Source: Thalassomonas actiniarum
GTDB taxonomy: Bacteria > Pseudomonadota > Gammaproteobacteria > Enterobacterales > Alteromonadaceae
Direction: 5' to 3'
NCBI RefSeq assembly: GCF_000948975.2
Contig: NZ_CP059735.1
Coordinates: 372,001-436,000, forward strand
Length of the DNA: 64,000 nucleotides
In this document: one piece after another, positions 1 through 64,000 of the stretch
Numbering within the stretch: the stretch's first letter is position 1
Layout: every line of letters begins with the position of its first letter
Translations under genes and position numbers: made by a program
Notes under the pieces: model-generated
Told to the model about the DNA's origin: nothing
Databases searched by the model: none
Seen by the model: the letters and a program-made list of their open reading frames with translations, nothing else

Positions 1-144
1 TTTAACAGTGTAAGTTTATGCATGTCCCGCTTTGTACTACTTTTAACCTCCACGCTTCTAAAATTACTAAAGAAAAAATAAATATTGACTTTTAATTGAG
101 AAAACTATAATCCTTTGAATAACTTCATAAAAAGGATGTATAAC

Positions 145-933
145 ATGCATAAAAAATTACTAACCGCAACACTACTAGCTTCATTAACAACTTTTTCTGC
201 ATTTTCTAAGGACAACATAATCGTTGATGTTAATAACCCAGTTGTTGGTCTGATCGGTGCGAGTTATGTCGACCCAGAAGCATCAATAAATAACACCGTA
301 GGTTTAACCAGTTTAAATGGCTCATCTTACCGCGGTATTGCCGACTATTTAAAAGCGACAACCATCACAAAAGCAAAAGGTTTAGTGTATCGAGAAAATG
401 CTGAAGGTGGTGCCACCAGTGGTGGTGCTAATGGCTTTAAATCAATGTTACAACAAGCGCAAGAATTGGTAGAGCACACCACACAATGGGCTGACGGTAC
501 ACATATGAAAGCCGCGGTTATATTTTCATTTAATGACTGCAAACATACCTTAGCAGGTTTGTGTCCAAGTCAAAGTGACGTTATTAGCGCTTCAATAAAC
601 AATACACTTGATACGATAAATTACCTGCAAAGTAATAACGTTAAGGTTTTTATTGTACGTGCTCCAAGTTACGATGATCTAGACTTCCCATTAACAGAGC
701 AAATATTTTCAGACGTTATTCCTGGTTTTGCAATGGTTGATGAGCAAGGTTATCAATTGATTCAAGATACTTTCCAAGAATATGTTCATAACCTTGATGG
801 CGTAACAGTTATTGATGCATGGCAAGAATTTGACCATATGGGTGATGGCTTACACCCTGATCACAAAACAAAGCGAAAAGCGGCTAAAGTTATTAACAAA
901 GTACTTGAAAAAGCACTAAAAGATAAAATGTAG
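145..933 (+). CDS. Secreted SGNH/GDSL-family hydrolase
   Basis: A 262-residue protein with a classical signal peptide (MHKKLL, then a hydrophobic stretch ending near SAFS). SGNH-family blocks are visible: a GASY element near residue 40 in the place of the GDS nucleophile motif, an FND element in the middle (block III Asn), and DGLHPD near the C-terminus supplying the Asp and His of the catalytic pair. Family knowledge suggests an esterase, lipase or carbohydrate-deacetylase activity; the substrate cannot be told. I chose the ATG at 145 because AAAGGA at about 131-136 sits 8 nt upstream; a TTG at 115 in the same frame has no such site. The block-I serine context (GAS rather than GDS) is somewhat unusual. 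Low GC like its neighbours to the right. Confidence 0.7.
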   Translation: MHKKLLTATLLASLTTFSAFSKDNIIVDVNNPVVGLIGASYVDPEASINNTVGLTSLNGSSYRGIADYLKATTITKAKGLVYRENAEGGATSGGANGFKSMLQQAQELVEHTTQWADGTHMKAAVIFSFNDCKHTLAGLCPSQSDVISASINNTLDTINYLQSNNVKVFIVRAPSYDDLDFPLTEQIFSDVIPGFAMVDEQGYQLIQDTFQEYVHNLDGVTVIDAWQEFDHMGDGLHPDHKTKRKAAKVINKVLEKALKDKM

Positions 934-1096
934 TTTGTGTTTTATTGAATGCTCCATCAACTGTATTTTGAAGTGCTTTCATTGGGAAATAGATACCTCT
1001 GAATAAATGCAAACTTCCAATAACAAAAGTTATAGGAAATATAATTACGGGCATCAGTTCGATTATCTGTTATAAACTAAAAAATACCAACGTCTT

Positions 1097-1177
1097 GCTC
1101 AGTGGCGTGGTGAAGATGGCTGCTTTTGTGCAGTATTTTTGAACAAAAGAAGACAGCTTTACCACGTCCGCTGGAGC
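1097..1177. repeat. Imperfect inverted repeat (hairpin)
   Basis: Arms of about 24 nt (1106-1129 and 1143-1166) are largely complementary with a few mismatches and a 13-nt loop. The flanks GCTC (1097-1100) and GAGC (1174-1177) extend the pairing. It lies directly after the stop of the leftward small gene, so a transcription-ending hairpin is the simplest reading. The rest of 934-1176 shows nothing else. Confidence 0.5.
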
Positions 1178-1353
1178 TACTTGTCAGGCTTTTTTTTATG
1201 ACCAAACTTTGGCTTACCAACACGAGACAGCAAAAGAGCAATAGCTATGAGCAACATAATCGTGAAGCTATACATACCAAATGTTTGGAAAAACAGTAAT
1301 GAAAGCCCAAATATTACTATGGCTACAAGTAGAAAAAGAAAGTTATTAATCAT
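1177..1353 (-). CDS. 58-residue two-helix membrane protein, candidate immunity partner
   Basis: A short gene read on the minus strand: it begins MINNFLFLLVAIVIFG, has two hydrophobic helices (about residues 3-21 and 26-43) separated by a short FQTFGMYS turn, and a basic tail ending HKKKPDK. Its ATG overlaps the stop of the 154-residue gene as TAATG, so the two are translationally coupled. Small basic two-helix membrane proteins coupled behind a hydrophobic toxin-like gene are typical of immunity proteins, but no family was recognised, so the role is inferred from position and shape only. Confidence 0.6.
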   Translation of the reverse strand: MINNFLFLLVAIVIFGLSLLFFQTFGMYSFTIMLLIAIALLLSRVGKPKFGHKKKPDK

Positions 1354-1817
1354 TATGCGTACTCAAAACTAAGTGGTGAGTTTTTCGCTCTCATACCGAC
1401 GCTTTTTCTGAAAAGATGAGTTTTATCTAAAACTTGAGGATTACGAGTATAAAAAGAATGCCAACCTTTAAATTGTAATTGGTTCTGATAGGTAAATACA
1501 AACATATCAGATATTCGAGAACCACAGCTTAAAGATCTGCCACTAGCAACAGCAATACTACCAATTACAATACCTGTATAACCTGCTGCCCCAAAAGCGG
1601 CGGCAACGGCTAACTTTTCAAGCCCTATAGTGGCACCAATTAATTCCCCCATAGTTGCACCTTTACCTAGGGTACTTAAAGTACTAACAAGAATAGTAGC
1701 AGTGCCTATAGCTGTTTGATAACTATCAAACAATGTTGTCGGAACCGGTGCCCCAAGCTCTTTCATGTTTTCATTGAAGTATTTTTTGAAATCACCTGAT
1801 GCGTAACATGTAGCCAT
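1353..1817 (-). CDS. Glycine/alanine-rich hydrophobic protein, candidate membrane-active toxin
   Basis: A 154-residue protein with no signal peptide. Residues about 33-93 are a run of small-residue hydrophobic helices (many G, A, T, S, I, V, with GxxxG-like spacing such as GKGATMGELIGA), resembling helix-packing segments of pore-forming or membrane-inserting proteins. The rest is polar, with a positively charged C-terminal part. RBS AAGGA lies 6 nt before the ATG. The downstream gene, encoding a tiny two-helix membrane protein, overlaps its stop. I do not recognise the family. A toxin role is inferred from the pair architecture and the accessory setting; an ordinary small membrane protein is the alternative. 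Confidence 0.55.
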   Translation of the reverse strand: MATCYASGDFKKYFNENMKELGAPVPTTLFDSYQTAIGTATILVSTLSTLGKGATMGELIGATIGLEKLAVAAAFGAAGYTGIVIGSIAVASGRSLSCGSRISDMFVFTYQNQLQFKGWHSFYTRNPQVLDKTHLFRKSVGMRAKNSPLSFEYA

Positions 1818-1922
1818 TGTAGTTCCTTTACCTTATGCGCTTCCCTATATTTATAGCCTATTAAGCCTTGGATGCAAGCAAGTCTAACGCCACGCAGGGG
1901 GGCATCCATCTGGCTGGTTTTG

Positions 1923-2717
1923 TTATGTTTTACTGCTATTTACGATACCTTTCATAACTGCGATTAGTGTTTGAGTAATACCGTTGTAATAATTCGTAAA
2001 CCTATCTTTGGTTAAAGGCATAACGGTACCAACCCAAGGTTTTAAAACAGGAAAGTCACGAGCATCTTTTTCGCTAACCTCTCCATATCGATGAAGTAAA
2101 ATATTTCTCACCCTATTGGCTTCTGAAAGATAAAGCTTATTTTCTTCTGTAATATTAATGTTTATATTGATCCATGAGAAAGTTGTTTGTAATCGAGCAA
2201 AGAAATCTATTCCGCCGTTTTCTGTGGCACTTTTGGCTTTAGATTCAACCCTTTGAGCTAAAGATAGGCAAACTTCATGCTCCCAAGGCCACTTTTCTAT
2301 ATCAAAGCGACCCGCCTTGAATTTTTTACTAAGCTCATTCGCTACTTCGTTGTCATTTTTAATGAAATCAGTAAGTATATTTACTATACCAGCTTCAAAT
2401 GATGACCACATACCGATAAAAGAATGGATATAAAGTTCGTGATATTCCTCTTCATCCATTTTTTTTGCCCAAGCTGATAACTCTTCAGCCCCTGCAATAA
2501 TTTGTTTTTTATACTTATACGGGCCGTTTATTTTTTCTAATATTTCTAAGTCACGCTTTTTATGCGCACCAAAATTTAAAGAATGATTAATACATTCTTT
2601 GTAATTTGAAACTAAAAAAAACTCATTAACTATATATGTTGATGCAAGGTGTAAAGAATAAAACTTCCAGCCTTTATTGGGGTCAGTTCCTAATTGCGGC
2701 TTTCTTAAACTAGTCAT
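1923..2717 (-). CDS. HEPN-like protein (RxxxxH motif), function unknown
   Basis: A 264-residue, mostly helical and charged protein without signal or membrane segments. Near the C-terminus, R204-N-I-L-L-H209 fits the Rx4-6H signature of HEPN domains, preceded by a helix (YLSEANRVR) as in HEPN families in which the motif forms an RNase active site. HEPN proteins commonly serve in abortive infection, toxin-antitoxin modules and other defence systems. The surroundings (AT-rich, accessory, near a NACHT ATPase gene) fit that. No partner nucleotidyltransferase is adjacent. The RBS is weak (CGG before the ATG at 2717). The family assignment rests on one motif, so certainty about function is low; that it is a gene is well supported. 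Confidence 0.6.
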   Translation of the reverse strand: MTSLRKPQLGTDPNKGWKFYSLHLASTYIVNEFFLVSNYKECINHSLNFGAHKKRDLEILEKINGPYKYKKQIIAGAEELSAWAKKMDEEEYHELYIHSFIGMWSSFEAGIVNILTDFIKNDNEVANELSKKFKAGRFDIEKWPWEHEVCLSLAQRVESKAKSATENGGIDFFARLQTTFSWINININITEENKLYLSEANRVRNILLHRYGEVSEKDARDFPVLKPWVGTVMPLTKDRFTNYYNGITQTLIAVMKGIVNSSKT

Positions 2718-3202
2718 CCGATTTGACTCGCTCTATTTAAAACATAACAGCTTAACAGACGACATTTTGTCGTCTTTACTGAATTTAATAAACTGTAAAG
2801 TAAACAGATTATCTCATTAGTTCAACTTCTTCACTCTTATTCCGAATATTAAAGAAATAAGTGAAATACGTCTTTTCTCCGTCTAACAAAGCACTTTTAT
2901 AAACAACACCTTGTTTGTATAAATGCACTGCATCGATTTGTCATGTACGAGATAAACACAACTGCTTTTTAATTGGTTATATCTTTGTACAGTTATTCAT
3001 ACAGTATCTATAAATCACTAGAATATTATTTGTCAGCACAGTCGGATTTATCCCGTTTTTTGTACTAAAAATGAAGGTAATTATTAATAGGCACAGGAGG
3101 TCTTACTGGCAAGCAAAGAACAAGTGAACAATTAAGCGCTACCCCCGAGTGCTAAAGACACCCAGAGGCAGCTAACCACAACAGATATAAGAGGTATCCA
3201 TC
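2718..3202. other. AT-rich intergenic stretch
   Basis: 485 nt with no convincing ORF. It must contain the promoters of the leftward HEPN-like gene and the rightward small-gene pair. A short inverted repeat (CTTATT/AATAAG) lies at about 2838-2861. An AGGAGG sequence near 3096 precedes only a nine-codon CTG-initiated reading frame and was not called. Confidence 0.4.
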
Positions 3203-3364
3203 ATGGCTAACCCTAATGATATGTCAGAGTTTCACTCGGTTAAAGTTTCTTTAACAGAAAATACACCTCTCTGCCAACGCCCATCGGCAATGAATGCAAG
3301 CAATCGTAACTTCGCCAGCAGCTGTGCGCCGCTCGCCATCAAGGGAGGCCGGTATCATGTCTGA
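3203..3364 (+). CDS. 53-residue small protein, coupled to the next gene
   Basis: A short reading frame starting MANPNDMSEFHSVK and ending KGGRYHV. An AGAGG site lies about 9 nt before the ATG. Its TGA overlaps the start of the following gene by 8 nt (ATGTCTGA), so that gene's GGGAGG ribosome-binding site lies inside it; this suggests translational coupling. No signal peptide, membrane segment or known motif is visible. It may be a genuine microprotein or merely a leader whose translation sets expression of the downstream gene. Confidence 0.45.
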   Translation: MANPNDMSEFHSVKVSLTENTPLCQRPSAMNASNRNFASSCAPLAIKGGRYHV

Positions 3365-3635
3365 ATCAAATGCAACATCTCAGGAGTATGAGGCCAAAAG
3401 AGCCCAACTATTGAGCGAGAGTCTCGAACTTTGTGACGACTTTAGCAAATTCAGTGATGAATACTCCTTTCTTTGTGATGCTTTTGCCGCGGTTGCCCGA
3501 GAACCAGAATGTATCACCCCGCCAACCAGTGAAGGTATCTGGTATGTGTGCTATCGGCTGAAAATGCAGGTAAGAAGCTACCGGGATAAAATAAACAGCA
3601 TCCACGAAGGCTTACGCGCGATTAAGCGTGGATGA
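3357..3635 (+). CDS. 92-residue helical hypothetical protein
   Basis: The protein begins MSESNATSQEYEAKRAQ and is acidic in its N-terminal half and basic in its C-terminal half (RSYRDKINSIHEGLRAIKRG), with predicted long helices and no signal peptide. The start at 3357 is preferred over an upstream in-frame ATG at 3294 because GGGAGG lies 8 nt before it. Related-looking small helical proteins occur in other marine gammaproteobacteria, but I do not recognise a named family. It is coupled to the 53-residue frame upstream and followed by two hairpins. Confidence 0.6.
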   Translation: MSESNATSQEYEAKRAQLLSESLELCDDFSKFSDEYSFLCDAFAAVAREPECITPPTSEGIWYVCYRLKMQVRSYRDKINSIHEGLRAIKRG

Positions 3636-3777
3636 TCAGGGAAAGCAAGGAAGAGGGGCGGTTGGCTTATTGCCGTATCAGTCGCCCCTATTATATAGAT
3701 TCGCTCTTTGCCGCCAATTCATCCTGTTTTGCTGCAGGCATTAAATGTTTAAAGTAGCTTGTATTTAAAGTTAGACG

Positions 3778-3841
3778 GAGCCTTGTAATGCCATCAGCAC
3801 AAGGCTCTGATATTCAAAAGTTTTTATAGTGTCAACTTTTG
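3778..3841. terminator. Twin hairpins between convergent genes
   Basis: Two consecutive perfect stems: 3778-3786 with 3799-3807 (9 bp, 12-nt loop) and 3815-3822 with 3834-3841 (8 bp, 11-nt loop, A/T-rich arms). They sit between the rightward small gene and the end of the leftward NACHT gene, where a bidirectional terminator is expected. The remainder of 3636-3930 holds nothing else. Confidence 0.5.
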
Positions 3842-3930
3842 GATGTCCCGCGTAGTTCCCGTGACTCTGGCTATGTTCTCCTATGTGCTCTTATATCCTT
3901 CGGGCGGCCATGAAGAATATTGCCCGGCGA

Positions 3931-6900
3931 TTAATCCTCCAGCTCTAATACCCGGCGTATGTTACTCCCTAATTTGTTCAGGATCTCGGTTTTGGCGTTC
4001 TGCTTCCATTCGGCTAGAGCCTGTCGACCCGGTTCACCGAGGGCGTTAAGAAGGTGGAACAGAGCCGGGAATCTATTGACCCAAATTGTATTTTTTTTAT
4101 CTGAGAGTATTTCCTTCAATTTTTCTAGCAAATGAGCATCGCTCCATGGCTGGCCCCGATACCAGGCGAGAACCAGACTGCCGCATTCTTCCTCTTCATT
4201 AAATTGTGTCTTGTTATTGATGAGTGTTTCACAGTCTCCCCATACTGCAACGTCGATTGCATCTCTTGGAAGCAGAGGCTGCATGCCGAAGGCCCATTTG
4301 GCAATTCGTCGTACTTCATGATTTTGTGCGTTTTGCCAAAGCCGGAACAGTGTCAACATCGCTTCTTTGTCCGGTGGATTGTCGGTTAAACCAGCAATTC
4401 CCATCCAAATCATAGCAACTGCCATGGATAAGGTGAGCGGGTTCTCCTCCTCCCCTAACAACCCTTCGATTCGATATCTGAGAGGACGAAACCGTTCGGT
4501 TAGGGTAGCGAAATCTTTGTCCCCATTATTGTGGGCTTGGAAAGCTGACCAAGCAATTGTATTCGCCGCCTTACCTTGTTGTATAGGATCACCGTTGGTG
4601 AGAGCATGCTCCAGTTTAGCTGCCGCCTGCGCTGACATTTGGAAGTGTCTATCCCCAAAAAATTGCTCGATCCCTAGATCCATGATGACGCTTTGGTAGT
4701 TGACCCAATCCTCAGATTGGCCAAAGAATGCATCTTCTGCTACCTCCTGGAACACCCTGCCGAATTTCCCGCGTATAATATGAATTGTGGAACCTGGTAA
4801 CATTTCTTCAGAAGCGTACCGAGCTAATTGTCGGAGGGCATCTCGCAGAGTTGACTCCCTTACTTGGATTTCGTCAAGGACACATTTTCGGAGTAGTGCT
4901 ACATGCGATTCAGTCATGTCCGAAAGGCTATGTTTAAGTTCCTTCGTAGCGCAAATCTCCGTGAGTCGTTGGATTAACCGCTCAGATTTGCGGTTGGCGA
5001 GAACGGCGGAAAGGGGGACTACCTCCCGCCAAGACTCATCCTTGAAATATGGTTCAAGCAAGTCGCTCAGTTCCGCAGCATCATCCCGACCGGGATACTG
5101 TTCTTCCACGAGACCACGGGCGGCGAGGTACTCCTGAAAGGTAAGATGCCGAAACTCATAGACTTCCTCCAATACGCCGTCGATATCCTCGTAGCCGGTT
5201 TGCATCAGGAGGCTGCTACGGTACTCCACACGTTCGATGAACTTGTTAGGTTTGATATCGGCGTATGCCAGCTCAGCCTCAAGTTCCTTCTGTGCTTGCT
5301 GAAGCAGCTTAAGCAGTTGCCGCTTCCCGATGCGCTGTTTGCCTTGTCGCATCATAGCCACCGCGATGTAGGACAATCGGGCAAGGGTTTCCTCCTCATT
5401 TAGCGGTGCGAAGCCCTCAACGTTCCATGTACGGATAAGGACGTTAATCGCTGCCGCGTATAGTTTGACCCGCTTGGTTGGCAGTTCACCGACGTTGCGT
5501 TTGACGACGAGTAGCGTAGTGAGCATGAGCGGGTTTTCGGCGAGGGCTCGAATCCGCTTATTACTCCAGATTGTTTTGGCAAGTTTTATGGCCTCTTCGC
5601 GGTTTTCTCCTGTGTCAGGCAGGACTTCTGCATGCCAGCGCTTGCATAACGTATGAACGTCGTTTTTATCAAAGGAAGCCATCGTCGTGGGTACGCAAAC
5701 ACTGGCAATAACGCCGGCCACCTGACGAAACCCGGCTTCCCGAGAAGTAACGACGAGGGCGGTGTGGGGATACATACCAAGGAATACGCGGAGATTATTG
5801 GCAAACGTGGTTCGTGCGGCTGCGTCGGAAAATTCATCGAGTCCATCGACCAGGAGAAGAGCGCGGCCGGAATTCAGGGCGTCGTCGACTAATTCGCGAA
5901 AAGCGGCGGCGTAGTTGTCGTCCATCTCAGTATGTCGACCCAGGTCGCATAGCAGTTCGCGGATTGGTTCTCTGGTCCGTTCACGCAGATCACGGCAGCG
6001 GAGTAGAAGTGGTAACCAATCGCGCTCTGGCAGGCCGTCTTCAGAGCACGAGCGTCGATCTGGATCGGCGTAGGCCACGGCAAGCCGCTTAAGCAAGGTG
6101 CTCTTTCCGCCACCGGGTTTGGCGAGAATGGAGAAGCGGTTTTGGTTAGTAATAAACTCGCCCACGGGGTGAATTTTGGCTTCGGGTTCTTGTGTGGATT
6201 CGTCGTCTTCCTGAGCGTTGCTTTGAACTTGGAGTTTTAGCGGAACGAAGAGATTCTCCAGAGTCATTTGCTTCGATGCAATAGTCCCTTCCGCAGGCAG
6301 GCCATCGAGCTGGATGTAGCCGCACACTTTGTTGAGCCAGTTTTTGTAATGCTCTAATGCTTCGGCAGTAAGGGTTTTACGATCTGGAGATGCGGGTGGA
6401 GGTGCAAGGTAAGTTAGCTTATGCAGGGAACCTTTGCATTTACGATCGGCTTCGATGACTTGGGCGGCAGCAGTTTCTGAAAGCGGATTACCGTCGGCAT
6501 GAACGAGCGCGAAGTGGGTGACGTCCTTTCCAAGTTCATAGTAGAGTGCCCAGATGTAACCAAGGGGGTGACCAAGAAGTTCGGAAGAGTTGAATTGGGC
6601 TTGGGAATCCAGCCGGGCGTGTTCGGCGCAACGTCCGGCGCGTTCAACGGCTTTTTCTTGAGTTATGATGATATTGGAACGGGTCAGCTCAGTGATGACA
6701 CCTTTGGTGTCTATCGGAATAATGCGGGTCTGCTCGCTGCTACCCCGTTCCTGCTCAATCGCGGATTCAGTGAAACCACCGAGAGATACGAAATAACCTG
6801 CAACGGGTTGACCCTTTTCGCGTTCACGGGTGACCGCACCAAGGATTTTATTCAGATCCGCCCCACCTATGGGTTTTGCGTGAGCTTTACATTCGGCAAT

Positions 6901-7080
6901 CACCAATCTTGATTCGTGACGGTGCCTACCTTCGATGTCGATCTCTCGTCCGGTCTTGTGTACATCAAAACGCAGGTTGTCATAACCTAGTGCATAGAAG
7001 AGATCGGAGACGAGCCGCGTGAAGAGATCGCCACGGCCGTTGTTTGTTGGATCAAGAAGACGAAGAGGGTGTTTTGCCAC
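3931..7080 (-). CDS. Mrr-like nuclease-NACHT STAND ATPase, candidate anti-phage protein
   Basis: A 1049-residue cytoplasmic protein starting at GTG (AAGGA about 10 nt upstream). The N-terminal domain (about 1-130) is a PD-(D/E)XK fold of the Mrr type: D48 in REIDIEG and E63-C-K65 in AECK. A linker containing a YIQLDGL element (about 255-261) leads to a NACHT domain: Walker A GGGKST at 323-328, Walker B LLLVDGLDE ending at E416, sensor TSRE at about 445-448, and the winged-helix FRHLTFQEYLAA at 643-654. The C-terminal 370 residues look like alpha-helical repeats. This layout (effector nuclease, STAND ATPase, repeat sensor) matches bacterial NACHT and Avs-type anti-phage proteins: the repeats recognise a phage product, oligomerisation activates the nuclease. 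It stands alone as a single-gene unit. Its target and phage range are unknown. Confidence 0.85.
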   Translation of the reverse strand: MAKHPLRLLDPTNNGRGDLFTRLVSDLFYALGYDNLRFDVHKTGREIDIEGRHRHESRLVIAECKAHAKPIGGADLNKILGAVTREREKGQPVAGYFVSLGGFTESAIEQERGSSEQTRIIPIDTKGVITELTRSNIIITQEKAVERAGRCAEHARLDSQAQFNSSELLGHPLGYIWALYYELGKDVTHFALVHADGNPLSETAAAQVIEADRKCKGSLHKLTYLAPPPASPDRKTLTAEALEHYKNWLNKVCGYIQLDGLPAEGTIASKQMTLENLFVPLKLQVQSNAQEDDESTQEPEAKIHPVGEFITNQNRFSILAKPGGGKSTLLKRLAVAYADPDRRSCSEDGLPERDWLPLLLRCRDLRERTREPIRELLCDLGRHTEMDDNYAAAFRELVDDALNSGRALLLVDGLDEFSDAAARTTFANNLRVFLGMYPHTALVVTSREAGFRQVAGVIASVCVPTTMASFDKNDVHTLCKRWHAEVLPDTGENREEAIKLAKTIWSNKRIRALAENPLMLTTLLVVKRNVGELPTKRVKLYAAAINVLIRTWNVEGFAPLNEEETLARLSYIAVAMMRQGKQRIGKRQLLKLLQQAQKELEAELAYADIKPNKFIERVEYRSSLLMQTGYEDIDGVLEEVYEFRHLTFQEYLAARGLVEEQYPGRDDAAELSDLLEPYFKDESWREVVPLSAVLANRKSERLIQRLTEICATKELKHSLSDMTESHVALLRKCVLDEIQVRESTLRDALRQLARYASEEMLPGSTIHIIRGKFGRVFQEVAEDAFFGQSEDWVNYQSVIMDLGIEQFFGDRHFQMSAQAAAKLEHALTNGDPIQQGKAANTIAWSAFQAHNNGDKDFATLTERFRPLRYRIEGLLGEEENPLTLSMAVAMIWMGIAGLTDNPPDKEAMLTLFRLWQNAQNHEVRRIAKWAFGMQPLLPRDAIDVAVWGDCETLINNKTQFNEEEECGSLVLAWYRGQPWSDAHLLEKLKEILSDKKNTIWVNRFPALFHLLNALGEPGRQALAEWKQNAKTEILNKLGSNIRRVLELED

Positions 7081-7401
7081 TAGATATAGTCCTTTAATAA
7101 GTTTGAAAACAGTGTCTTAGCGTTCGTTCAGGGGTGAATCGTCGACAATGTTAATCCAATTGGGCATCAAATTCTTATAATATATTTGAGTAAGTTACCA
7201 GCAATATTTGCGGGTTTCAATTTAATCCATTATTTACATAATAAGCTTTGAGATATTTGAGGAAATCAATATCTTGCCGTTACAGTTGTCAGCTTTTTGG
7301 GCAGGCTTATATTAAGAGATCATATTCCTTATTTGAGCTCATACTTGATACATGATAAATTAAATGTACAACTTGTATATACAATTAGGCGGAGCCCTGA
7401 A
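7081..7401. other. Divergent promoter region between the NACHT gene and hutG
   Basis: 321 nt, AT-rich, separating two divergent genes. The right end contains the HutC-like palindrome. An in-frame ATG at 7297 upstream of hutG lacks a ribosome-binding site and was not used as the start. Confidence 0.5.
7373..7384. promoter_or_regulatory. HutC-like operator TTGTATATACAA
   Basis: A perfect 12-bp palindrome, 18 nt before the hutG start codon. HutC (GntR family) represses hut genes at TTGTATATACAA-like sites and is released by urocanate. Its placement directly before hutGF supports induction by histidine/urocanate. hutC itself is not in the window. Confidence 0.75.
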
Positions 7402-8202
7402 ATGTCATCCACTTATACCTTGATCAAAGGCACAGTTCCTTTGTTGATCAGCATGCCGCATAACGGTGAAAAAATTCCACAGGATATTGCCGAAACTATG
7501 GTGCCATCGGCGCTTAAAGTGCCGGATACCGACTGGCATAAGGATAAGTTGTATGATTTTGCCAAGGCCATGGGCGCTTATATCATCATGCCGGAATATA
7601 ACCGCTATGTGATTGATTTAAACCGTGACCCGGATGGCGTGGATCTTTATCCGGGGGCAAACAGCACCGAATTGTGTCCCACTACCGGCTTTGATTTATC
7701 TCCTTTGTATCTTGACGGCAAAACGCCGGATGAAAATGAAATTCAGCGCCGTATCAAAACTTACTGGCAGCCTTATCACCAGGCGCTTAGCAATACCCTG
7801 GCGGAAATCAAAGGGCAGTTTGGCCGGGCGGTTTTGCTTGAAGCCCATTCTATTCTTTCCCATGTGCCAAGGTTTTTCGAAGGCCAGTTGCCAGACTTTA
7901 ATTTCGGCACAGCCAATGGCGCCAGTTGTGCGCCCGAGCTGCTGGAACAAGTGCAGTCGCTCGATTATGCCCCTTATTCCATGGTCTCGAACGGCCGCTT
8001 TAAAGGTGGTTTTATTACCCGGCACTTTGGCCAGCCTGAGCAGGATGTGCATGCCCTGCAGCTGGAATTATCGCAACGTACCTATATGAATGAACCCAGC
8101 CCGGAATATAACGAAGCCCTGGCGGCCGAGGTGAAACCTAAGCTGCAAGCCCTGGTATCGGCTTTGATCAACTTTGCACAGCAGCCGGGACAGGAGAAAT
8201 AA
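7402..8202 (+). CDS. hutG: N-formylglutamate deformylase
   Basis: A 266-residue enzyme that hydrolyses N-formyl-L-glutamate to L-glutamate and formate, the last step of the five-step histidine degradation route. The N-formylglutamate amidohydrolase family is recognisable from SMPHNGEKIP (residues about 17-26), the YVIDLNRDPDG segment, and LLEAHSILSHVPRFFEG, which supply metal-binding and substrate residues. The ATG at 7402 is chosen because GGAG lies 8 nt upstream; a longer frame begins at 7297 without an RBS. Five nt separate it from hutF, so the two form an operon under the HutC-like operator. The formate released has an obvious consumer in the fds operon that follows. Confidence 0.9.
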   Translation: MSSTYTLIKGTVPLLISMPHNGEKIPQDIAETMVPSALKVPDTDWHKDKLYDFAKAMGAYIIMPEYNRYVIDLNRDPDGVDLYPGANSTELCPTTGFDLSPLYLDGKTPDENEIQRRIKTYWQPYHQALSNTLAEIKGQFGRAVLLEAHSILSHVPRFFEGQLPDFNFGTANGASCAPELLEQVQSLDYAPYSMVSNGRFKGGFITRHFGQPEQDVHALQLELSQRTYMNEPSPEYNEALAAEVKPKLQALVSALINFAQQPGQEK

Positions 8203-8207
8203 TCACT

Positions 8208-9572
8208 ATGAAACTTTACGCGGAAAAAGTCCTGCTGGCAGACGGCTGGGCACAGGATAAAACTTTAGTTATAGAAAACGGTATTATCAGCAGCATCGAA
8301 TCCGGTTGTCTTGAAGGGGCAGAACGCGCTGCAGGACCTGTGATCCCGGGCATGGTCAACTGCCATTCCCATGCGTTCCAGCGCGCCTTTGCCGGTTTCA
8401 GCGAGCAGGGCAGCGAAGGCAAAGACAGCTTCTGGACCTGGCGCAACATCATGTATAAATTCCTCGGTCAGCTGACGGCGGAAAATGCCGAAGTGATCGC
8501 CAGCCAGCTTTATATCGAAATGCTGAAAATGGGTTATACCCGGGTGGCGGAATTTCATTACCTGCATCATGACATCGACGGCGAAAATTATCCCGAGCTG
8601 GCACAGATGGCCAAGGCCATTTTTAATTCGGCGCAAACATCCGGTATCGGCCTGACCATGTTGCCGGTATTGTATTGCTTCAGCGGATTTGGCCCGCTGG
8701 CGCCGAACGAAGGGCAAAAACGTTTTATCAATTCTGTCGACCAGTTTAATCGGTTGGTAAGTGATTGCTTCGGTTTAAGTGCGCAGTATGACAATGCTAA
8801 TGTCGGCATTGCTCCTCATTCCCTGCGTGCGGTAGATAAAGAGGCGCTGCAGCAGGCGGTGGCCCATGTGCGCAGTCTGGATAACAAAGCGCCGGTACAT
8901 ATCCATATCGCCGAGCAGCAAAAAGAAGTGAACGACTGCCTGGCCCATTACGGTCAGCGGCCGGTACAGTGGTTGCTCGATAATATGGAGCTGGATCAGC
9001 ACTGGTGTTTGATCCACGCCACCCATATTGACGAACAGGAACGCAAGGGTATTATCAACAGCAAGGCGATTGCCGGTATTTGTCCTACCACGGAAGCCAA
9101 CCTGGGTGACGGTATTTTCCCGACCACGGAATTTTTGGCGGAGCAGGGCACTTTTGCCATCGGCTCAGACAGCCATATCTCGGTTAACCCTATTGAAGAG
9201 TTACGCTGGCTTGAATATGCCCAGCGGTTAATCAAGCAGCAAAGGGCGATTCTGGCGGATGAGCAGCAGCCTTCTACCGGCTTGAATTTATGGCAGCGGG
9301 CGGCAAAAGGCGGTGCCCAGAGCACCAACAGCAATACCGGTGAACTGGCGCTGGGCAAGCAGGCAGATTTATTGGTATTAGACCCACAAGATACTCGACT
9401 TTTTGCCAATTCGGCGCACAATATCCTTGATAGCCTGGTTTTTGCCAGCCAGAAAAATCCTGTCAGGGACGTGATGGTAAACGGCCAGTGGCGGGTGCAA
9501 AACCGACAGCATGAACATGAGCAAGCCTCAGCTGATGCCTTTGCCGGTTTGCTGGCAAACCTGTCTGGTTAA
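8208..9572 (+). CDS. hutF: Formimidoylglutamate deiminase
   Basis: A 454-residue amidohydrolase-superfamily enzyme converting N-formimino-L-glutamate to N-formyl-L-glutamate and ammonia, the step before HutG. Visible signatures are NCHSHAFQRAFAG (Zn ligands H53 and H55), the HIHIAEQ segment, LIHATHID, and GSDSHI near residue 323, which carry the remaining metal and catalytic residues of a mononuclear TIM-barrel deaminase. Length matches HutF. GGAG about 10 nt before the ATG serves as RBS. hutH, hutU and hutI are not in the window, so the upper pathway must be elsewhere. A hairpin with a T-tract follows the stop. Confidence 0.92.
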   Translation: MKLYAEKVLLADGWAQDKTLVIENGIISSIESGCLEGAERAAGPVIPGMVNCHSHAFQRAFAGFSEQGSEGKDSFWTWRNIMYKFLGQLTAENAEVIASQLYIEMLKMGYTRVAEFHYLHHDIDGENYPELAQMAKAIFNSAQTSGIGLTMLPVLYCFSGFGPLAPNEGQKRFINSVDQFNRLVSDCFGLSAQYDNANVGIAPHSLRAVDKEALQQAVAHVRSLDNKAPVHIHIAEQQKEVNDCLAHYGQRPVQWLLDNMELDQHWCLIHATHIDEQERKGIINSKAIAGICPTTEANLGDGIFPTTEFLAEQGTFAIGSDSHISVNPIEELRWLEYAQRLIKQQRAILADEQQPSTGLNLWQRAAKGGAQSTNSNTGELALGKQADLLVLDPQDTRLFANSAHNILDSLVFASQKNPVRDVMVNGQWRVQNRQHEHEQASADAFAGLLANLSG

Positions 9573-9612
9573 CATAACCGGAGGTTTATTGGCTGAAGGA
9601 TTACACCGGGCA

Positions 9613-9642
9613 GCAGGTAGGGAAACGGCACCTGCATTTTTT
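9613..9642 (+). terminator. Rho-independent terminator after hutF
   Basis: A 6-bp stem (9613-9618 with 9630-9635) followed by A and six T residues. This separates hutGF from the formate dehydrogenase operon, which therefore probably has its own promoter in the short gap before 9686. Confidence 0.55.
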
Positions 9643-9685
9643 GGATAAAAAGTAGACGGTACAAAGTAGCGGGCGGTAGAGAGTG

Positions 9686-10198
9686 ATGACGAAATTAAGT
9701 GAACAGCAATATCAGGTGGTGGCCAGGTCCGTCTCTGACAAAAAAGCCTTGCCGGGAGCGCTGCTGCCGATATTACATGATATCCAGGATCAGCTGGGTT
9801 ATATCCCCAAAGCGGCGATCGATATTATCGCCGCCGGTTTAAACCAGACCGCCGCCGAGATTTACGGCGTGATCAGTTTTTATCATCATTTCCGCCTGGA
9901 TAAACCCGGCAACCACCTGGTGGAAATCTGCCGGGCGGAGGCTTGCCAGGCCATGGGCTCTGAGGCCCTGGAGCAGGAAATTAAAAGCAAACTAGGCATA
10001 GACTATCACCAGACCACTAAAGATAATAACGTCAGCTTAGAGCCGGTTTATTGCCTGGGTAATTGCGCCTGCGGTCCTTCGGTTAAAGTCGGTGAACGTG
10101 TTTATGGCCGCATGAGCGGCGAAAAGTTCAGCCAGCTGATGGATAAACTGTCTACCTATGTGGTGGAGCTTGGACAGGGAGAAAACCATGTCCGTTAA
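9686..10198 (+). CDS. fdsG: NAD-dependent formate dehydrogenase gamma subunit, [2Fe-2S] NuoE-like
   Basis: A 170-residue NuoE-like thioredoxin-fold subunit. The four cluster ligands are CRAEAC (two Cys spaced x4) near residues 82-87 and CLGNC near 123-127, the NuoE pattern for one [2Fe-2S] cluster. The N-terminal helical part (ALLPILHDIQDQLGYIP, YGVISFYHHF) is typical of NuoE and FdsG. It passes electrons between the beta-subunit FMN and the rest of the complex. A GTG at 9683 is immediately followed by the ATG at 9686 used here. The end overlaps fdsB by 11 nt. First gene of a canonical fdsGBA-fdhD-fdsD operon. Confidence 0.92.
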   Translation: MTKLSEQQYQVVARSVSDKKALPGALLPILHDIQDQLGYIPKAAIDIIAAGLNQTAAEIYGVISFYHHFRLDKPGNHLVEICRAEACQAMGSEALEQEIKSKLGIDYHQTTKDNNVSLEPVYCLGNCACGPSVKVGERVYGRMSGEKFSQLMDKLSTYVVELGQGENHVR

Positions 10199-11786
10199 AA
10201 TTTATATTCCCTGCGATACCACAGCCCTGGCCATGGGCGCAGATGAAGTTGCTAAAACAGTGGAATTTCAAAGCCGGGAAGCCGGGCTGTCGGTGGACAT
10301 TATCCGTAACGGCTCCCGCGGTTTGTTTTATCTTGAGCCGTTAGTCGAAGTGGAAACTGCCCGGGGGCGTATTGCTTTTGGCCCGGTAGAAACTGAAGAT
10401 GTTCCCGGTCTCGTTCAGGCCCTGGTAGCACATGGCGACCCTTCTGAAGACAAAGCGTTTGCAGGCAACCATCCTTTATATCTGGGGCTAACGGAAGAAA
10501 TTCCTTATCTGGCCAAACAGCAAAGACTGACCTTTGCCCGTGCCGGGATTATTGACCCTGTAAGTCTTGAAGATTATCAGGCACATGGCGGTTTTGAAGG
10601 TCTCAGCAGGGCTTTGGCGTTAATCGGCTCAAACGGCCCGCAAGGCATTGTCGATGAAGTTAAAACCTCTGGCTTACGTGGCCGGGGCGGCGCGGCTTTC
10701 CCCACGGGAATAAAATGGCAAACGGTGCTCGATACCCCAGCTGAGCAAAAATATATCGTTTGTAACGCCGATGAAGGTGATTCCGGCACTTTTGCCGATC
10801 GTCTGCTGATGGAAGCGGATCCCTTTACCCTGATTGAAGGTATGATCATCGCCGGCTTGGCGGTGGGGGCAAATCAGGGTTATATCTACCTGCGCTCTGA
10901 ATACCCGCAGGCAGATAAGATACTTAACCAGGCAATAAAAACCGCCTATGCCCGGGGATATTTAGGTGAAAACATTCAAAGCAGCGGCCAGCATTTTGAT
11001 TTAGAAGTCAGGCTTGGGGCTGGTGCCTATATTTGCGGTGAGGAAACCTCCCTGCTGGAAAGCCTGGAAGGTAAACGGGGTCTGGTACGCGCCAAACCGC
11101 CGTTGCCGGCGATAGAAGGTTTATTCGGTTTACCCACCATAGTCAACAATGTCATTTCCCTGGCATCCATTCCGGTGATCCTTGCCAAAGGCGGGGAGTA
11201 TTACCGGGATTATGGCATGGGACGCTCCCGCGGTACCTTGCCGGTGCAGTTAGCCGGTAATATCAAACAAGGTGGTCTGGTGGAACTGGCTTTTGGTGAA
11301 ACCTTGCATAACCTGGTGTTTGAATTTGGCGGCGGTACCTTTAGCGGTAAACCGGCCAAGGCAATCCAGGTGGGTGGTCCTTTGGGGGCTTATCTGCCAG
11401 AAGAACAATGGCACACGCCCCTCGATTACGAAGCCTTTGCCGCTAATAATGCGGTACTGGGTCATGGCGGCGTGGTGGTATTTGATACCAGTGTCGATAT
11501 GGCTAAGCAGGCGCGTTTTGCCATGGAGTTTTGCAAAATCGAATCCTGCGGTAAATGTACGCCGTGCCGTATCGGCGCGGTACGTGGGGTGGAAGTGATC
11601 GATAAGATCATCGGTGACGATCACCGGGAGCAAAACCTGGAACTGCTAACCGATTTATGCGACACCATGGAGCTGGGATCCTTATGCGCCATGGGCGGCA
11701 TGACACCGTACCCGGTACGTAGTGTTGTCGAGCACTTTTCAGGAGACCTACTGAAAACTATCGCTGGCAAAGAGCAGCAGGAGTAA
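10188..11786 (+). CDS. fdsB: NAD-dependent formate dehydrogenase beta subunit, FMN/NAD/[4Fe-4S], NuoF-like
   Basis: A 532-residue NuoF-like subunit that reduces NAD+. An N-terminal region of about 100 residues (thioredoxin-like without cluster cysteines, as in FdsB) precedes the FMN/NAD-binding part with GLRGRGGAAFPTG (about 162), CNADEGDSGTF, and GAGAYICGEETSLLESLEG. The C-terminal [4Fe-4S] site is C454, C457 and C460 in CGKCTPC plus a Cys near 500. The ATG at 10188 follows a GGGAGA site and lies inside fdsG; an ATG further upstream in the frame (10158) is less likely. The last 30 codons are partly duplicated downstream. Confidence 0.92.
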   Translation: MSVKIYIPCDTTALAMGADEVAKTVEFQSREAGLSVDIIRNGSRGLFYLEPLVEVETARGRIAFGPVETEDVPGLVQALVAHGDPSEDKAFAGNHPLYLGLTEEIPYLAKQQRLTFARAGIIDPVSLEDYQAHGGFEGLSRALALIGSNGPQGIVDEVKTSGLRGRGGAAFPTGIKWQTVLDTPAEQKYIVCNADEGDSGTFADRLLMEADPFTLIEGMIIAGLAVGANQGYIYLRSEYPQADKILNQAIKTAYARGYLGENIQSSGQHFDLEVRLGAGAYICGEETSLLESLEGKRGLVRAKPPLPAIEGLFGLPTIVNNVISLASIPVILAKGGEYYRDYGMGRSRGTLPVQLAGNIKQGGLVELAFGETLHNLVFEFGGGTFSGKPAKAIQVGGPLGAYLPEEQWHTPLDYEAFAANNAVLGHGGVVVFDTSVDMAKQARFAMEFCKIESCGKCTPCRIGAVRGVEVIDKIIGDDHREQNLELLTDLCDTMELGSLCAMGGMTPYPVRSVVEHFSGDLLKTIAGKEQQE

Positions 11787-11951
11787 GAGATATGATGTTT
11801 TATGATCCGTGCTTAGCCCAAGTTTGGGGCATGACACCCCTCTCTATATCTTCGGTACGCAGTGTGATGGAACATTTTCCTGATTACTTGATTAAAGCTG
11901 TCCCTGGCAAAGCACAGCAGGAGCAAGAGCTATGATTTCCTATTATGATCC
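11697..11951 (+). repeat. Diverged tandem duplication spanning the fdsB-fdsA junction
   Basis: Copy A (about 11697-11808) covers the last codons of fdsB, the stop and a decayed fdsA start (ATGATGTTTTATGATCC). Copy B (about 11828-11951) repeats the fdsB tail in degenerate form, including GGCATGACACC, GGTACG-AGTGT and CTGGCAAAG-CAGCAGGAG, followed by the true fdsA start. The copies differ by many substitutions and a roughly 9-nt insertion, so the event is not recent. Confidence 0.85.
11792..11935 (+). CDS. 47-residue ORF born from the fdsB/fdsA duplication
   Basis: An open frame starting MMFYDP (a copy of the FdsA start, which reads MISYYDP) that runs into a degenerate copy of the FdsB C-terminus (GMTP, then SVRSVMEHF, then GKAQQEQEL). 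GGAG sits upstream of its ATG and its TGA overlaps the fdsA ATG as ATGA. It may be translated and keep fdsA coupled to upstream ribosomes. As a protein it has no recognisable function and is best seen as duplication debris that has stayed open. Confidence 0.4.
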   Translation: MMFYDPCLAQVWGMTPLSISSVRSVMEHFPDYLIKAVPGKAQQEQEL

Positions 11952-14826
11952 TAAACAGCATCCTGAAGATAAAGATCTCGGCACCCCGGCAGTCCGTCTG
12001 AATCACCAGCAAAGTCTGCCCCAGGTCACGCTGGAAATCGACGGCTGCGAGGTGACGGTGGAAGAGGGCACTTCGGTGATGCGCGCCGCTGCCCTGAATA
12101 ATATCAATATTCCTAAATTATGTGCTTCCGATAACCTGGAAGCCTTTGGCTCCTGCCGCTTATGTGCGGTGGAAATTCAAGGCATGAAAGGTATGCCAGC
12201 CTCCTGCACGACCCCGGTGAGAGAGGGCATGCAGGTGACCACGCAAAATAAAAAGATTGCCAAGTTGCGCCGTAATATCATGGAGCTTTATATTTCCGAC
12301 CATCCGCTGGATTGTCTGACTTGTCCCAGCAACGGCGACTGTGAATTGCAGGATATGGCGGGTGCCGTGGGTTTAAGGGATGTGCGTTATGGTTTCAGCG
12401 GTGAAAACCACCTTGATGCCAAGGGCGATGACTCCAATCCTTATTTTCATTTTGATCCCAGTAAATGTATTGTCTGCTCCCGCTGCGTGCGCGCCTGTGA
12501 AGAAGTACAAGGCACCTTTGCCTTAACGCTTGACGGTCGCGGTTTTGATTCCAAGGTGTCTACCGGGGCGGACAATAATTTTCTTTCTTCTGATTGCGTT
12601 TCCTGCGGCGCCTGTGTCCAGGCCTGCCCGACTTCAACCCTGATGGAAAAAAGCGTGATTGAGCAGGGCCAGCCGGAGCATAGTGTGCTCACAACCTGTG
12701 CCTATTGCGGCGTCGGCTGTTCGTTTAAGGCGGAAATGAAAGGCACTGAAGTGATCCGTATGGTTCCTTATAAGGGCGGGGAAGCGAACCGGGGACATTC
12801 TTGCGTCAAGGGACGTTTTGCCTTTGGTTATGCCAATCATAAAGATCGTATTACCAGTCCGATGATCCGTGACAGCATAGATCAGCCCTGGCGGGAAGTA
12901 AGCTGGCAAGAGGCGATAACCTTTGCCGCCGATAAGCTTAAAAACATCCAGCAAAAATTTGGTCAAGACAGCATAGGCGGTATCACCTCTTCCCGCTGCA
13001 CCAATGAAGAAACCTATCTGGTACAAAAGCTTATTCGCGCAGCTTTTGGCAATAACAATACCGATACCTGCGCCCGGGTGTGTCATTCTCCCACCGGCTT
13101 TGGTTTAAAGGCTACCTTAGGGGAGTCTGCCGGTACTCAGACCTTCGATTCTGTGATGGATGCCGATGTGGTGATGGTGATCGGCGCCAACCCTACCGAT
13201 GCCCACCCGGTATTCGGCTCTTTGCTGAAAAAACGTTTGCGTCAGGGGGCGGGGCTTATTATTGCTGATCCAAGACGTATCGATCTGGGTATCAGCCCGC
13301 ATGTCAAACTCGATCACCACCTGGCGTTAAGGCCGGGTACTAACGTTGCCTTTATCAATGCCATGGCTTATGTGGTGGTTGAAGAAGGATTGGAAGATCA
13401 AAGCTTTATTGATGAACGTTGCCAGCAGGAAAATTATCAAAAATGGCGTGAGTTTATCAGCGACAGCCGCCACTCTCCGGAAAATACCGCCGCTATCACA
13501 GGTATACCGGCAGAGGAATTAAGGGCAGCGGCACGCCTGTATGCCAGGGCAAAAAATGCCGCGATTTATTACGGCCTCGGGGTAACCGAACATTCCCAGG
13601 GCTCAAGCATGGTGATGGGCATTGCCAACCTGGCGCTGCTAACCGGCAATATCGGCCGCGACGGCGTTGGTGTTAATCCGCTTAGGGGGCAAAACAATGT
13701 TCAGGGCTCTTGTGATATGGGCTCTTTCCCGCATGAATTACCGGGCTACCAGCATGTGAGTAAGGATGAACTCAGGACTAAATTCGAGCAAAACTGGGGT
13801 GTCGAAATAGACCCCGAACCCGGTTTACGTATCCCCAATATGTTTGATGCCGCCATCGACGGTAGCTTTAAAGGGCTTTACTGCCAGGGTGAAGATATTG
13901 CCCAGTCGGATCCCAATACCCAGCATGTGCAGCTGGCACTATCCTCGCTGGAATGTTTGATCGTGCAGGATATTTTCCTTAACGAAACTGCGAAATTTGC
14001 CCATGTATTTTTACCCGGGGCTTCTTTCCTGGAAAAGGACGGTACCTTCACCAATGCCGAGCGCCGCATCAACCGGGTACGTCAGGTCATGCCGCCGTTA
14101 TCCGGTAAGGCAGACTGGCAGGTGACCATGGCGCTGTCCGAGGCGCTTGGTTATCCGATGACCTATCAGCATCCGTCTGAAATCATGGATGAAATTGCCC
14201 AGTTAACCCCGACCTTTACCGGTGTCAGTTATGACAAACTGGAACAGCTGGGCAGCATCCAGTGGCCCTGTAACGAGCAGGCGCCCGGCGGTACCCCGAT
14301 AATGCACCGGGAAAGCTTCCCTATCGGCAAGGCAACCTTTGCCGTTACCGAATATGTGGCGACCGAGGAAAAAGCCAACCGTAAATTCCCGTTATTGCTG
14401 ACCACGGGGCGGATTCTCTCCCAGTATAATGTCGGCGCCCAGACCCGGCGCACAGATAACCAAATGTGGCACGACAGCGATGTGCTGGAAATACATCCCG
14501 ATGACGCCCAGGAGCGGGGGATCAACGAAGGTGACTGGCTTGGCATTAAAAGCCGCGCCGGTGATACCGTACTTAAGGCGCAAATCAGCGATCGGATGCA
14601 ACCGGGAGTGGTGTATACCACTTTCCATCATCCCGAAAGCGGCGCTAACGTGGTGACTACGGATAATTCCGACTGGGCGACCAACTGTCCCGAGTATAAG
14701 GTCACCGCGGTACAGGTGGAAAAAGTGACTTCACCGTCGAAATGGCAAGAGCGCAACAAGCAGTTTTCCAAAAGACAGCAGGCGCATTTGGTTGCGGCGA
14801 AAGCCCCGGCAGCGAAAACGAGTTAA
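11932..14826 (+). CDS. fdsA: NAD-dependent formate dehydrogenase alpha subunit, Mo/W-bisMGD catalytic subunit
   Basis: A 964-residue catalytic subunit oxidising formate to CO2. Order of domains: NuoG-like [2Fe-2S] (Cys64, 75, 78, 92), His-Cys cluster region (HPLDCLTCPSNGDC, 124-137), two ferredoxin motifs (CIVCSRCVRAC at about 179-189 and CVSCGACVQAC at about 222-232), a [4Fe-4S] site CAYCGVGC (256-263), then the molybdopterin domains. The metal ligand is Cys384 in ARVCHSP with His385 next to it, so this is a cysteine, not selenocysteine, enzyme. The C-terminal MGD-binding domain includes LLTTGRILSQYN. Length and layout match FdsA. Confidence 0.94.
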   Translation: MISYYDPKQHPEDKDLGTPAVRLNHQQSLPQVTLEIDGCEVTVEEGTSVMRAAALNNINIPKLCASDNLEAFGSCRLCAVEIQGMKGMPASCTTPVREGMQVTTQNKKIAKLRRNIMELYISDHPLDCLTCPSNGDCELQDMAGAVGLRDVRYGFSGENHLDAKGDDSNPYFHFDPSKCIVCSRCVRACEEVQGTFALTLDGRGFDSKVSTGADNNFLSSDCVSCGACVQACPTSTLMEKSVIEQGQPEHSVLTTCAYCGVGCSFKAEMKGTEVIRMVPYKGGEANRGHSCVKGRFAFGYANHKDRITSPMIRDSIDQPWREVSWQEAITFAADKLKNIQQKFGQDSIGGITSSRCTNEETYLVQKLIRAAFGNNNTDTCARVCHSPTGFGLKATLGESAGTQTFDSVMDADVVMVIGANPTDAHPVFGSLLKKRLRQGAGLIIADPRRIDLGISPHVKLDHHLALRPGTNVAFINAMAYVVVEEGLEDQSFIDERCQQENYQKWREFISDSRHSPENTAAITGIPAEELRAAARLYARAKNAAIYYGLGVTEHSQGSSMVMGIANLALLTGNIGRDGVGVNPLRGQNNVQGSCDMGSFPHELPGYQHVSKDELRTKFEQNWGVEIDPEPGLRIPNMFDAAIDGSFKGLYCQGEDIAQSDPNTQHVQLALSSLECLIVQDIFLNETAKFAHVFLPGASFLEKDGTFTNAERRINRVRQVMPPLSGKADWQVTMALSEALGYPMTYQHPSEIMDEIAQLTPTFTGVSYDKLEQLGSIQWPCNEQAPGGTPIMHRESFPIGKATFAVTEYVATEEKANRKFPLLLTTGRILSQYNVGAQTRRTDNQMWHDSDVLEIHPDDAQERGINEGDWLGIKSRAGDTVLKAQISDRMQPGVVYTTFHHPESGANVVTTDNSDWATNCPEYKVTAVQVEKVTSPSKWQERNKQFSKRQQAHLVAAKAPAAKTS

Positions 14827-14844
14827 GGCTGCGACACTGTGGTG

Positions 14845-15663
14845 ATGAATAAAACAAGTCAAGGCCAGGATAACAAGCTACCGCTACAACACGTTAACCG
14901 GGTGATTCGAGCCCGGGAAGCGGCTGATAAAACAGAAGCGGATACCGTGATCACCGAAGAAGCAGTGGCGCTGGTGTATAACGGCATCTCCCATGCGGTG
15001 ATGATGACGACACCGCAGGATTTAGTGGATTTTGCCCTCGGATTTAGTCTTTCTGAGGGCATTATCACCAAAGCGGCTGATTTACTTGATTGCGAGATTT
15101 ATCACAGGGAAAACGGCATAGAGATTTATTTAACCATCAGCTCGCGTTTTTTTACCCGGCTGAAACAGCAACGCAGAACCCTGGCGGGTACCAGCGGCTG
15201 CGGTTTATGCGGGGTGGAGTCGCTGGCGCAAGCCTTTAAACGGCCTGATGCCCTCCCCAAAGCGCCGCTGGTGGATTTTTTGTCGATAGAAAAGGCGGTG
15301 GCCGGGTTTAACGGTGAACAACATTTAAACCGGCAATCGGGCGGTGTGCACGGTGCGGCCTTTTATCATAATGACGGCGAGCTGGCGCTGCTGCGTGAAG
15401 ATGTTGGCCGTCACAATGCCCTGGATAAATTAATCGGCGGCCTGGCACAAACCGACTTAGCAGCCGGGCAGGGGGTTGTGCTGGCGTCGAGCCGTGCCAG
15501 TTATGAAATGGTGTATAAGACCATCAGCTGCGGTATTAATCACCTGGTGACATTTTCCGCCCCCACCAGTAAGGCGATAGAATTGGCCCGGGCGGGAAAT
15601 TTAAACCTGATAGGTTTTGCCCGACAGGGGCGGCAGGTGGTTTATAACAGTGCGCTCGGCTAA
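14845..15663 (+). CDS. fdhD: Formate dehydrogenase accessory sulfurtransferase FdhD (FdsC)
   Basis: A 272-residue cytosolic protein that passes sulfur from a cysteine desulfurase to the bis-MGD cofactor of formate dehydrogenase, which is needed for activity. The conserved CGLC (CxxC) motif in GTSGCGLCG lies at about residue 117-120. Other family elements are DLVDFALGFSLSEGI, QSGGVHGAAF, LREDVGRHNALDKLIG and SSRASYEMVYK. GTG codons at 14839 and 14842 precede the ATG used here; none has a strong RBS, so the start is uncertain by two codons. It sits between fdsA and fdsD as in known fds operons. Confidence 0.93.
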   Translation: MNKTSQGQDNKLPLQHVNRVIRAREAADKTEADTVITEEAVALVYNGISHAVMMTTPQDLVDFALGFSLSEGIITKAADLLDCEIYHRENGIEIYLTISSRFFTRLKQQRRTLAGTSGCGLCGVESLAQAFKRPDALPKAPLVDFLSIEKAVAGFNGEQHLNRQSGGVHGAAFYHNDGELALLREDVGRHNALDKLIGGLAQTDLAAGQGVVLASSRASYEMVYKTISCGINHLVTFSAPTSKAIELARAGNLNLIGFARQGRQVVYNSALG

Positions 15664-15715
15664 TGAAAATAAAGTTATTTCGCTTGAGTAATAGCAAAGA
15701 AGAGAAGGAAAAAAT

Positions 15716-15940
15716 ATGCCCTCGGCAAAAGTTAACAATCTGATCAAAATGATCAATCAGATCGCGGCGAATATTTGTTTTCAATCCAGCGAGCAGGAAG
15801 CAGTGACCAAGATCACCACACATTTGCAGTTGTTCTGGGCAAAATCTATGAAACAGGACATTATCGATTATTACCGGCAAGACGGTGAAGATTTGTCGGA
15901 GCTTGCCGGACAGGCAGTGGCCCGTTTAGCCGGGGAATAA
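15716..15940 (+). CDS. fdsD: Formate dehydrogenase delta subunit
   Basis: A 74-residue helical protein matching the small FdsD family: an N-terminal IKMINQIAANI, a THLQLFWAKSMKQDII segment (the HLxxFW element followed by a basic Met), and a GEDLSELAGQAVARL end. FdsD is the last gene of fdsGBACD operons and is needed for an active enzyme, though its exact role is unclear. GAAGGA lies before the ATG. 52 nt separate it from fdhD. It converges with the diguanylate cyclase gene. Confidence 0.85.
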   Translation: MPSAKVNNLIKMINQIAANICFQSSEQEAVTKITTHLQLFWAKSMKQDIIDYYRQDGEDLSELAGQAVARLAGE

Positions 15941-15964
15941 AGGTTGAACAGCTTTCCCGGTAAA

Positions 15965-17131
15965 TTATTGCTTGCTGTTATCTTCATAAAGCTCGACCCG
16001 GTTTCTACCGTTAGCTTTGGCTTGATACACTCCTAGATCGGCCCGTTTAAGTACTTGTTCAAATGATGTATCGGCGGGGGTTATAGTGCTGATACCTATG
16101 CTGCAGGTTACCGAAAGTGACTGACTTTGAAAGGAAATATTTTTTTCTTCGACGGCTGCTCTGACCCGTTCGGCTATTTTTTCTCCCTGAAGCAATGAGC
16201 TGTCAATCGCGATCAATACAAATTCTTCCCCGCCAAAGCGGGCAGCAATCTCATATTCTCTGACCTGTAAAGATAATACCCGGGCGACATCGGCCAGCAC
16301 CTTGTCACCGGCTTCATGACCTAAGGTATCATTGACCTGTTTGAAGTGATCTATGTCGAGCATGAGTACGCAAAAAGGCCGGTGATGCCGCTGGTACTGT
16401 GCCATGGCATTCTCGGAAAACTTTAACAATCCCCTGCGGTTGGGTAATTGCGTCAGCGGATCTGTGGTTGCCAGCCGGGTCAATTCAGCTTTAGCCTGCT
16501 CCAGTTGTTCATTTTTTACTTTTAATGATTCAAGTGAGGCTTTTAATGAATGATACAGCCATCCTATGCCCAGGGAAGAAGTGGCGACGGCTGCAATAAA
16601 AGAAGTCAGGTTCATCCAAACCAGGGTTTGGGCGTTTTGGCTGATGATTTTAATCATCAAGCTGTCTGTTTGCCCATAGCTATAGGCAAAAGATAACTGG
16701 GTCAGAATAATGAATGCTATCAGCCAAAGTGATGCCTTCAATGAAAAAAAGATCACGCAAACCGTGACACTTAAGCCGAAAAAAACATTGTAGGATGATA
16801 AGTTACCGAAAGTGACCATGCCTGCAAGGCTGATGAAATAAAAAATGGCTATTAGTACGATGACTTTCCAGTGGTAAGGTACAAAACTCTTTAACAGAAA
16901 AATGGTTAATAACAGGGCTGGGAAGGTGATATGCAGCAGGTAAACAGGAAGCCAGCCGGTTGTCGTTATTCTTGTCAATGAACCGATAACGGCAGGTATA
17001 AAGGCGATAAGGTAAATCCAAATGACATTATCGAGTAGCTTATGTTGAAATTCAGGAATGAATCCTGCCGGACTTTCTAATAAATGGCTATGGACTTCCT
17101 GAAAAGCTCTATTGAATGTTTTTTGGGTCAT
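15965..17131 (-). CDS. Membrane-bound diguanylate cyclase (GGDEF)
   Basis: A 388-residue inner-membrane protein: about six hydrophobic segments between residues 36 and 195, a short coiled-coil-like linker (SLKVKNEQLEQAKAEL), then a GGDEF domain from about 220 (DPLTQLPNRRGLL) with the active-site loop GGEEF at 300-304. It should make cyclic di-GMP from two GTP. The position of the inhibitory I-site holds R291-E-Y-E294 rather than RxxD, so product inhibition may be weak. The sensory input is unknown. It could influence the exopolysaccharide genes in this window, but nothing here shows a direct link. Confidence 0.88.
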   Translation of the reverse strand: MTQKTFNRAFQEVHSHLLESPAGFIPEFQHKLLDNVIWIYLIAFIPAVIGSLTRITTTGWLPVYLLHITFPALLLTIFLLKSFVPYHWKVIVLIAIFYFISLAGMVTFGNLSSYNVFFGLSVTVCVIFFSLKASLWLIAFIILTQLSFAYSYGQTDSLMIKIISQNAQTLVWMNLTSFIAAVATSSLGIGWLYHSLKASLESLKVKNEQLEQAKAELTRLATTDPLTQLPNRRGLLKFSENAMAQYQRHHRPFCVLMLDIDHFKQVNDTLGHEAGDKVLADVARVLSLQVREYEIAARFGGEEFVLIAIDSSLLQGEKIAERVRAAVEEKNISFQSQSLSVTCSIGISTITPADTSFEQVLKRADLGVYQAKANGRNRVELYEDNSKQ

Positions 17132-17484
17132 AGGTCTCGGCCGGACAATAGTTAAAAACCAAGTTTAGTTGAGTAAATAACTTTATTCGAACCCGCTCAG
17201 GCAAAAGTCGTAATTGAGAGATCTAATTGATCTGCTTTATTTTAATGACTTAAATCAGAAGCTGTGAGCCAATAGAAAAACTTGGAAAGATATTTTCAGG
17301 CAATAAGCCTTTCCTTAGCGATTTTTTGCTTCCCTGCTTGATGTGCGTGTTAGCCACAGGCATAAAAAGAGTATTATTCACTATCAGCACGCAAATGCAA
17401 ATCGTTATCATTTGCACCTTGGTAAGGTTTCACTATCATAACGGCACCTTATTTCTTCAAGACCAACATAAACAAGGCTGCAAA
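17132..17484. other. Intergenic region upstream of the decayed TonB receptor
   Basis: 353 nt with divergent promoters expected. The only clear element is the Fur box near its right end. An ATG-initiated extension of the receptor frame starting at 17326 lacks a signal peptide and was rejected in favour of GTG 17485. Confidence 0.5.
17391..17415. promoter_or_regulatory. Fur box
   Basis: The segment reads GCAAATGCAAATCGTTATCA and continues TTTGC. It is an inverted repeat resembling the 19-bp Fur consensus (GATAATGATAATCATTATC), with GCAAAT/ATTTGC ends. It lies about 70 nt before a siderophore-receptor gene remnant, as expected for iron-repressed control. Confidence 0.6.
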
Positions 17485-18773
17485 GTGAACAAGTTCAAGT
17501 TGAATATCATTACTCTTTCTATTTTATTTACCCCGGTATTGGCTCCGGTAGTAAAGGCTGAGCAAAACGACATTGAAAAGATTGAAGTAAAAGGAACTTA
17601 TATCGACGGTTATGGTGCCCATGAATTCAGTGGCGCATCGCGCCTGGATCTTTCCATTATCGAGATACCGCAATCGGTTTTTGTTGTCACCAGTGCGCAA
17701 ATGCAGGATTATCAGCTTACCGATATTAACTCCGCACTTGACTCGGCTACCGGCGTTAATGTTGAACGTATAGAAACCGGCCGCACCTATTACACCGCCC
17801 GGGGCTTTGATATTACCAACTTTCAGGTTGACGGTGTCGGCCTGCTGCTGACCTCCGGCAACAACCATGCCGATGAAGATACCGCTATCTATGAAAGGGT
17901 AGAGGTGATCCGCGGGGCAAACGGCTTGATGACCGGGGTGGGTAACCCTCAGCCATCATTAACTTTATCCGCAAATGCGCCAAGGAAAATAAAGAAGTGG
18001 CTATCGCCACGACTTTGGGGTCGTGGGGCAAGAAACGTTTGCAAGCGGATATTTCAACGCCGCTGACGGAAAACATCAATGCCCGCTTTGTTGTGGTCAA
18101 GCAAAAGGGCGATTCATATCTAGACAGATATGAGCAGGACAAAAGTCTCGCCTATGCCTTTGTCGGCACTGATTTAACCGAAAATACTTATTTGTCGCTC
18201 AGCCACAGTTACATTAATAACGATGCCACAGGCAATAACTGGGGCGCCAATCCGCTATTTTATACCGACGGCAGCGCCACCGACTTTGATGTTTCCACCA
18301 ATACTTCTGCCGACTGGTCTAACTGGCAGGTGGAGAAAAACAATACCGTCGTTGAATTGAGCCATTATTTCGATAATAACTGGTGTCTGCGTGCCACTTA
18401 TTCCCATAAAACCACGGATGAAGATACCGAACTTTTTTATGTTCACGGAACGCCGGATAAAACCACAGTTTTAGGTTTGATGGGTTACGCCAGCGAATAT
18501 GATCTCGATGATAAGCATGACTTGTTCGATGCCTATATCAGCGGTGATTTTACCTTGTTCGGTCGTGAGCACAACCTGGTGGCAGGAGTGAACTATGCCA
18601 GAATGAGCTACGACGACAGCTCATTATATGACTACACCACAGGCAACGGCTTCCCGGTGATGCCTGCGCTGGAAGACTGGGACGGCAATACCCCGAAACC
18701 GGTTTTTAATGGCGGTTTAAGGGGCAGCGATGTCACCAATAAGCAAAAGGCGCTGATTTTTATCAGAAAGTAA
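17485..18773 (+). pseudogene. TonB-dependent siderophore receptor (FpvA/FhuE-like), frameshifted and truncated
   Basis: The GTG start follows AAGGCTGC and is followed by a signal peptide (KLNIITLSILFTPVLAPVVKA). The plug domain is clear: IEIPQSVFVVTSAQMQDYQ, GRTYYTARGFDI, YERVEVIRGANGLMTGVGNP. At about 17948-17952 one base is missing: the second frame resumes as SAIINFIRK and continues as the barrel (LGSWGKKRLQADIS, DRYEQDKSLAYAF). It then stops at 18773 after about 430 codons, whereas family members have roughly 700 or more residues. Both a frameshift and loss of the C-terminal barrel (including the terminal strand needed for insertion) make function very unlikely. A sequencing error could explain the shift but not the truncation. 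Confidence 0.85.
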
Positions 18774-18775
18774 AA

Positions 18776-19132
18776 TTATAAAAACGCTTCGTAGTTATAA
18801 ACGGTTTTGCAAATCTTGGTCAGGTTGCTCGGGTGCAGTTTGGGATTGTCCTGGTGGTTTTGGCAATAATCCTCATAGAAAGATTTGATCGCTTCCCGGT
18901 TGGCGGTGATTTGCTGCAAATAAGTGAGTTCATCCGGGGAGAAACTGTAAAATTGCGGCTGGAGATCATCATAAATTTTTGTCGCCTTTAATCTTACCTT
19001 AGTGTCTGTTCCCTTAGAAAAAACTTCCATCACCATAGCTTTCTGCTGCTGATACCAGGCCTCCACATCGGGTTGTGGATTAAAATGTAAAAATAATGCT
19101 CCGGCGACGATTAAGATCAATAATTTTTTCAT
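18776..19132 (-). CDS. Small exported hypothetical protein
   Basis: A 118-residue protein with an N-terminal hydrophobic signal or anchor (MKKLLILIVAGALFLHF) and a helical polar body. Two cysteines, one in EDYCQNH and one in KICKTV near the C-terminus, could form a disulfide in the periplasm. I recognise no family. It lies just 2 nt from the end of the decayed receptor on the opposite strand and diverges from ccoG, with which it may share a promoter region (19133-19273). Confidence 0.65.
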   Translation of the reverse strand: MKKLLILIVAGALFLHFNPQPDVEAWYQQQKAMVMEVFSKGTDTKVRLKATKIYDDLQPQFYSFSPDELTYLQQITANREAIKSFYEDYCQNHQDNPKLHPSNLTKICKTVYNYEAFL

Positions 19133-19273
19133 AGCATGTAATATAATGCGGCCCTGAGGACAGGATAATCAATTTTCATTAAGAATACATTATCTTAATT
19201 AAGTATAGGGTTATTGCGGCAATAGACCAGTAATCCCATGTTTTCGTACCTTCCCGACTTTCAAGGATTTATC

Positions 19274-20713
19274 GTGAAACCAGATGAAAAGCAAAAAGAT
19301 GTCTCCATGCATATTCCGGTAAAGAATATCAAGATACATCCGGCCAAACACAGCGGCAGCGAAAATTACAAACCCAGGGATCAGATCTACGTTCGCAAAG
19401 TTACCGGCTTTTTCCAGCAATTGCGGCAAAAAATGAATTTTTTCTTTTTGGCGGCGTTTGCCCTATTGCCCTGGTTGCAATATAACGGCCATCAGGCGAT
19501 CTTATTTGATATTATGGAGCAGCGCTTCACCCTGTGGGGGCTGACCCTGTGGCCGCAGGATCTGACCTTACTTGCCTGGTTATTTATCTTAAGTGCGTTT
19601 TTGCTGTTTTTTGTCACCACTTTTATGGGCCGGGTGTGGTGCGGATACCTCTGTCCGCAAACCGTATGGACCTTTATCTTTATCTGGTTTGAAGAAAAAA
19701 TTGAAGGCAGCGCCAACCAGCGTAAAAAGCTCGACAGCCAGAAAATGGACTTCAACAAGTTCTGGCGCAAGGCACTGAAACATTTTTGCTGGCTGGGTTT
19801 TTCGGTATTAACCGCGTTGACCTTTGTCGGTTATTTCGTGCCTATGCAGGAAATATTTGTCGATTTCTTTACCTTTAATGCTTCCTTTGCCGCTGCCTCC
19901 TGCGTCTGGTTTTTCGCTTTTTGTACCTATGGTAATGCCGGTTGGATGCGGGAGATCATGTGTCTGCATATGTGCCCTTATTCCCGTTTCCAGTCGGCGA
20001 TGTTTGATAAGGATACGGTTACCGTTTCTTATGATGCCAAGCGCGGTGAAAACCGCGGCGCCCGCTCCCGTAAGCAAGATCCGAAAAAACTGGGCTTAGG
20101 GGATTGTATCGACTGTAACTTATGTGTGCAGGTGTGCCCGACGGGTATCGATATCCGCAACGGCCTGCAATACGAATGTATTAACTGCGGCGCCTGTGTT
20201 GATGCCTGTGACGGTGTGATGGAAAAAATGAATTATGCCAAAGGCTTGATCCGTTATACCACGGAGCATGAACTGGAAGGGAAAAAGGTGCATCTGGTGC
20301 GCTCGAAACTGATCGGTTATGCGGTAGTGCTGGTGATCATGAGCAGCTTGCTGGTGATGGAAATTGTCAACCGGGTGCCGGTGTCGTTAGATATTATCCG
20401 CGACCGTAATGCCCTGGCCCGGGAAAACATTCGCGGCGAAGTGGAAAATGTGTATACCCTGAAGATCCTCAATAAGTCACAAACCGACAATGTTTACCGG
20501 TTAACGGTTAAGGGTATCCCCAATGCCAAGTGGATAGGGGATCAGGAAGTGACGGTAAAAGCGGCAAATGTTTATACCTTGCCGATCAGCATTGCCGTTG
20601 ATCCCTATGAATTATCCGGGTTTATTACTGATATTTCCTTTGTGGTAGAGCAGATTTCAACAGACAGTGATGTTAAGCTAGAGCAACAAAGTCGCTTTTT
20701 TAATAAACGTTAA
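19274..20713 (+). CDS. ccoG: Cytochrome c oxidase accessory protein CcoG (FixG/RdxA)
   Basis: A 479-residue membrane Fe-S protein involved in copper handling and maturation of cbb3-type cytochrome oxidase. N-terminal membrane segments include FFFLAAFALLPWLQYNG, and VWCGYLCPQTVWTF carries a conserved CGYLCP motif. Two ferredoxin-type clusters follow (CIDCNLCVQVC and CINCGACVDAC), then another membrane helix and a C-terminal Ig-like domain. I place the start at GTG 19274 because AAGGA lies 6 nt upstream; an in-frame ATG at 19238 has no RBS. The ccoNOPQ genes are not in the window. The stop overlaps the srkA start (TAATG). Confidence 0.9.
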   Translation: MKPDEKQKDVSMHIPVKNIKIHPAKHSGSENYKPRDQIYVRKVTGFFQQLRQKMNFFFLAAFALLPWLQYNGHQAILFDIMEQRFTLWGLTLWPQDLTLLAWLFILSAFLLFFVTTFMGRVWCGYLCPQTVWTFIFIWFEEKIEGSANQRKKLDSQKMDFNKFWRKALKHFCWLGFSVLTALTFVGYFVPMQEIFVDFFTFNASFAAASCVWFFAFCTYGNAGWMREIMCLHMCPYSRFQSAMFDKDTVTVSYDAKRGENRGARSRKQDPKKLGLGDCIDCNLCVQVCPTGIDIRNGLQYECINCGACVDACDGVMEKMNYAKGLIRYTTEHELEGKKVHLVRSKLIGYAVVLVIMSSLLVMEIVNRVPVSLDIIRDRNALARENIRGEVENVYTLKILNKSQTDNVYRLTVKGIPNAKWIGDQEVTVKAANVYTLPISIAVDPYELSGFITDISFVVEQISTDSDVKLEQQSRFFNKR

Positions 20714-21693
20714 TGTCTGTATTTGATTTTACTACCCTGTCTCCGGACCTGATCCTTGACGGTCTGGAGAGTGTCGGTTTTTATCCCGACAGCGGTTTGC
20801 TGCCCCTGAACAGCTACGAAAACCGCGTTTATCAGTTTCATGATGAACAAAAAACAAAATATGTGACCAAGTTTTACCGGCCGCAGCGCTGGAGTGAAAC
20901 CCAGATCCGCGAAGAGCATGCCTTTGGCTTTGAGTTGGCCGAGGACGAGTTGCCTGTGGTGGCGCCGCTAAAACGAGACGGCGAAAGCCTGTTTGACTTT
21001 AAGGGCTATCATTTTGCCGTTTACCCCTGCCGGGGCGGGCGTATCTTTGAAGTGGATAACCTCGACCAGTTGGAGTGGATGGGACGTTTTGTCGGCCGTA
21101 TCCATGCCCGGGGGGCGCAACAGCCGTTCGAGTCCCGGCCAGGCTTTAACAGCGAAGAGTTTCTGCACCAGGCAAAGCAGGTCATTTTCAATTCCGGCTT
21201 TGTGCCCGATACCTTAAGTAATGCCTTTTTTACCATTTTAGATCAGGTAGTGGCGCTGGCGGACGAGCAGTATCAGCCGACCAATGAAATACGGCTGCAC
21301 GGCGATTGCCATGCCGGTAATATTTTGTGGACCGATGACGGCCCGCATTTTGTCGACCTTGATGATTGCCGCAGCGGCCCTGCAATCCAGGATCTGTGGA
21401 TGATGTTATCCGGGGACAGGCAACAACAATTGTTACAATTAGATACTATGTTGATGGGCTATGAAGAGTTTTTTACATTTGAAACTGACCAGCTTGTCTT
21501 GATAGAATCATTACGCACCATGCGTATCGTTAATTATATGGCCTGGTTGTGTAAGCGTTGGCAAGACCCTGCCTTCCCGCGTAATTTCCCCTGGTTTAAT
21601 ACCGAGAAATACTGGGAACAGCAGATTTTAATGCTAAAAGAGCAGTTTTCTATGTTGCAGCAACCGCCGCTGAGTTTAGTGCCGGGGATGTAG
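20713..21693 (+). CDS. srkA: Stress response kinase A
   Basis: A 326-residue Ser/Thr kinase of the YihE/RdoA family with a choline-kinase-like fold. Visible elements: NSYENRVYQFHDE (glycine-poor P-loop region), VTKFYRPQRW containing the ATP-binding lysine, the catalytic HGDCHAGNILW loop near residue 196, and FVDLDDCRSGP as the Mg-binding segment. In E. coli the gene (yihE) lies just upstream of dsbA, as here. It is translationally coupled to ccoG by a TAATG overlap. Known role: countering stress-induced programmed cell death and envelope stress. Confidence 0.9.
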   Translation: MSVFDFTTLSPDLILDGLESVGFYPDSGLLPLNSYENRVYQFHDEQKTKYVTKFYRPQRWSETQIREEHAFGFELAEDELPVVAPLKRDGESLFDFKGYHFAVYPCRGGRIFEVDNLDQLEWMGRFVGRIHARGAQQPFESRPGFNSEEFLHQAKQVIFNSGFVPDTLSNAFFTILDQVVALADEQYQPTNEIRLHGDCHAGNILWTDDGPHFVDLDDCRSGPAIQDLWMMLSGDRQQQLLQLDTMLMGYEEFFTFETDQLVLIESLRTMRIVNYMAWLCKRWQDPAFPRNFPWFNTEKYWEQQILMLKEQFSMLQQPPLSLVPGM

Positions 21694-21740
21694 GGCCAAA
21701 CCTAAGGCCAGATGATGTTCATTTAAGGAAAATGAGAATA

Positions 21741-22373
21741 ATGAAAAAAGTAATCAGTTTAATAATGTTAATGTTTATCCCTTTTATGGCGTCATGTGCC
21801 GAGTTTGAAGAGGGTAAGCAGTATACCAAGGTCAGTGAAAAAGCCTCGACGAAACCGGAAGTCAGAGAGTACTTTTCCTTCTACTGTCCTCACTGTCTTA
21901 AGTTTGAACCGTTTTTTGCCAAGGTGAAAAAGCAGTTACCTGAAGGGGTGCCGTTCGAGCGTAACCATGTAGACTTCCTGCGTGCGGCTTCGCCTAAAAT
22001 CCAGGCTATGCTAAGCAAGGCGGTTGTTACGGCTCAGCAGATGGGTCTGGAAGAGAAAGTTGTTGCCGCGATTTTCAATTATATCCAGGTACAACGCGCG
22101 GTGATCACTTCGGAAAAAGACCTGCGTAATATCTTTGTGTTACAAGGTGCTGACGGTGAAGAATTCGATAAGATCTTCAAAAGCTTCAGCGTAAACAGCA
22201 AAGCGAAGCAGATGAAGAAAAACCAGGATTATTTCTCGCAAAAAGGCGCTTTGACCGGCGTACCTACCATTATTATCAATGGTAAATACCGCATCAATAA
22301 CCAGGAGCTTGACCGCGATAATTTCGAAGCAGATTATCACAAGCTGACAAAATACCTGCTGGCGCTGAAATAA
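21741..22373 (+). CDS. dsbA: Periplasmic thiol:disulfide oxidoreductase
   Basis: A 210-residue exported thioredoxin-fold protein with a signal peptide (MKKVISLIMLMFIPFMASCA). The active site is CPHC in SFYCPHCLKFEPFF near residue 49-52, and the cis-proline loop is GVPTIIINGKY. It oxidises cysteine pairs in exported proteins. AAGGA at 21725-21729 is 11 nt from ATG 21741 and only 2 nt from an in-frame ATG at 21732, so the later start is preferred. A strong terminator follows. The pairing with srkA is conserved in enterobacteria and relatives. Confidence 0.93.
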   Translation: MKKVISLIMLMFIPFMASCAEFEEGKQYTKVSEKASTKPEVREYFSFYCPHCLKFEPFFAKVKKQLPEGVPFERNHVDFLRAASPKIQAMLSKAVVTAQQMGLEEKVVAAIFNYIQVQRAVITSEKDLRNIFVLQGADGEEFDKIFKSFSVNSKAKQMKKNQDYFSQKGALTGVPTIIINGKYRINNQELDRDNFEADYHKLTKYLLALK

Positions 22374-22394
22374 TTCGGCAGTAAAGGTAATAAA

Positions 22395-22420
22395 CAAAGG
22401 GGCTTTCGGGCCCCTTTGTT
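22395..22420 (+). terminator. Rho-independent terminator after dsbA
   Basis: A 9-bp GC-rich stem (22395-22403 with 22410-22418) with a 6-nt loop, directly followed by T-rich sequence. It ends the ccoG-srkA-dsbA unit. Confidence 0.8.
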
Positions 22421-22493
22421 GTCTCTAAAAGCAAGGCATTTGCGTTTACCCGGCTGCTGCTTTTGGTGATTGCCGGTAGCAAATCTTTTAAGC

Positions 22494-23189
22494 TTATCCG
22501 GTCTCTTCTTTGGGCTTTATCGCTAATTTAGCCAGTGATGATTGCCGTACCAGGTATCCGCCGATCAGGGCGATAGTTAAGAACAAGCCTACGGTGACAT
22601 ATAGCTGCTGCTCGTCTGCCAGTTTCACGCCGCTGCCGGCAAAAGAGAAAATCAGCATCTGAGGAATAAAACCGAGCAAAGAGCCCAGCACATAAGGTTT
22701 GGCGGATACCCGGGTAACGCCTGCCAGGATATTGGTCATCAAATTACTGCCCAGCGGCAATAAGCGGATAATGATGGTTTTGGCCAGGGTCTGCTGTTCG
22801 ATAAAGGCAGAGATTTTGCTGATCTGTTTTGGGTATTTGGCGCTTACCTTATGGCTGAGCAAATGCCTGGAGACGGTAAAGGTCAGTAGGCAGCCTATGG
22901 TCGCCGCCAGGGTGGCGAGCACGGCGCCAAAAAGAGCGCCAAAACTGTAGCCGCTGACAAAAGCAGCCACTTGCCTGGGTAAACCTATGGCGGTGGTAAT
23001 GCTTAAAAAGAGAAACAAGGTGATTATGCCCGCCGGTCCTTGGGGGAGTACTTGTTGATCGATCAGGTATTGTCCCCAGCTGGCGGGGTTTAAATGGCTA
23101 AGGTCGGCCAGGGTGACGGTATTGCTGCCGACAAGGGCGGTTAACACTATCACCAGGGTGAGCAAACTGTACTTTAAACCTGATGACAC
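22494..23189 (-). CDS. TVP38/TMEM64 family (VTT domain) membrane protein
   Basis: A 231-residue inner-membrane protein with about six hydrophobic segments. The VTT/SNARE-associated domain (DedA superfamily) shows as ITTAIGLPRQVAAFVSGYSFGALFGA (residues about 64-90), the F/YIEQQTLAKTIIIRLLPLGSNLMTN region and the LAGVTRVSAKPYVLGSLLGFIPQ segment. Relatives are linked to lipid scrambling or phospholipid homeostasis, but the substrate here is unknown. Transcribed leftwards, about 80 nt after the SHOCT gene. Confidence 0.85.
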   Translation of the reverse strand: MSSGLKYSLLTLVIVLTALVGSNTVTLADLSHLNPASWGQYLIDQQVLPQGPAGIITLFLFLSITTAIGLPRQVAAFVSGYSFGALFGAVLATLAATIGCLLTFTVSRHLLSHKVSAKYPKQISKISAFIEQQTLAKTIIIRLLPLGSNLMTNILAGVTRVSAKPYVLGSLLGFIPQMLIFSFAGSGVKLADEQQLYVTVGLFLTIALIGGYLVRQSSLAKLAIKPKEETG

Positions 23190-23270
23190 AATTGCAACTC
23201 TTACTTCTTTGTGAAAAATAAATAATACCGGGGCGCTATGATACCCGGTTATTGTCGCGGTGCAACTTTG

Positions 23271-24161
23271 TTAATTGAGTTTATCTTCAGCCGGTGCCAG
23301 CAGTTTTTTTTTGGCCAGGACAAACTCACTTTCAGAGAGCAGGCCTTGTTGCCTGAGTTTTGCCAATTTCTCCAGGGAGGCGAGAAATTCGCTGTTGCTG
23401 TTATGCTGGCGGCTCTCTTGTTCCTGAGGTGATTTTTCCTTTTGTTGCTGAGCGGGACTGATCTCTTGCTGTGGCGGAGAATTTTTTCCTGCCGATGGTG
23501 TTTGCGCTTCTTGGCAATGATAGCGGTTGATTTGTGAAGATAATAACCGGCACCAGTCAAGAATATCTTCGACGACATCCCGGTAACGGGTGTGGGTTAA
23601 GCGTTTATTTCCGGACCTGAGGTAAAGGCAAATCGCATATCTTTTATGTTGTTTGTCGGTCAATACTAAATGGACTTTTCGCAGCTGGCCATCGAGCATT
23701 TTTTCACTTTGTATGCGGGCAAAATTTGCCTGCAGCTGTTTTTCCTGCTCGGCAGTAAAAGTATCAGCCTGCTCTTGGGTGATCAGGTTGACCAGCTTGT
23801 CGTTGAGCATGATTTTACTGCTGATCACATCGCTGATATTAAGCACGGTATCGGTGTTGGTTTGATGGCGGCGATACAGGCCTATCTGCTGTTTGGATTT
23901 ACTGATCTCCAGATAGGCGTATTGTTTTCCCGGCAGACAAGAAAGGCCATAACGGTTTCTGCGGTAACGGACTAACAAGAAAATAAGCAGTAAAGACAGA
24001 GCCAGGAGCAGAAAGGTTTTTTGACTGGCGAGCAGGGAAATATCCGGGATTGAACTGTTCGCGCTAAACCCCTGGATATGGTAGCTGCAGGCAAATAATA
24101 CCATAAGCCGTTTGGCGGGGGTTAAGACCCTGGAAAAACACCACTTGAATATATAAACCAT
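23271..24161 (-). CDS. Membrane-anchored protein with a C-terminal SHOCT domain
   Basis: A 296-residue protein with one or two N-terminal hydrophobic segments (the clear one is TFLLLALSLLLIFLLVRYRR, about residues 48-67), a cytoplasmic mixed alpha/beta region, a Q/P/S-rich linker (about 218-250), and a terminal SHOCT motif (LEKLAKLRQQGLLSESEFVLAKKKLL). SHOCT is a short helical module thought to act in oligomerisation or binding. The middle domain is not recognised. The start is uncertain; internal Met20 is an alternative. It shares an orientation and probably a transcript with the TVP38 gene. Confidence 0.7.
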   Translation of the reverse strand: MVYIFKWCFSRVLTPAKRLMVLFACSYHIQGFSANSSIPDISLLASQKTFLLLALSLLLIFLLVRYRRNRYGLSCLPGKQYAYLEISKSKQQIGLYRRHQTNTDTVLNISDVISSKIMLNDKLVNLITQEQADTFTAEQEKQLQANFARIQSEKMLDGQLRKVHLVLTDKQHKRYAICLYLRSGNKRLTHTRYRDVVEDILDWCRLLSSQINRYHCQEAQTPSAGKNSPPQQEISPAQQQKEKSPQEQESRQHNSNSEFLASLEKLAKLRQQGLLSESEFVLAKKKLLAPAEDKLN

Positions 24162-24250
24162 AATGCCGGACTGATCCTTATTATTCGTCGGCCATTTTTA
24201 CTTTTAGTTATTGGCCATCTGTGTAAAAATCCAGCATTTTGAGCAAAAAA

Positions 24251-24940
24251 TCAATAGTTAATTGCTGGTTTTTTTATCAACTGTATATGTTTACCATCAA
24301 TAAATTGAGATTTATCAAGATCATTGAGGTAATTTAACTTGCCTTCAATTAACAGGGTATCACCCGGGGCGGCATGCTCGCTCAGGTATAACGCCTGTTT
24401 TCCCCAGATATGGAGCGGGCGGGTAAGGTTAACTTGTTTCGGTTTTTTACCGCTTGTCGATGGGGTTTCAAAGAAAATTGATATTTCGGCATGTGCCAGG
24501 GTTTTATTGTTTTCCGTAGTGACCAGGGCAAGGGGGGCCGCTAAGGTTGCGCTGCAATGGACCTGATTGATCTCCTGGGTGTAACCTTTGGCAAATGCCT
24601 GGATAAAGGTGGCGTTTACGGTTTCTTTCGGGGCGTAGTCATGGCTGGCCAGATAACCCTGTACCAGCAGAATATCACCTTTTTGGGCGCGGGCGATCAC
24701 CTGTTCGACCACTTCGCCAATCACCTTAATATGGTGGAAACTGGTCCACTCTTTTTGTGTGTTGGTTTTTTTATCCAGCCATTTACTATGGGTGGCCAGG
24801 GTTAACTCGGTAATGGCCTGTACCGGGTTTGCCAGATAGCGGATCTCGGGTTTGTTGACTAAATTGCCCAGCAAGGTGACCGAGTTTAATTGCAGGGCAT
24901 TAAGTTGGGGGGTGGCAGGTGCCGAGGTAGCGTGAGACAT
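24251..24940 (-). CDS. SSB-like protein with two tandem OB folds
   Basis: A 229-residue cytosolic protein. Residues about 16-100 read as a single-stranded-DNA-binding OB fold: NSVTLLGNLVNKPEIRYL, then LTLATHSKW, EWTSFHHIKVIGEVVEQV, KGDILLVQGYL. A second unit (about 147-222) repeats the pattern: AEISIFFETP, RPLHIWGKQALYL, PGDTLLIEGKLNYL. There is no acidic C-terminal tail ending DDxPF as in housekeeping SSB, so it is unlikely to recruit the usual SSB partners. AAGGAT before the ATG supports the start. It could be a specialised ssDNA or primosomal (PriB-like) protein. The housekeeping ssb is presumably elsewhere. Confidence 0.75.
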   Translation of the reverse strand: MSHATSAPATPQLNALQLNSVTLLGNLVNKPEIRYLANPVQAITELTLATHSKWLDKKTNTQKEWTSFHHIKVIGEVVEQVIARAQKGDILLVQGYLASHDYAPKETVNATFIQAFAKGYTQEINQVHCSATLAAPLALVTTENNKTLAHAEISIFFETPSTSGKKPKQVNLTRPLHIWGKQALYLSEHAAPGDTLLIEGKLNYLNDLDKSQFIDGKHIQLIKKPAINY

Positions 24941-25027
24941 AAAAACGATCCTTTGAATTGCCGGCCAGGGTTTTCGACAGTGTAAAAGTTGCTGGATAAG
25001 ACTATTTATAATAAAGGTTTTTTTAGC

Positions 25028-25067
25028 AAATAAAAAGCCAGCACCGGCATTGAATACCTGTGCTGGC
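25028..25067 (-). terminator. Rho-independent terminator after the KASIII gene
   Basis: An 8-bp stem (25037-25044 with 25060-25067) followed, reading leftwards, by a T-rich tract. Positioned just after the stop of the leftward beta-ketoacyl synthase gene. Confidence 0.7.
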
Positions 25068-25106
25068 CTGGTGTGCCCTTATTGGGTAAACCGTTAAAAT
25101 TACCGG

Positions 25107-26186
25107 TTAAGACTCCTGGTTCAGGCAGTGTTTGATCGCAACCGACAGCAGTTCTTTTGCCGTGGCGTCACTTGCCGGTAATTCGGCATCACTGGTGGCG
25201 ATCGGGGTGACTCTTTGTCCCCACTTGATATAGCCCGCACCCCAGGTCAGCCCGGCGCCAAAAGCGGCGGTCATAATATTATCGCCGGGTTTGATGCGGC
25301 CGTTTTCCAGGGCTTCACACAAGGCGATTGGTACCGTCGCGGCAGAAGTATTGCCGTATTTTTCGATATTCACCATCACCTGGTCGTCGCTGAGTTCGAA
25401 CTGCTTTTGCAGCGCGGCGATAATGCGTAAGTTGGCCTGATGCGGTACCAGCAAATTAATGTCGTCGACACTTAGCTCTGCTTGCTGAAGTACGTTCTGT
25501 GCTGCCGTGCCCATGCCTTTTACCGCGCGGCGGAAAATATCTTTACCGATAAAATGTACGTCTAATGCGGTCGGGGCATTTTCGTAACGGTCCATGTCGG
25601 TGCCGAAACCGCGGATTTCTAAAACATCCCTGGCTTCGGTATCGCAACCGAGTTTGGCATTGACCAAACCGAGTTTTTCTTCGCTGGCTTCAATCACCAC
25701 AGCGCCGGCACCGTCGCCAAACAATACCGCGGTTTCCCGGCGCGACCAGTTAATAAACCAGCTCATGCGCTCTGCACCTATGACGATGGCTTTTTTAACG
25801 GCGCCGACCCGTACCTGGGCGGTAGCGCTTTGCAGGGCATATAAAAACCCGGTACAGGCGGCGGTCATATCGGCGGCGGCGGCATTGTTTGCTCCGATCA
25901 TTTTTTGCACCATGGAAGCGGTATTGGGCACTATGGTATCCGGGCAGGAAGTGGCCACGACTATCATATCGATTTCATCGGCGCTGACACCGGCGGCGGC
26001 CATGGCACGCTGGGCGGCAACCGAGGCCAAATGGGCGGTATTTACATGTGAAATCCGGCGAGATTTAATGCCGGTGCGGGTGGTGATCCACTCGTCACTG
26101 GTATCGACAAACGTTGAAAGATCATCATTGGTTAACGTTGCCGGAGGTAAGCACTTACCCCAGCCGGTAATTTCAGCATATAACAT
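25107..26186 (-). CDS. 3-oxoacyl-ACP synthase III family protein (FabH-like)
   Basis: A 359-residue thiolase-fold condensing enzyme. The catalytic triad is clear: C111 (DMTAACTGF), H249 (VPHQANLRI) and N279 (EKYGNTSAA). The [14 protein letters not shown] region near the N-terminus and GDGAGAVV are also KASIII-typical. It likely condenses an acyl-CoA with malonyl-ACP, either in fatty-acid initiation or as a side-branch enzyme. A C-terminal extension of about 30 residues beyond the usual end (after [10 protein letters not shown]) is unusual. No other fab genes are adjacent, which points to a FabH paralogue rather than the housekeeping copy. Confidence 0.88.
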
Positions 26187-26670
26187 ATAAATTCCTATAA
26201 TCTGCTATCAAAATGGATAGGGATACATCTGCGTCACATCTTACTGGTCTGAGCTGATGTTTTCTAGCGATAAATTAGACAAATATTGATTATTCGCAAA
26301 GGAAAGGTTTGCTTATGCATAAAAGGGAGTTTGGCGGTTCTGTTATGCTATCTATAGTGTTCCGGGGAGCACACCGGGGGGAAGAATACGTTAATCATGC
26401 TTGCATTAAGCATGATATATCTCATAAAACTAGCGCATATAAGTTAGCCTCTAGTATATTTATTGTTTATTTTTTTATTAAAAAAGCTATTATCCCGTCC
26501 CTGTTTTTTAGCGGTATTCTGGATTCCTGGAGGGCTTCAGAGGCTAAAAGTAGTTTACCACCTAACCGCATGGATGCTTGAGGAACAAAATTAATTGTGC
26601 CGATGCTGGCAGTTCTGTTGCGGAAGAAGCCATGCTATCTTAGTTACATTCCTTTGGCGGACATAACCTG
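26187..26670. other. Intergenic and degenerate region
   Basis: 484 nt between the KASIII gene and an Rhs-type fragment. A 90-codon ATG frame (26309-26581) is present but shows no RBS, domain or plausible composition and was not called. The stretch after 26580 probably belongs to the degenerate upstream part of the Rhs-related element, with an in-frame TAG at 26641. Confidence 0.4.
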
Positions 26671-27390
26671 TTGACCTCGGGACAGGTAGCGGCGCAAATC
26701 ATCGCCTATGCAATTACCGGCGGGATTTCAGCAGCTCTGCAAGGAGGTAAGTTTGGCCATGGTTTCTTCGCTGCCGGCGTGACTAAAGGTGCTGGTACCC
26801 CCTTGCTCGACAATGTTACCCCGGAAAATGTTGTCGGTGGACCCATTATCAGTGCCGCTATTGCAGGAACGGCATCTAAGATTTCTGGCGGTAAGTTTGC
26901 TAACGGGGCTATGACAGCAACATTTCAGGCAATACTTAATCACTATGGTAGTGTCGCCAGGAATAATGATAGAGCAACGCTAGACAAGCTAGAAAAAAGA
27001 AGCCACAACAAGTTCTTAGATGATTCAGCCAATAAAACCTTTAAATATGGGACTATGATTGTGTTGCCGGGGGCTGAATTTATAGTGATTATGAGGGGCT
27101 CACTGGTTGTTGTAGGTAAGCCAGGTGCTGCAGGTTATGGTGCTGGTCTTGTCGAAGTAGGTTTGAAAATAGATGATGGCTCGATGGCAAGTTTTGATTT
27201 TGCTAAACTTGGCCACGATTCAATGTTCCAATTTTATGTCGGTCCTAAGCTCGTCGATGTTCTACCAACTCCGTATAGATTGCCGGCATCAGTTATTGTC
27301 AACTCATACTCAAATACAGTTAATTTTGTGACTAGTTATGTCGAGACAGGTTATGTTGGAGATGAAAAACAATGTCAGGTAAATATCTGA
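26671..27390 (+). pseudogene. Orphan Rhs/polymorphic-toxin C-terminal module
   Basis: The first 90 residues match the linker that precedes toxin domains in Rhs proteins: AYAITGGISAALQGGKFGHGF, then GGPIISAAIAGTASKISGGKFANGA. The last 150 residues form a separate C-terminal domain, the presumed toxin (unrecognised; hydrophobic centre about 128-165, C-terminus NSYSNTVNFVTSYVETG). The frame has only a TTG at its beginning, without an RBS, and the same frame upstream hits TAG at 26641, so the long Rhs core is missing. This is a displaced C-terminal tip, as found in orphan rhs-CT modules. Recombination onto an intact rhs gene could restore its use. The downstream gene looks like its immunity partner. 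Confidence 0.7.
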
Positions 27391-27749
27391 AATTTATTGA
27401 TAATCCCTATGCGATGAACCCAGGTTTTGCATTGTTGCCGTTCACTTGCGTAGTGTCTATGTACCTGATATTAGAGGTTAACATTGCTTTGCTGGTCGTT
27501 ATCTACATAGCGGCACTCTTAGTTATCAAGAATTACCATTATATAAAGTTAGTCGCGAATGAAAGTCGTTTATTCTACCTAACTTTTTCCATATGTTGGT
27601 TATTCACTTTAATTCCTGATACTTTAAGCTACTTTTTATCTATAAATTTCGGTGAGTTGAGGATTGTTCCCATGGTATTATCTTGTATTTATTGGTGGTT
27701 CTATCTTGATGCTTGCTTTGATGATATTAAAGAAAAATATAAAAAGTAA
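27372..27749 (+). CDS. Four-helix membrane protein, probable immunity to the orphan Rhs tip
   Basis: A 125-residue protein with about four hydrophobic segments (PGFALLPFTCVVSMYLIL, NIALLVVIYIAALLVI, LFYLTFSICWLFTLI, IVPMVLSCIYWWFYL) and a charged C-terminal KEKYKK. It overlaps the end of the Rhs-tip gene by 19 nt, with GGAG before its ATG. Placement directly after a C-terminal toxin module is the standard position of a cognate immunity gene. A membrane location suggests that the toxin acts at or from the membrane or periplasm. No named family was recognised. Confidence 0.65.
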   Translation: MSGKYLKFIDNPYAMNPGFALLPFTCVVSMYLILEVNIALLVVIYIAALLVIKNYHYIKLVANESRLFYLTFSICWLFTLIPDTLSYFLSINFGELRIVPMVLSCIYWWFYLDACFDDIKEKYKK

Positions 27750-27822
27750 GAATTAACCACACTATAACCCAGAGGGTCATGTATATCATAAGATTCTATG
27801 ACGAAAGTGATACGTGAACATC

Positions 27823-28099
27823 ATGGCCCAGCCCGCGATCGGCAAAAAAAGTAGAAAGGAAAAAGTAAAAAGGACATCCCTAAATTTGATTTAAGGGAAA
27901 ATGGCTGAGGCAGGCCGGTTTTGCCATCGGGAAAAAGGTCAGTATAAAGTAAAAAGGACATCCCTAAATTTGATTTAAGGGAAAATGGCTGAGGCAGGCC
28001 GGTTTTGCCATCGGGAAAAAGGTCAGTATCGTCATTAATCAGGATGAAATTATCCTCACCCCTCAACAGGCTGGCGTAAGCCGGTCAGTCGATAAATAA
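27823..28099 (+). pseudogene. Broken SymE-like toxin gene
   Basis: The start MAQPAIGKKSRKEKV opens a frame that soon stops. A second frame encodes FKGKWLRQAGFAIGKKVSI (from about 27980), continuing VINQDEIILTPQQAGVSRSV to a TAA at 28097-28099. This is the SymE family signature (LKGxWLxxAGF followed by V-x-V and IIL-TP). The two halves are separated by a frameshift near TTTGATTTAAG and by an exact 84-bp duplication that contains the conserved core twice. SymE proteins are AbrB-fold type I toxins in E. coli and SymE-like genes are often found beside Rhs toxin loci, as here. Not functional as read. Confidence 0.65.
27862..28029 (+). repeat. Exact 84-bp tandem duplication inside the symE-like gene
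   Basis: Copy 1 is 27862-27945 and copy 2 is 27946-28029, with no difference between them seen by eye. Perfect identity implies a recent event or an assembly artefact. 84 is a multiple of 3, but the first copy ends in a stop in the SymE frame (VSIK then TAA). Confidence 0.9.
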
Positions 28100-28449
28100 A
28101 GGGTATAGCCGCTGCATCTAACCACCAGCTGCAGTGGCTTTAAAGTATTGAGAGCATTAAATACTGAGAATGTCTCATCGGCCTTATTTAGTGGCAGAGC
28201 ACAAATATTTTTACACCCGCCAATAAATGCATAACACCTGCTTTTAGCTTTCCCATTATCAGGATTTTCAATCATCTTCTCTTCCCAAATTTGGGACATC
28301 ATCCGTGTAGTTTAAACGGCTTGTAGTTATTTCCCTTTAATAACAAAAGATTAAAGGTTGGCATGCCAACTGCTATTCCACCATAGGAGCAACGAACAAT
28401 GGCATCAACAAGCAGCCCTAAAAAGCTGGTTTAATAAAGAGAGATAAAT
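28100..28449. other. Region between the symE remnant and the DUF2306-like gene
   Basis: 350 nt. A leftward 79-codon frame (28063-28302, or a shorter version from an internal ATG preceded by GAGAAG) crosses it but overlaps the symE remnant and shows no domain; not called. The right end contains the RBS AAGAGAGA of the next gene. Confidence 0.35.
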
Positions 28450-29127
28450 ATGACATTCCCACCCTTAGTACTTATTCACCTTTTGGCCGGTTCTATCGGG
28501 ATTTTAGCCGGATTTATGGTATTTGTTTTACCCAAGTATTCCCCGGCACATAAAGTTGCGGGTAATAGCTTTTTAATCGCCATGCTGATATTAGGGCTTA
28601 CTTCTGTTTATGTTGCCTATACCAGAACCATTTTTTTATCTTTGCTCAACGGTGTTTTTATTTGTTATCTGCTGGCTACTTCCTGGGTGACAATCAAGCG
28701 TAAGGCGGGCAGCAGTGGTTATTTTGAACAACTTGCCCTGGTGACGGTAATGGCGGTGGCTATTATGTATTTTACCTTTGGCATTCAGGCGGCGCACAGT
28801 GAAACCGGCAAGTTGCACGGTTTTGCTCCGGCAATTTTTTACTTCTTTGGTGGTGTTGCCAGCCTGGCCGTACTTTTAGACTTTCGTATGATTTATTGTG
28901 GTGGTGTTACTGGCAGGCAGCGCATCATTCGACATGTGTGGCGCATGTGTTTTCCCATGTTTATGGCTACGGCATCCTTTTTTCTGGGGCAGGCAAAATT
29001 ATTTCCTGACCCTGTCCGTAAAATTGAATTGCTGGCAATCCCGGTTATTCTGGTGCTGCTGTTTTCCGGCTATTGGCTGTTACGCATTAAATTTAGCTCG
29101 TTTATCAAGGTCCCTCACCAGCAATAA
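28450..29127 (+). CDS. DUF2306-like multi-pass membrane protein
   Basis: A 225-residue protein with about seven hydrophobic helices covering nearly its whole length. It starts with LVLIHLLAGSIGILAGFMVFVLPKYSPAHKVAGNSF, the HLLAGxxGLxAG...HRxxG-type opening of the DUF2306 family, followed by further helices with KLHGFAPAIFYF in the middle. The function of this family is unknown. GAGAGA lies 8 nt before the ATG. It appears to be a monocistronic gene between the Rhs/SymE debris and the porin locus. Confidence 0.7.
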   Translation: MTFPPLVLIHLLAGSIGILAGFMVFVLPKYSPAHKVAGNSFLIAMLILGLTSVYVAYTRTIFLSLLNGVFICYLLATSWVTIKRKAGSSGYFEQLALVTVMAVAIMYFTFGIQAAHSETGKLHGFAPAIFYFFGGVASLAVLLDFRMIYCGGVTGRQRIIRHVWRMCFPMFMATASFFLGQAKLFPDPVRKIELLAIPVILVLLFSGYWLLRIKFSSFIKVPHQQ

Positions 29128-29231
29128 GCGATGAACAAGTAACACCGGGTGAGGCATGCGTTTACGTTTCACCCGGGTACTTGTCTATACATTTAATAAA
29201 GCGTTAGCACTTTAGTAAAGCTGCCGACTTA

Positions 29232-30296
29232 TTAACCTTTGTGAACAACTTTCTTTGTCGTTGCCTCAATTTTTGCCACTACGCGGCGATTCAGGCTGTG
29301 ATCTTTTGCGCTGTTGCCGTTTGATAGCAACTGTGTCTGGCCGTAACCTTTGGCTGATAAACGGCTTGCTTTGATATTGAATTTGTTGATCAAAATATCT
29401 TTTACCGCTTCGGCCCGATTTTGCGACAGCGCCAGGTTATATTGGGCAGCACCGGTAGCCGAGCTATGGCCTTCAATCACAACCTGGGTATCGCTGTATT
29501 CCTTCATAAAGTCGGCCAGGCGTTGAATATCATCAATTAATGCCGGTTTTACTTTGGCGCTGTTATTGGCAAAAGCCACATTTAAGGTAATGGCCACTTC
29601 ATGCTCGGCATACAAAGTACAGCCGGTAGAGTCTACCTTTACGGTAGCCGGGGTATGGGCGCAGCGATCTTTATCATCACTGATGCCGTCGTTGTCGCTA
29701 TCAACAGGGGTTGCTTCTGTAACGGCCACCGGCTGTATTGCCGGCTTGGCGCTGTTGTCGGCCCGGTTTGATACCGGTCTTTGCTGCTCTGCGCCAAAGC
29801 TGTATTTAAGGCCTAACTTAAAGCCCTGATCGACATAACCGTAATTAACATCTTTATAGATGGCCGCTTCGGTATATACAGAGAAACGTTCATTTACCTG
29901 AAAGCCGTAACCGGCACCGACATTCAGGGCGTTATAACTTCTGGTATTGTTGAAGCGTTTAATACCCGAAAATAAATACAGATCGCTTTCCGGCAACTTA
30001 TAGACGGCATCGGCGCCGTAACGGTAGCCGTAAGTTTTGTCGTTGCCGTTTTCAATATCGTAGCGGCTTCTTGCTAATTCAAAACGCACATTCCAGTAAT
30101 CATTGATGATTTTGTGCAGATCGACACCGACAGACTTACCGGCTTCAATTTGCTGCCAGCTGTTTTTGTTCTCTTTATTGGTGCTTGATTTGATGTAATC
30201 GCCAAATACACCGACCTGCCAAGTTTCATCCAAAGTTTCCGCGGCTAAAGGAGTGCTGATCAAGGCAGCCAGTAAGGTGATGTTAAATATTTTCAT
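29232..30296 (-). CDS. OmpA/OprF-family outer membrane porin
   Basis: A 354-residue exported protein: signal peptide (MKIFNITLLAALISTPLAAE), an eight-stranded OmpA-type beta-barrel (about 22-190), a short linker with a calcium-binding thrombospondin-type-3 repeat (DSDNDGISDDKDRCAHTP, with a second Cys nearby), and a C-terminal OmpA peptidoglycan-binding domain (about 230-345, VVIEGHSSATGAAQYNLALSQNRAEAV). The ATG at 30296 follows AGGA; the longer frame is rejected. OprF of Pseudomonas has this layout. Divergent from crfX-cmpX-sigX homologues, with a shared promoter element; see the ECF promoter entries. Confidence 0.9.
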   Translation of the reverse strand: MKIFNITLLAALISTPLAAETLDETWQVGVFGDYIKSSTNKENKNSWQQIEAGKSVGVDLHKIINDYWNVRFELARSRYDIENGNDKTYGYRYGADAVYKLPESDLYLFSGIKRFNNTRSYNALNVGAGYGFQVNERFSVYTEAAIYKDVNYGYVDQGFKLGLKYSFGAEQQRPVSNRADNSAKPAIQPVAVTEATPVDSDNDGISDDKDRCAHTPATVKVDSTGCTLYAEHEVAITLNVAFANNSAKVKPALIDDIQRLADFMKEYSDTQVVIEGHSSATGAAQYNLALSQNRAEAVKDILINKFNIKASRLSAKGYGQTQLLSNGNSAKDHSLNRRVVAKIEATTKKVVHKG

Positions 30297-30345
30297 TGAG
30301 AGATTTCCTGTTTGGTAAAAGTCATTTTTATTTGTTGATGCTTCT

Positions 30346-30373
30346 ATAACGGAGATAAAAACCAAAAGTCACA
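30346..30373 (-). promoter_or_regulatory. ECF (SigX-type) promoter of the porin gene
   Basis: Read leftwards: TGTGAC at 30373-30368, 16 nt, then CGTTAT at 30351-30346, preceded by an A-tract ending AAATTT. The ATG lies 50 nt further on. The identical arrangement occurs before the divergent crfX-like gene, so one sigma factor probably reads both. Confidence 0.75.
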
Positions 30374-30538
30374 AATTTTTTACCTTAAATGAAAATAAAA
30401 ATTAACCGCTGCTTTTTACTGCTACTGGAGGCAAAAAATAGTCAAAAAAGACAGTCAATTAACGTAAAATAATAAACTTTCCGATCGGGCAGTCATAAGC
30501 CCGAACTAAAACAAGAATAAAAGGCAAAAATAAAAATT

Positions 30539-30566
30539 TGTGACTTTTTTCGTGAGTGAGCGTTAA
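30539..30566 (+). promoter_or_regulatory. ECF (SigX-type) promoter of the crfX-cmpX-sigX operon
   Basis: TGTGAC at 30539-30544, exactly 16 nt, then CGTTAA at 30561-30566, with AAAAATTT directly upstream. It matches the porin promoter in both elements, in the 16-nt spacing and in the upstream tract. Since the operon encodes an ECF sigma factor, this implies autoregulation. Confidence 0.75.
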
Positions 30567-30603
30567 TGAATAAAGCGCTGGAGCTTTGTTGGCGGAGGGT
30601 AAG

Positions 30604-30837
30604 ATGAAAGATATTGAAAAGAGCATCACACAAGGGCTGGAAAACGAGCCTGAGCAAATGTTTAACGTTTCAGATGATGAATTATTTAAACGTGCTGTCA
30701 CCACAGTTAATGTCCAGCAAGGCAGTAAAGATCTGCTTGCCCTGGGCATGGCGTCAATTTGGGTGGTTTTTGTCAGCATATTTATCAAGATATTAAAGCC
30801 GGTTTTTAAACACATGGCCGACAACAGGAGCAAATAA
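30604..30837 (+). CDS. crfX: CrfX-like small membrane protein
   Basis: A 77-residue protein: an acidic, helical N-terminal half (MKDIEKSITQGLENEPEQMF) and one hydrophobic segment (LALGMASIWVVFVSIFIKIL). GGAGGG precedes the ATG at 30604. Its stop overlaps the next gene as TAATG. Position, size and shape match CrfX, the small protein encoded ahead of cmpX and sigX in Pseudomonas. Its molecular role is unclear. The assignment rests on synteny more than on sequence. Confidence 0.65.
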   Translation: MKDIEKSITQGLENEPEQMFNVSDDELFKRAVTTVNVQQGSKDLLALGMASIWVVFVSIFIKILKPVFKHMADNRSK

Positions 30838-31662
30838 TGGATACTGAAAACATTACCGAAAAAACCTATTCCGGGTTAATGGCCGTCTGGCATAAGGTGG
30901 CCACCTTTTTTACCGGATTTGATCGTTGCCATTTTATTCCTGCTGGTTGGCTGGTTTATTTCAAATTTGATCAAACGTTTGTTGAATAAGTTTCTGATCA
31001 AAATTGGCTTTAATACTTTTGTCGACAAACTTGGCCTGGATCAGCTGCTGCAAAAAATGGATCTTAAGGTCAGCGGCAGCCAGGTGGTGGCAGGCATTAT
31101 TTCTACTTTTATCTTATTGATTTTTTTACTGGCGGCATTAGACATTGTCGGCCTGAAAATGTTGTCCGGTTTAATTGATACCCTGACCTTATTCCTGCCT
31201 AAGTTGCTGGCCGCCCTGGCGGTACTGTTATCTGGCTTCTTTGTTGCACAAATCGTCTTTAACGGCGTGAAAATAGCGGCCAAAAATACCGGTGTCGACT
31301 ATGGCCGCTCGGTTGCCGAAGTTTGCCGCGGCATTATTATCGTTATTACCATGTCTTTATCTATTACCCAGCTTGATATTGATGTTTCGCTGCTTAATAA
31401 CATTATTTCCGTCATTATTGCCAGTGTCGGTCTGGCTGCCGCTATTTCCTTAGGCATAGGCACTAAGTCGATGGCGCAGGAGATTGTTGCCGGTGTCTAT
31501 TTACGGGAAATGTATCAGGTAGGCGATAATATCGAGGTGAATGATATCAAAGGGGCTTTGGTTGCCATCGGCAGTGTTGCCAGCAAAGTGATGGCAGAAG
31601 AAGAGGCGATAGTCACTGTGCCCAATACCTTTTTACTGGCCAATAAAGTCACTAAAAAGTAA
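30837..31662 (+). pseudogene. cmpX: CmpX-like mechanosensitive-channel-family protein, frameshifted
   Basis: The gene starts at ATG 30837 (GGAG upstream, TAATG overlap with the crfX-like gene): MDTENITEKTYSGLMAVWHK, then VATFF. A run of six T at 30906-30911 throws the frame; with five T it would read VATFLPDLIVAILFLL and join the long second frame, which ends at 31662. The second part has several transmembrane helices and the MscS-like beta region (AISLGIGTKSMAQEIVAGVYL, VGDNIEV). CmpX belongs to the conserved-TM-helix/MscS family and influences membrane properties and SigX activity. An indel in a homopolymer may be real decay, a slipped tract that still yields some protein, or a sequencing error. 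Confidence 0.75.
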
Positions 31663-31681
31663 CTCAAGGGCAAAATAAACT

Positions 31682-32212
31682 TTGACCAGTTTTAATGAAC
31701 GTCAGCTTGTTGCCTTAGTGCAGGAAAGCTTGCCTTATGACACGCGCTTTTTTCAGCAGCTGATCACGCCGTATTTGCCGGTACTGAAAGGTTACTGCGC
31801 AAAATTACTGAATAATCAGTCTGATGCAGAAGATGTCGTGCAAGAAACCATTATTAAGGCACTGACCCATCTTAAGGGTTTTAAGTGGTTGGTGTCTTTT
31901 AAGGTCTGGCTGTTCAAAATTGCCCATAACGAATGTATCAACAAGATCCGGGATCGGCGCTGGGACATGTATCAGGACGGCGACGACTACCTGGAAAGCG
32001 CCATTGCCGAAACGCCTCAATGTGAAGATTTAGCCAGTGCAATATCGGCGCTTATGGTCAACTTATCCTTTATCGACCGCAATATCATGTTGTTGCGCTA
32101 CCGCACCGGTTTAGAGTTTCAGGAAATCGCCGATGTCTGTGAAATGAAACTTTCGGCGGTGAAAATGCGCCATAAGCGTGTTATTGAGTTTCTGCGGGAA
32201 AAGGTCGAGTAA
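31682..32212 (+). CDS. sigX: ECF sigma factor, SigX-like
   Basis: A 176-residue RNA polymerase sigma factor with only regions 2 and 4. Region 2: LLNNQSDAEDVVQETIIKAL (region 2.1-2.2, about 43-62) and FKVWLFKIAHNECINKIRDRR. Region 4: DRNIMLLRYRTGLEFQEIADVCEMKLSAVKMRHKRV (about 133-168), the DNA-binding helix-turn-helix. No anti-sigma gene is adjacent, as for Pseudomonas sigX, which lies in a crfX-cmpX-sigX-oprF cluster. The TTG start at 31682 has AAGGG about 10 nt upstream; no in-frame ATG is available nearby. The matching promoter elements before crfX and the porin are its likely targets. Confidence 0.88.
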   Translation: MTSFNERQLVALVQESLPYDTRFFQQLITPYLPVLKGYCAKLLNNQSDAEDVVQETIIKALTHLKGFKWLVSFKVWLFKIAHNECINKIRDRRWDMYQDGDDYLESAIAETPQCEDLASAISALMVNLSFIDRNIMLLRYRTGLEFQEIADVCEMKLSAVKMRHKRVIEFLREKVE

Positions 32213-32374
32213 GCTTTGTTTGTGGCGAGGTTGATGATTATTTTTCGACAGCTAAGTAAATAAATAGCGCTGTGGCGATAGTTTCTTACTAGCCGTTACT
32301 ACTGAAAACTTCACTGCTTGAAAGTTTGCTATGTTTTGATGATTTGCTTAATGGGGGAAAAGAGTCGAGCAAAA
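32213..32374. other. Intergenic region before the tRNA
   Basis: No gene or clear signal is seen in this stretch between the sigma factor and the tRNA-Arg gene. Confidence 0.3.
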
Positions 32375-32451
<77 letters not shown>

Positions 32452-32721
32452 ATTCACTTTGGCTTTTCAGCGCGCAAATACTATAGCTTATGGGCAAACT
32501 TGTCTAGCAAACTCGGTGAAAACTTGATTTTTTTTTATCAAGTGCTGAAAAATTATTCTATTTGTCTGCTTTACCCTGTTTGCCTTGAAAACGGCGGTTG
32601 GGGCGATTTAGATAAATCTAAAGCTAAGTACTTGATTAAAAAAGATGTACTTTCACTATTAACAGGCCTAGAGTAAGCGCTATAATCTTTTTAGCTGATT
32701 CATATTAAGATATTCAAGTCG

Positions 32722-33777
32722 ATGAAACCTGACCTCCTGCAAAATTTAGCGGCTAAGCTTTTGTTCGTTAAACTGTTTTTCTTGTTATTGGCGGGGAGCT
32801 TTACTTCCCTGGCATCTGCACAAAATGCTCCTGCATCGGCTCAGGGTTATGACGCCAAAGAAGTGTATGTCGAGCCTTACTTTGATGAAATCCGCCGCAC
32901 CGGCAAGTTAGATTTTAAGCGTACTTTAAACCTGTCTTTTAAAAGTTCGGGTTACCTGACCCGGCTAACGGTGGATGAGGGGGATATCTTTAAAGCGGAG
33001 CAGTTATTGGCGGCGCTGGAAACCGACGAGCTAATCGAAGAAAAAAATGCCAGTTATGCCGAGTTGTTGCAGGCGAAACGCGATGTCAGGCGTATCAAAC
33101 AGCTGGCGGAAAAAAAGCTCACTTTTGAGCAGGAACTCGACAACGCCGAAACCCGGGTAGAAACTACCCGGGCAAGATATAAAGTCGCCTATTACAATCT
33201 GGAGAAAGCGCGAATCGCGGCGCCGTTTGACGGTGTAGTCCTGGCCCGCCATACCGAATTGGGAGAGTTGCAGTCCCCCGGCACCCAGGTGTTGGAGGTG
33301 GCGGCATTAAAGAATAACTGGATTGCCAAGGTTGCCCTTACCGGCGCCGAAGTCAGCCGGGTGAGTGTCGGGCAAAAGGTCAGTGTGGTGCTGGAGCGCC
33401 TGGGAGAAGTCGAGGGGGTGATCACTAAGGTGCCTGCCATTGCCAATACCCGGGGACAGTTATTTATGATCGAGATCTTGCTGCCGGAGCTTTCCCTGGC
33501 CAAAGGGGTTGCAGCCGGACAAATCGTCGAGGTGCTTATCCGTATTTCAGCCGGGCAATCGGTTTACCGTATTCCCATAGAGGCGCTGATTGCCGTTGAT
33601 GATGCCGGCAAAGCCCTGGTGATGGTCAGCCCGGCTGAGCAGGCACAATATGTTCAGCAGGCTTTTGATATTCTCTCCCTGGACAACAGCTATGTTTACC
33701 TGCTGGCCAATGAGTTTGATCAGCCGCTTAATATTATTATCCGGGGCTGGCAACACCTCAGCGTCAGTGGCCGCTAA
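32722..33777 (+). CDS. RND efflux periplasmic adaptor (membrane fusion protein)
   Basis: A 351-residue exported protein with a signal peptide (FFLLLAGSFTSLASA). It has the adaptor order: half-lipoyl segment (LNLSFKSSGYLTRLTVDEGD), a coiled-coil hairpin (KNASYAELLQAKRDVRRIKQLAEKK), second lipoyl half (AAPFDGVVLARHTELGELQ) and beta-barrel domain. It links the inner-membrane pump to an outer-membrane channel of the TolC type. Three nt separate it from the pump gene, so they are one operon; no TolC-like gene is in the window. Confidence 0.9.
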   Translation: MKPDLLQNLAAKLLFVKLFFLLLAGSFTSLASAQNAPASAQGYDAKEVYVEPYFDEIRRTGKLDFKRTLNLSFKSSGYLTRLTVDEGDIFKAEQLLAALETDELIEEKNASYAELLQAKRDVRRIKQLAEKKLTFEQELDNAETRVETTRARYKVAYYNLEKARIAAPFDGVVLARHTELGELQSPGTQVLEVAALKNNWIAKVALTGAEVSRVSVGQKVSVVLERLGEVEGVITKVPAIANTRGQLFMIEILLPELSLAKGVAAGQIVEVLIRISAGQSVYRIPIEALIAVDDAGKALVMVSPAEQAQYVQQAFDILSLDNSYVYLLANEFDQPLNIIIRGWQHLSVSGR

Positions 33778-33780
33778 GTT

Positions 33781-36700
33781 ATGAATTTACCTTTTGCCGC
33801 GATAAAAAATGCCCAGTTTACTTTCACGGTCGTCGTGCTTATGGTGCTGGTGGGGCTGGTGTCTTATTTTAATATGCCGCGCTCGGAAGATCCCCAGTTT
33901 GAAATTCCCATCACCTTGCTGGAAATCATTTATCCCGGCGCTTCCCCCAAGGATGTCGAAACTCTGGTGGTGGATCCGCTGGAAGAAGAGTTTTCCGATA
34001 TTGAAAACATCAAAAAAATCGAATCCCAGATCAAAGACGGCGGCGCCCGTATCGAAGTGACTTTTCTTTACGGCACAGATGCCGATGCCGCCTTTAACAA
34101 AGTCAAAAGGGCGGTCTCTACCGTTAAGCCCAATTTACCCGCTGGGGTGCAGGATGTCCTGGTTTTAAAAGCTACTCCCAACAGTGTCGCCGTGATGCAG
34201 CTGGCGCTGTGGAGCGAGCCGTTAGATTATAAAACCATGGAGTTCCATGCCAAGCAGCTGGAGAAAAGGCTGGAAGCCATCACCACAGTGCGCCAGGCGG
34301 ATATTTGGGGTTATCCTCAGCAAATCGTCGCGGTGGATATCAACCTTAATCTGCTCAAGCACTACGGTATCAGCGTCACCGACATCAACAACATCCTTAA
34401 AGGGCGGGCGGTGAATATCACCCCGGGGTTTGTCGACGGCAATAACCGGCGTTTTAATGTCAAAGCCAGCGGAAATTTTGAACAGTTGCAGCAGTTGTCC
34501 GATACCATAGTGTTGGCCAATGAAGATTTTGTCTTGCGCCTTAAAGATGTCGCCAGGGTGAGTTTTGCCAGCCGGGAGCCCAGCTACCTGGCCTACTTCC
34601 AGAAAAAACCGGTGATTTTTGTCACCCTGCAGCAAAGGGAAAATACCAATATTTTTAACCTTACCGAGCAGGTACGCAAAGAAGCCGAATTGTTCAGGCA
34701 GCAGTTGCCGGAAAATATGCAGCTGGAAGTGATCTTCGAGCAGGCCGACAGTGTCAGCGCCCGGGTAGACGGTTTCTTCGATAACCTGTGGCAGGGTCTG
34801 TTGCTGGTGGGGCTGATGTCGCTGGTGTTTTTAGGCGTCCGGGAGTCTGTGGTGGTGATCACCGCGATACCGCTGTCTTTTCTGATCGCCATAGGTTTGC
34901 TTGATTTTAGCGGTTTCGGTCTGCAGCAAATGTCCATTGTCGGCATGATTATCGCCCTTGGCCTCCTGGTGGATAATGCCATAGTGGTCACGGAAAGCAT
35001 TCATCGGGAAAAACGCAATAACAGCAATTTAAGCCAGGCCGCCGCTGCCGGTACCAGTAAGGTTGGCTGGGCGATCAGCAGCGGTACCATTACCACTATG
35101 CTGGCGTTTTTGCCTATGTTGATGCTGGCCAGCAATACCGGTGATTTTATCCGCTCTATGCCGGTAACTGTGGTGCTGGTGCTGTTGGCGTCCCTGGTGA
35201 TTGCCCTGACCTTGACCCCTTTACTGGCCAGCCGGTTTTTCTCGCTTAAACCGGGAAAAATCAAAACGCTGCAGCATTACGCCAATATTTTTGCCGAACG
35301 GGTTTACAGCAAAGGGCTGGCGGTGTTGATCCGTTACCGGTTATTGGTACTGGTAGTGGCGATTGCTTGCCTGGTGGGTATGTTGTCCCTGTTTGGCAAG
35401 GTCGGGGTCAGCCTGTTTCCGAGGGCGGAAAAAGCCATGGTTTTGCTTGATGTCGATACCCCGGCCAATTCTTCCCTCGAATATACCAACCAGGTGATGC
35501 AGGAGATGACCCGGGTGCTTGGCAAATACCCGCTGATCGATAAGGTGGCGTTAAATGTCGGTAACTCCAATCCGCGTATTTATTACAATGAGATCCCCAA
35601 ACGCGGAGTGGTGAAATTCGGCCAGGCGCTGCTGATTTTGCGTGAATACGATGAAGCAAAAGTGCAGCAGCTGGTGGCGGATTTGCGCCGTGAATTTGCC
35701 AGCTGGCATCAGGCCAGTATTACCGTTAAAGAGTTTACCCAGGGGCCGGTGACGGATCAGGCCATTGCCGTGCGCCTGATGAGTGAATCCCTGGATGACT
35801 TAGAGCAGGTGGCGGGGGATTTAAGCGCCCATATGGCCTCTCTGAGCGGCATTATTAATCTCGATAATCCGATAGGAGTGGCCAATACCGAGCTGGCGCT
35901 GACCCTGGATTACGACAAGGCGGGTCTGGCGGGTGTAGATATCAATACCCTGGACAATACCGTACAAACCATACTCTCCGGCGCTTTTGTCGGCCGTTTT
36001 AATGATGAAAACGGTGAAAATTATCCGATTGTGGTACGCCGCACCGACCCGGATATCAACGGCCTGTCGGATGTGCATATTCAAAGTACCAGCGGAGAGT
36101 TTATTCCCCTGAGCCAGATGGCGAGCCGGAAACTGCAAAAAGGCCACAGCGAGTTCTTCCATTACCAGAAGTTACGTATGGCCAAGGTATCCGCCGATGC
36201 CGCCCAGGGCCATTCGGTGCATGAACTGACCTCTGAAGTGGTTGCTTATCTGGAGAATTATCCTATGCCGGGGGGCATGTATTACACCCTGGGGGGTGAA
36301 GAAGAGTCCAGGCAGGAGTCGTTTGCCGGTTTATCCCAGATCATGTTGATCACCGCCATCGGCATTTTTGCCGTGCTGGTCTTGCAGTTCCAGTCGTTCT
36401 TGCAGCCGCTGATCATTTTCAGCTCTATTCCTTTTGCCATGGCGGGATCGGTGATCGGCCTGTATTTAACCGGCTTGTCTTTTTCCATGATGGCCTTTAT
36501 CGGTTTGATCAGTTTATTTGGCATAGTGGTCAACAATGCCATTATTTTAATCGACACCACCAACCGCAACCTGGCGGATGGCCAGGAAAAAACCGCGGCG
36601 ATCTTAAGCGCCAGCGCCACCCGCTTTACGCCGATTTTATTAACCACCTTAACCACTATCGGCGGCCTGTTGCCGCTGACCTTGTTTGGCGGCGGTTTGT

Positions 36701-36834
36701 GGCAGCCGCTCGGGGTGGTGATCATTTCCGGTTTATGTGTCTCGGCCCTGTCCAGCTTTTTGCTGGTGCCGATTTTAACCCAGTTGTTTACCCGTTCGCT
36801 TGTTGTTAGAGAAGCTGTGAGCAAAGCTGATTAG
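33781..36834 (+). CDS. RND efflux pump permease
   Basis: A 1017-residue inner-membrane transporter of the AcrB superfamily, with the expected two large periplasmic loops and about 12 membrane helices. Helix 4 carries GLLVDNAIVV: the proton-relay pair is D398-N399 where AcrB has Asp-Asp, seen in some RND subfamilies. The helix 10-11 region includes GLISLFGIVVNNAIIL. The substrates cannot be predicted; antibiotics, detergents or metabolites are possible. Begins 3 nt after the adaptor stop. The paralogy class is uncertain. Confidence 0.92.
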   Translation: MNLPFAAIKNAQFTFTVVVLMVLVGLVSYFNMPRSEDPQFEIPITLLEIIYPGASPKDVETLVVDPLEEEFSDIENIKKIESQIKDGGARIEVTFLYGTDADAAFNKVKRAVSTVKPNLPAGVQDVLVLKATPNSVAVMQLALWSEPLDYKTMEFHAKQLEKRLEAITTVRQADIWGYPQQIVAVDINLNLLKHYGISVTDINNILKGRAVNITPGFVDGNNRRFNVKASGNFEQLQQLSDTIVLANEDFVLRLKDVARVSFASREPSYLAYFQKKPVIFVTLQQRENTNIFNLTEQVRKEAELFRQQLPENMQLEVIFEQADSVSARVDGFFDNLWQGLLLVGLMSLVFLGVRESVVVITAIPLSFLIAIGLLDFSGFGLQQMSIVGMIIALGLLVDNAIVVTESIHREKRNNSNLSQAAAAGTSKVGWAISSGTITTMLAFLPMLMLASNTGDFIRSMPVTVVLVLLASLVIALTLTPLLASRFFSLKPGKIKTLQHYANIFAERVYSKGLAVLIRYRLLVLVVAIACLVGMLSLFGKVGVSLFPRAEKAMVLLDVDTPANSSLEYTNQVMQEMTRVLGKYPLIDKVALNVGNSNPRIYYNEIPKRGVVKFGQALLILREYDEAKVQQLVADLRREFASWHQASITVKEFTQGPVTDQAIAVRLMSESLDDLEQVAGDLSAHMASLSGIINLDNPIGVANTELALTLDYDKAGLAGVDINTLDNTVQTILSGAFVGRFNDENGENYPIVVRRTDPDINGLSDVHIQSTSGEFIPLSQMASRKLQKGHSEFFHYQKLRMAKVSADAAQGHSVHELTSEVVAYLENYPMPGGMYYTLGGEEESRQESFAGLSQIMLITAIGIFAVLVLQFQSFLQPLIIFSSIPFAMAGSVIGLYLTGLSFSMMAFIGLISLFGIVVNNAIILIDTTNRNLADGQEKTAAILSASATRFTPILLTTLTTIGGLLPLTLFGGGLWQPLGVVIISGLCVSALSSFLLVPILTQLFTRSLVVREAVSKAD

Positions 36835-36863
36835 AGCAGTTTTAAGAGAAGAATAATTATATT

Positions 36864-38894
36864 ATGCAAACCGTAGGATTTTTTGGTTACTCCCTTGGCG
36901 CCGTGGCGTTTTTTGTTTTTTCCCTGTTGCTGGTGGCCGCCCGCAACCATACGGTGATCGCCCGCTGGATCTTATTCAGTACCTTAACCACGGTTGTTGC
37001 CAACCTGGTGGCGGCGGTGCAGGTGAAATCCGGTTTTAGCCTGCAGTGGGTAATGCTGGCGGATGCGGTGAAAATTGCCAGCTGGTCGGTATTGATTTTA
37101 AGCTGTAACGTCGAAGTGAAAACCATCCGCGAGTTACTTTTTAGCTTCCATGTCCGCCAGTACCTGGGGATCTGGAGCGTGCTGATGCTGGTGTGCGCCG
37201 TTGCCAATAACTGGCTGAACTATTCCTACGAATATCTGTTTTTATTGTTTGTGCTGCTCAACCTTTGGGTGCTGGTATTGCTGGAGCAGTTATACCGCAG
37301 CGCCGACCTTCAGGTGCGCTGGGCCATCTGGCCGCTGGTGATCGCCCTGGCGAGCATGGCGATCTTTGATTTTGTCCTTTACGCCCAGGCGACTATGGTG
37401 GAAGGCATAGATTTTGATTTCTGGTACAGCCGGGGTTTTATCAGCACTATGATGATGCCTTTGCTGCTGGTGACCACCCGCAGGATCAATAACGGTGCGG
37501 TACGGGTGTTTGTCTCCCGCAATGTAGTATTTTACAGCTCTATTTTAATGATCGCCGGCTTATACCTGTTGATGATGGCTTTTGCCGGTTATGTCATTAA
37601 TTATATCGGCGGCGAATGGGGTACCTTGATCAGCATTATTTTCCTGATCCTCGGCGGGGTGGTGCTGGCGGTGCTGCTGATCACCGAATCGCTGCGCCGC
37701 AAGCTCAAGGTCTTTATCGCGAAAAACTTTTTTGCCAATAAATACGAATACCGGGACGAATGGCTCAACCTGATCGAAACCCTGGAAACCACCTCGGCGG
37801 AAAGCCATTACCAGATGGCGACCCGGATCATGATCTCCAAGCTTAATCTCGATGGCGGCGCGATAGTAAAAAGGGTCACGGATTTGCAGTTTAAGGTGGA
37901 ATACGCCGAAGGGCTGACCCTGGATGATAACTTTAACCAGCAAATGGTGCTGTTGAGCCAGTATTGCCAAAGCCAGGGCTGGATTGTCGATATCCAGGAA
38001 TACGTCAATTCCCCCGGTCTCTACCCGGAATTGTCCCTGGATGTGGAGATCTGGCTGGAGAAGAAGATCGCCCTGGTGGTGCCTATTTTTATCGGCCGGG
38101 CTTTTTACGGCATGTTTATTTTATCGGGACATGAAGACGTAAAACCCCTGAACTGGGAAGACAGGGATCTGATGTTTGCCATTTCCAAGCAGCTGGGTAA
38201 TTTTCTTTCCCTGCATGAAGCCAACGATAAACTGGCGGAGTCTAAGCAGTTTGATGCCTTTAACCGTATGTCGGCGTTTCTGGTGCATGATCTGAAAAAT
38301 GTCCAGGCGCAGCTGACCCTGATCACCACCAATGCGCAAAAGCACAGGGATAACCCGGCCTTTATCGACGATGTTTTTGAAACCGTCGAATCTGCCAGCG
38401 AAAGGCTGAGCAAGGTCTTGTCCCAGTTGCGTAATAAGCAGCTGGTACAGTCCCAGAGCAAGGTGGTTGATATTGCCGGGCTTATCGATAAGGTGGTGCA
38501 GCAATGTAATGTCCGCGAGCCCAGGGTGCAGGTGGAGCAAAGCCGGGAATGCCTGATGCCTCTTGACGGTGAAACCTTTTTTTCTATCCTCAATCACCTG
38601 ATCCAGAATGCACAGGAAGCGACAAAATCCGATGGTTGGGTTAAAGTATCATTAGAGGCTGATGATAAACAGGCTAAAATCACCATAAGTGATAACGGCA
38701 CCGGCATGTCGGAAGAGTTTATCAATAAGCGCTTATTTAAGCCTTTTGATACCACCAAAGGCAATGCCGGTATGGGCATCGGGGTATTTGAAGCCCGGCA
38801 GTTTATACACAGCATAGCCGGTAAAATTGATGTGGCAAGTGAAGAGGGCCGGGGTACCGAGTTCTGCCTGACCTTGCCGATTAAATCGTTATAA
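36864..38894 (+). CDS. prsK: XrtA/PEP-CTERM system histidine kinase PrsK
   Basis: A 676-residue sensor kinase with about eight N-terminal membrane helices (1-290), a GAF domain (about 310-450; it contains the VVPIFIGRAFYGMFILSG segment), a phospho-acceptor helix with FLVHDLKNVQAQL (His near 475), and a HATPase domain (N-box HLIQNAQEAT, GNAGMGIGVFEARQFIH). The multi-helix, GAF and distinctive H-box layout matches PrsK, the kinase that partners with PrsR in exopolysaccharide loci of the PEP-CTERM/exosortase type. It is 142 nt before prsR and faces the export operon. Confidence 0.88.
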   Translation: MQTVGFFGYSLGAVAFFVFSLLLVAARNHTVIARWILFSTLTTVVANLVAAVQVKSGFSLQWVMLADAVKIASWSVLILSCNVEVKTIRELLFSFHVRQYLGIWSVLMLVCAVANNWLNYSYEYLFLLFVLLNLWVLVLLEQLYRSADLQVRWAIWPLVIALASMAIFDFVLYAQATMVEGIDFDFWYSRGFISTMMMPLLLVTTRRINNGAVRVFVSRNVVFYSSILMIAGLYLLMMAFAGYVINYIGGEWGTLISIIFLILGGVVLAVLLITESLRRKLKVFIAKNFFANKYEYRDEWLNLIETLETTSAESHYQMATRIMISKLNLDGGAIVKRVTDLQFKVEYAEGLTLDDNFNQQMVLLSQYCQSQGWIVDIQEYVNSPGLYPELSLDVEIWLEKKIALVVPIFIGRAFYGMFILSGHEDVKPLNWEDRDLMFAISKQLGNFLSLHEANDKLAESKQFDAFNRMSAFLVHDLKNVQAQLTLITTNAQKHRDNPAFIDDVFETVESASERLSKVLSQLRNKQLVQSQSKVVDIAGLIDKVVQQCNVREPRVQVEQSRECLMPLDGETFFSILNHLIQNAQEATKSDGWVKVSLEADDKQAKITISDNGTGMSEEFINKRLFKPFDTTKGNAGMGIGVFEARQFIHSIAGKIDVASEEGRGTEFCLTLPIKSL

Positions 38895-39036
38895 AATGTG
38901 ACACTTTTATCTTTAGGCCCCTCTTGTTGCCTTCGGCGATAATGGCTAAGCTAGCGTTGTAAGGGCAGGGATCTGCGGTTTGGTTATTTTGCCTGTGGCG
39001 CACTGAATTGAATAAAAATTAAGGATTTGAATCCCT

Positions 39037-40383
39037 ATGGAAAAATTGCTGATTATTGATGATGATAGCGGCGTTCAAAAGCAATTAAAGTGGAGTTTTT
39101 CTGATTATGATGTCATTTTGGCATCGGATCGCGAAAGCGCCATTGCGGCTGTCCGCCGCTACGAGCCGAAAGTTATTACCCTGGATTTAGGCCTGCCGCC
39201 GGATGAAGCCAATGCTTCCGAGGGCCTGGCGGCATTGCAGGAAATTCTGGCGATAGCCCCGCATACCAAGGTTATCGTGATCACGGGTAATGACGACAGG
39301 ACCAATGCCTTAAAGGCGATTGCCGCCGGCGCCTATGATTTTTACCAGAAGCCGGTTGAACCTGAGGTGATTAATGTCATCGTCTCCCGCGCCTTTAGTG
39401 TTGCCGCGATAGAAGAAGAAAACCGTAAAATGCGTGCCGTTGCCGGCAGCGATATGGGGGTGATAGGCAACAGCGCCAGCATAGACAGGATGCGTATGAT
39501 GATCAAACGCATTGCCCCTACCAGTATTACCGCTTTGCTGCTGGGGGAAAGCGGCACCGGTAAGGAAGTGACCGCCAATGCCGTGCATTTGGCCAGCGAC
39601 CGTAAGAAAAAGCCCTTTATTGCCATTAATTGTGCCTCTATCCCGGAGACCCTGCTGGAAAGCGAGCTGTTCGGTTTTGAAAAAGGGGCCTTTACCGGCG
39701 CCCATAAAACCACTAAGGGTAAAATTGAATGTGCCGAAGGCGGCACCTTATTCTTGGATGAAATCGGCGATATGCCCTATAACCTGCAGGCGAAATTATT
39801 ACGTTTCCTGCAGGAAAAATGCATCGAACGCCTGGGGGGACGTCAGGAAATTCCCGTGGATGTCCGGGTGATCTGCGCCACCAACCAGAACCTGGAGCAA
39901 ATGGTGCAGGAAAAATCCTTCCGGGAAGATTTATTCTACCGGGTCAGTGAGATCACTTTGAATATTCCGCCGCTGCGGGACCGGGAAGAGGATGTGCTGA
40001 TCCTGGCACAATACTTCCTGCAGCAATATGCCGCCGAATATAAGCGTAATGTGAAGGGCTTCTCCGAAGACGGCCTGAGCGCGTTAAAAAACCATAAATG
40101 GCCGGGCAATATCCGCGAGTTGCAAAACAAGGTGAAAAGTTCGGTGATCATGAGTACCGGCACCCAGGTCACCGCCATGGATCTTGGTTTCTTTGACCAT
40201 GAAGATCAGGGTTATGAATTATCGCTGAATTTACGTGCTGTCAGGGAGCAGGCGGAAACTTTGGCAATCCAGAAAGCCTATGCCCTGTCTACCGGCAATA
40301 TGTCGAAAACGGCGGAGCTGTTGGGTATTACCCGGCCGACGCTGTATTCTTTGGTGGAAAAATATCAGTTGACCATCAACTAG
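39037..40383 (+). CDS. prsR: PEP-CTERM-box response regulator PrsR (sigma-54 activator)
   Basis: A 448-residue NtrC-family regulator. The receiver domain (1-120) has D8, D9 and the phospho-acceptor D50 with K105. The AAA+ domain (about 142-375) has Walker A GESGTGKE at 170-177 and the sigma-54-contacting GAFTGA at 217-222, then Walker B TLFLDEIGD. A C-terminal Fis-type helix-turn-helix ends TAELLGITRPTLYSLVEKYQL. It should activate sigma-54 promoters of exopolysaccharide genes on signal from PrsK. No convincing -24/-12 promoter was found near the genes of this window (see rejected items). Confidence 0.9.
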   Translation: MEKLLIIDDDSGVQKQLKWSFSDYDVILASDRESAIAAVRRYEPKVITLDLGLPPDEANASEGLAALQEILAIAPHTKVIVITGNDDRTNALKAIAAGAYDFYQKPVEPEVINVIVSRAFSVAAIEEENRKMRAVAGSDMGVIGNSASIDRMRMMIKRIAPTSITALLLGESGTGKEVTANAVHLASDRKKKPFIAINCASIPETLLESELFGFEKGAFTGAHKTTKGKIECAEGGTLFLDEIGDMPYNLQAKLLRFLQEKCIERLGGRQEIPVDVRVICATNQNLEQMVQEKSFREDLFYRVSEITLNIPPLRDREEDVLILAQYFLQQYAAEYKRNVKGFSEDGLSALKNHKWPGNIRELQNKVKSSVIMSTGTQVTAMDLGFFDHEDQGYELSLNLRAVREQAETLAIQKAYALSTGNMSKTAELLGITRPTLYSLVEKYQLTIN

Positions 40384-40392
40384 AGAGTTGGA

Positions 40393-40423
40393 TTTCCGGC
40401 CGGTGTTCAATCACCGCCGGAAA
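40393..40423. terminator. Bidirectional hairpin between convergent prsR and the export operon
   Basis: A 12-bp GC-rich stem with one bulge (40393-40405 with 40412-40423) and a 6-nt loop, placed between the two stops. The orientation of the flanking genes requires termination from both sides. Confidence 0.65.
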
Positions 40424-40442
40424 CCTGTTTTCAGCGGCGGGC

Positions 40443-41480
40443 TTAACTGTCGCTTACTTCACTATTTTTTGTCGCCAATTCAATATTCTTTTGTTTCAGC
40501 AGTTTATCTACATAGCGGGACAGCTTGATTTTCTGTTTGATGGAATTTTCCAGGATATCTTCCACTTCCCGCAGCACTTCCCGCATGCTTTCAACGTTTT
40601 CGCTGGAGTTGACCACGAGCTGCGTTGCTTCTGTGGCGCCGCTTTGCTGGCGGGCATTGATGGAGCCGGTGAGTTCGATATCCATTTCTTCGGCGACTTC
40701 ATTGATGGCCTTGCTGTCGATCACAGATAATTCTTCCAGGAAACCGAACAGCAGCAGACGGTCAACAAAGATATTGATTTTACGCGGCACCCCCAGGGTT
40801 TTTTCGAAAATCAGCTGGTAGGCGTTTTCTGAAAATAATTCTTCATTCTGGTATCCCGCCTGTGCCAGGCGGTGGCGGATATAACTTTGCACTTCTTCGC
40901 AGGACAAAGGTTTGAGATGGGCGGATGCTATGATGCGCTGACGGAACTGCTCCATATTCGGCGCCTGGATAATGCCTTTAAGCTCTTCCTGTCCCAGCAA
41001 AAAGCTCTGGATTAACGGCTTGTTATTGAGCTGGAAATTCGACAGCATACGCAGCTCTTCCACCGTTTCTGCCGGCAGGTTTTGTGCTTCATCCACTAGC
41101 AGCAGGGCGCGTTTGCCTTGCTTGTGTAAGCTGATCAAAAACTTTTCGATCACCTGCAGAATTTCCGCTTTGCTTTTGCTGACCACATCCAGCTGAAACT
41201 CGGCGGCGATCAGCTCCAGTAACTCATGGGGATCTAATTTAGTGGTGACCAGCTGGGCCGCCACTATGCTTTCATCGCCGAGGTTGCTGAGCAGGTTGCG
41301 GGCGATCGTGGTTTTGCCCGTGCCTATCGGGCCGGTGATAACGATAAAGCCTTCCCCCTGATCCAAACCGTATTGCAGGTAGGATAAGGCCCTCTGGTGG
41401 TGGTTAGAGGCAAAAAAGAACTTGGGGTCCGGGCTTAACAGAAAAGGCCGGGCATTTAAGCCGTAATAGTTTTCATACAT
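40443..41480 (-). CDS. XrtA/PEP-CTERM system-associated ATPase (ExeA-like AAA)
   Basis: A 345-residue ATPase starting MYENYYGLNARPFLLSPDP, the ExeA/GspA type opening. Walker A is GPIGTGKTT (about 51-59) and Walker B is ALLLVDEAQNL (about 126-136). It matches the ATPase family that accompanies XrtA-type exopolysaccharide loci (TIGR03015). The C-terminal portion is helical. Last gene of the leftward export operon, 2 nt after the outer-membrane protein gene. The mechanism is unknown; ATP-driven assembly or activation is plausible. Confidence 0.88.
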   Translation of the reverse strand: MYENYYGLNARPFLLSPDPKFFFASNHHQRALSYLQYGLDQGEGFIVITGPIGTGKTTIARNLLSNLGDESIVAAQLVTTKLDPHELLELIAAEFQLDVVSKSKAEILQVIEKFLISLHKQGKRALLLVDEAQNLPAETVEELRMLSNFQLNNKPLIQSFLLGQEELKGIIQAPNMEQFRQRIIASAHLKPLSCEEVQSYIRHRLAQAGYQNEELFSENAYQLIFEKTLGVPRKINIFVDRLLLFGFLEELSVIDSKAINEVAEEMDIELTGSINARQQSGATEATQLVVNSSENVESMREVLREVEDILENSIKQKIKLSRYVDKLLKQKNIELATKNSEVSDS

Positions 41481-41482
41481 GA

Positions 41483-43072
41483 TCAGAATACTTTTTTTAT
41501 GGTAAATTCCAGACGGGATTCCTGATAGTCCACCCCGGTCCCGGTAGAGTCTCTGCTGACGTGGCGCAGGCTGATATCGCTGCTGAGGCTTTCGTTTAAG
41601 CTGCGGTTGTATTTGATTGTGTGCACCCGGTAATGGTCCAGCTGGCCGGCACCGGCAATATTGTCGGTATCAAAGTCATTTTTGATAAAGCTGAAGGCAT
41701 AACTCAGGTTGGAGCGGGAGTTCAGGGCACGGGTAATGTCGAGATCGCCGTTAAACCTGTCGTCGATAACTTTGGAAGTCAGGTTTTCCCGGCGGTTAGC
41801 GCTTAACGTCAGGGTAAAGGTGGTCCTGGGCAGGGTCAGTATCGACTGCCATTCTAAGTCTTTCTGCAGGGAAATTTCATCTGCTTCCACCGGCTCAAGT
41901 GTTGTCAGGGGCACCAGGATATAATCGCTGAGATCGCTGTCCGGGTTTACCAGACACTGATCCAGGGTAAAGTCGCCGCCGGGGGGACAATAAAACGAGC
42001 CGAGATCGACTTCAATATAATTAAAGCGGTCAAAAGACTGCACGGTTTCGGCGTAACTGATGGAGTTTACCAGGCGTCTGTTTTGATGGACAAAATCCAA
42101 GCCATAGCTGTCACCGAAGAAGCGCTTGCTAAATTGTGCCTGCAATGCGGTTCTCGGCGAGGGCCGCCAGGTGATTTCACCGCTTAAGTGGTCTTCGTTT
42201 TCTTCCTGGTTGTCGACATAGTTGTAGGCGAGATCCAGCCATAAGTGATCACTTACTTGCCAGCGGATCCCCGGTCCCCAGGAATTGCTGTTGAGATTGC
42301 TCTGGCTTGAGCTGCTTTCAAAACTGCCCTGATTATCTTCGTCATAGACCCGGATAAAAGGCATAAAACGGTAATCATTGATCAGGCCAAGTTTGGCATC
42401 GACGGAATAAAACTTAGTGTCGTTGGTGTTGTTTTTGCTGGTGAGATCCTGAAAACTGGCGTTGGTACTCCAGAACAGGTATTTGGCCGCCGAGCCGTTT
42501 TCAGCCGAGAGGCTGGCGATCACCCCTTCCCGATCTCCTATGGTATTATCCGACGTCCGGCTCTGGTAATAAACCTGACTTCTCATCAGTATATTGGAGC
42601 GTGCCAGGTTATAGCTCAGGCCGACATCCGATTGTTTCAGGGATACGGCATTGGCGGTTAACAAATCGGCAATGGCATTGTTGCTGATCGATTGCTGCAC
42701 CTGATCTTTATTCGCCCGGACAAAGAGTTTAGGGCCGTTGTCCCACAGGGAAAAACTGCCGTCGAGCTGGTACATGTCATAATCGTCGTTATTGTCGGAA
42801 TTATGACTGTAATTGATGAAATTATTGCTTGCCTGGAACACCAGTTCCAGGCGCCGACTGAGATAATTGACATCCAGGGTGGGTTTGATCTGGCTGATAT
42901 AACTCTCGACCTTGCCGGTTTTATGCAGGTCGATATTATCTGATGCCGTGCCCGTCACCGACAGGCTGGGTTCTATGGTCCATTCCCCCGCCTGGACATT
43001 AACGGCGCCGGCAACTGCCAAAGCGATGCCGGCGAGGGGAAACAGTTTGCGGTTAATAACCGTAATAGCCAT
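41483..43072 (-). CDS. PEP-CTERM system-associated outer membrane beta-barrel protein
   Basis: A 529-residue exported protein (signal peptide MAITVINRKLFPLAGIALAV, cut near VQA). The rest consists of alternating short hydrophobic/polar segments typical of a large outer-membrane barrel, ending in SRLEFTIKKVF with a terminal Phe. It matches the family found in XrtA exopolysaccharide operons (TIGR03016). It may form the export or anchoring channel for the polymer. The ATG at 43072 has AAGGA 5 nt upstream; it overlaps the tyrosine-kinase gene by 20 nt. An earlier in-frame start at 43111 is less likely. Confidence 0.82.
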   Translation of the reverse strand: MAITVINRKLFPLAGIALAVAGAVNVQAGEWTIEPSLSVTGTASDNIDLHKTGKVESYISQIKPTLDVNYLSRRLELVFQASNNFINYSHNSDNNDDYDMYQLDGSFSLWDNGPKLFVRANKDQVQQSISNNAIADLLTANAVSLKQSDVGLSYNLARSNILMRSQVYYQSRTSDNTIGDREGVIASLSAENGSAAKYLFWSTNASFQDLTSKNNTNDTKFYSVDAKLGLINDYRFMPFIRVYDEDNQGSFESSSSQSNLNSNSWGPGIRWQVSDHLWLDLAYNYVDNQEENEDHLSGEITWRPSPRTALQAQFSKRFFGDSYGLDFVHQNRRLVNSISYAETVQSFDRFNYIEVDLGSFYCPPGGDFTLDQCLVNPDSDLSDYILVPLTTLEPVEADEISLQKDLEWQSILTLPRTTFTLTLSANRRENLTSKVIDDRFNGDLDITRALNSRSNLSYAFSFIKNDFDTDNIAGAGQLDHYRVHTIKYNRSLNESLSSDISLRHVSRDSTGTGVDYQESRLEFTIKKVF

Positions 43073-43943
43073 ACATATCCTTTTGCGTTTGCACAGCCTT
43101 ATTGATGACAAAACCTATGGCCAGATCTTCATTGAGGGAGTCCACGGCTTTTTGGATATCGGCAATTTTAGAATGTGACTCTTCCACCACCACCAGTGCC
43201 TGCCCCATCAGGTTGGCCAATACCTGGCTTTCGTTGACTTCGATCAGCGGCGGGGAATCAAAGATCACCATACGGTCGCCGTAGCGGTTGGCCAGCTCCT
43301 GGGTCAGCTGACTCATCTTGTCGCTGGTTAATAACTCCGAAGTCAGGTGATGGGGTTCGCCGGCGGGAATAATTTTTAAGTTATTGATGCTGGTGTTATA
43401 GATCACTTCACTGACATTGCTTACTTCGCCGAGCAGATATTCCACCAGGCCTTTGCGGGGGCTGATATTGAGCTCAGTGCTGATGCTGGGACGGATAACG
43501 TCGGCATCGATCAACAACACGGTTTTATCCTGTTCCAGTGCTATGCTCAATGCCAGGTTGATGGAGACAAAGGTTTTTCCTTCATTGGGTTTGCCGCTGG
43601 AAACCATCACCAGGTTGCCGTTCTCCAGGCTGCTTGCCCCCGAGCCGAAGGCGTTATTGAGCAACTTGCGTTTGATATAACGAAATTCATCCTTGATCTT
43701 CTGCCGCTCGGTGGAGTCGGTGATCAGGCCTTTTTCTTTGAGCTCTTTTTGATCTATGACGATCGGCTCTCTTTTATTATTGCCGTTCGGACTAGCCGCC
43801 TGCACTTGTTCCACCTTGTCAGCGGTGTTTTCTGCCGGGGAATTGCCGGCAGCCGTTGCCGCTGTTTCTTCCTGTGCCTGATCAGCACTTCCCTGCTGGT
43901 TCTTTTCCCTTTGCTTTTGCAAAGCTTTCTCTATGGTACTCAT
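43053..43943 (-). CDS. XrtA-associated tyrosine autokinase (BY-kinase)
   Basis: A 296-residue cytoplasmic kinase. Walker A is GKPNEGKTF (about 117-125), Walker A' is VLLIDADVIRPS and Walker B is MVIFDSPPL. The C-terminal tyrosine cluster, DMYGYYGY, is the autophosphorylation site. A Q/E/A-rich N-terminal region precedes. BY-kinases phosphorylate themselves and control polysaccharide chain length with a Wzz-type membrane partner, which is the next gene upstream. Its ATG overlaps that gene's stop by 1 nt, so it is coupled. Matches TIGR03018. Confidence 0.9.
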   Translation of the reverse strand: MSTIEKALQKQREKNQQGSADQAQEETAATAAGNSPAENTADKVEQVQAASPNGNNKREPIVIDQKELKEKGLITDSTERQKIKDEFRYIKRKLLNNAFGSGASSLENGNLVMVSSGKPNEGKTFVSINLALSIALEQDKTVLLIDADVIRPSISTELNISPRKGLVEYLLGEVSNVSEVIYNTSINNLKIIPAGEPHHLTSELLTSDKMSQLTQELANRYGDRMVIFDSPPLIEVNESQVLANLMGQALVVVEESHSKIADIQKAVDSLNEDLAIGFVINKAVQTQKDMYGYYGY

Positions 43944-45487
43944 TACAGCAACCCTCTTATACTTGTCTGCAGGGCAGGGATCAGATAAAAACTCATCATA
44001 CCGGCATACATAACCACTATCATGCAGTTTGATAAGGTAAAGATAATGGCTTTACGCCTGTGGCGTTTCGCCAGACCTAAACTTTCCGTGGCGCTGACAA
44101 TACCAAATACCGGGTAACCGGTGGCGTTGCTCAGCTGCCTGGCCGAAGTGACAATAGGCGTCAACTGGCTGAACAGGAAAGAAATGCCAATACCGGAGCC
44201 GAAACCGAGGATCAGGATAGCCGTGATAAAGATCAGGCGTTTAGGGCCGGAAGGTTCAATTGGTACCCGCGGCGGATCGACCACTTTAAATTGAATTTTG
44301 TCTGTGGATTCATCGGCTTCCTGGGCCAGACGGGCGGTCTCGCGGCGGTTGAGCAGGTCTTCGAATTTTTTCTTGGTAATACCATAGTCACGGTCCAGCG
44401 CGATTAATTCCGCTTCGATTTCCGGTATGGTGTGGGCCTTGGCTTCCATTTGTTTCACCCGCTCCTGGAAGTCGTTGACCCGTACCGTCAACGAGGCGAC
44501 GTTATTGGCCAGTTTACTTTCCGCCACTTTTAATTCCTGGTAGAGGGGGCTGTCGGTGAAGGCGGCGTTGCCCTGGCCGTTTTCCCCGCTCATGGCGGAT
44601 TTTTCTTCTTCTTTGAGCCTTTTCAGGTCGGCGACCCGGCGTTTGGCTTCTTTCACATCCGGATGGGCGTCTGTATATCTGAGCATCAAACTGTCCAGCG
44701 ACTGGGTCAGCTGGGCGATACGCTCGTCATATTGCGAGGTCACGACATTGGCAATCGGTTTTTGCCCGGTGAGCTGTTCTTTCGCCGATTGCCATTTGGT
44801 GGTTGCTTCGCGCAGCTGCAGCTCGGCTTCCTGCAGTTTGGACTTATTCAGGTTTAACCGGGTATAGAAGCCGCCGGTATCGCCGGGCAGGCTGCCGGAA
44901 TATCTTTGTTTAAAGTCCGTTAACCGGCCTTCGGCTTCGAGCAGCCTGGCTTCATAATCCTGGATCTGGGTGTCGAGGAATTTTTGCGCCGTGTCGGACT
45001 CGCTGCGCGACTCTCCTAAGGTATTTTCAATAAACACCGTCAGCGCCGCCTGGACCACGTTTTTCGCCATCTGAGGCTCTTCGTGTTCATAGGAGATGCT
45101 GTAAATGTTGTCGCCCCCCACCAGGCGTATGCTGATGGTTTTTTCGAGCTCTTCAATCAGCTTGTTATATTCCTTGGGGGTGGTTGCCTGGACATCGAGA
45201 TCTGTCATCCGGGCAATACGTTCAAGGTTGGGACGGCTGAGCAGGGTTTTTACCATCAGGGTGACCTGCTTGTCGGGATCGGTTTCTACCGTCAGGCCTT
45301 TGAGCAAAGGGCGTAACAAGGACTGGGTATCTGTATGTACCCGGGCAACCGACTCATAGGTATCCGGCAGCTGGGTAATACCTATCCAGCCGAGGGGGCA
45401 AAGTAACCAGGTGGTAATCATGATATAGCGTCGCTTTAACCATATACCCTTGAGTTGTTCAATAATTTGTTCAAAGACTTCTTGCAT
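43943..45487 (-). CDS. Exopolysaccharide chain-length determinant (Wzz-type)
   Basis: A 514-residue inner-membrane protein: N-terminal membrane helix (about 18-37; IMITTWLLCPLGWIGI), a Wzz domain, long coiled-coil stretches in the periplasmic region (about 165-400) and a second helix at about 424-443, with a further hydrophobic end segment. It matches the XrtA-system chain-length family (TIGR03007). Works with the BY-kinase to set polymer length. Ends in a TAATG overlap with the kinase gene. Confidence 0.9.
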   Translation of the reverse strand: MQEVFEQIIEQLKGIWLKRRYIMITTWLLCPLGWIGITQLPDTYESVARVHTDTQSLLRPLLKGLTVETDPDKQVTLMVKTLLSRPNLERIARMTDLDVQATTPKEYNKLIEELEKTISIRLVGGDNIYSISYEHEEPQMAKNVVQAALTVFIENTLGESRSESDTAQKFLDTQIQDYEARLLEAEGRLTDFKQRYSGSLPGDTGGFYTRLNLNKSKLQEAELQLREATTKWQSAKEQLTGQKPIANVVTSQYDERIAQLTQSLDSLMLRYTDAHPDVKEAKRRVADLKRLKEEEKSAMSGENGQGNAAFTDSPLYQELKVAESKLANNVASLTVRVNDFQERVKQMEAKAHTIPEIEAELIALDRDYGITKKKFEDLLNRRETARLAQEADESTDKIQFKVVDPPRVPIEPSGPKRLIFITAILILGFGSGIGISFLFSQLTPIVTSARQLSNATGYPVFGIVSATESLGLAKRHRRKAIIFTLSNCMIVVMYAGMMSFYLIPALQTSIRGLL

Positions 45488-45543
45488 TCCTGACCTCAGT
45501 TGCAGGGAAATAATTCACTAAATGAGCTGATATAATACCGGGT

Positions 45544-46179
45544 TTAAAACCAGGTTTCCGGGATCACTATGATATCTCCGGGTAAGACGTCGACATTGGC
45601 ACTGATTTCACCATTTTTCAGCAGGTCTTCAATCAGGACCTGATATTCCATTTGCCGGCCGTTTTCGATTCTTACCAGGGTGGCGTCATTGCCGTCGGCA
45701 AATTCCGTCAGTCCGCCGACCAGGATCATGACATCGAGCAAGGTCATATTTTGTTTGTAATTTACCGCCTGGGGTTGTGCTGCTTCCCCTATCACCCGGA
45801 TTTGCTCGGTGATCGGGCCGACAAATTCGTTTACCGTGACCGTAACCACAGGATCGCGCAAATACGTGGCCAGGATCTCTTCGATGGAGCGGGCAAGTTC
45901 GGTCGGGGTTTTGCCCGATACCTGGATGTCTTCCACCAAAGAGGTGGTGATCATGCCGTCGGGGCGGACAACAAAAGTCCCTGAGACTTCCGGGTTACGC
46001 CAAACAAAGATATTGAGGACATCGCCGGCACCGATTAGATATTTGTAGGAAGCCACATCACTGGTGGTCGACGGGTGAAGTGTCGCACTGGGCAGTCTCG
46101 GGCTGCTGCAGCTGAAAATGAACTGCGTCAGCAGCAATAACATTAGAACTTTAAGCTTCTCAGAAATATGTAATTCCAT
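45544..46179 (-). CDS. Polysaccharide export (OPX/Wza-like) lipoprotein
   Basis: A 211-residue lipoprotein with a lipobox FIFSC at about residue 24 after a hydrophobic signal. Contains the Poly_export domain (YLIGAGDVLNIFVWRNPEVSG, about 46-67) and an SLBB-like part (RVIGEAAQPQAVNYKQN). OPX proteins form the periplasmic/outer-membrane exit for polysaccharide. Short, as in XrtA-system versions (TIGR03027). AAAGG lies 9 nt before the ATG. First gene of the leftward export operon, divergent from the sugar transferase gene. Confidence 0.9.
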   Translation of the reverse strand: MELHISEKLKVLMLLLLTQFIFSCSSPRLPSATLHPSTTSDVASYKYLIGAGDVLNIFVWRNPEVSGTFVVRPDGMITTSLVEDIQVSGKTPTELARSIEEILATYLRDPVVTVTVNEFVGPITEQIRVIGEAAQPQAVNYKQNMTLLDVMILVGGLTEFADGNDATLVRIENGRQMEYQVLIEDLLKNGEISANVDVLPGDIIVIPETWF

Positions 46180-46539
46180 TGATTATGACCTTTGTTGACA
46201 AGCATTTATTAAATGAGCGCATAAGTAAACAGATTGTATTTTATTTTTGTTTACGATGCACATAATTTAATAAAAGTTAACAAACTCGGCTATAGTGTTT
46301 GAAGTAAAGCTCAGGTCTGGCCTGCGAGGCAGGAATTATGATGTATATTGGCTGACTTATTTCCCGGCTTGTTGTTAATGAACATACCCCTTTGTCGGGC
46401 TTTGGTTAAATAGGGCGGCATTTGTTTAATCTTGTGACAAAAAGTAAGGCTTTTCTTTACATTCATAGATTGATCACTTCTAATATAGTCGTCCTTATTG
46501 TCTTCAAAACTAAATACTTAAAAGGAATATAACTCCCAT
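46180..46539. other. Divergent promoter region of the export operon and the sugar transferase
   Basis: 360 nt of AT-rich DNA with two divergent start regions. Beyond the inverted repeat described separately, TGTGAC at 46433-46438 is followed after 16 nt by CTTTAC, a weak echo of the ECF promoter element. No RpoN -24/-12 pair was found. Confidence 0.4.
46225..46254. promoter_or_regulatory. Candidate operator: GTAAACA-N16-TGTTTAC inverted repeat
   Basis: 7-bp perfect arms (46225-46231, 46248-46254) around an AT-rich 16-nt spacer, about 45 nt before the OPX lipoprotein start codon. Could be a regulator site for the export operon. The binding protein is unknown. Confidence 0.35.
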
Positions 46540-47943
46540 ATGTCAAGCCCCAAGTTCCGTGACCTGTCTGCGGGTAGTAAATCTCTTGTCCTGATCGAAC
46601 TCGGCATCTTTGCCGGGGCCCTGTTGTTTTCGGTTTATTTGAATAGTGTATTTTTGTTTGTTGAACAGCCTGACACCCCGAATAACCTGGTGATAGCCTA
46701 TGCTTTGCTTTTTGCCCTGATCATGCAACTGACCTCGCTGGCACTGGGGTTATATAACTCTAAGTTGCGGGAAAGTATCCGCGGCGTGGTCCGCCGTATC
46801 CTGGTGTGCGTGGCGATAGGTTTTTTTGTTTTTTCTCTGATTAATCCTTTTCTGGGCAGTCATCCGCTGCCGGTGGAACTGCTGGCCCTGTCTTCGTTTT
46901 TGAGTTTGCTGGTCATGGGGATCTTCAGGGCCTTTACCCTTAAGGTCGACTTCTTTGGTTTTAACAAACGTAATATTCTGGTGCTCGGCGCGGGTGAAAG
47001 GGCGTCTATTATCGAGCAGCGCATGCGCCGCGATGTTGACCGCCAGGGCTTTCATGTCCATGCCTTTGTGGTCATGCCGGGGGATCACGAAGCGGGTATC
47101 GTTAAAGAAACCCGCATTGAGCTGGAAGAGTCCCTGGTCAATTACGCCATGGAAAACCAAATCGATGAAATTGTCGTCGCCAGTGACGAACGCCGCAATA
47201 ACCTGCCGGTGGATGAGTTATTTGCCTGTAAAATTCGCGGTATTGAAGTGACCGAGATCCTGGACTTTATTGAACGGGAAACCGGGCAGGTTGCCGTCAA
47301 CCTGATTTACCCGAGCTGGGTGATCTATTCCAACGGTTTTGCTTCCGCCAATTACCTGAGAAATACCCTGGACTGGATTTTTAATGCCTCCATGGCCTTT
47401 ATTATGCTGCTCTTTACTTGGCCGGTAATGCTGATCACCGCCTTGATCATCAAGCTGGATGACGGCTGGAAATCGCCCGTGTTTTATTTCCAGGAAAGGG
47501 TCGGTCTGGACGGCGAACCCTTTAATATCATCAAGTTTCGCAGCATGCGCGTTGACGCCGAGAAAAACGGTGCCCAGTGGGCGTCGAAAAATGATGACAG
47601 AACCACGCGCATCGGTCACTTCCTGCGTAAATACCGGGTGGATGAATTGCCGCAAATTTATAATGTGATGCGCGGTGACATGGGCTTTGTCGGTCCCCGT
47701 CCCGAGCGTCCGGAATTTGTCCAGACCCTGGTCACCAATATTCCTTATTACAACGAGCGCCATAATGTTAAACCCGGTTTGACCGGTTGGGCCCAGTTGA
47801 AATATCCCTATGGCGCCACCGAAACCGATGCCATGGAAAAACTGAAATACGATCTTTACTATATTAAGCATCGCAGCTTTTTGCTGGATATGCTGATCCT
47901 GGTGAGAACGGCGGAAATTGTCTTGTTCGGCAAAGGCCGGTAA
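46540..47943 (+). CDS. Exopolysaccharide initiating sugar transferase (EpsB/WcaJ-type)
   Basis: A 467-residue membrane protein starting the repeating unit by moving a sugar-1-phosphate from a nucleotide sugar onto undecaprenyl phosphate. About four N-terminal membrane helices (1-130) and a CoA-binding-like middle domain (NILVLGAGERASIIEQRM) precede the C-terminal bacterial-transferase domain (about 270-467) with KFRSMRVDAEKNG, FLRKYRVDELPQIYNV and GDMGFVGPRPERPEF. It matches the PEP-CTERM-system family TIGR03013. A strong hairpin follows before the precursor genes. Confidence 0.9.
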   Translation: MSSPKFRDLSAGSKSLVLIELGIFAGALLFSVYLNSVFLFVEQPDTPNNLVIAYALLFALIMQLTSLALGLYNSKLRESIRGVVRRILVCVAIGFFVFSLINPFLGSHPLPVELLALSSFLSLLVMGIFRAFTLKVDFFGFNKRNILVLGAGERASIIEQRMRRDVDRQGFHVHAFVVMPGDHEAGIVKETRIELEESLVNYAMENQIDEIVVASDERRNNLPVDELFACKIRGIEVTEILDFIERETGQVAVNLIYPSWVIYSNGFASANYLRNTLDWIFNASMAFIMLLFTWPVMLITALIIKLDDGWKSPVFYFQERVGLDGEPFNIIKFRSMRVDAEKNGAQWASKNDDRTTRIGHFLRKYRVDELPQIYNVMRGDMGFVGPRPERPEFVQTLVTNIPYYNERHNVKPGLTGWAQLKYPYGATETDAMEKLKYDLYYIKHRSFLLDMLILVRTAEIVLFGKGR

Positions 47944-47969
47944 CTTTCCCGCCGCCATCGAATTAATAG

Positions 47970-48006
47970 AAAAGTCAGGATCTCTTTTATCCTGACTTTT
48001 ACTTTT
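47970..48006 (+). terminator. Strong hairpin between the sugar transferase and manC
   Basis: A perfect 12-bp stem (47970-47981 with 47989-48000) with a 7-nt loop, followed by ACTTTTT. A terminator or attenuator that could make the transferase more abundant than the downstream precursor enzymes, or separate two units. Confidence 0.75.
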
Positions 48007-48037
48007 TATGCAATAATAAAAGGGAGCTTGTAACTAA

Positions 48038-49459
48038 GTGTCTAATTTTTATCCTGTTATTTTGTGCGGGGGCAGTGGCACCCGACTCTGGCCACTTTCA
48101 AGAAAGCAGCATCCTAAACAGTTCATTAAGCTGACCAATGATTTTACTATGGTGCAAAACACCATCAAACGCCTGCCGGAAAATGTCCAGTCGCCTATTT
48201 TTATCTGTAACGAAGAACACAGGTTTATTGTTGCCGAACAGGCCCGGGAAGTCAGTGTCGAGGCGAAAAGCATTTTGCTGGAGCCGGTGGGTCGCAATAC
48301 CGCCCCGGCTATCGCCCTGGCGGCGATCACGGCGTTAAAAGAAAATAAAGACGCCGTTTTACTGGTATTGGCCTCAGATCATAATATCAAAGACGAAGAC
48401 ATGTTTCGTCAGGCGGCGCAAAGCGCTTATGGGCTTGCGATGCAGGATAAGCTGGTGACCTTCGGCATAGTGCCTTCCAATCCCCATACCGGTTATGGCT
48501 ATATCAAAAGAGGCGAAGAACTCGGCCCTAAGGCGAGCCAGTATAAGGTCAGTGAGTTTGTTGAAAAACCGGATGAAGCGACGGCGAAAACCTATGTCGA
48601 TTCGGGGGAGTATTACTGGAACAGCGGCATGTTTGTGTTTAAGGCCAGCAAGTTTCTGTCGGAGTTGAAAACCTTCCGTCCCGATATTTTTGAGGCCTGT
48701 GAACGGGCGATGCAGGATGTTGCCGATGATCTCGATTTTACCCGGGTCAATAAAGCGGCTTTTGAGGCCTGCCCGGACGAGTCCGTCGATTATGCGGTGA
48801 TGGAGCATACCGAACATGCGGTGGTGGTGCCGCTTGATGCCGGCTGGAGTGATGTCGGCTCCTGGTCGGCGTTATGGGAAGAATCCGAGCGTGACGGCAA
48901 TAACAATGCTATCCGCGGCGATGTTCTGACCGAGTCCACCACCAACAGCTATATCCAGGCTTCCGACCGTCTGGTGAGCAGTATCGGGCTGGACAATATC
49001 GTGATTATCGATACCCCGGATGCGCTTTTGGTGGCCAATAAAGATGACGTGCAAAACGTCAAAGGCATAGTGGATAAACTTAAAGGGCTGGATCGCTCCG
49101 AATATATCCATCACCGGGAAGTTTACCGTCCCTGGGGCAAATATGACAGTGTCGATAGCGGCGGCCGTTTCCAGGTGAAACGTATCACGGTAAAACCCGG
49201 GGCCAAGCTGTCGGTGCAGATGCATCATCACAGGGCGGAGCATTGGGTCGTGGTTTCCGGCACCGCCAAGGTCAGAAACGGCGATAAGGAATTTATCCTG
49301 ACGGAAAATGAATCTACCTATATCCCTATCGGTGCGGTACACAGCCTGGAAAATCCGGGTAAGTTGCCGCTGGAGCTGATTGAAGTGCAGTCGGGCTCTT
49401 ATTTGGGAGAAGATGATATTGTCAGGCTTGCCGACAAGTACGGCAGGAGTGAGCAATAA
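48038..49459 (+). CDS. manC: Mannose-1-phosphate guanylyltransferase / mannose-6-phosphate isomerase
   Basis: A 473-residue bifunctional enzyme making GDP-mannose and interconverting fructose-6-P and mannose-6-P. The N-terminal nucleotidyltransferase domain carries [19 protein letters not shown] and [10 protein letters not shown]. The C-terminal cupin domain has [15 protein letters not shown] with metal-binding His residues. Length and two-domain order match AlgA/ManC. The GTG start is preceded by AGGGAG. Its stop overlaps the phosphomannomutase start (TAATG). Confidence 0.93.
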
Positions 49460-50826
49460 TGACCAGCTTAACTTGTTTTAAGGCTTATGATATCCGCGGT
49501 AAGCTCGGCGATGAGCTGAATCCGGATATCGTTTATCGTATCGGCCGGGCTTTTGCCCAGTATTTAAATGCGAAAAAAGTGGTGATCGGCGGTGATATCC
49601 GTTTGTCGACGCCCGAGCTGAAATCAGCGCTGGCGGACGGCATCATGGCGGCGGGTTGTGATGTTATCGATATCGGCTTATGCGGTACCGAAGAAATTTA
49701 TTTTGCCACCAGCCATCTCAATACCGACGGCGGTATCGTGGTCACCGCCAGCCATAATCCCAAAGATTATAACGGCCTCAAGCTGGTGCGGGAAAACAGC
49801 AAACCCATCAGCGGCGATACCGGATTATTCGATATCCGGGCAATTGCCGAGCAAAGCCTGTTTAGCCGGGTGGAGCAGCAGGGCAAGTTAACGCAAGTCT
49901 CTAACCTGGATGATTATGTCGGCCATCTATTAACCTATATTTCACCTGAGAAACTTAAACCGCTTAAACTGGTGGTAAACGCCGGTAACGGCGCCGCCGG
50001 TCATGTGGTGAATGCCCTGGAGCAGGCCTTTCAAGAGCAAAAGCTGCCGGTGGAGTTTATTAAAGTTTTTAACGAACCGGACGGAAACTTTCCCAATGGT
50101 ATTCCCAATCCGCTCTTGCCCGAGAACCGCGGCGTTACCCGCGAGGCGGTGATCAAACATAAAGCGGATATGGGCATCGCCTGGGACGGTGACTTCGACC
50201 GCTGTTTCCTGTTTGATGAGAACGGCGACTTTATCGAAGGTTATTATATTGTCGGCTTGTTGGCGGAAGCCTTTTTACAAAAACACAGCCATGAAAAGAT
50301 CATCCATGATCCCCGCCTGACCTTAAATACCATAGATATTGTTGAAAACAACAAGGGCATTGCCATTCAAAGCAAAACCGGCCATGCCTTTATCAAAGAG
50401 CGCATGCGCCTGGAAAATGCCGTTTATGGCGGTGAAATGAGCGCCCACCATTATTTCAGGGATTTCAATTACTGCGACAGCGGTATGATCCCCTGGTTGC
50501 TGGTGGCTGAGCTGATCAGCCTGACCGGCACTTCCCTGTCGGCCATGGTCAGTGACCGTATCGCCAAGTTCCCGTCTTCCGGGGAAATAAACCGTAAGGT
50601 AGCCGATGCGGATCTGGTACTGGCCAAGGTTGATGCACATTACCGGGACTCTGCCCGTGAGAAGGAAGAAGTGGACGGTTTATCGCTGGCCTTTGACGGC
50701 TGGCGTTTAAATATACGTAAGTCTAATACCGAACCTCTGCTGCGCCTCAATATAGAGTCTGAAGGGGATGTTGATTTGATGGAAAGGAAAACCCGGGAGC
50801 TGATCGCTTTTATTGAAAGCGTTTAG
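49459..50826 (+). CDS. manB: Phosphomannomutase (ManB/CpsG-type)
   Basis: A 455-residue alpha-D-phosphohexomutase. Domain markers: [15 protein letters not shown] near the start, phosphoserine loop [13 protein letters not shown] (Ser near residue 98), the metal loop [14 protein letters not shown] and the C-terminal [14 protein letters not shown]. It converts mannose-6-P to mannose-1-P for the preceding ManC enzyme. Coupled to manC by TAATG, so the two form a GDP-mannose precursor pair. The substrate could also be glucose phosphates (dual-specificity members exist). Confidence 0.92.
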
Positions 50827-50884
50827 CCTCCGCGGTGGCTGTTGACAGCCGGATGTTTGTTTTAAGGGCAGGATAGTTGAGTTT

Positions 50885-52903
50885 ATGAAACCCGTGCATT
50901 TCACTTTTTTACTGTTATTGGCTTTGGCAGCCACAAGCTTGTCCGGTTGTGGCGGCGATTCCGGCGATGCCGGTACTCCGGCCAGCAATCCCCCTAAAAA
51001 AGAGCAAAACCTGGCGCCGGTGATCTTGGGTGAGCCGTTAACGGTGATCGGCTTTAACGAAGAATACCAGTTTCTGCCCCAGGTCAGCGATGACGGTAAG
51101 AGTAAACTGGTATTTAGTATCGCCAACAAACCCGCCTGGTGTTCGTTTAACGCCGCCAACGGTCGTTTAACCGGCTTACCGTTTTCTACCGAAGCCGGCT
51201 TATATTCTGATATTGTAATTTCTGTTTCCGACGGCATCCATAGCGTTTCATTGCCGGCTTTTTCAATCCGGGTCAGGGAAAGTATGCTGTTGCATCTCTC
51301 CGGGGAGCCGAAAGCCTTTTCCACCCTGGGCAATGAATATCGGTTTAAGCCGGGTATAGCGTTGTCGTCGAATATAGATAAAGCCGCGGTGAGTTACGCT
51401 ATCAGCAACCAACCCGGTTGGATGACCTTTGACAGCATTACGGGGGAGTTAAGCGGTGTGCCGGGCACGGCAGATCTCGGCTGGTATAAAGGCATAGTGA
51501 TCAGCGCCAGCTACCAGGATGTCACCACAGAATTTCCTGCCTTTGATATTGAAGTACGGCCATTGTCTAACTTTGTGATCGGTAAGCAGATGATCGAGCC
51601 AGATTATGCTACATCTGTGCCGGCAAAAGGCGAGAAACGGATTGATGCCACTACAGGAGCTGAGTTGATACGGTTAACGGATGCGGCGGAGCTTAAAAAT
51701 TCCGATGATGCCATGATCGTTTATTCCCGTTATAGCCCGGAGAATATCAAGGGTGATGCCTTGCTGGTGTTTGGCACCGACTCCTACTCAAGTTGGGTGG
51801 TCAATCCCGATAGCGGCGACATTATTGCCGCCCTGGTGGATGATAAAGGCAAGCCTATCGGCGAAAAGCATGAGCTGCGCTGGCACGGCAGTGCAAAGCA
51901 CCCTAACCGGGTTTATTATATTAAAGGCATGCAGTTTTGGATGATAGATGATGTCACCCGCCAGGAGCAAACCCGCAAGCTGATCCGCGATTTTTCCTCT
52001 TTGTTCCCTAATGCGGTAAAAATTTATAATGATGTCGAGGGCGACAGCTCCAATGACAGCGACCACTGGGCCTGGATGGCGGTGCATTATGGCGTTAATT
52101 ACATCGGCCATAAAAGTTTTCTGGTGGACGGCTTTATTCATTATCAGGTGAGTACCGACACGGTACACACCCTGACGCCCGGCGATTTGGCCGGTACTAA
52201 CCTGGCGCTGGAAAGCAAAAGTGCCAGTTTCCGTCACCGCCCCAATATGGTGGAAGTCTCGCCCCTGGGGACCGGCATAGTGATCCATACCGGGCGTATG
52301 TGGGACGATACCGCTTATGGCGGCAGCAAAAAAGATTTTATCGGTACCTGGTTTGACGGGCCGCATTTGTGGCCGCTGGACTTTGATCACAGTAAAAAGG
52401 CGCCGGTTAAAATCTCTGTCACCGAAACCCATTCCGGCTGGTCATTTAATGACAGCGGGCAGGAAGTGTTTGTCAGTCAGAATAACCGTACCGATAAGCT
52501 CGATGCTGTTGTCGTGGACGGAGAAAATTCAGGTTTTGATAACCGGCTTGAAGTTGCCAGCCATAAGGATTTCGGCTGGAATATGGGCTTTCATTACGGC
52601 AAAATGCCGCCGTCTAAACCCGGTTGGTTGTTTATGAGTAGTTACAGCAAACAGTCGGATCTATGGGCCGGTAACCAGCTGATGATGATCCAGTTGGTGC
52701 CTGAATCAGAGCGGCCGGTGATTTGGCGTATCGCCCCTACCTATACGCTCTATAACGGTAATTATCGTGATGAGGTGCCGGCTGCGGTTAATTTTAGCGG
52801 CGACCGGATATATTTCTCTTCAAACTGGGGCGGCATGCTGGATCACCGCGAAGTTTTTCAGATCAAGTTGCCCAGTGACTGGCATAACCGCATTGGTCGA
52901 TAA
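50885..52903 (+). CDS. Lipoprotein with two putative-Ig repeats and a propeller-like domain
   Basis: A 672-residue lipoprotein: signal with lipobox LSGC (Cys near residue 21), two putative-Ig (He_PIG-like) repeats (about 45-135, with KPAWCSFNAANGRLTGLP; about 140-228, with QPGWMTFDSITGELSGVP), and a C-terminal domain of about 444 residues made of repeated short beta elements, probably a beta-propeller. This C-terminal domain is shared with the 836-residue protein encoded at 55331-57841, including KIYNDVEGDSSNDSDHWAWM and HSGW-F-D-G-E-F-SQNNR. No catalytic motif is recognised. A polysaccharide-binding, polymer-modifying or adhesin role is inferred from the setting. Confidence 0.75.
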   Translation: MKPVHFTFLLLLALAATSLSGCGGDSGDAGTPASNPPKKEQNLAPVILGEPLTVIGFNEEYQFLPQVSDDGKSKLVFSIANKPAWCSFNAANGRLTGLPFSTEAGLYSDIVISVSDGIHSVSLPAFSIRVRESMLLHLSGEPKAFSTLGNEYRFKPGIALSSNIDKAAVSYAISNQPGWMTFDSITGELSGVPGTADLGWYKGIVISASYQDVTTEFPAFDIEVRPLSNFVIGKQMIEPDYATSVPAKGEKRIDATTGAELIRLTDAAELKNSDDAMIVYSRYSPENIKGDALLVFGTDSYSSWVVNPDSGDIIAALVDDKGKPIGEKHELRWHGSAKHPNRVYYIKGMQFWMIDDVTRQEQTRKLIRDFSSLFPNAVKIYNDVEGDSSNDSDHWAWMAVHYGVNYIGHKSFLVDGFIHYQVSTDTVHTLTPGDLAGTNLALESKSASFRHRPNMVEVSPLGTGIVIHTGRMWDDTAYGGSKKDFIGTWFDGPHLWPLDFDHSKKAPVKISVTETHSGWSFNDSGQEVFVSQNNRTDKLDAVVVDGENSGFDNRLEVASHKDFGWNMGFHYGKMPPSKPGWLFMSSYSKQSDLWAGNQLMMIQLVPESERPVIWRIAPTYTLYNGNYRDEVPAAVNFSGDRIYFSSNWGGMLDHREVFQIKLPSDWHNRIGR

Positions 52904-53749
52904 TTTTATTCGGCTGAGTTGTCTGGCGTTTATGTCGCGGCGAAAGTTGTGGCTGCATAAACGCTTTGATTTGAGTTTTTAAGTAAAGCCGGAGTGCCGG
53001 ATTCGTTTGCCCCGGTATGGGAGTAGCATACCGGCAGCTTGATTATGGGCAGAAAATAATAGCAATTTTATTAAATATCTAACCATCTTCGGATGGTCTA
53101 AATCTCCAAGTGCTGCGTTGTTTTCAATCACAATAGCTTGTATTGCTCAATCAAACGCCTCGCCTGCATGGATGCAGGTGCTTAGCTTTAGTCTGGAACG
53201 ATAAAGGGGTTTCTTGAAAATTTATCCTCACCGAATTTTGGTCATCTGCTTAATGCAATTGGTATAACTTGTCAGCAGGGTAGTCTGCACCTGGCATTTC
53301 AGCTTATCACTGCTTTGGTCACGTTTTTTATTGTTAAAGCTGTAAACGGCTTTTTATATGAAAATATGATGCCGGAGAATCACGAATAATCCAATTTTTT
53401 AGCTGCTTAGCAATTAACTTTCTTTATAGATTGTTGTTTAGGGCCATTTAAAGCTAAAGTGCTGTCATTATGTTGTTTTGCTTTAATTCCATACGTTTTT
53501 CGCTGGTTTTATGTGCATTTTTGCTTTGTTAAAGCTGGAAATACGATATTGTTAGTATTTTTATTTCTAACTATTTCATGCGCTTAAATAAGGAATGTGC
53601 TTTTTTCTTATTTATTTCACCTGTTGAGGTTATTTGAGTATATAATGCGCACAAATTTAATAGGTTTCTAGAGTGGATAATTTTTGAGTAAGTGAAGGCA
53701 CCTGTTTTTTTACTGTTTAAAATATCTGATACTGCGAATAGGTGGAGTT
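52904..53749. other. Long non-coding interval (846 nt)
   Basis: No gene is seen. It includes hairpins: 53012-53019 with 53027-53034 (8 bp), ACCATC-TTCG-GATGGT near 53080-53097, and CCTGCA-TGGA-TGCAGG near 53163-53178. The middle part (about 53050-53280) resembles a dispersed non-coding element rather than decayed coding sequence. The last 450 nt are very AT-rich and lead into pssD. Confidence 0.4.
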
Positions 53750-54235
53750 TTGAAAAAAAAGTTACTGGTTGTACGTGATGGTGGTGGTTTTGGTTTTGAA
53801 ACAAGTCGATTGTATAGCCAATTGAAATCCGAATTTGATCTCTCTTTTTTGGTTCCCCAAGACAAAAGAATGAATAGGGAAATTTCCGAAGATAATTGGT
53901 TTGAAGTCGAGAAGATCACTTCTATCTATGAAAAAAATAAACTGAAATTGTTTTTTGCCTTTATGAAATCCATGTTTCAAATTGCTTCGTTACAACGTCG
54001 CCATAAATTTGAGACCTTGCTTTGTGTCGGATCTTCTATTGCCGTGCCTATGTTTATTGTCGGTACACTTTTTAGAACCAAGCGGGTATTTATCGAAAGC
54101 CATACCCGGGTTAATGATATCTCTTCTACGACTAAAATTTTATTAAAATTTGGTTTAGCGAATCGTATATATGTTCAATGGCCTGAACTGGCAAATCAGC
54201 ATGAAAAACTATTATATAAAGGGAATTTATTATGA
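53750..54235 (+). CDS. pssD: Alg14-like polysaccharide glycosyltransferase subunit (PssD)
   Basis: A 161-residue membrane-associated protein of the Alg14/PssD family. It begins KKKLLVVRDGGGFGFETSRL (the glycine-rich opening), with SIAVPMFIVGTLFRTKRVFIESHTRV in the middle. Alg14-like proteins anchor the catalytic Alg13-like partner at the membrane to add a sugar in the lipid-linked repeat unit. The TTG start is the only candidate; GGTGGAG lies right before it. Its stop overlaps the pssE start (ATGA). Markedly AT-richer than the flanking EPS genes. Confidence 0.8.
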   Translation: MKKKLLVVRDGGGFGFETSRLYSQLKSEFDLSFLVPQDKRMNREISEDNWFEVEKITSIYEKNKLKLFFAFMKSMFQIASLQRRHKFETLLCVGSSIAVPMFIVGTLFRTKRVFIESHTRVNDISSTTKILLKFGLANRIYVQWPELANQHEKLLYKGNLL

Positions 54236-54690
54236 TTTTCGTTACGGTTGGCACATTTTATTTTGACCCCCTGATCAAGGCTCTGGATGCGCTGGTTGCC
54301 AAGGGCGTGATCAAAGAGAAGGTTATCTGCCAAATAGGCAAGGGGCGGTATGAACCCAGTCACTGTGAGTATTTCAGATATACCCAGGAAATAGAGCCCT
54401 ATATTGCCCAAGCCGATTTAGTTATTTGTCACGGTGGAACCGGCTCGGTACTTAATTTACTGTTAGAAGAAAAGAAGTTTTTAGCGGTTGCCAATACTGA
54501 ACTGGCAGATGATCACCAAACCGAGTTTTTGTCTGCCCTGGCCAAAGATGTGCCAATCAGCTGGATAAGGGATTTGAATAAGCTCGAACAGGTGCTGGTC
54601 GGGGGCAATATCCAGCCGCTGCCTTTATCCGAATATGATTTTTTCAATTATAACTTATGTTCTGACTTGGTCGATTTCATTAAGGCCTAG
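54232..54690 (+). CDS. pssE: Alg13-like glycosyltransferase subunit (PssE)
   Basis: A 152-residue catalytic partner of PssD, matching Alg13: MIFVTVGTFYFDPLIKALDAL (N-terminal nucleotide-sugar fold) and the C-terminal half with ADLVICHGGTGSVLNLLLEEKKF (UDP-sugar-binding GGTGS loop). In Rhizobium and Sphingomonas, the two-protein GT28-type enzyme adds a glucuronic acid or glucose. Coupled to pssD by a 4-nt overlap, so equal amounts are expected. Confidence 0.85.
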   Translation: MIFVTVGTFYFDPLIKALDALVAKGVIKEKVICQIGKGRYEPSHCEYFRYTQEIEPYIAQADLVICHGGTGSVLNLLLEEKKFLAVANTELADDHQTEFLSALAKDVPISWIRDLNKLEQVLVGGNIQPLPLSEYDFFNYNLCSDLVDFIKA

Positions 54691-55330
54691 TGATTTTTAT
54701 CACTTATTTTCAATTTAGCGTACCGGGCTGTAGCCGGCCCGGTAAGCTTCAGTTTTTTAATAACATTGCACTCAGGTAGCAATACTTGAATTAACATCTG
54801 TTAATGTCATCATTGCCCGTTTTTACCTTTATTGACGAACAAAAGTGCGAATGAATCGCTTTTGCCTGCTCTATGGCTTCATTATCGGTATTTTGAGATT
54901 GTCATTTCTTTTTGTTGAGAGCCGGATTAAGAGGAATATATTGATGAATAGCAATGTTTTTTCTGTGTAACTAATTGTTTTTATGATGGATTTATTGGTT
55001 TGGCTCAGGTTTTGGCTGGTTTTTATTGAAGCTGAAATTTTTAAATTTATATTGCCTGGATAACCATTTGTTTTTGTAGTGTAAAAAAGCAGCATTTATG
55101 CTTATTTACAGTATAGTTACAAAATTTGTGTGTTTATTTTTTGAACAGCTATGGCTTTCTGATTTTGCTTTCATTAGAATGGCAAGCCACCGATAACCGG
55201 CGCGCCAGCAAGAGAGGTGTAATATCAAAGATTTACCCATACAGTAAAAAAAGGATACAGGTCAGTCGTATTTTTGCATTTATATGCTTAGGTTGACATA
55301 AAAAACATTAATGTTTGTTGAGAGGTCATT
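54691..55330. other. AT-rich intergenic region (640 nt)
   Basis: After the terminator-like hairpin at the left, the rest has no credible ORF (a leftward 74-codon frame at 54871-55095 has no support). AT-rich upstream region of the large secreted-protein gene. Confidence 0.45.
54721..54760 (+). terminator. Hairpin after pssE
   Basis: An 8-bp stem (54721-54728 with 54737-54744), an 8-nt loop and a T-run about 8 nt later. The T-tract is displaced, so termination is moderately supported. Confidence 0.45.
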
Positions 55331-57841
55331 ATGTTTAGGAAAGTTTCTTCAGCGTTGTCGCTATTTATTATGTTGTTTCTTAGTTTCAATGTTGCTGCAG
55401 TAGAAACAGTAACGTATCAGCAGGGAGCTAACGGTTTTAACGGGGCTACATCTACCATGTTTAGTGGCTCCAGAGCACAGAATTCTATCAGAGAATCTCA
55501 TTATTTCAGGTATGACGGTACTAACCGCTATTATAACCTGGAGCATTTTGACTTAGGCAATATCAGTCAGAAAAATGATATTTCTTCTGCCAAATTAATT
55601 TTTACCCGTGTCTCGGGCGGTGTTTATGTTGCCTCCGAGATATATGTCAGACAAATCCTGGATCCCGACAACTTAGGTCAGGCTTATGCCACCGGCTGGA
55701 AAGTTGGCTATGGCTTTCGCGCCGGCGCCAATAGCGAGTCCCGGGATGATTCTGCCGGTACCGATGTCAAGTGGCGCCTGTCAGACCCCGATTCTCCAGA
55801 AGATCTTAATGCCGATTATTTTCAGGGGGTCTTGAAAGATCTGGATCAATCTCCTTATTTTATCCCTCAAGCGGCCGATGCTATCGGTACCCAGTATGAG
55901 GTTGACGTGACCGCAGATCTGCAATGCATACAGCAAGGCACTTGTGTTAACCAGGGCTGGGCGCTGTTTCATGGCAACCCCAATGCCAATATTCAAAATA
56001 TTACCGCCAATTCCAATTATGCAACGGCCGAGTATCGCCCTATGCTGGTGGTCACTTATGGCATTGTTGATTCGAATGCTCCCAGAAGCAGACAGGCTAT
56101 CCAGCAAACGACTTTGTTGGAAGATGACAGCCGTGTTATCACCTTGACCATAGAAACCGATGAAGCGGCGAACTGTAAAGCCGATATCGACAGTGGCGAT
56201 GCTTTTGCCGCGATGGATATTAGCATGCAGGCATCCGGCGGTGACCTGATGCATACTTATGCGCTGAATGCCGATGAGCAGCCGGGCCAATTATATGTAA
56301 AATGCAGCGATAGCTCAGGCAATGTCAGTGATAACCTGCATACCTTTATTTTCACGGTTCAAGCCGGCAGTGATAACGGTGGCAGTGACGGCGGTACTGG
56401 CGGTACTGACGGTGGTACAGATGGCGGTACTGACGGTGGTACCGATGGCGGTACTGACGGTGGTACCGATGGTGGCACAGATGGTAGCTTTGTCCTGGGC
56501 AAAGAGGTGATCACCCCTGACTTTGGCACTGAAGCGCCGGCTATCGGCGAGTCTATTATCGACCCGACCACAGGCGCCAAGATCACCCGCTTAGCCGGTG
56601 ACGGTGTTGAAGATGCCTTAATCGTTTACTCCCGTTATTCTCCGGAAAACTCTGCCGGTGACTTGCTGCTGGTGTTCGGCAGCAATTCAACCTCAAGTAA
56701 AGTGATCAACCGCACCACCGGTGAAGTGGTTGCCAACCTTAACCATCAAGACGGCACTAGCATAGGTGAAAATCACGAAATACGTTGGGATACCTCAGGT
56801 AATCACCCTTACCGTATCTATTACATCAAGGGCATGCAGTTCTGGAAAATTGACGATGTCCGGGATCAGGAAAATACCCGGGTGATGATCAGAGACTTTA
56901 GTGAGTTATTCCCTAACTCCCTTAAGATTTACAATGATGTGGAAGGGGACAGCTCAAATGACAGTGATCACTGGGCCTGGATGGCGGTACATTACGGCCA
57001 GAACGAGTTTGGTTCATATACCTACTTAGTGGATGCCTTTGTCCATTATCAAGTCTCAACCGATACCGTACATACCCTGACCCCCAGTGATTTGGCGGGT
57101 ACCAACTTAGATGTAGAAGCCACTAAGGCTGAGGGCGCTGAGACCCCGATTTTTACTTACCGTCCGAATATGGTGGAAATGTCTCCTTTAGGCACAGGCA
57201 TCGTTATCCACACGGGTTATAAGTGGGATGATGCCGCCTATGGCGGAAGCGCTGTCAATTATATCGGTACCTGGTTTGACGGTGCCCACCTGTGGCCGGT
57301 AGATTTTGACTTTAATCGCCAGGCGCCGGTTAAAATCTCAATCAGTGAAACCCATTCCGGTTGGGCTTTTGATGAAAACGGCAGGGAGATGTTTATCAGC
57401 CAGAATAACCGTACCGACCGTCTTGATGCCATCTATGTTAATGGTGAAAATGCCGGCTATGACAACCGTATGGAAGTGGGTAGCCATGCCGATTTTGGCT
57501 GGGCCATGAGCTTCCATTACGGCAAGATGCCAGAAAGCAAGCCCGGCTGGTTGTTTATGAATACCTACTCTAAAGACGACACTCTGTGGGCAGCCAACCA
57601 GTTTATGATGATCCAAACGAAACCTGAAGAAGAGAATCCGGTGATCTGGCGTATCTCTCCCGCTTATAACGCTTATGACGGCGAATATCGGGATGAAGCA
57701 CCGGCGGCGATTAACCTGGAGGGTAACCGCATCTACTGGTCTTCAAACTGGGGCAATGTGGGTGACAAGCGTTCGGTGTATATGATTGAACTGCCGGACG
57801 ACTGGGATACTAAAGTCCTGGAGCAAGCGAACCTGCCATAA
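55331..57841 (+). CDS. Secreted protein with N-terminal CBM96/DNRLRE-like domain, GGTD linker and propeller-like domain
   Basis: An 836-residue exported protein (signal peptide FRKVSSALSLFIMLFLSFNVAA). Residues about 24-240 resemble the DNRLRE/CBM96 carbohydrate-binding type (YYNLEHFDL, SSAKLIFTRV, GTQYEVDVTADLQ). A region with an E-rich D-containing loop follows (about 250-345), then a G/T/D-repeat linker (about 351-385), then the roughly 450-residue propeller-like domain shared with the protein encoded at 50885-52903. There is no PEP-CTERM motif at its end (VLEQANLP). No enzyme motif is recognised; a polymer-binding or processing role in the EPS locus is an inference. Confidence 0.75.
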   Translation: MFRKVSSALSLFIMLFLSFNVAAVETVTYQQGANGFNGATSTMFSGSRAQNSIRESHYFRYDGTNRYYNLEHFDLGNISQKNDISSAKLIFTRVSGGVYVASEIYVRQILDPDNLGQAYATGWKVGYGFRAGANSESRDDSAGTDVKWRLSDPDSPEDLNADYFQGVLKDLDQSPYFIPQAADAIGTQYEVDVTADLQCIQQGTCVNQGWALFHGNPNANIQNITANSNYATAEYRPMLVVTYGIVDSNAPRSRQAIQQTTLLEDDSRVITLTIETDEAANCKADIDSGDAFAAMDISMQASGGDLMHTYALNADEQPGQLYVKCSDSSGNVSDNLHTFIFTVQAGSDNGGSDGGTGGTDGGTDGGTDGGTDGGTDGGTDGGTDGSFVLGKEVITPDFGTEAPAIGESIIDPTTGAKITRLAGDGVEDALIVYSRYSPENSAGDLLLVFGSNSTSSKVINRTTGEVVANLNHQDGTSIGENHEIRWDTSGNHPYRIYYIKGMQFWKIDDVRDQENTRVMIRDFSELFPNSLKIYNDVEGDSSNDSDHWAWMAVHYGQNEFGSYTYLVDAFVHYQVSTDTVHTLTPSDLAGTNLDVEATKAEGAETPIFTYRPNMVEMSPLGTGIVIHTGYKWDDAAYGGSAVNYIGTWFDGAHLWPVDFDFNRQAPVKISISETHSGWAFDENGREMFISQNNRTDRLDAIYVNGENAGYDNRMEVGSHADFGWAMSFHYGKMPESKPGWLFMNTYSKDDTLWAANQFMMIQTKPEEENPVIWRISPAYNAYDGEYRDEAPAAINLEGNRIYWSSNWGNVGDKRSVYMIELPDDWDTKVLEQANLP
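56379..56490 (+). repeat. GGT-GAC coding microsatellite (12-bp unit)
   Basis: Tandem repeats of a unit like GGTACTGACGGT alternating with GGTACCGATGGC, translating to repeated GGTD. Gives a flexible, probably length-variable linker between the carbohydrate-binding and propeller-like domains. Confidence 0.85.
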
Positions 57842-57869
57842 CCTCTCAACAAGCAGTGGTAGGTTAGGC

Positions 57870-57895
57870 AAAGGCACCTTCGGGTGCCTTTTTTT
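57870..57895 (+). terminator. Rho-independent terminator after the secreted-protein gene
   Basis: A 9-bp stem (57870-57878 with 57883-57891), a TTCG tetraloop and T residues continuing from the stem into 57895. Confidence 0.88.
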
Positions 57896-58012
57896 ATGTT
57901 CAGGATGTACGGTATGCCACGGTTACATGGATGCAAAGGAGTGGCTATGTTCAGGATGTACGGTATGCCACGGTTACATGGATGTAAAGGAGTGGCTATG
58001 TTCAGGATGAAA
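57895..58012 (+). repeat. 51-bp tandem repeat (two full copies and a partial)
   Basis: Copy 1 57895-57945 and copy 2 57946-57996 differ at one base (GATGCAAAGG/GATGTAAAGG). A partial third copy starts at 57997. A diverged fragment (GCGGTTACAGGGAAGCAAAAG near 58067-58087) may be a further relic. The unit includes GCCACGGTTACATGGATG. Confidence 0.85.
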
Positions 58013-58258
58013 GGTCAGTTTATTTGTTCCCGACATAAACTAAGTACCTGCATCCATGCCGGCAATGCCGCGGTTACAGGGAAGCAAAAGATCAGCCATT
58101 CTTACTATGGGCGTGTCGATGCTGGTATTTTTGCGGGTTTCCAGCGCCTGTGTTACGGCATCCGCTGCCGCGACGATTGCACTATTGCCGGTTAAGGTTA
58201 TTTATGCCGGCCAATATGATAATATCGTCAGTATCAACCACCAATAACATGCTGAAAA

Positions 58259-58984
58259 ATGGTTTTATTATATCCGTTTACCTTCTTAATTTTTATGATC
58301 ATTTTCACCTGCTTGATTGAAAGGTTAACCAGGGTCAAATTAAGCAAATTACGGATTTTTTGTTTTACTTGCCTCTATATCAGCTGTACGCCTTTATCTG
58401 CTAATTTAAGCATTTCCTTGCTTCAGTCAAAAATTAACTACCAGAACTGCGCAGGGGATATGAGCGGTACGATTCTGCTGGCCGGGGGGCTTTCAAAAAC
58501 GGCTTCCGGAAAAAATGACTGGAGTGCGCTGGGAGATGAGTCGCTAAGCCGCACCGTTTTTCTCGCTTCCCAACTAGCGCGGCTCAATAGCCAGTCGGTT
58601 ATTATCTCGGGGGGCTCCGGGAGCGGGATTAAGGAAGCTGAATTGATGACGGACTTGCTGGATAATCTCTATTCTGGCAAGCCGCTTGATATTATTGCCG
58701 ATGTTAATGCGATACGTACCCAAGAGTCGGCACTATTTGTTCGCGCTAACATGCCTGATGAAAATGCCGGCTATTACCTGGTAACGTCTGACTGGCATAT
58801 GGCAAGGGCACAAGCCATTTTTGAACATCACGGCATCAAGGTTTGCCCGCTAGCCAGCGGTGACAGTTATGTTCCCTACGGTTTTCCCGGCTGGTTTATT
58901 CCGCAAAAAAGCGCTTTGGCAAAATTTGAACTTGCCTGGCATGAATTAGGTGGCCTGCTGCTGTTGTGGTGGGCTAACCGTTAG
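58259..58984 (+). CDS. YdcF/SanA-family (DUF218) membrane protein
   Basis: A 241-residue protein with an N-terminal hydrophobic stretch and an anchor region (LIFMIIFTCLIERL and CLYISCTPLSANLSISLL), then the DUF218 domain (about 72-220): TILLAGGLSKTASG, SVIISGGSGSGIKEAELM, DVNAIRTQESALFV and YYLVTSDWHMARAQAIF. Family members act in cell-envelope integrity and polymer-related processes. It is 4 nt convergent with the GNAT-like gene. Confidence 0.8.
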   Translation: MVLLYPFTFLIFMIIFTCLIERLTRVKLSKLRIFCFTCLYISCTPLSANLSISLLQSKINYQNCAGDMSGTILLAGGLSKTASGKNDWSALGDESLSRTVFLASQLARLNSQSVIISGGSGSGIKEAELMTDLLDNLYSGKPLDIIADVNAIRTQESALFVRANMPDENAGYYLVTSDWHMARAQAIFEHHGIKVCPLASGDSYVPYGFPGWFIPQKSALAKFELAWHELGGLLLLWWANR

Positions 58985-60081
58985 CGCTTAGCCGAACTTC
59001 TTTTTATTTTAGTCAGGGTATGCAGGGCCTTTAACCACCAGGATGAAATGATACGTACGCTAACCTGGGGCTGGAGCTTATTGGCCAGGTATTGCTTATA
59101 GGGATCCGACTGGCCGCCGCCGGGCAGCAGCTGTAATTGCTTTAATCCCTGGCTATAACCCTGTTCGATGACATAACCCAGATGTAAGAAGCCGAGGGAA
59201 AGTTTGCTGTTATAGTGAGGGTCAAAGGCGTATTGCAGAAAATAACCCTGGTTATCGCAGGAAAAACCAAAAAAAGCCGATTGCGCCTGATTGTCCATAA
59301 CCATCATGGAAGACAGCAGGGAGATCTCCTGGCTTTGACTGCATAAGTCGGTAAACATTTGCTGGAACTTGAGTCTTTGGTTTTCATAAACTTTTTTGTT
59401 CCAGCGGCGGAGCTTAAGCCGGTTTAATTGTTCGATAAAAGCATCGCTTTCCTGAAAATCTACCGTTTTTAACTCCAGCTGCCCGGCGATAAAACGCCGG
59501 TGCAAAAGGGTTTTTTGTCTGATTTTCTTTTTTAACTTTTTACAGAAACTATCAAAATCTTCATTGAAATCGACAATATAGTTGATGGTCCGGGATAAGA
59601 TTTCCAGGGATTTATTGCCTTTCAAAGTTCTGAGCAGACGAAAAACATGGCTGTTGCGGCTGGCGCTTTGGATCAGGCAGGTATGCCAGGACAGCTTGTT
59701 TATTGCCCGGTGCAATACCAGATCTATGGCGGTTATATCCGATTGGCGATCAATTATAAAATCCAGGTTGTCGCTGCGCACCGCATCATGGATATCATAA
59801 CTGCAGCCGATAAATTGCAGCTGCCTGACGGTCAGCAGTTTTTTGATGCGCTTTTGATGGCTGAACAGGGGAGCCAATGCCACCAGTTGCTCTTGGTCAT
59901 AAACGGCTATGATATGCAGTTGGGGCTTTTGACAGCTGCAGTTTTTCCACCAGGCATATTGCCATTGCCAGGATAAAAACAGCCGGTCGGCATCGCTTCT
60001 AGCCAGTAATTGTTGCCACAGCTGGCGGTTTTCGCTAAAGACCTGTTCATCCCAGATCCTGAAAGTTAACTGACTAGACAA
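58981..60081 (-). CDS. FemAB/GNAT-like (CelD/BcsL type) acetyltransferase-fold protein
   Basis: A 366-residue cytosolic protein of the type annotated as FemAB- or CelD-like GNAT. It begins LTFRIWDEQVFSENRQLWQQLLARS and includes FLSWQWQYAWWKN, the central KKIRQKTLLHRRF and YSQGLKQLQLLPGGGQSDPYKQYLANK at the C-terminal end, which resembles the family's active-site region. Relatives occur with XrtA exopolysaccharide loci and bacterial cellulose genes. Donor and acceptor are unknown. Last gene of the leftward operon of this end, 16 nt after the asparagine-synthase-like gene. Confidence 0.7.
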   Translation of the reverse strand: MSSQLTFRIWDEQVFSENRQLWQQLLARSDADRLFLSWQWQYAWWKNCSCQKPQLHIIAVYDQEQLVALAPLFSHQKRIKKLLTVRQLQFIGCSYDIHDAVRSDNLDFIIDRQSDITAIDLVLHRAINKLSWHTCLIQSASRNSHVFRLLRTLKGNKSLEILSRTINYIVDFNEDFDSFCKKLKKKIRQKTLLHRRFIAGQLELKTVDFQESDAFIEQLNRLKLRRWNKKVYENQRLKFQQMFTDLCSQSQEISLLSSMMVMDNQAQSAFFGFSCDNQGYFLQYAFDPHYNSKLSLGFLHLGYVIEQGYSQGLKQLQLLPGGGQSDPYKQYLANKLQPQVSVRIISSWWLKALHTLTKIKRSSAKR

Positions 60082-60097
60082 AAATGCTTACCCTGCT

Positions 60098-61939
60098 CTA
60101 TAAGGTCCGGGAGATCCATTTGCTGATCCCGGCAATATGGAAGATATGCCCGCTGGCGCGGGTTTTGTTCTCGGCAATCGCGGCAAAAAATGACGCTATG
60201 CGGTTGCTGTCGGTAATATTACCGCTTAACAGCCAGTTACGGGCAATATCTCTCAACTGTCGGTTGTCTTTAAACCAGTGCCCCCAGTTGCTAAAGTGCA
60301 GGCTTTTTTCTTTATAACGGTCGTTAAAACCCGGAATATAGATGCCCTTGCCGTTTAAAATCGACGCCCATTTATGGGCAGCGGCAGGGTAGGTAGCCGG
60401 TACCAGGGTACGGCTATAGGGGATCTGGGCAAAATCCGGGTAATTGTCTTTTAATGCCCTGAGCTGCCCCCGGCGGTAGGCCGCCTGCATCGGGGAAAGT
60501 TCGAGGCAGGTGTAAATCAGCTCTTTGTCTAAGCCCAAGGGGTAGTTGACCTTGAGAAACTGCCTGGCGTTGACTCCCTGGCTCAGGGTGTAGTTAACCG
60601 AGCGGTTGGCGGCGGTAATATTCCTGAAGATATAAGCAACAGAGTCGGTATGTTGTGCAAACCGTTTTACTTCGGTGCAGATATCATCGAGTATCGCAGG
60701 TTTTGCCTGTTTGATGGCACCGATAAAGTCGGGATCCAGGTACTGGCTCAGCTGATCATAGCTTTTAACCAGGTTGGCGCTGTCGAAATAGGCCTCGGCA
60801 ATGGCTTCGGTGGAATGTTTTGCCGTGCTCTGATCGATAAACAAGCCCAGGTACTTGGCCAGTTTGCTCACCGGCGATAAATAACTGTCGTTATGGAAAA
60901 AATCGCCGCCGAGGAAAACGTCGATCAAAAAGCCGTCGTTAACCGAGTTAAAGCCTCGCTGTGCCATCAGCTCGGCGAAAAAATAACGCTCGGGAAAGCA
61001 GGCCAGGCCGCTGAAATCAAAGATATTCTCTATCATGGCGGCAATATCGCCGCCGTCCGGGATCACGTGGTGCAACGGCTCGTTATTAAGCCTGGCCACC
61101 TGTTCGGCAAATTCTATTTCTGCCGACTGCGGCGCGCCGTAGGTAAAATGCTCCAGCGGGTGATCTTTGGGCCAGGCGGCGGTAACCATTCTCGAGTCCA
61201 GGCCGCCGCTGAGAAAAGAAGCGGTTTTCCCTGAGATGTGCGCTACCCTGCTGCAGGCCTTATTGATCAGCTGGGCGTACTTTTTCTTGCGGTAGTTCTG
61301 CCGCTCGGGAAAGGTTTCAAACAGGTTGTTATGGCCTTTAAGGATTTTGCTGGTTTTTCGGTTTAAGTCATACTCCAGACAGCAATTGGCCGGTAATTTA
61401 TTGAGCTCCCGGGTGATATGGCGGGAGCCGAAGGCGTAGCCCAAGTGGGCATAGGAGGCAACGCCTGTCATATCCAACGTGGTGGGGAATAAACCGGTAT
61501 TAAACAGGGCGATCGGGTTGGTGCTGATCACAGTTCCCTGGTTCGACTTGGCATAATATAAGGGGATAGAGCCGATAAAGTCATTTAAAAACAGCACTTT
61601 TTCTGCTTTTTTATCCACTATGGCCAGGTTGAAGCTGCCGGCGGCAATGGCGGCTATCACTCCCTGATAACCGTGTTTGAGGTAAATGGTTTCTATGGCT
61701 GCCAGCGACTGTTGCAGTGTGCAGTCCCGGTCCGTTAACGCCAGGCTGCCGTCGATGAAAATCAGGGTGTGCTCACTCTGATAATAACTGTCATCATAGC
61801 TTTGGCCGTCAAACAGGAAAAAATCACTGCTTGGCGTGATCTGGTTATGCCTGTAGGTCTCTGACGGATTAAAACGCCAAATCTCATCAAAAGCTTTTTT
61901 ATTGTCGGTTGCGGTGTCCTGAAAAAAGAGTCCGTGCAC
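60098..61939 (-). CDS. Asparagine-synthase-like amidotransferase, without the catalytic Cys2
   Basis: A 613-residue protein of the asparagine-synthase (AsnB) superfamily related to the XrtA-system amidotransferases. N-terminal glutaminase-like Ntn domain (1-190) and C-terminal synthetase domain with the PP-loop motif SGGLDSR at 244-250. The glutaminase nucleophile, normally Cys2 (MCG), is His here (start reads MHGLFFQD with GTG initiation, AGGGG RBS). So it may use free ammonia or catalyse a different amide/ester-forming ligation. It sits between the GT2 gene and the GNAT-like gene in a tight operon. Confidence 0.8.
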   Translation of the reverse strand: MHGLFFQDTATDNKKAFDEIWRFNPSETYRHNQITPSSDFFLFDGQSYDDSYYQSEHTLIFIDGSLALTDRDCTLQQSLAAIETIYLKHGYQGVIAAIAAGSFNLAIVDKKAEKVLFLNDFIGSIPLYYAKSNQGTVISTNPIALFNTGLFPTTLDMTGVASYAHLGYAFGSRHITRELNKLPANCCLEYDLNRKTSKILKGHNNLFETFPERQNYRKKKYAQLINKACSRVAHISGKTASFLSGGLDSRMVTAAWPKDHPLEHFTYGAPQSAEIEFAEQVARLNNEPLHHVIPDGGDIAAMIENIFDFSGLACFPERYFFAELMAQRGFNSVNDGFLIDVFLGGDFFHNDSYLSPVSKLAKYLGLFIDQSTAKHSTEAIAEAYFDSANLVKSYDQLSQYLDPDFIGAIKQAKPAILDDICTEVKRFAQHTDSVAYIFRNITAANRSVNYTLSQGVNARQFLKVNYPLGLDKELIYTCLELSPMQAAYRRGQLRALKDNYPDFAQIPYSRTLVPATYPAAAHKWASILNGKGIYIPGFNDRYKEKSLHFSNWGHWFKDNRQLRDIARNWLLSGNITDSNRIASFFAAIAENKTRASGHIFHIAGISKWISRTL

Positions 61940-61948
61940 AAATTGCCC

Positions 61949-63088
61949 CTAACGTTTCTTCCATAATTTTTCCGGAGTGGAAAACAAGTGTTTAAATAAG
62001 GCGAGAAAAGCCGCAATATTTAAAATAGCAAAGGTGGCCGGCACATTGAAGATACCGGCATTTTTCCCCTGAACCAGTTTTTTATAACCATAATAGGCAC
62101 AAGCATAAAAGCCCAGCTGCAGCGCCAATAAAAAATTAAAAATCATGTCTTGTAAGACGATACAAGCGGCAAAGAGCAGGATCAAGGCAAAAGGCACCAG
62201 CAAGCGGCAGACCTTATGGGAAAACCACTGCCAGAAAATAGGGTTTTTAAACGGGTTATTGAGCCAGGGCAGGATTTTCATCAGCTGGTAGTTGCCCGCC
62301 AGGGTGCGGACCTTGCGGCCAAACTCTTCTTTGACACTATGGCTGGAGCTGTCAAAGGCCAGGGCCTTGTTGGCCATGACCACACGTTTGCCGGCTTTGA
62401 CAATGCACATGGGCGTATAGACATCGTCTAAAATGGTGTGTTGTTGCAGCGGCGTAAACAATTGACTGCGGATCATGTAAATGGCACCGGTGACACCGAC
62501 CACAGAGTTGATCTGGCCTTCGGCGTGGCGGATGGCTTTTTCATATTTCCAGTAGAGGCCGGGATCTTTGGAAGCACCGTCATCCTGGTTTTGCTCTATC
62601 ATCAAATTGCCGGTGACCGCCCCTACCGCTTCATCGCTGAAATGCTGACACATTTGCTCGAGGGCGTCCGGGGCAAAATCCTGGCGTAAATCGGCAAAGG
62701 CCACTAACGGGGTTGTGACCTGGGCCATTGCCAGGTTGATTGCCGCGGCTTTACCCCGGTTCTGCTCCTGCTCAATAACGCTCAGGCGCTCAAAATCATA
62801 GGCCTTGGCGACTGCCACGGTATTGTCGGTGGAGCCGTCGGAAACCATAATAATATGCAGTTTCTCCAGCGGGTAGCGGGTGGCCAGCAGGTTATCCAGA
62901 CGGGCGGTGATCCTGTGTTCGCCATTATAGGCGGCTAACACCACAGTGACCTCGGGGAAATCCTCCGGGGTCATTTCTCTTGATTCCTCGCTGTCATCGA
63001 GCTTGCGGCTGAGCAACATCAGCAGCAGCGGATAGCCTATATAGGCATAAAAAATGACGGCGGCACTGATGAAAAAAATGACTTCCAT
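61949..63088 (-). CDS. Family 2 glycosyltransferase with C-terminal membrane helices
   Basis: A 379-residue processive-looking GT2. One N-terminal helix (VIFFISAAVIFYAYIGYPLLL), then the GT-A domain: VTVVLAAYNGEHRI, MVSDGSTDNT, FADLRQDFAPDAL (DxD-region variant), GVTGAIYMIR, with QQHTILDDVY and SSSHSVKEEFGRKVRTLAGNYQ, and two or three C-terminal helices (from about 295). Resembles poly-N-acetylglucosamine synthase-type and related polysaccharide synthases. The neighbouring deacetylase suggests that it adds or polymerises a N-acetylated sugar. 9 nt before the next gene's start. Confidence 0.85.
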   Translation of the reverse strand: MEVIFFISAAVIFYAYIGYPLLLMLLSRKLDDSEESREMTPEDFPEVTVVLAAYNGEHRITARLDNLLATRYPLEKLHIIMVSDGSTDNTVAVAKAYDFERLSVIEQEQNRGKAAAINLAMAQVTTPLVAFADLRQDFAPDALEQMCQHFSDEAVGAVTGNLMIEQNQDDGASKDPGLYWKYEKAIRHAEGQINSVVGVTGAIYMIRSQLFTPLQQHTILDDVYTPMCIVKAGKRVVMANKALAFDSSSHSVKEEFGRKVRTLAGNYQLMKILPWLNNPFKNPIFWQWFSHKVCRLLVPFALILLFAACIVLQDMIFNFLLALQLGFYACAYYGYKKLVQGKNAGIFNVPATFAILNIAAFLALFKHLFSTPEKLWKKR

Positions 63089-63091
63089 AGT

Positions 63092-63856
63092 TTAAACTCT
63101 TATCAACTTACTGCGGATTTTTTCATAATTTTTATTGCCCAACAGACGCTTGGCCAGGGTGAGTACCTGCTGGACGATAATAGCCTTCCAATACAACATG
63201 CCGGTGCCCGAGAGCATATTGGCCAATACCTTGATACTGGTGTTGCTGGTCATGGTGATACGGTTTATCGGCTGTTTTTGCTTGTTATGGCCCAATACCG
63301 AAGTGGCGATATAGGAATAACCTAATTTCTGGTACAGGGGTAATACCTGCTTTAAACCTCTGCCGCCGGGCAGGGCAACGGTATGTACCGGGTGCTGGGT
63401 GGCTGCTTCCACCTTTTGTTTGCTGATCTTCAGCTCCTGCTCCAGTGCTTCTGGCTCCAGGTCCGACATATAGGCATGGGTTTGGCCATGGGCCTGTATG
63501 CTCATGCCTGCCTGGTGCATTTCCAGCAGCTGCTGACCGGACATATAACCCGGGGTGTCTATCCAGTCGCTGGTGATATAAAACTCCGCCAGCATATTGC
63601 GCTTTTTCAGTTCGGGAAAGGCGAAGCTGTAGTTGGAGACATCACCGTCATCGAAGGTGATCACCACGGGCTTTTGATATTCGCCGCTCAGCGCCTGCTC
63701 CAGGGTCACGGCCTGGTACTGGTTGGCCAGCAGGTAATCAAGTTGTGCAACAAATGACTCTCGGGTCACGCTGTAGACGGCATCGAAGCAGCCGTCGCAT
63801 TCCGGGGTGGAATGTATGCCGTGATACATCAGGGAAGTAAAAGAAATCTTGCTCAT
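63092..63856 (-). CDS. Polysaccharide deacetylase (CE4, XrtA-system type)
   Basis: A 254-residue CE4 esterase. Motif 1 TFDDG at 67-71 and motif 2 HGQTH with H123 and H127 provide Asp and His metal ligands; the YHG opening (MYHGIHS) is family-typical. It probably removes N-acetyl groups from the exopolysaccharide or its precursors. It has no evident signal peptide, as in other XrtA-system deacetylases (TIGR03006). The ATG overlaps the previous gene's TGA (ATGA). Belongs to the same leftward operon. Confidence 0.85.
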   Translation of the reverse strand: MSKISFTSLMYHGIHSTPECDGCFDAVYSVTRESFVAQLDYLLANQYQAVTLEQALSGEYQKPVVITFDDGDVSNYSFAFPELKKRNMLAEFYITSDWIDTPGYMSGQQLLEMHQAGMSIQAHGQTHAYMSDLEPEALEQELKISKQKVEAATQHPVHTVALPGGRGLKQVLPLYQKLGYSYIATSVLGHNKQKQPINRITMTSNTSIKVLANMLSGTGMLYWKAIIVQQVLTLAKRLLGNKNYEKIRSKLIRV

Positions 63857-64000
63857 TGTTTTTCTGTCATAAGTTGTTTGATAAAGTCCCGGTGGGCCGC
63901 CAGGTTGCTGCAGCTAATGTCGCATTCGGTGGCGACAAAATAGGCGTGGTTAATAAACTCCCCTTTAAGCAGGCTGGTAACCGAGGCCAGTTTGACTTTG
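63853..64000 (-). CDS. Partial gene, 3' end only (48 codons and stop)
   Basis: The last 48 codons of a leftward gene that continues past the window edge, reading KVKLASVTSLLKGEFINH and ending FIKQLMTEKQ. Its TGA overlaps the deacetylase ATG by 4 nt, so it belongs to the same operon. The tail alone does not identify the protein; a glycosyltransferase or a further XrtA-system protein is likely by context. Confidence 0.6.
   Translation of the reverse strand, partial: KVKLASVTSLLKGEFINHAYFVATECDISCSNLAAHRDFIKQLMTEKQ

Follow-up and report, generated by a model that had tools for sequence, protein, structure and literature searches.

The divergent arrangement of an OmpA-family porin gene and a cfrX-cmpX-sigX operon in Thalassomonas actiniarum raises the question of whether the ECF sigma factor SigX transcribes both its own operon and the porin. 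The window analysed here is a stretch of 64,000 nucleotides (contig NZ_CP059735.1, positions 372,001 to 436,000) from a genome of 7.49 Mb in two contigs, in which the porin (− strand) and cfrX-cmpX-sigX (30604–32212, + strand) flank a 307-nt intergenic region with the following features:

29232–30296, − strand: OmpA-family porin, 354 aa (Pfam OmpA, 70.3 bits; OMP_b-brl, 40.6 bits)
30346–30373, − strand: predicted SigX-type promoter of the porin, TGTGAC (30373–30368), 16 nt, CGTTAT (30351–30346), then AG (motif scan)
30374–30385, − strand: A/T tract 5′ of the porin −35, a possible UP-like element judged from A/T-richness
30527–30538, + strand: A/T tract 5′ of the operon −35, a possible UP-like element judged from A/T-richness
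30539–30566, + strand: predicted SigX-type promoter of cfrX-cmpX-sigX, TGTGAC (30539–30544), 16 nt, CGTTAA (30561–30566) (motif scan)
30604–30837, + strand: cfrX (crfX), 77 aa; encodes a putative anti-sigma or partner protein that contains a hydrophobic segment (profile match)
30837–31662, + strand: cmpX, MscS-type mechanosensitive channel, frameshifted in the assembly (Pfam MS_channel_1st_1 and MS_channel_2nd on the downstream frame)
31682–32212, + strand: sigX, ECF sigma factor, 176 aa, TTG start (NCBIfam NF007222)

A divergent locus with a paired motif

The sigma factor passes the curated SigX model NF007222 (244.9 bits against a cut-off of 194), in agreement with the first-pass annotation, which had recognised an ECF sigma factor in the operon; the interval it described, 30297–31662, takes in both motif sites, cfrX and cmpX but omits sigX itself (31682–32212). 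The locus resembles the P. aeruginosa SigX type locus in its operon with cfrX and an MscS-type cmpX (the frame of the latter being broken here), in a cfrX promoter of the same type as that of Pseudomonas, and in a linked OmpA/OprF-type porin, though this is divergent rather than downstream. The porin has an OprF-like layout in Pfam, with a beta-barrel followed by the OmpA C-terminal domain. A Pfam search with the CfrX of the window returned no family, and comparison of profiles built from seven sequences per side gave an hhalign probability of 92.7% (E 4.4e-7) between it and Pseudomonas CfrX. In the window's clade, CfrX carries a hydrophobic stretch at approximately residues 44–64 (judged by eye) that looks membrane-spanning, unlike P. 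aeruginosa CfrX, with Pseudomonas CfrX described as soluble (PMC8999054).

The break in the cmpX frame coincides with a T6 run (30906–30911), which in the nearest congener (L006) is T5. All of the 23 further loci in the comparison have an intact frame, which rules out a programmed frameshift and leaves either an assembly error or a fresh mutation. A terminator-like hairpin lies just 5′ of the T6 run, with seven such hairpins in the scan as a whole compared with 4.9 expected by chance.

Both sites match TGTGAC-N16-CGTTAW with no mismatches, and are the only exact matches in the window, with none arising in 100 shuffles of it. When the 307-nt intergenic region was dinucleotide-shuffled 20,000 times, two shuffles gave a match on one strand and none gave matches on both, so the same bipartite motif with an exact 16-nt spacing, as first reported for the two divergent promoters, is upheld. 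With up to two mismatches allowed, the window holds 11 matches compared with 6.6 expected, a count reached by 9 of 100 shuffles; the window at this stringency is near chance, and only the exact pair is therefore significant. The genome-wide scan that the annotation had proposed gives four exact matches compared with three for the backward control, two of the four being the sites of the locus and the other two lying within long open frames. The AAATTT tract said to precede both motifs is indeed present at both, its last T being the first base of TGTGAC, but is not kept in relatives, where A/T-richness alone is conserved.

Conservation with sigX across the family

Of 147 genomes sampled across the family, 15 carry Colwellia-type sigX, defined by 59% identity or more; 20 genomes matched sigX at E 1e-20, the remaining five being of a sister type. 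A named set contributed 20 loci, mostly from Colwellia and Cognaticolwellia (25 were returned, with five remote ECF factors excluded), and overlaps the family set, giving 25 distinct loci. Conservation was counted over 23 of these, excluding L038, which is cut by a contig end and has both of its sites on another contig of the same genome (L099), and L041, a solitary sigX paralogue with neither cmpX nor motif. Colwellia sp. C2M11 carries L041 as a second sigX (69% identity) besides its main locus, L036, in which the divergent gene encodes a 185-aa protein that matches no Pfam family, with a third motif at 6983.

TGTGAC-N16/17-CGTT stands 5′ of cfrX in all 23 Colwellia-type operons counted, and a divergent copy likewise accompanies all 23, 22 directly and the last (G007) as tandem copies at the porin (L091); the check for conservation in related genera, suggested with the original observation, thus returned both motifs throughout. 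In G007 the porin promoter is present three times in tandem (G007:C1:1484965-1485176), the copies 92–93 nt apart and each with the full motif. All 19 divergent sites in the alignment have a spacing of 16, as do 17 of its 20 cfrX sites, the other three having 17; the alignment dropped three loci in which the cmpX anchor word was missing, and the divergent side of G007 falls outside its locus. The resulting clade consensus is TGTGACTTTT-N12-CGTTAWAG, preceded by a tract that is simply A/T-rich. Flanks and spacers have diverged, whereas TGTGAC, CGTT and the spacing persist, although the fixed letters are partly due to search selection.

Of the 147 genomes, 19 carry a porin orthologue (55% identity or more), namely 14 of the 15 with Colwellia-type sigX and five of the 132 others, all being related genomes. 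The full motif lies 5′ of the porin in 14/14 genomes with Colwellia-type sigX, at 76–78 nt from the ATG in 12 and at 90 and 403 nt in the remaining two, compared with 0/5 genomes without it, within 700 nt and with CGTT or CGTC allowed (Fisher 8.6e-5, a P value that overstates independence given the relatedness of the genomes). Two of these five carry sister sigX (G046, G084) and three have no sigX match at E 1e-20 (G041, G038, G078), with G041 showing a bare TGTGAC 66 nt 5′ of the porin ATG and no −10. In the congeners G061 and G095 both sigX (at E 1e-20) and the porin (at E 1e-60) are missing, a pattern that would fit gain or loss of the divergent unit in one piece.

The five sister ECF matches, at 30–35% identity to the SigX of the window, also belong to cfrX-cmpX-sigX operons (L020–L024), and TGTGAC-N17-CGTY is present in 5/5. 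These operons share with the window the same three genes, an OmpA- or MgtE-type neighbour and this promoter form, and differ in the low identity of their SigX, which falls below the SigX cut-off of 194 bits (146–149 bits for the three scanned out of five). In three of them (L174–L176) the first 3.5 kb held no site, and the site was found next, 5′ of the OmpA-family gene that precedes cfrX; in the other two (L177, L178) it lies 5′ of cfrX, with a divergent copy 5′ of an MgtE-type gene. MgtE-type magnesium transporter genes with SigX-type sites are divergent from cfrX in three genomes (L020, L177, L178, L044), with L044 also carrying a site directly 5′ of an AstE-type gene. In L020 a site precedes rimK, behind which comes an AstE-type gene; altogether, rimK or AstE-type genes behind sigX carry SigX-type sites in two genomes. 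Additional sites lie before another OmpA-domain gene in L023 and before a frame without a Pfam hit, cut by the locus end, in L024.

Beyond the locus, the strict motif occurs seven times in the 15 sigX genomes (0.47 each; 5.9 expected) compared with 52 times in the 132 others (0.39 each), which include the five with sister sigX, and the backward control gives 11 matches in the same 15. A second pattern, sought in 13 genomes, turned up no further site shared by more than one genus. This suggests that the regulon in the window's clade is small and local, although weaker sites would be missed, and contrasts with the primary regulon of 347 genes reported for P. aeruginosa (PMC4362757). Four of the seven off-locus sites were inspected, with two lying within long frames and two outside them (L118 in G065 and L129 in G064); the latter carry the full motif and may be extra targets. 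Order-wide and class-wide searches for SigX gave few loci (4/394 at threshold, 5/369 with three over the cut-off, and 5/388), and the SigX family search gave 0/14 in named control genomes. On plasmids, 558 records weakly matched the SigX of the window, none at 60% identity, and none matched Pseudomonas SigX at E 1e-30.

Pseudomonas SigX and the fatty-acid genes

SigX was matched in 52 of 59 Pseudomonadaceae genomes, and TGTGAC-N16-18-YGTC(T/A) lies before cfrX in all 31 Pseudomonadaceae loci read (30 loci and L054). In a further genus sample 22 of 24 loci fit, three of the 24 having been counted already, and the other two have one mismatch each. Taken as distinct cfrX upstream regions, 50 of 52 fit TGTGAC-N16-18-YGTC, the misfits being a P. 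aeruginosa-type genome (OprF 157/157 to PDB 4rlc) with CGTGAC-N17-CGTCA, and L155 with CTTC in place of CGTC. The SigX proteins of the two clades are 37–38% identical, with region 4.2 (EFQEIAD...LSA.KMR) strongly conserved, in line with a shared −35.

The P. aeruginosa system, in which SigX is classed as ECF102 (PMC8999054), is alike in its cfrX-cmpX-sigX order, a homologous CfrX, an MscS-type CmpX, a SigX above the cut-off and an adjacent OmpA-type porin, and has the same −35 TGTGAC and a similar −10 before cfrX. It differs in its −10 and spacer, mostly CGTC(T/A) with N17 in Pseudomonas compared with CGTTAWAG with N16 in the window's clade, and in the position of the porin, which lies behind sigX in P. 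aeruginosa and is divergent from cfrX, with its own SigX-type site, in the window. The gene 5′ of cfrX is the porin in the window and cmaX, a CorA-like gene, in P. aeruginosa. The porin site is not universal: in the Pseudomonas loci inspected, the intergenic region 5′ of oprF, the classic SigX target, does not contain the motif.

The cfrX and cmpX genes of P. aeruginosa depend on SigX, the consensus of which was “not precisely defined” as of 2020 (PMC7641640). The same study places a RACE start for cfrX at −208, away from the motif and at a sigma70-like promoter, which counts against the SigX reading, and cites a 13-nt cfrX leader from RNA-seq, the promoter of which is unproven (PMC7641640). 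In the P. aeruginosa-type genome, the start of the 13-nt leader would lie 8 nt after CGTCA if a GTG 6 nt before the ATG is the start codon, and counted from the same GTG the −208 start falls 7 nt beyond a TATAAT; with the ATG as the cfrX start these distances become 14 nt and 13 nt respectively. The position of the 13-nt leader relative to CGTCA is therefore suggestive only. For P. aeruginosa, a SigX logo is in print (PMC4362757, Fig. 2), and beyond that figure the portions available of PMC7641640, PMC8999054, PMC3875570 and PMC6249292 yielded no SigX consensus in print, with nothing on it in PMC3832394 or PMC8103513. The first-pass view that the consensus in this lineage was undescribed may therefore hold, and any novelty is confined to the consensus of this lineage and its generality across orders.

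Genome-wide, YGTGAC-N17-CGTC gives 10, 9, 8 and 8 matches in four Pseudomonas genomes, the ten being those of the P. aeruginosa-type genome. Five matches recur in all four species, before cfrX and before four further genes, each checked by tblastn in all four genomes:

accA: CGTC to start codon 133–167 nt, four Pseudomonas genomes
accD: CGTC to start codon 185–241 nt, four Pseudomonas genomes
ketoacyl synthase (fabY-like): CGTC to start codon 139–161 nt, four Pseudomonas genomes
ZapG-like gene (in the P. aeruginosa-type genome at L183, 1013): CGTC to start codon 100–107 nt, four Pseudomonas genomes

The ketoacyl synthase lies behind arcC and was taken as fabY. SigX induces accA, accD and fabY, for which no discernible consensus was reported and control was thought to be possibly indirect (PMC3875570), and cfrX, accA and fabY are all lowered when sigX is mutated (PMC7641640). 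On a simple uniform model, the chance of three known SigX-induced genes appearing amongst the matches is ~1e-9 to 7e-9, and the ZapG-like gene is, from the placement of its site, a candidate SigX target in Pseudomonas. Backward controls outnumber real matches (29–55 compared with 8–10 per genome), so the match counts themselves show no enrichment and the case rests on position and recurrence. The accA site falls in the end of dnaE, so part of its conservation may reflect coding sequence. None of the remaining five matches of the P. aeruginosa-type genome recurs, and all of them overlap long open frames on one strand, with one (L185) also lying ~30 nt 5′ of a 475-aa frame. Most other SigX-induced fatty-acid genes, including accB, fabD, fabG and fabH3 (PMC3875570), are not amongst the matches identified.

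SigX and alternative readers of the sites

What is observed directly is the motif and how far it is conserved, its occurrence together with sigX, and its presence before known SigX-responsive Pseudomonas genes; from this we infer, with a probability of about 0.92, that the sites are promoters read by SigX, such that sigX autoregulates and drives the porin; binding, start sites and the inducing signal belong to the inferred part of this reading. The autoregulation and porin control proposed at the outset are favoured by the presence of the motif at both promoters in relatives, at cfrX in Pseudomonadaceae and in the sister lineage, and on this evidence appear well founded.

A different ECF sigma factor of the RpoE/AlgU kind, with SigX as a mere neighbour, is a very unlikely reader of the sites. 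Promoters of the RpoE/AlgU envelope-stress type share the bipartite ECF form, the 16–17 nt spacing and envelope targets, and AlgU acts on the same P. aeruginosa gene cluster, at cmaX (PMC7641640). Their −35 and −10 are, however, GAACTT and TCTNN (PMC7641640), and the AlgU/RpoE consensus GAACTT-N16/17-TCTNN is not found at either site, both of which read TGTGAC-N16-CGTTAW; it is moreover mutation of sigX that lowers cfrX, accA and fabY (PMC7641640). The motif also accompanies the sigX operons of three lineages and is missing from porin orthologues whose genomes lack Colwellia-type sigX.

TGTGA is also a CRP half-site, and the motif might be an operator for CRP or another activator at promoters read by sigma70 or another sigma factor, an explanation that seems marginally less probable still. 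A sigma70-like match (9/12) does lie on the porin strand at 30496–30469, though such matches are at chance level (10 in the scan compared with 7.4 expected), and none overlaps either motif. The CRP palindrome TGTGA-N6-TCACA is not seen at the two sites, at which the right half mismatches at five and three of five positions; amongst 46 motif sites, the best right half has one mismatch and only five have two. CRP would furthermore leave CGTTA at a fixed distance unexplained, and the motif is absent from porin orthologues in genomes without Colwellia-type sigX. That an A/T-rich intergenic region has produced the similarity by chance or by duplication is scarcely credible: both sites lie in A/T-rich DNA with AAATTTGTGACTTTT common to both, and one relative has tandem porin-promoter copies (L091), but shuffles fail to give the pair and the same core recurs in Pseudomonadaceae amid unrelated flanks.

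With SigX as the reader, the sigma factor would be held by a partner, for which CfrX is the candidate in the mechanosensing model (PMC8999054), and would be freed by a disturbance of the envelope, the signal being that suggested by published Pseudomonas work. Freed SigX, with RNA polymerase, would transcribe its own operon, placing sigX under autoregulation along with CfrX and CmpX, its putative controllers, and from the mirror-image divergent promoter the OmpA-type outer-membrane porin would be raised along with it. The promoter would then conform to TGTGACTTTT-N12-CGTTAWAG in the window's clade and to TGTGAC-N16/17-CGTYWA more widely, with a −35 common to the lineages and a −10 and spacer that vary by lineage.

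More broadly, TGTGAC-N16/17-CGTYWA is probably a SigX promoter across at least two orders, with a regulon core of sigX and an envelope gene (a porin, an MgtE-type Mg2+ transporter or an OmpA-family gene), and with Pseudomonas SigX probably transcribing accA, accD, the fabY-like gene and the ZapG-like gene directly, the fatty-acid arm being seen on the Pseudomonas side only. If true, control of accA, accD and fabY by SigX would be direct where the original authors suspected an indirect effect (PMC3875570). As of 2020, the lack of a precise consensus meant that SigX promoters could not be searched for in P. aeruginosa (PMC7641640). The motif was read in the DNA of a marine bacterium and recurs before SigX-responsive Pseudomonas genes; with it, the question of that consensus can be put to the test one base at a time, and it has a bearing on whether fatty-acid synthesis is under direct SigX control.

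Follow-up and report, generated by a model that had tools for sequence, protein, structure and literature searches.

Depolymerases are encoded in some exopolysaccharide (EPS) loci, among them AlgL, of family PL5, and ExoK, of family GH16. AlgL lowers the yield of alginate and affects biofilm (PMC5099689), and the occurrence of a lyase in another such locus would thus not be strange. Many EPS loci also hold unnamed secreted proteins. For loci of the XrtA/PEP-CTERM (EpsH) type, the words "propeller" and "lyase" are absent from the founding paper (PMC1569441). Propeller lyases acting on uronic-acid polymers occur in families PL24, PL25, PL40 and PL42, one of which is known from Thalassomonas, and the seven-bladed propellers of family PL22 (Pfam PF14583; PDB entries 3pe7 and 3c5m) are oligogalacturonate lyases.

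Here we describe two paralogous genes, CORE1 and CORE2, located in a stretch of 64,000 nucleotides of the Thalassomonas actiniarum genome (contig NZ_CP059735.1, positions 372,001 to 436,000), which is referred to below as the window. On the evidence of profile comparisons and a predicted structure, their common C-terminal core is a so far unnamed seven-bladed-propeller family, a PL22-like sister that is not PL22 itself.

The exopolysaccharide locus and its paralogous genes

Judged from its gene content, the window is an exosortase-A (XrtA/PEP-CTERM) EPS locus. Its relevant features are as follows, the strand being given in brackets, with a dot for gene sets to which no single strand is assigned:

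36864..46179 (.) XrtA/PEP-CTERM EPS machinery (NCBIfam)
46540..50826 (+) EpsB_2 sugar transferase, mannose-1-P guanylyltransferase and phosphomannomutase (Pfam/NCBIfam)
50885..52903 (+) CORE1, a lipoprotein with two Ig-like (He_PIG) stretches and a C-terminal, predicted PL22-like propeller core (ORF, Pfam, core homology)
50885..50950 (+) lipoprotein signal peptide of CORE1, ending in the lipobox LSGC (Cys22) (read from the translation)
51059..51274 (+) He_PIG putative Ig domain, the best of two stretches, CORE1 residues 59-130 (Pfam)
51572..52900 (+) predicted propeller core of CORE1, residues 230-672 (homology, AlphaFold2 pLDDT 89, fold searches)
53750..54235 (+) PssD-like half of a two-part glycosyltransferase, Alg14-like (Pfam Alg14, E=7e-12)
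54232..54690 (+) PssE glycosyltransferase partner (NCBIfam PssE, 136 bits, cut-off 120)
55331..57841 (+) CORE2, with signal peptide, N-terminal region, GGTD linker and predicted PL22-like propeller core (ORF, homology)
55400..56368 (+) N-terminal region of CORE2, with a weak DNRLRE match (NCBIfam; AlphaFold2)
56390..56485 (+) tandem repeat encoding the GGTD linker of CORE2 (repeat search)
56489..57838 (+) predicted propeller core of CORE2, with His675, His729, Tyr786 and Glu789 at positions equivalent to those of CORE1 (homology, alignment)
58259..63856 (.) EPS-type genes: DUF218/ElyC, GNAT acyltransferase, amidotransferase, GT2 and polysaccharide deacetylase (Pfam/NCBIfam)

The set at 36864..46179 comprises PrsK, PrsR, the XrtA ATPase, the TIGR03016 outer-membrane protein, a tyrosine (auto)kinase, the chain-length determinant and the export protein, all of which, together with EpsB_2, score above their NCBIfam cut-offs. 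Directly past the window end lies an exosortase gene (L091:357-1856), scoring 148.6 bits with TIGR02602, over the cut-off of 105.55, and 182 bits with the XrtA-specific model, under its cut-off of 208, and genes for PrsT and two PEP-CTERM proteins are also found directly beyond the window end. In these respects the locus resembles the described XrtA/PEP-CTERM loci, but CORE1 and CORE2 themselves carry no PEP-CTERM tail, their C-termini (...SDWHNRIGR and ...VLEQANLP) being without a transmembrane stretch.

The PssD-like gene product scores 83 bits with the NCBIfam PssD model, below its cut-off of 110. PssDE of R. leguminosarum adds glucuronic acid (PMC1403797), and an NDP-sugar dehydrogenase gene is also present in the region, about 21 kb beyond the window. 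Together these make an acidic polymer plausible and, by analogy, uronic acid a likely constituent of the EPS of this strain, a Cps14FG-type specificity of the PssD-like/PssE pair being a conceivable alternative to that of a PssDE glucuronosyltransferase.

CORE1 and CORE2 consist of 672 and 836 amino acids, respectively, and BLASTP aligns residues 230-670 of the former with residues 387-829 of the latter, with 290 identities over 448 positions (65%, 627 bits, E=0.0), well above what chance would give. The sequence NDVEGDSSNDSDHWAWM is identical in both proteins and the elements HSGW and SQNNR are common to both. Purifying selection is evident on the core, with dN/dS about 0.05-0.13 between orthologues and close paralogues. 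The front ends are unrelated: that of CORE1 has the lipobox and the Ig-like stretches (He_PIG, E=9e-12), while CORE2 carries an ordinary signal peptide, an N-terminal region with a DNRLRE match that is weak (E=1e-3, 19 bits vs a cut-off of 34) and for which AlphaFold2 yielded no confident structure (pLDDT 44.5), and a GGTD linker whose coding sequence is a 24-bp tandem repeat (56398-56472). A preliminary description of this DNA had proposed both a shared core of about 445 residues and an exchange of front ends around it, and on both points it holds. A further repeat, a 51-bp direct repeat of 2.3 copies (98% match) at 57895-58009, lies between CORE2 and the DUF218 gene and falls in no credible gene.

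Relationship of the core to PL22

Searches with single core sequences against Pfam, NCBIfam, PHROG and the PDB revealed no named family. A diverse 38-row profile (A4) yielded one clear PDB match, to the oligogalacturonate lyase 3pe7 (E=3.1e-5), the next match being at 0.019. The AlphaFold2 model of the core, generated from 37 core rows with the phage row left out, attained a pLDDT of 89.0 and a pTM of 0.89, and the first three PDB structures ranked by Foldseek were all PL22 (E 3e-11 to 7e-11), followed by a WD40 domain (2e-8). VIA-align gave Z scores of 26.7 (337 residues, 3.6 A) and 26.4 for 3pe7 and 3c5m, the next being 20.2. The core, earlier termed propeller-like, is accordingly modelled as a seven-bladed propeller of the PL22 type. 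Structures of the PL24, PL25, PL40 and PL42 propeller lyases, with which the core gave no sequence match, were not among the top fold matches listed by either Foldseek or VIA. WD40 propellers also score well and the fold match by itself therefore proves no function.

Comparison of the core profile by hhalign with an alignment of seven annotated PL22 sequences (A7) gave a probability of 98.0 and E=2.5e-13 over 351 columns; the alignment is colinear along its whole length, and the two families share an R-x-T opening motif. A TolB propeller, used as a control against the core profile, also scored (probability 96.4, E=1.3e-9), with a partial match of 213 columns, and thus part of the score is common to all propellers, while the full-length and better match is that to PL22. 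Several properties set the core apart from PL22: it is exported, it follows Ig-like or other modules at the N-terminal side of the same protein, and its sequence identity to PL22 is about 12-15%. In a tree, a split supported at 100/100 divides the 37 core rows from the seven PL22 rows, and the branches are long. The PF14583 model matched no row of alignment A5 at E<=10 under HMMER's filters; a search of 143 genomes with it gave no match either, but the controls also matched nowhere there and the search is uninformative on absence. Filing the core under PL22 was rejected, given the unmatched Pfam model, two differing ligand positions and its place outside the PL22 clade. The preliminary description did not recognise the core as an enzyme; a lack of resemblance to any enzyme is not supported, since profile search, Foldseek, VIA and hhalign all indicate a remote but specific kinship to PL22 oligogalacturonate lyase. 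A match to a characterised enzyme, which that description had named as one of two refuting outcomes, thus applies in part, at the level of fold and active-site positions, and stops short of membership in the PL22 family.

The PL22 manganese was reportedly found by Abbott et al. in 2010 to be held by three histidines and a glutamine, with a histidine as the base, and the metal is confirmed by the PDB title of 3pe7. We take the ligands to be H287, H353, H355 and Q350 and the base to be H242. H242, H287, H353 and H355 are invariant in the seven PL22 sequences, and Q350 is not. In the hhalign alignment, with no hand editing, core H287 falls on PL22 H242 and core H341 on PL22 H287, and these are the only histidines invariant in all 37 cores. 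Core Y51 also corresponds to Tyr37 of PL22. Core Y398 (37/37) falls on Q350, E401 (36/37) on H353, and position 403 on H355; this last is His in 18 of the 37 cores, Pro in 13, including both window proteins, and Phe in four, and among the Thalassomonas cores it is Pro in all but one, which has Ala. No conserved counterpart of PL22 Arg217 was detected in the core alignment. The corresponding residues are H516, H570, Y627, E630 and P632 in CORE1 and H675, H729, Y786, E789 and P791 in CORE2, and the codons in CORE1 are:

52430..52432 (+) His516 (core H287), aligned with PL22 H242, the proposed catalytic base (37/37)
52592..52594 (+) His570 (core H341), aligned with the PL22 metal ligand H287 (37/37)
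52763..52774 (+) Tyr627 to Glu630 (core Y398 and E401), aligned with the PL22 ligands Q350 and H353

The positions of the base and of one metal histidine are thus kept, whereas those of His353 and His355 are occupied by Glu and, in the window proteins, Pro. Since H353 is replaced by Glu, Q350 by Tyr and H355 by Pro in both window proteins, their metal site may be incomplete. The side chains of the two histidines, the tyrosine and the glutamate would probably meet in one pocket.

Proposed function and alternatives

Taking together the homology and predicted fold, the conserved residues, the signals for export and the locus, we infer catalysis, metal, substrate and role of the core family as follows. 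It would be an enzyme that is exported, depends on a metal and cleaves the acidic EPS of the cell itself at uronic-acid residues by beta-elimination, a tentative reading with nearly an even chance of being correct. The PL22-type active-site positions would be retained in altered form as two invariant histidines, a tyrosine and a glutamate, and the putative enzyme would trim or release the polymer after export, as do AlgL or ExoK elsewhere with unrelated folds. The likeness to these enzymes lies in the proposed role, that of an exported polysaccharide cutter encoded in the biosynthesis locus of the polymer; the activity of AlgL is known (PMC5099689), whereas that of the core is proposed. The exchanged front ends would set the place of action, CORE1 being a lipoprotein with Ig-like spacers and CORE2 being secreted with an N-terminal region of its own and a linker that is flexible. 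We favour a lyase-like function because the base and metal positions are kept, the core is under purifying selection, uronic acid is a likely constituent of the polymer, and a phage relative is encoded two genes after a host-specificity protein (see below). The altered metal site, the missing counterpart of Arg217, the copies unlinked to EPS markers and the variable presence of pssDE beside the propellers (see below) speak against it. With more reserve, we suggest that the core could represent a new PL family in which the PL22-type metal site has been rebuilt from two His, Tyr, Glu and sometimes a third His, a family exported and anchored through exchangeable front ends and processing bacterial EPS, that was also taken up by a phage in a protein meeting the polysaccharide of the host. 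The link to the PL22 fold, together with the named likely active-site residues, makes this a testable enzyme family. If active, it would provide a new way of cutting bacterial acidic EPS, of use in the study of biofilms and in polymer tailoring, and would show that a lyase fold known from the cytoplasm, with specificity for pectin, has an exported sister family serving polymer making.

The main rival to the lyase-like reading is a non-catalytic propeller in which the PL22-type pocket has turned carbohydrate-binding, CORE1 holding the EPS at the cell surface and CORE2 cross-linking the matrix. Such a protein could accommodate the change of H353 to Glu and the loss of H355, which is Pro in nearly all Thalassomonas cores, and its Ig-like and linker modules would be typical of adhesins and matrix proteins, as would fit the Ig/fn3/PKD-type domains on the phage relative. 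We nevertheless regard it as less likely than the lyase-like reading, given that the two histidines, the tyrosine and the glutamate are kept across 15-25% identity, which is more than a drifting binding site usually shows, and that half of the family has a histidine at the H355 position. A different chemistry in the same pocket, that of an epimerase, hydrolase or deacylase of EPS, appears improbable: it would be compatible with the retention of the base-position histidine and part of the metal site alongside the loss of Arg217 and two ligands, and with the EPS-modifying genes (deacetylase, GNAT) nearby, but the PDB profile search, Foldseek and VIA gave no sequence or fold match to such enzymes.

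There is also a slight chance that the proteins are food-gathering lyases for uronic-acid polymers of algae or plants and do not act on the cell's own polymer. Thalassomonas sp. LD5 degrades the algal polysaccharide ulvan with a PL25 lyase (PMC8955879), and several of the core copies stand alone in the genome. These stand-alone copies, though, lie amid housekeeping, GGDEF and chemotaxis-type genes, where no CAZyme cluster was recognised, while the slot in the EPS locus holds a propeller gene in four Thalassomonas genomes and linkage to EPS genes is seen in other genera too.

Copies, relatives and linkage to polysaccharide genes

This genome carries four full-length cores, two of them far from the window; the third copy is closely similar to CORE2, and the fourth, more distant from it, has an N-terminal region of the same type. 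The cores of CORE2 and the third copy (G000:C1:4905160-4906488, L003) show a dS of 0.14 within this genome, below the values of 0.21 and 0.28 obtained with their orthologues in the nearest relative, which points to gene conversion between the two.

Cores are present in three other Thalassomonas genomes, and with this genome these make up the four of 196 genomes, all of one genus, that had a core in the sample of the taxonomic family; none was found in the rest of that sample. A scan of genome contigs with a two-row alignment independently detected the core in the record of Thalassomonas sp. RHCl1 and gave matches in Thalassomonas only. Profiles A2 and A3, built stepwise to reach distant relatives, revealed cores with 15-27% identity in other Gammaproteobacteria and in a further class of the phylum to which Thalassomonas belongs, which we take to be Alphaproteobacteria; an Acidobacteriota plasmid and the Xanthomonas phage LucasX also carry such cores. 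Occurrence of the family is rare and patchy, with eight positive genomes of 369 in the class sample and one of 289 in the sample of the other class. Targeting varies across the family, as the preliminary description anticipated, from lipoprotein and signal peptide to PEP-CTERM-like tail and phage protein. The tails, VPIPGALLLMASSLIGLLGF and VPLPGAVYLMGSALVGLFGF, occur in two distant relatives (L070:8972-10870 and L071:8974-10425) and their NCBIfam matches are weak.

Linkage to polysaccharide genes was assessed by locating Poly_export and Bac_transf genes in 20 genomes with cores, at a distance limit of 20 kb. Twelve of 31 core loci lie within this distance of a marker, compared with an expectation of 0.89, calculated from how much of each genome falls within marker range (genome sizes rounded), a count that takes related genomes separately and corresponds to about five genera of eleven as independent cases. 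Of the twelve, four are from Thalassomonas and six from two genera of the other class, in which 134-173 bp separate the gene from Poly_export; in two more genera, glycosyltransferases or a deacetylase lie beside the core (L064, L072). The suggested association with polysaccharide loci is therefore upheld overall, but most copies (19/31) are unlinked at 20 kb, including two of the four in this genome, which lie next to GGDEF, chemotaxis-type and housekeeping genes. Within Thalassomonas, the slot between the phosphomannomutase and DUF218 genes contains CORE1 alone, CORE2 alone (inverted), or CORE1-pssDE-CORE2, and hence pssDE does not belong to a constant unit: the arrangement described earlier, with the two genes flanking pssDE, was seen only in this genome and its nearest relative, the two other Thalassomonas genomes having one propeller gene and no pssDE in this slot.

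The LucasX relative, LUCX_246 (L043:4534-8052), is encoded by this jumbo phage of a xanthan producer two genes after the host-specificity protein and combines the propeller with Ig-type domains. No propeller was found in other phage records, and two single-protein scans of viral contigs gave one match, to the Ig-type part, in one scan and nothing in the other, so that the LucasX case looks isolated. On the small Acidobacteriota plasmid, Paludibaculum pPfer1 (L044:3034-7943), several propeller genes, one of which looks split in two, are located among MBOAT and glycosyltransferase genes. A tandem array at L067:7148-13190 has four propeller domains in three genes, one of them encoding a double propeller of 1042 aa, and a MurJ/Wzx-like flippase gene lies directly beyond it; the relative at L067:7148-8332 has a more complete set of ligand residues than the window proteins. 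In one gammaproteobacterial genome (L072:8041-15999), three divergent propeller genes are clustered within 8 kb; as in the window, there are GT2, GT4, DUF218 and GNAT-type genes close by.
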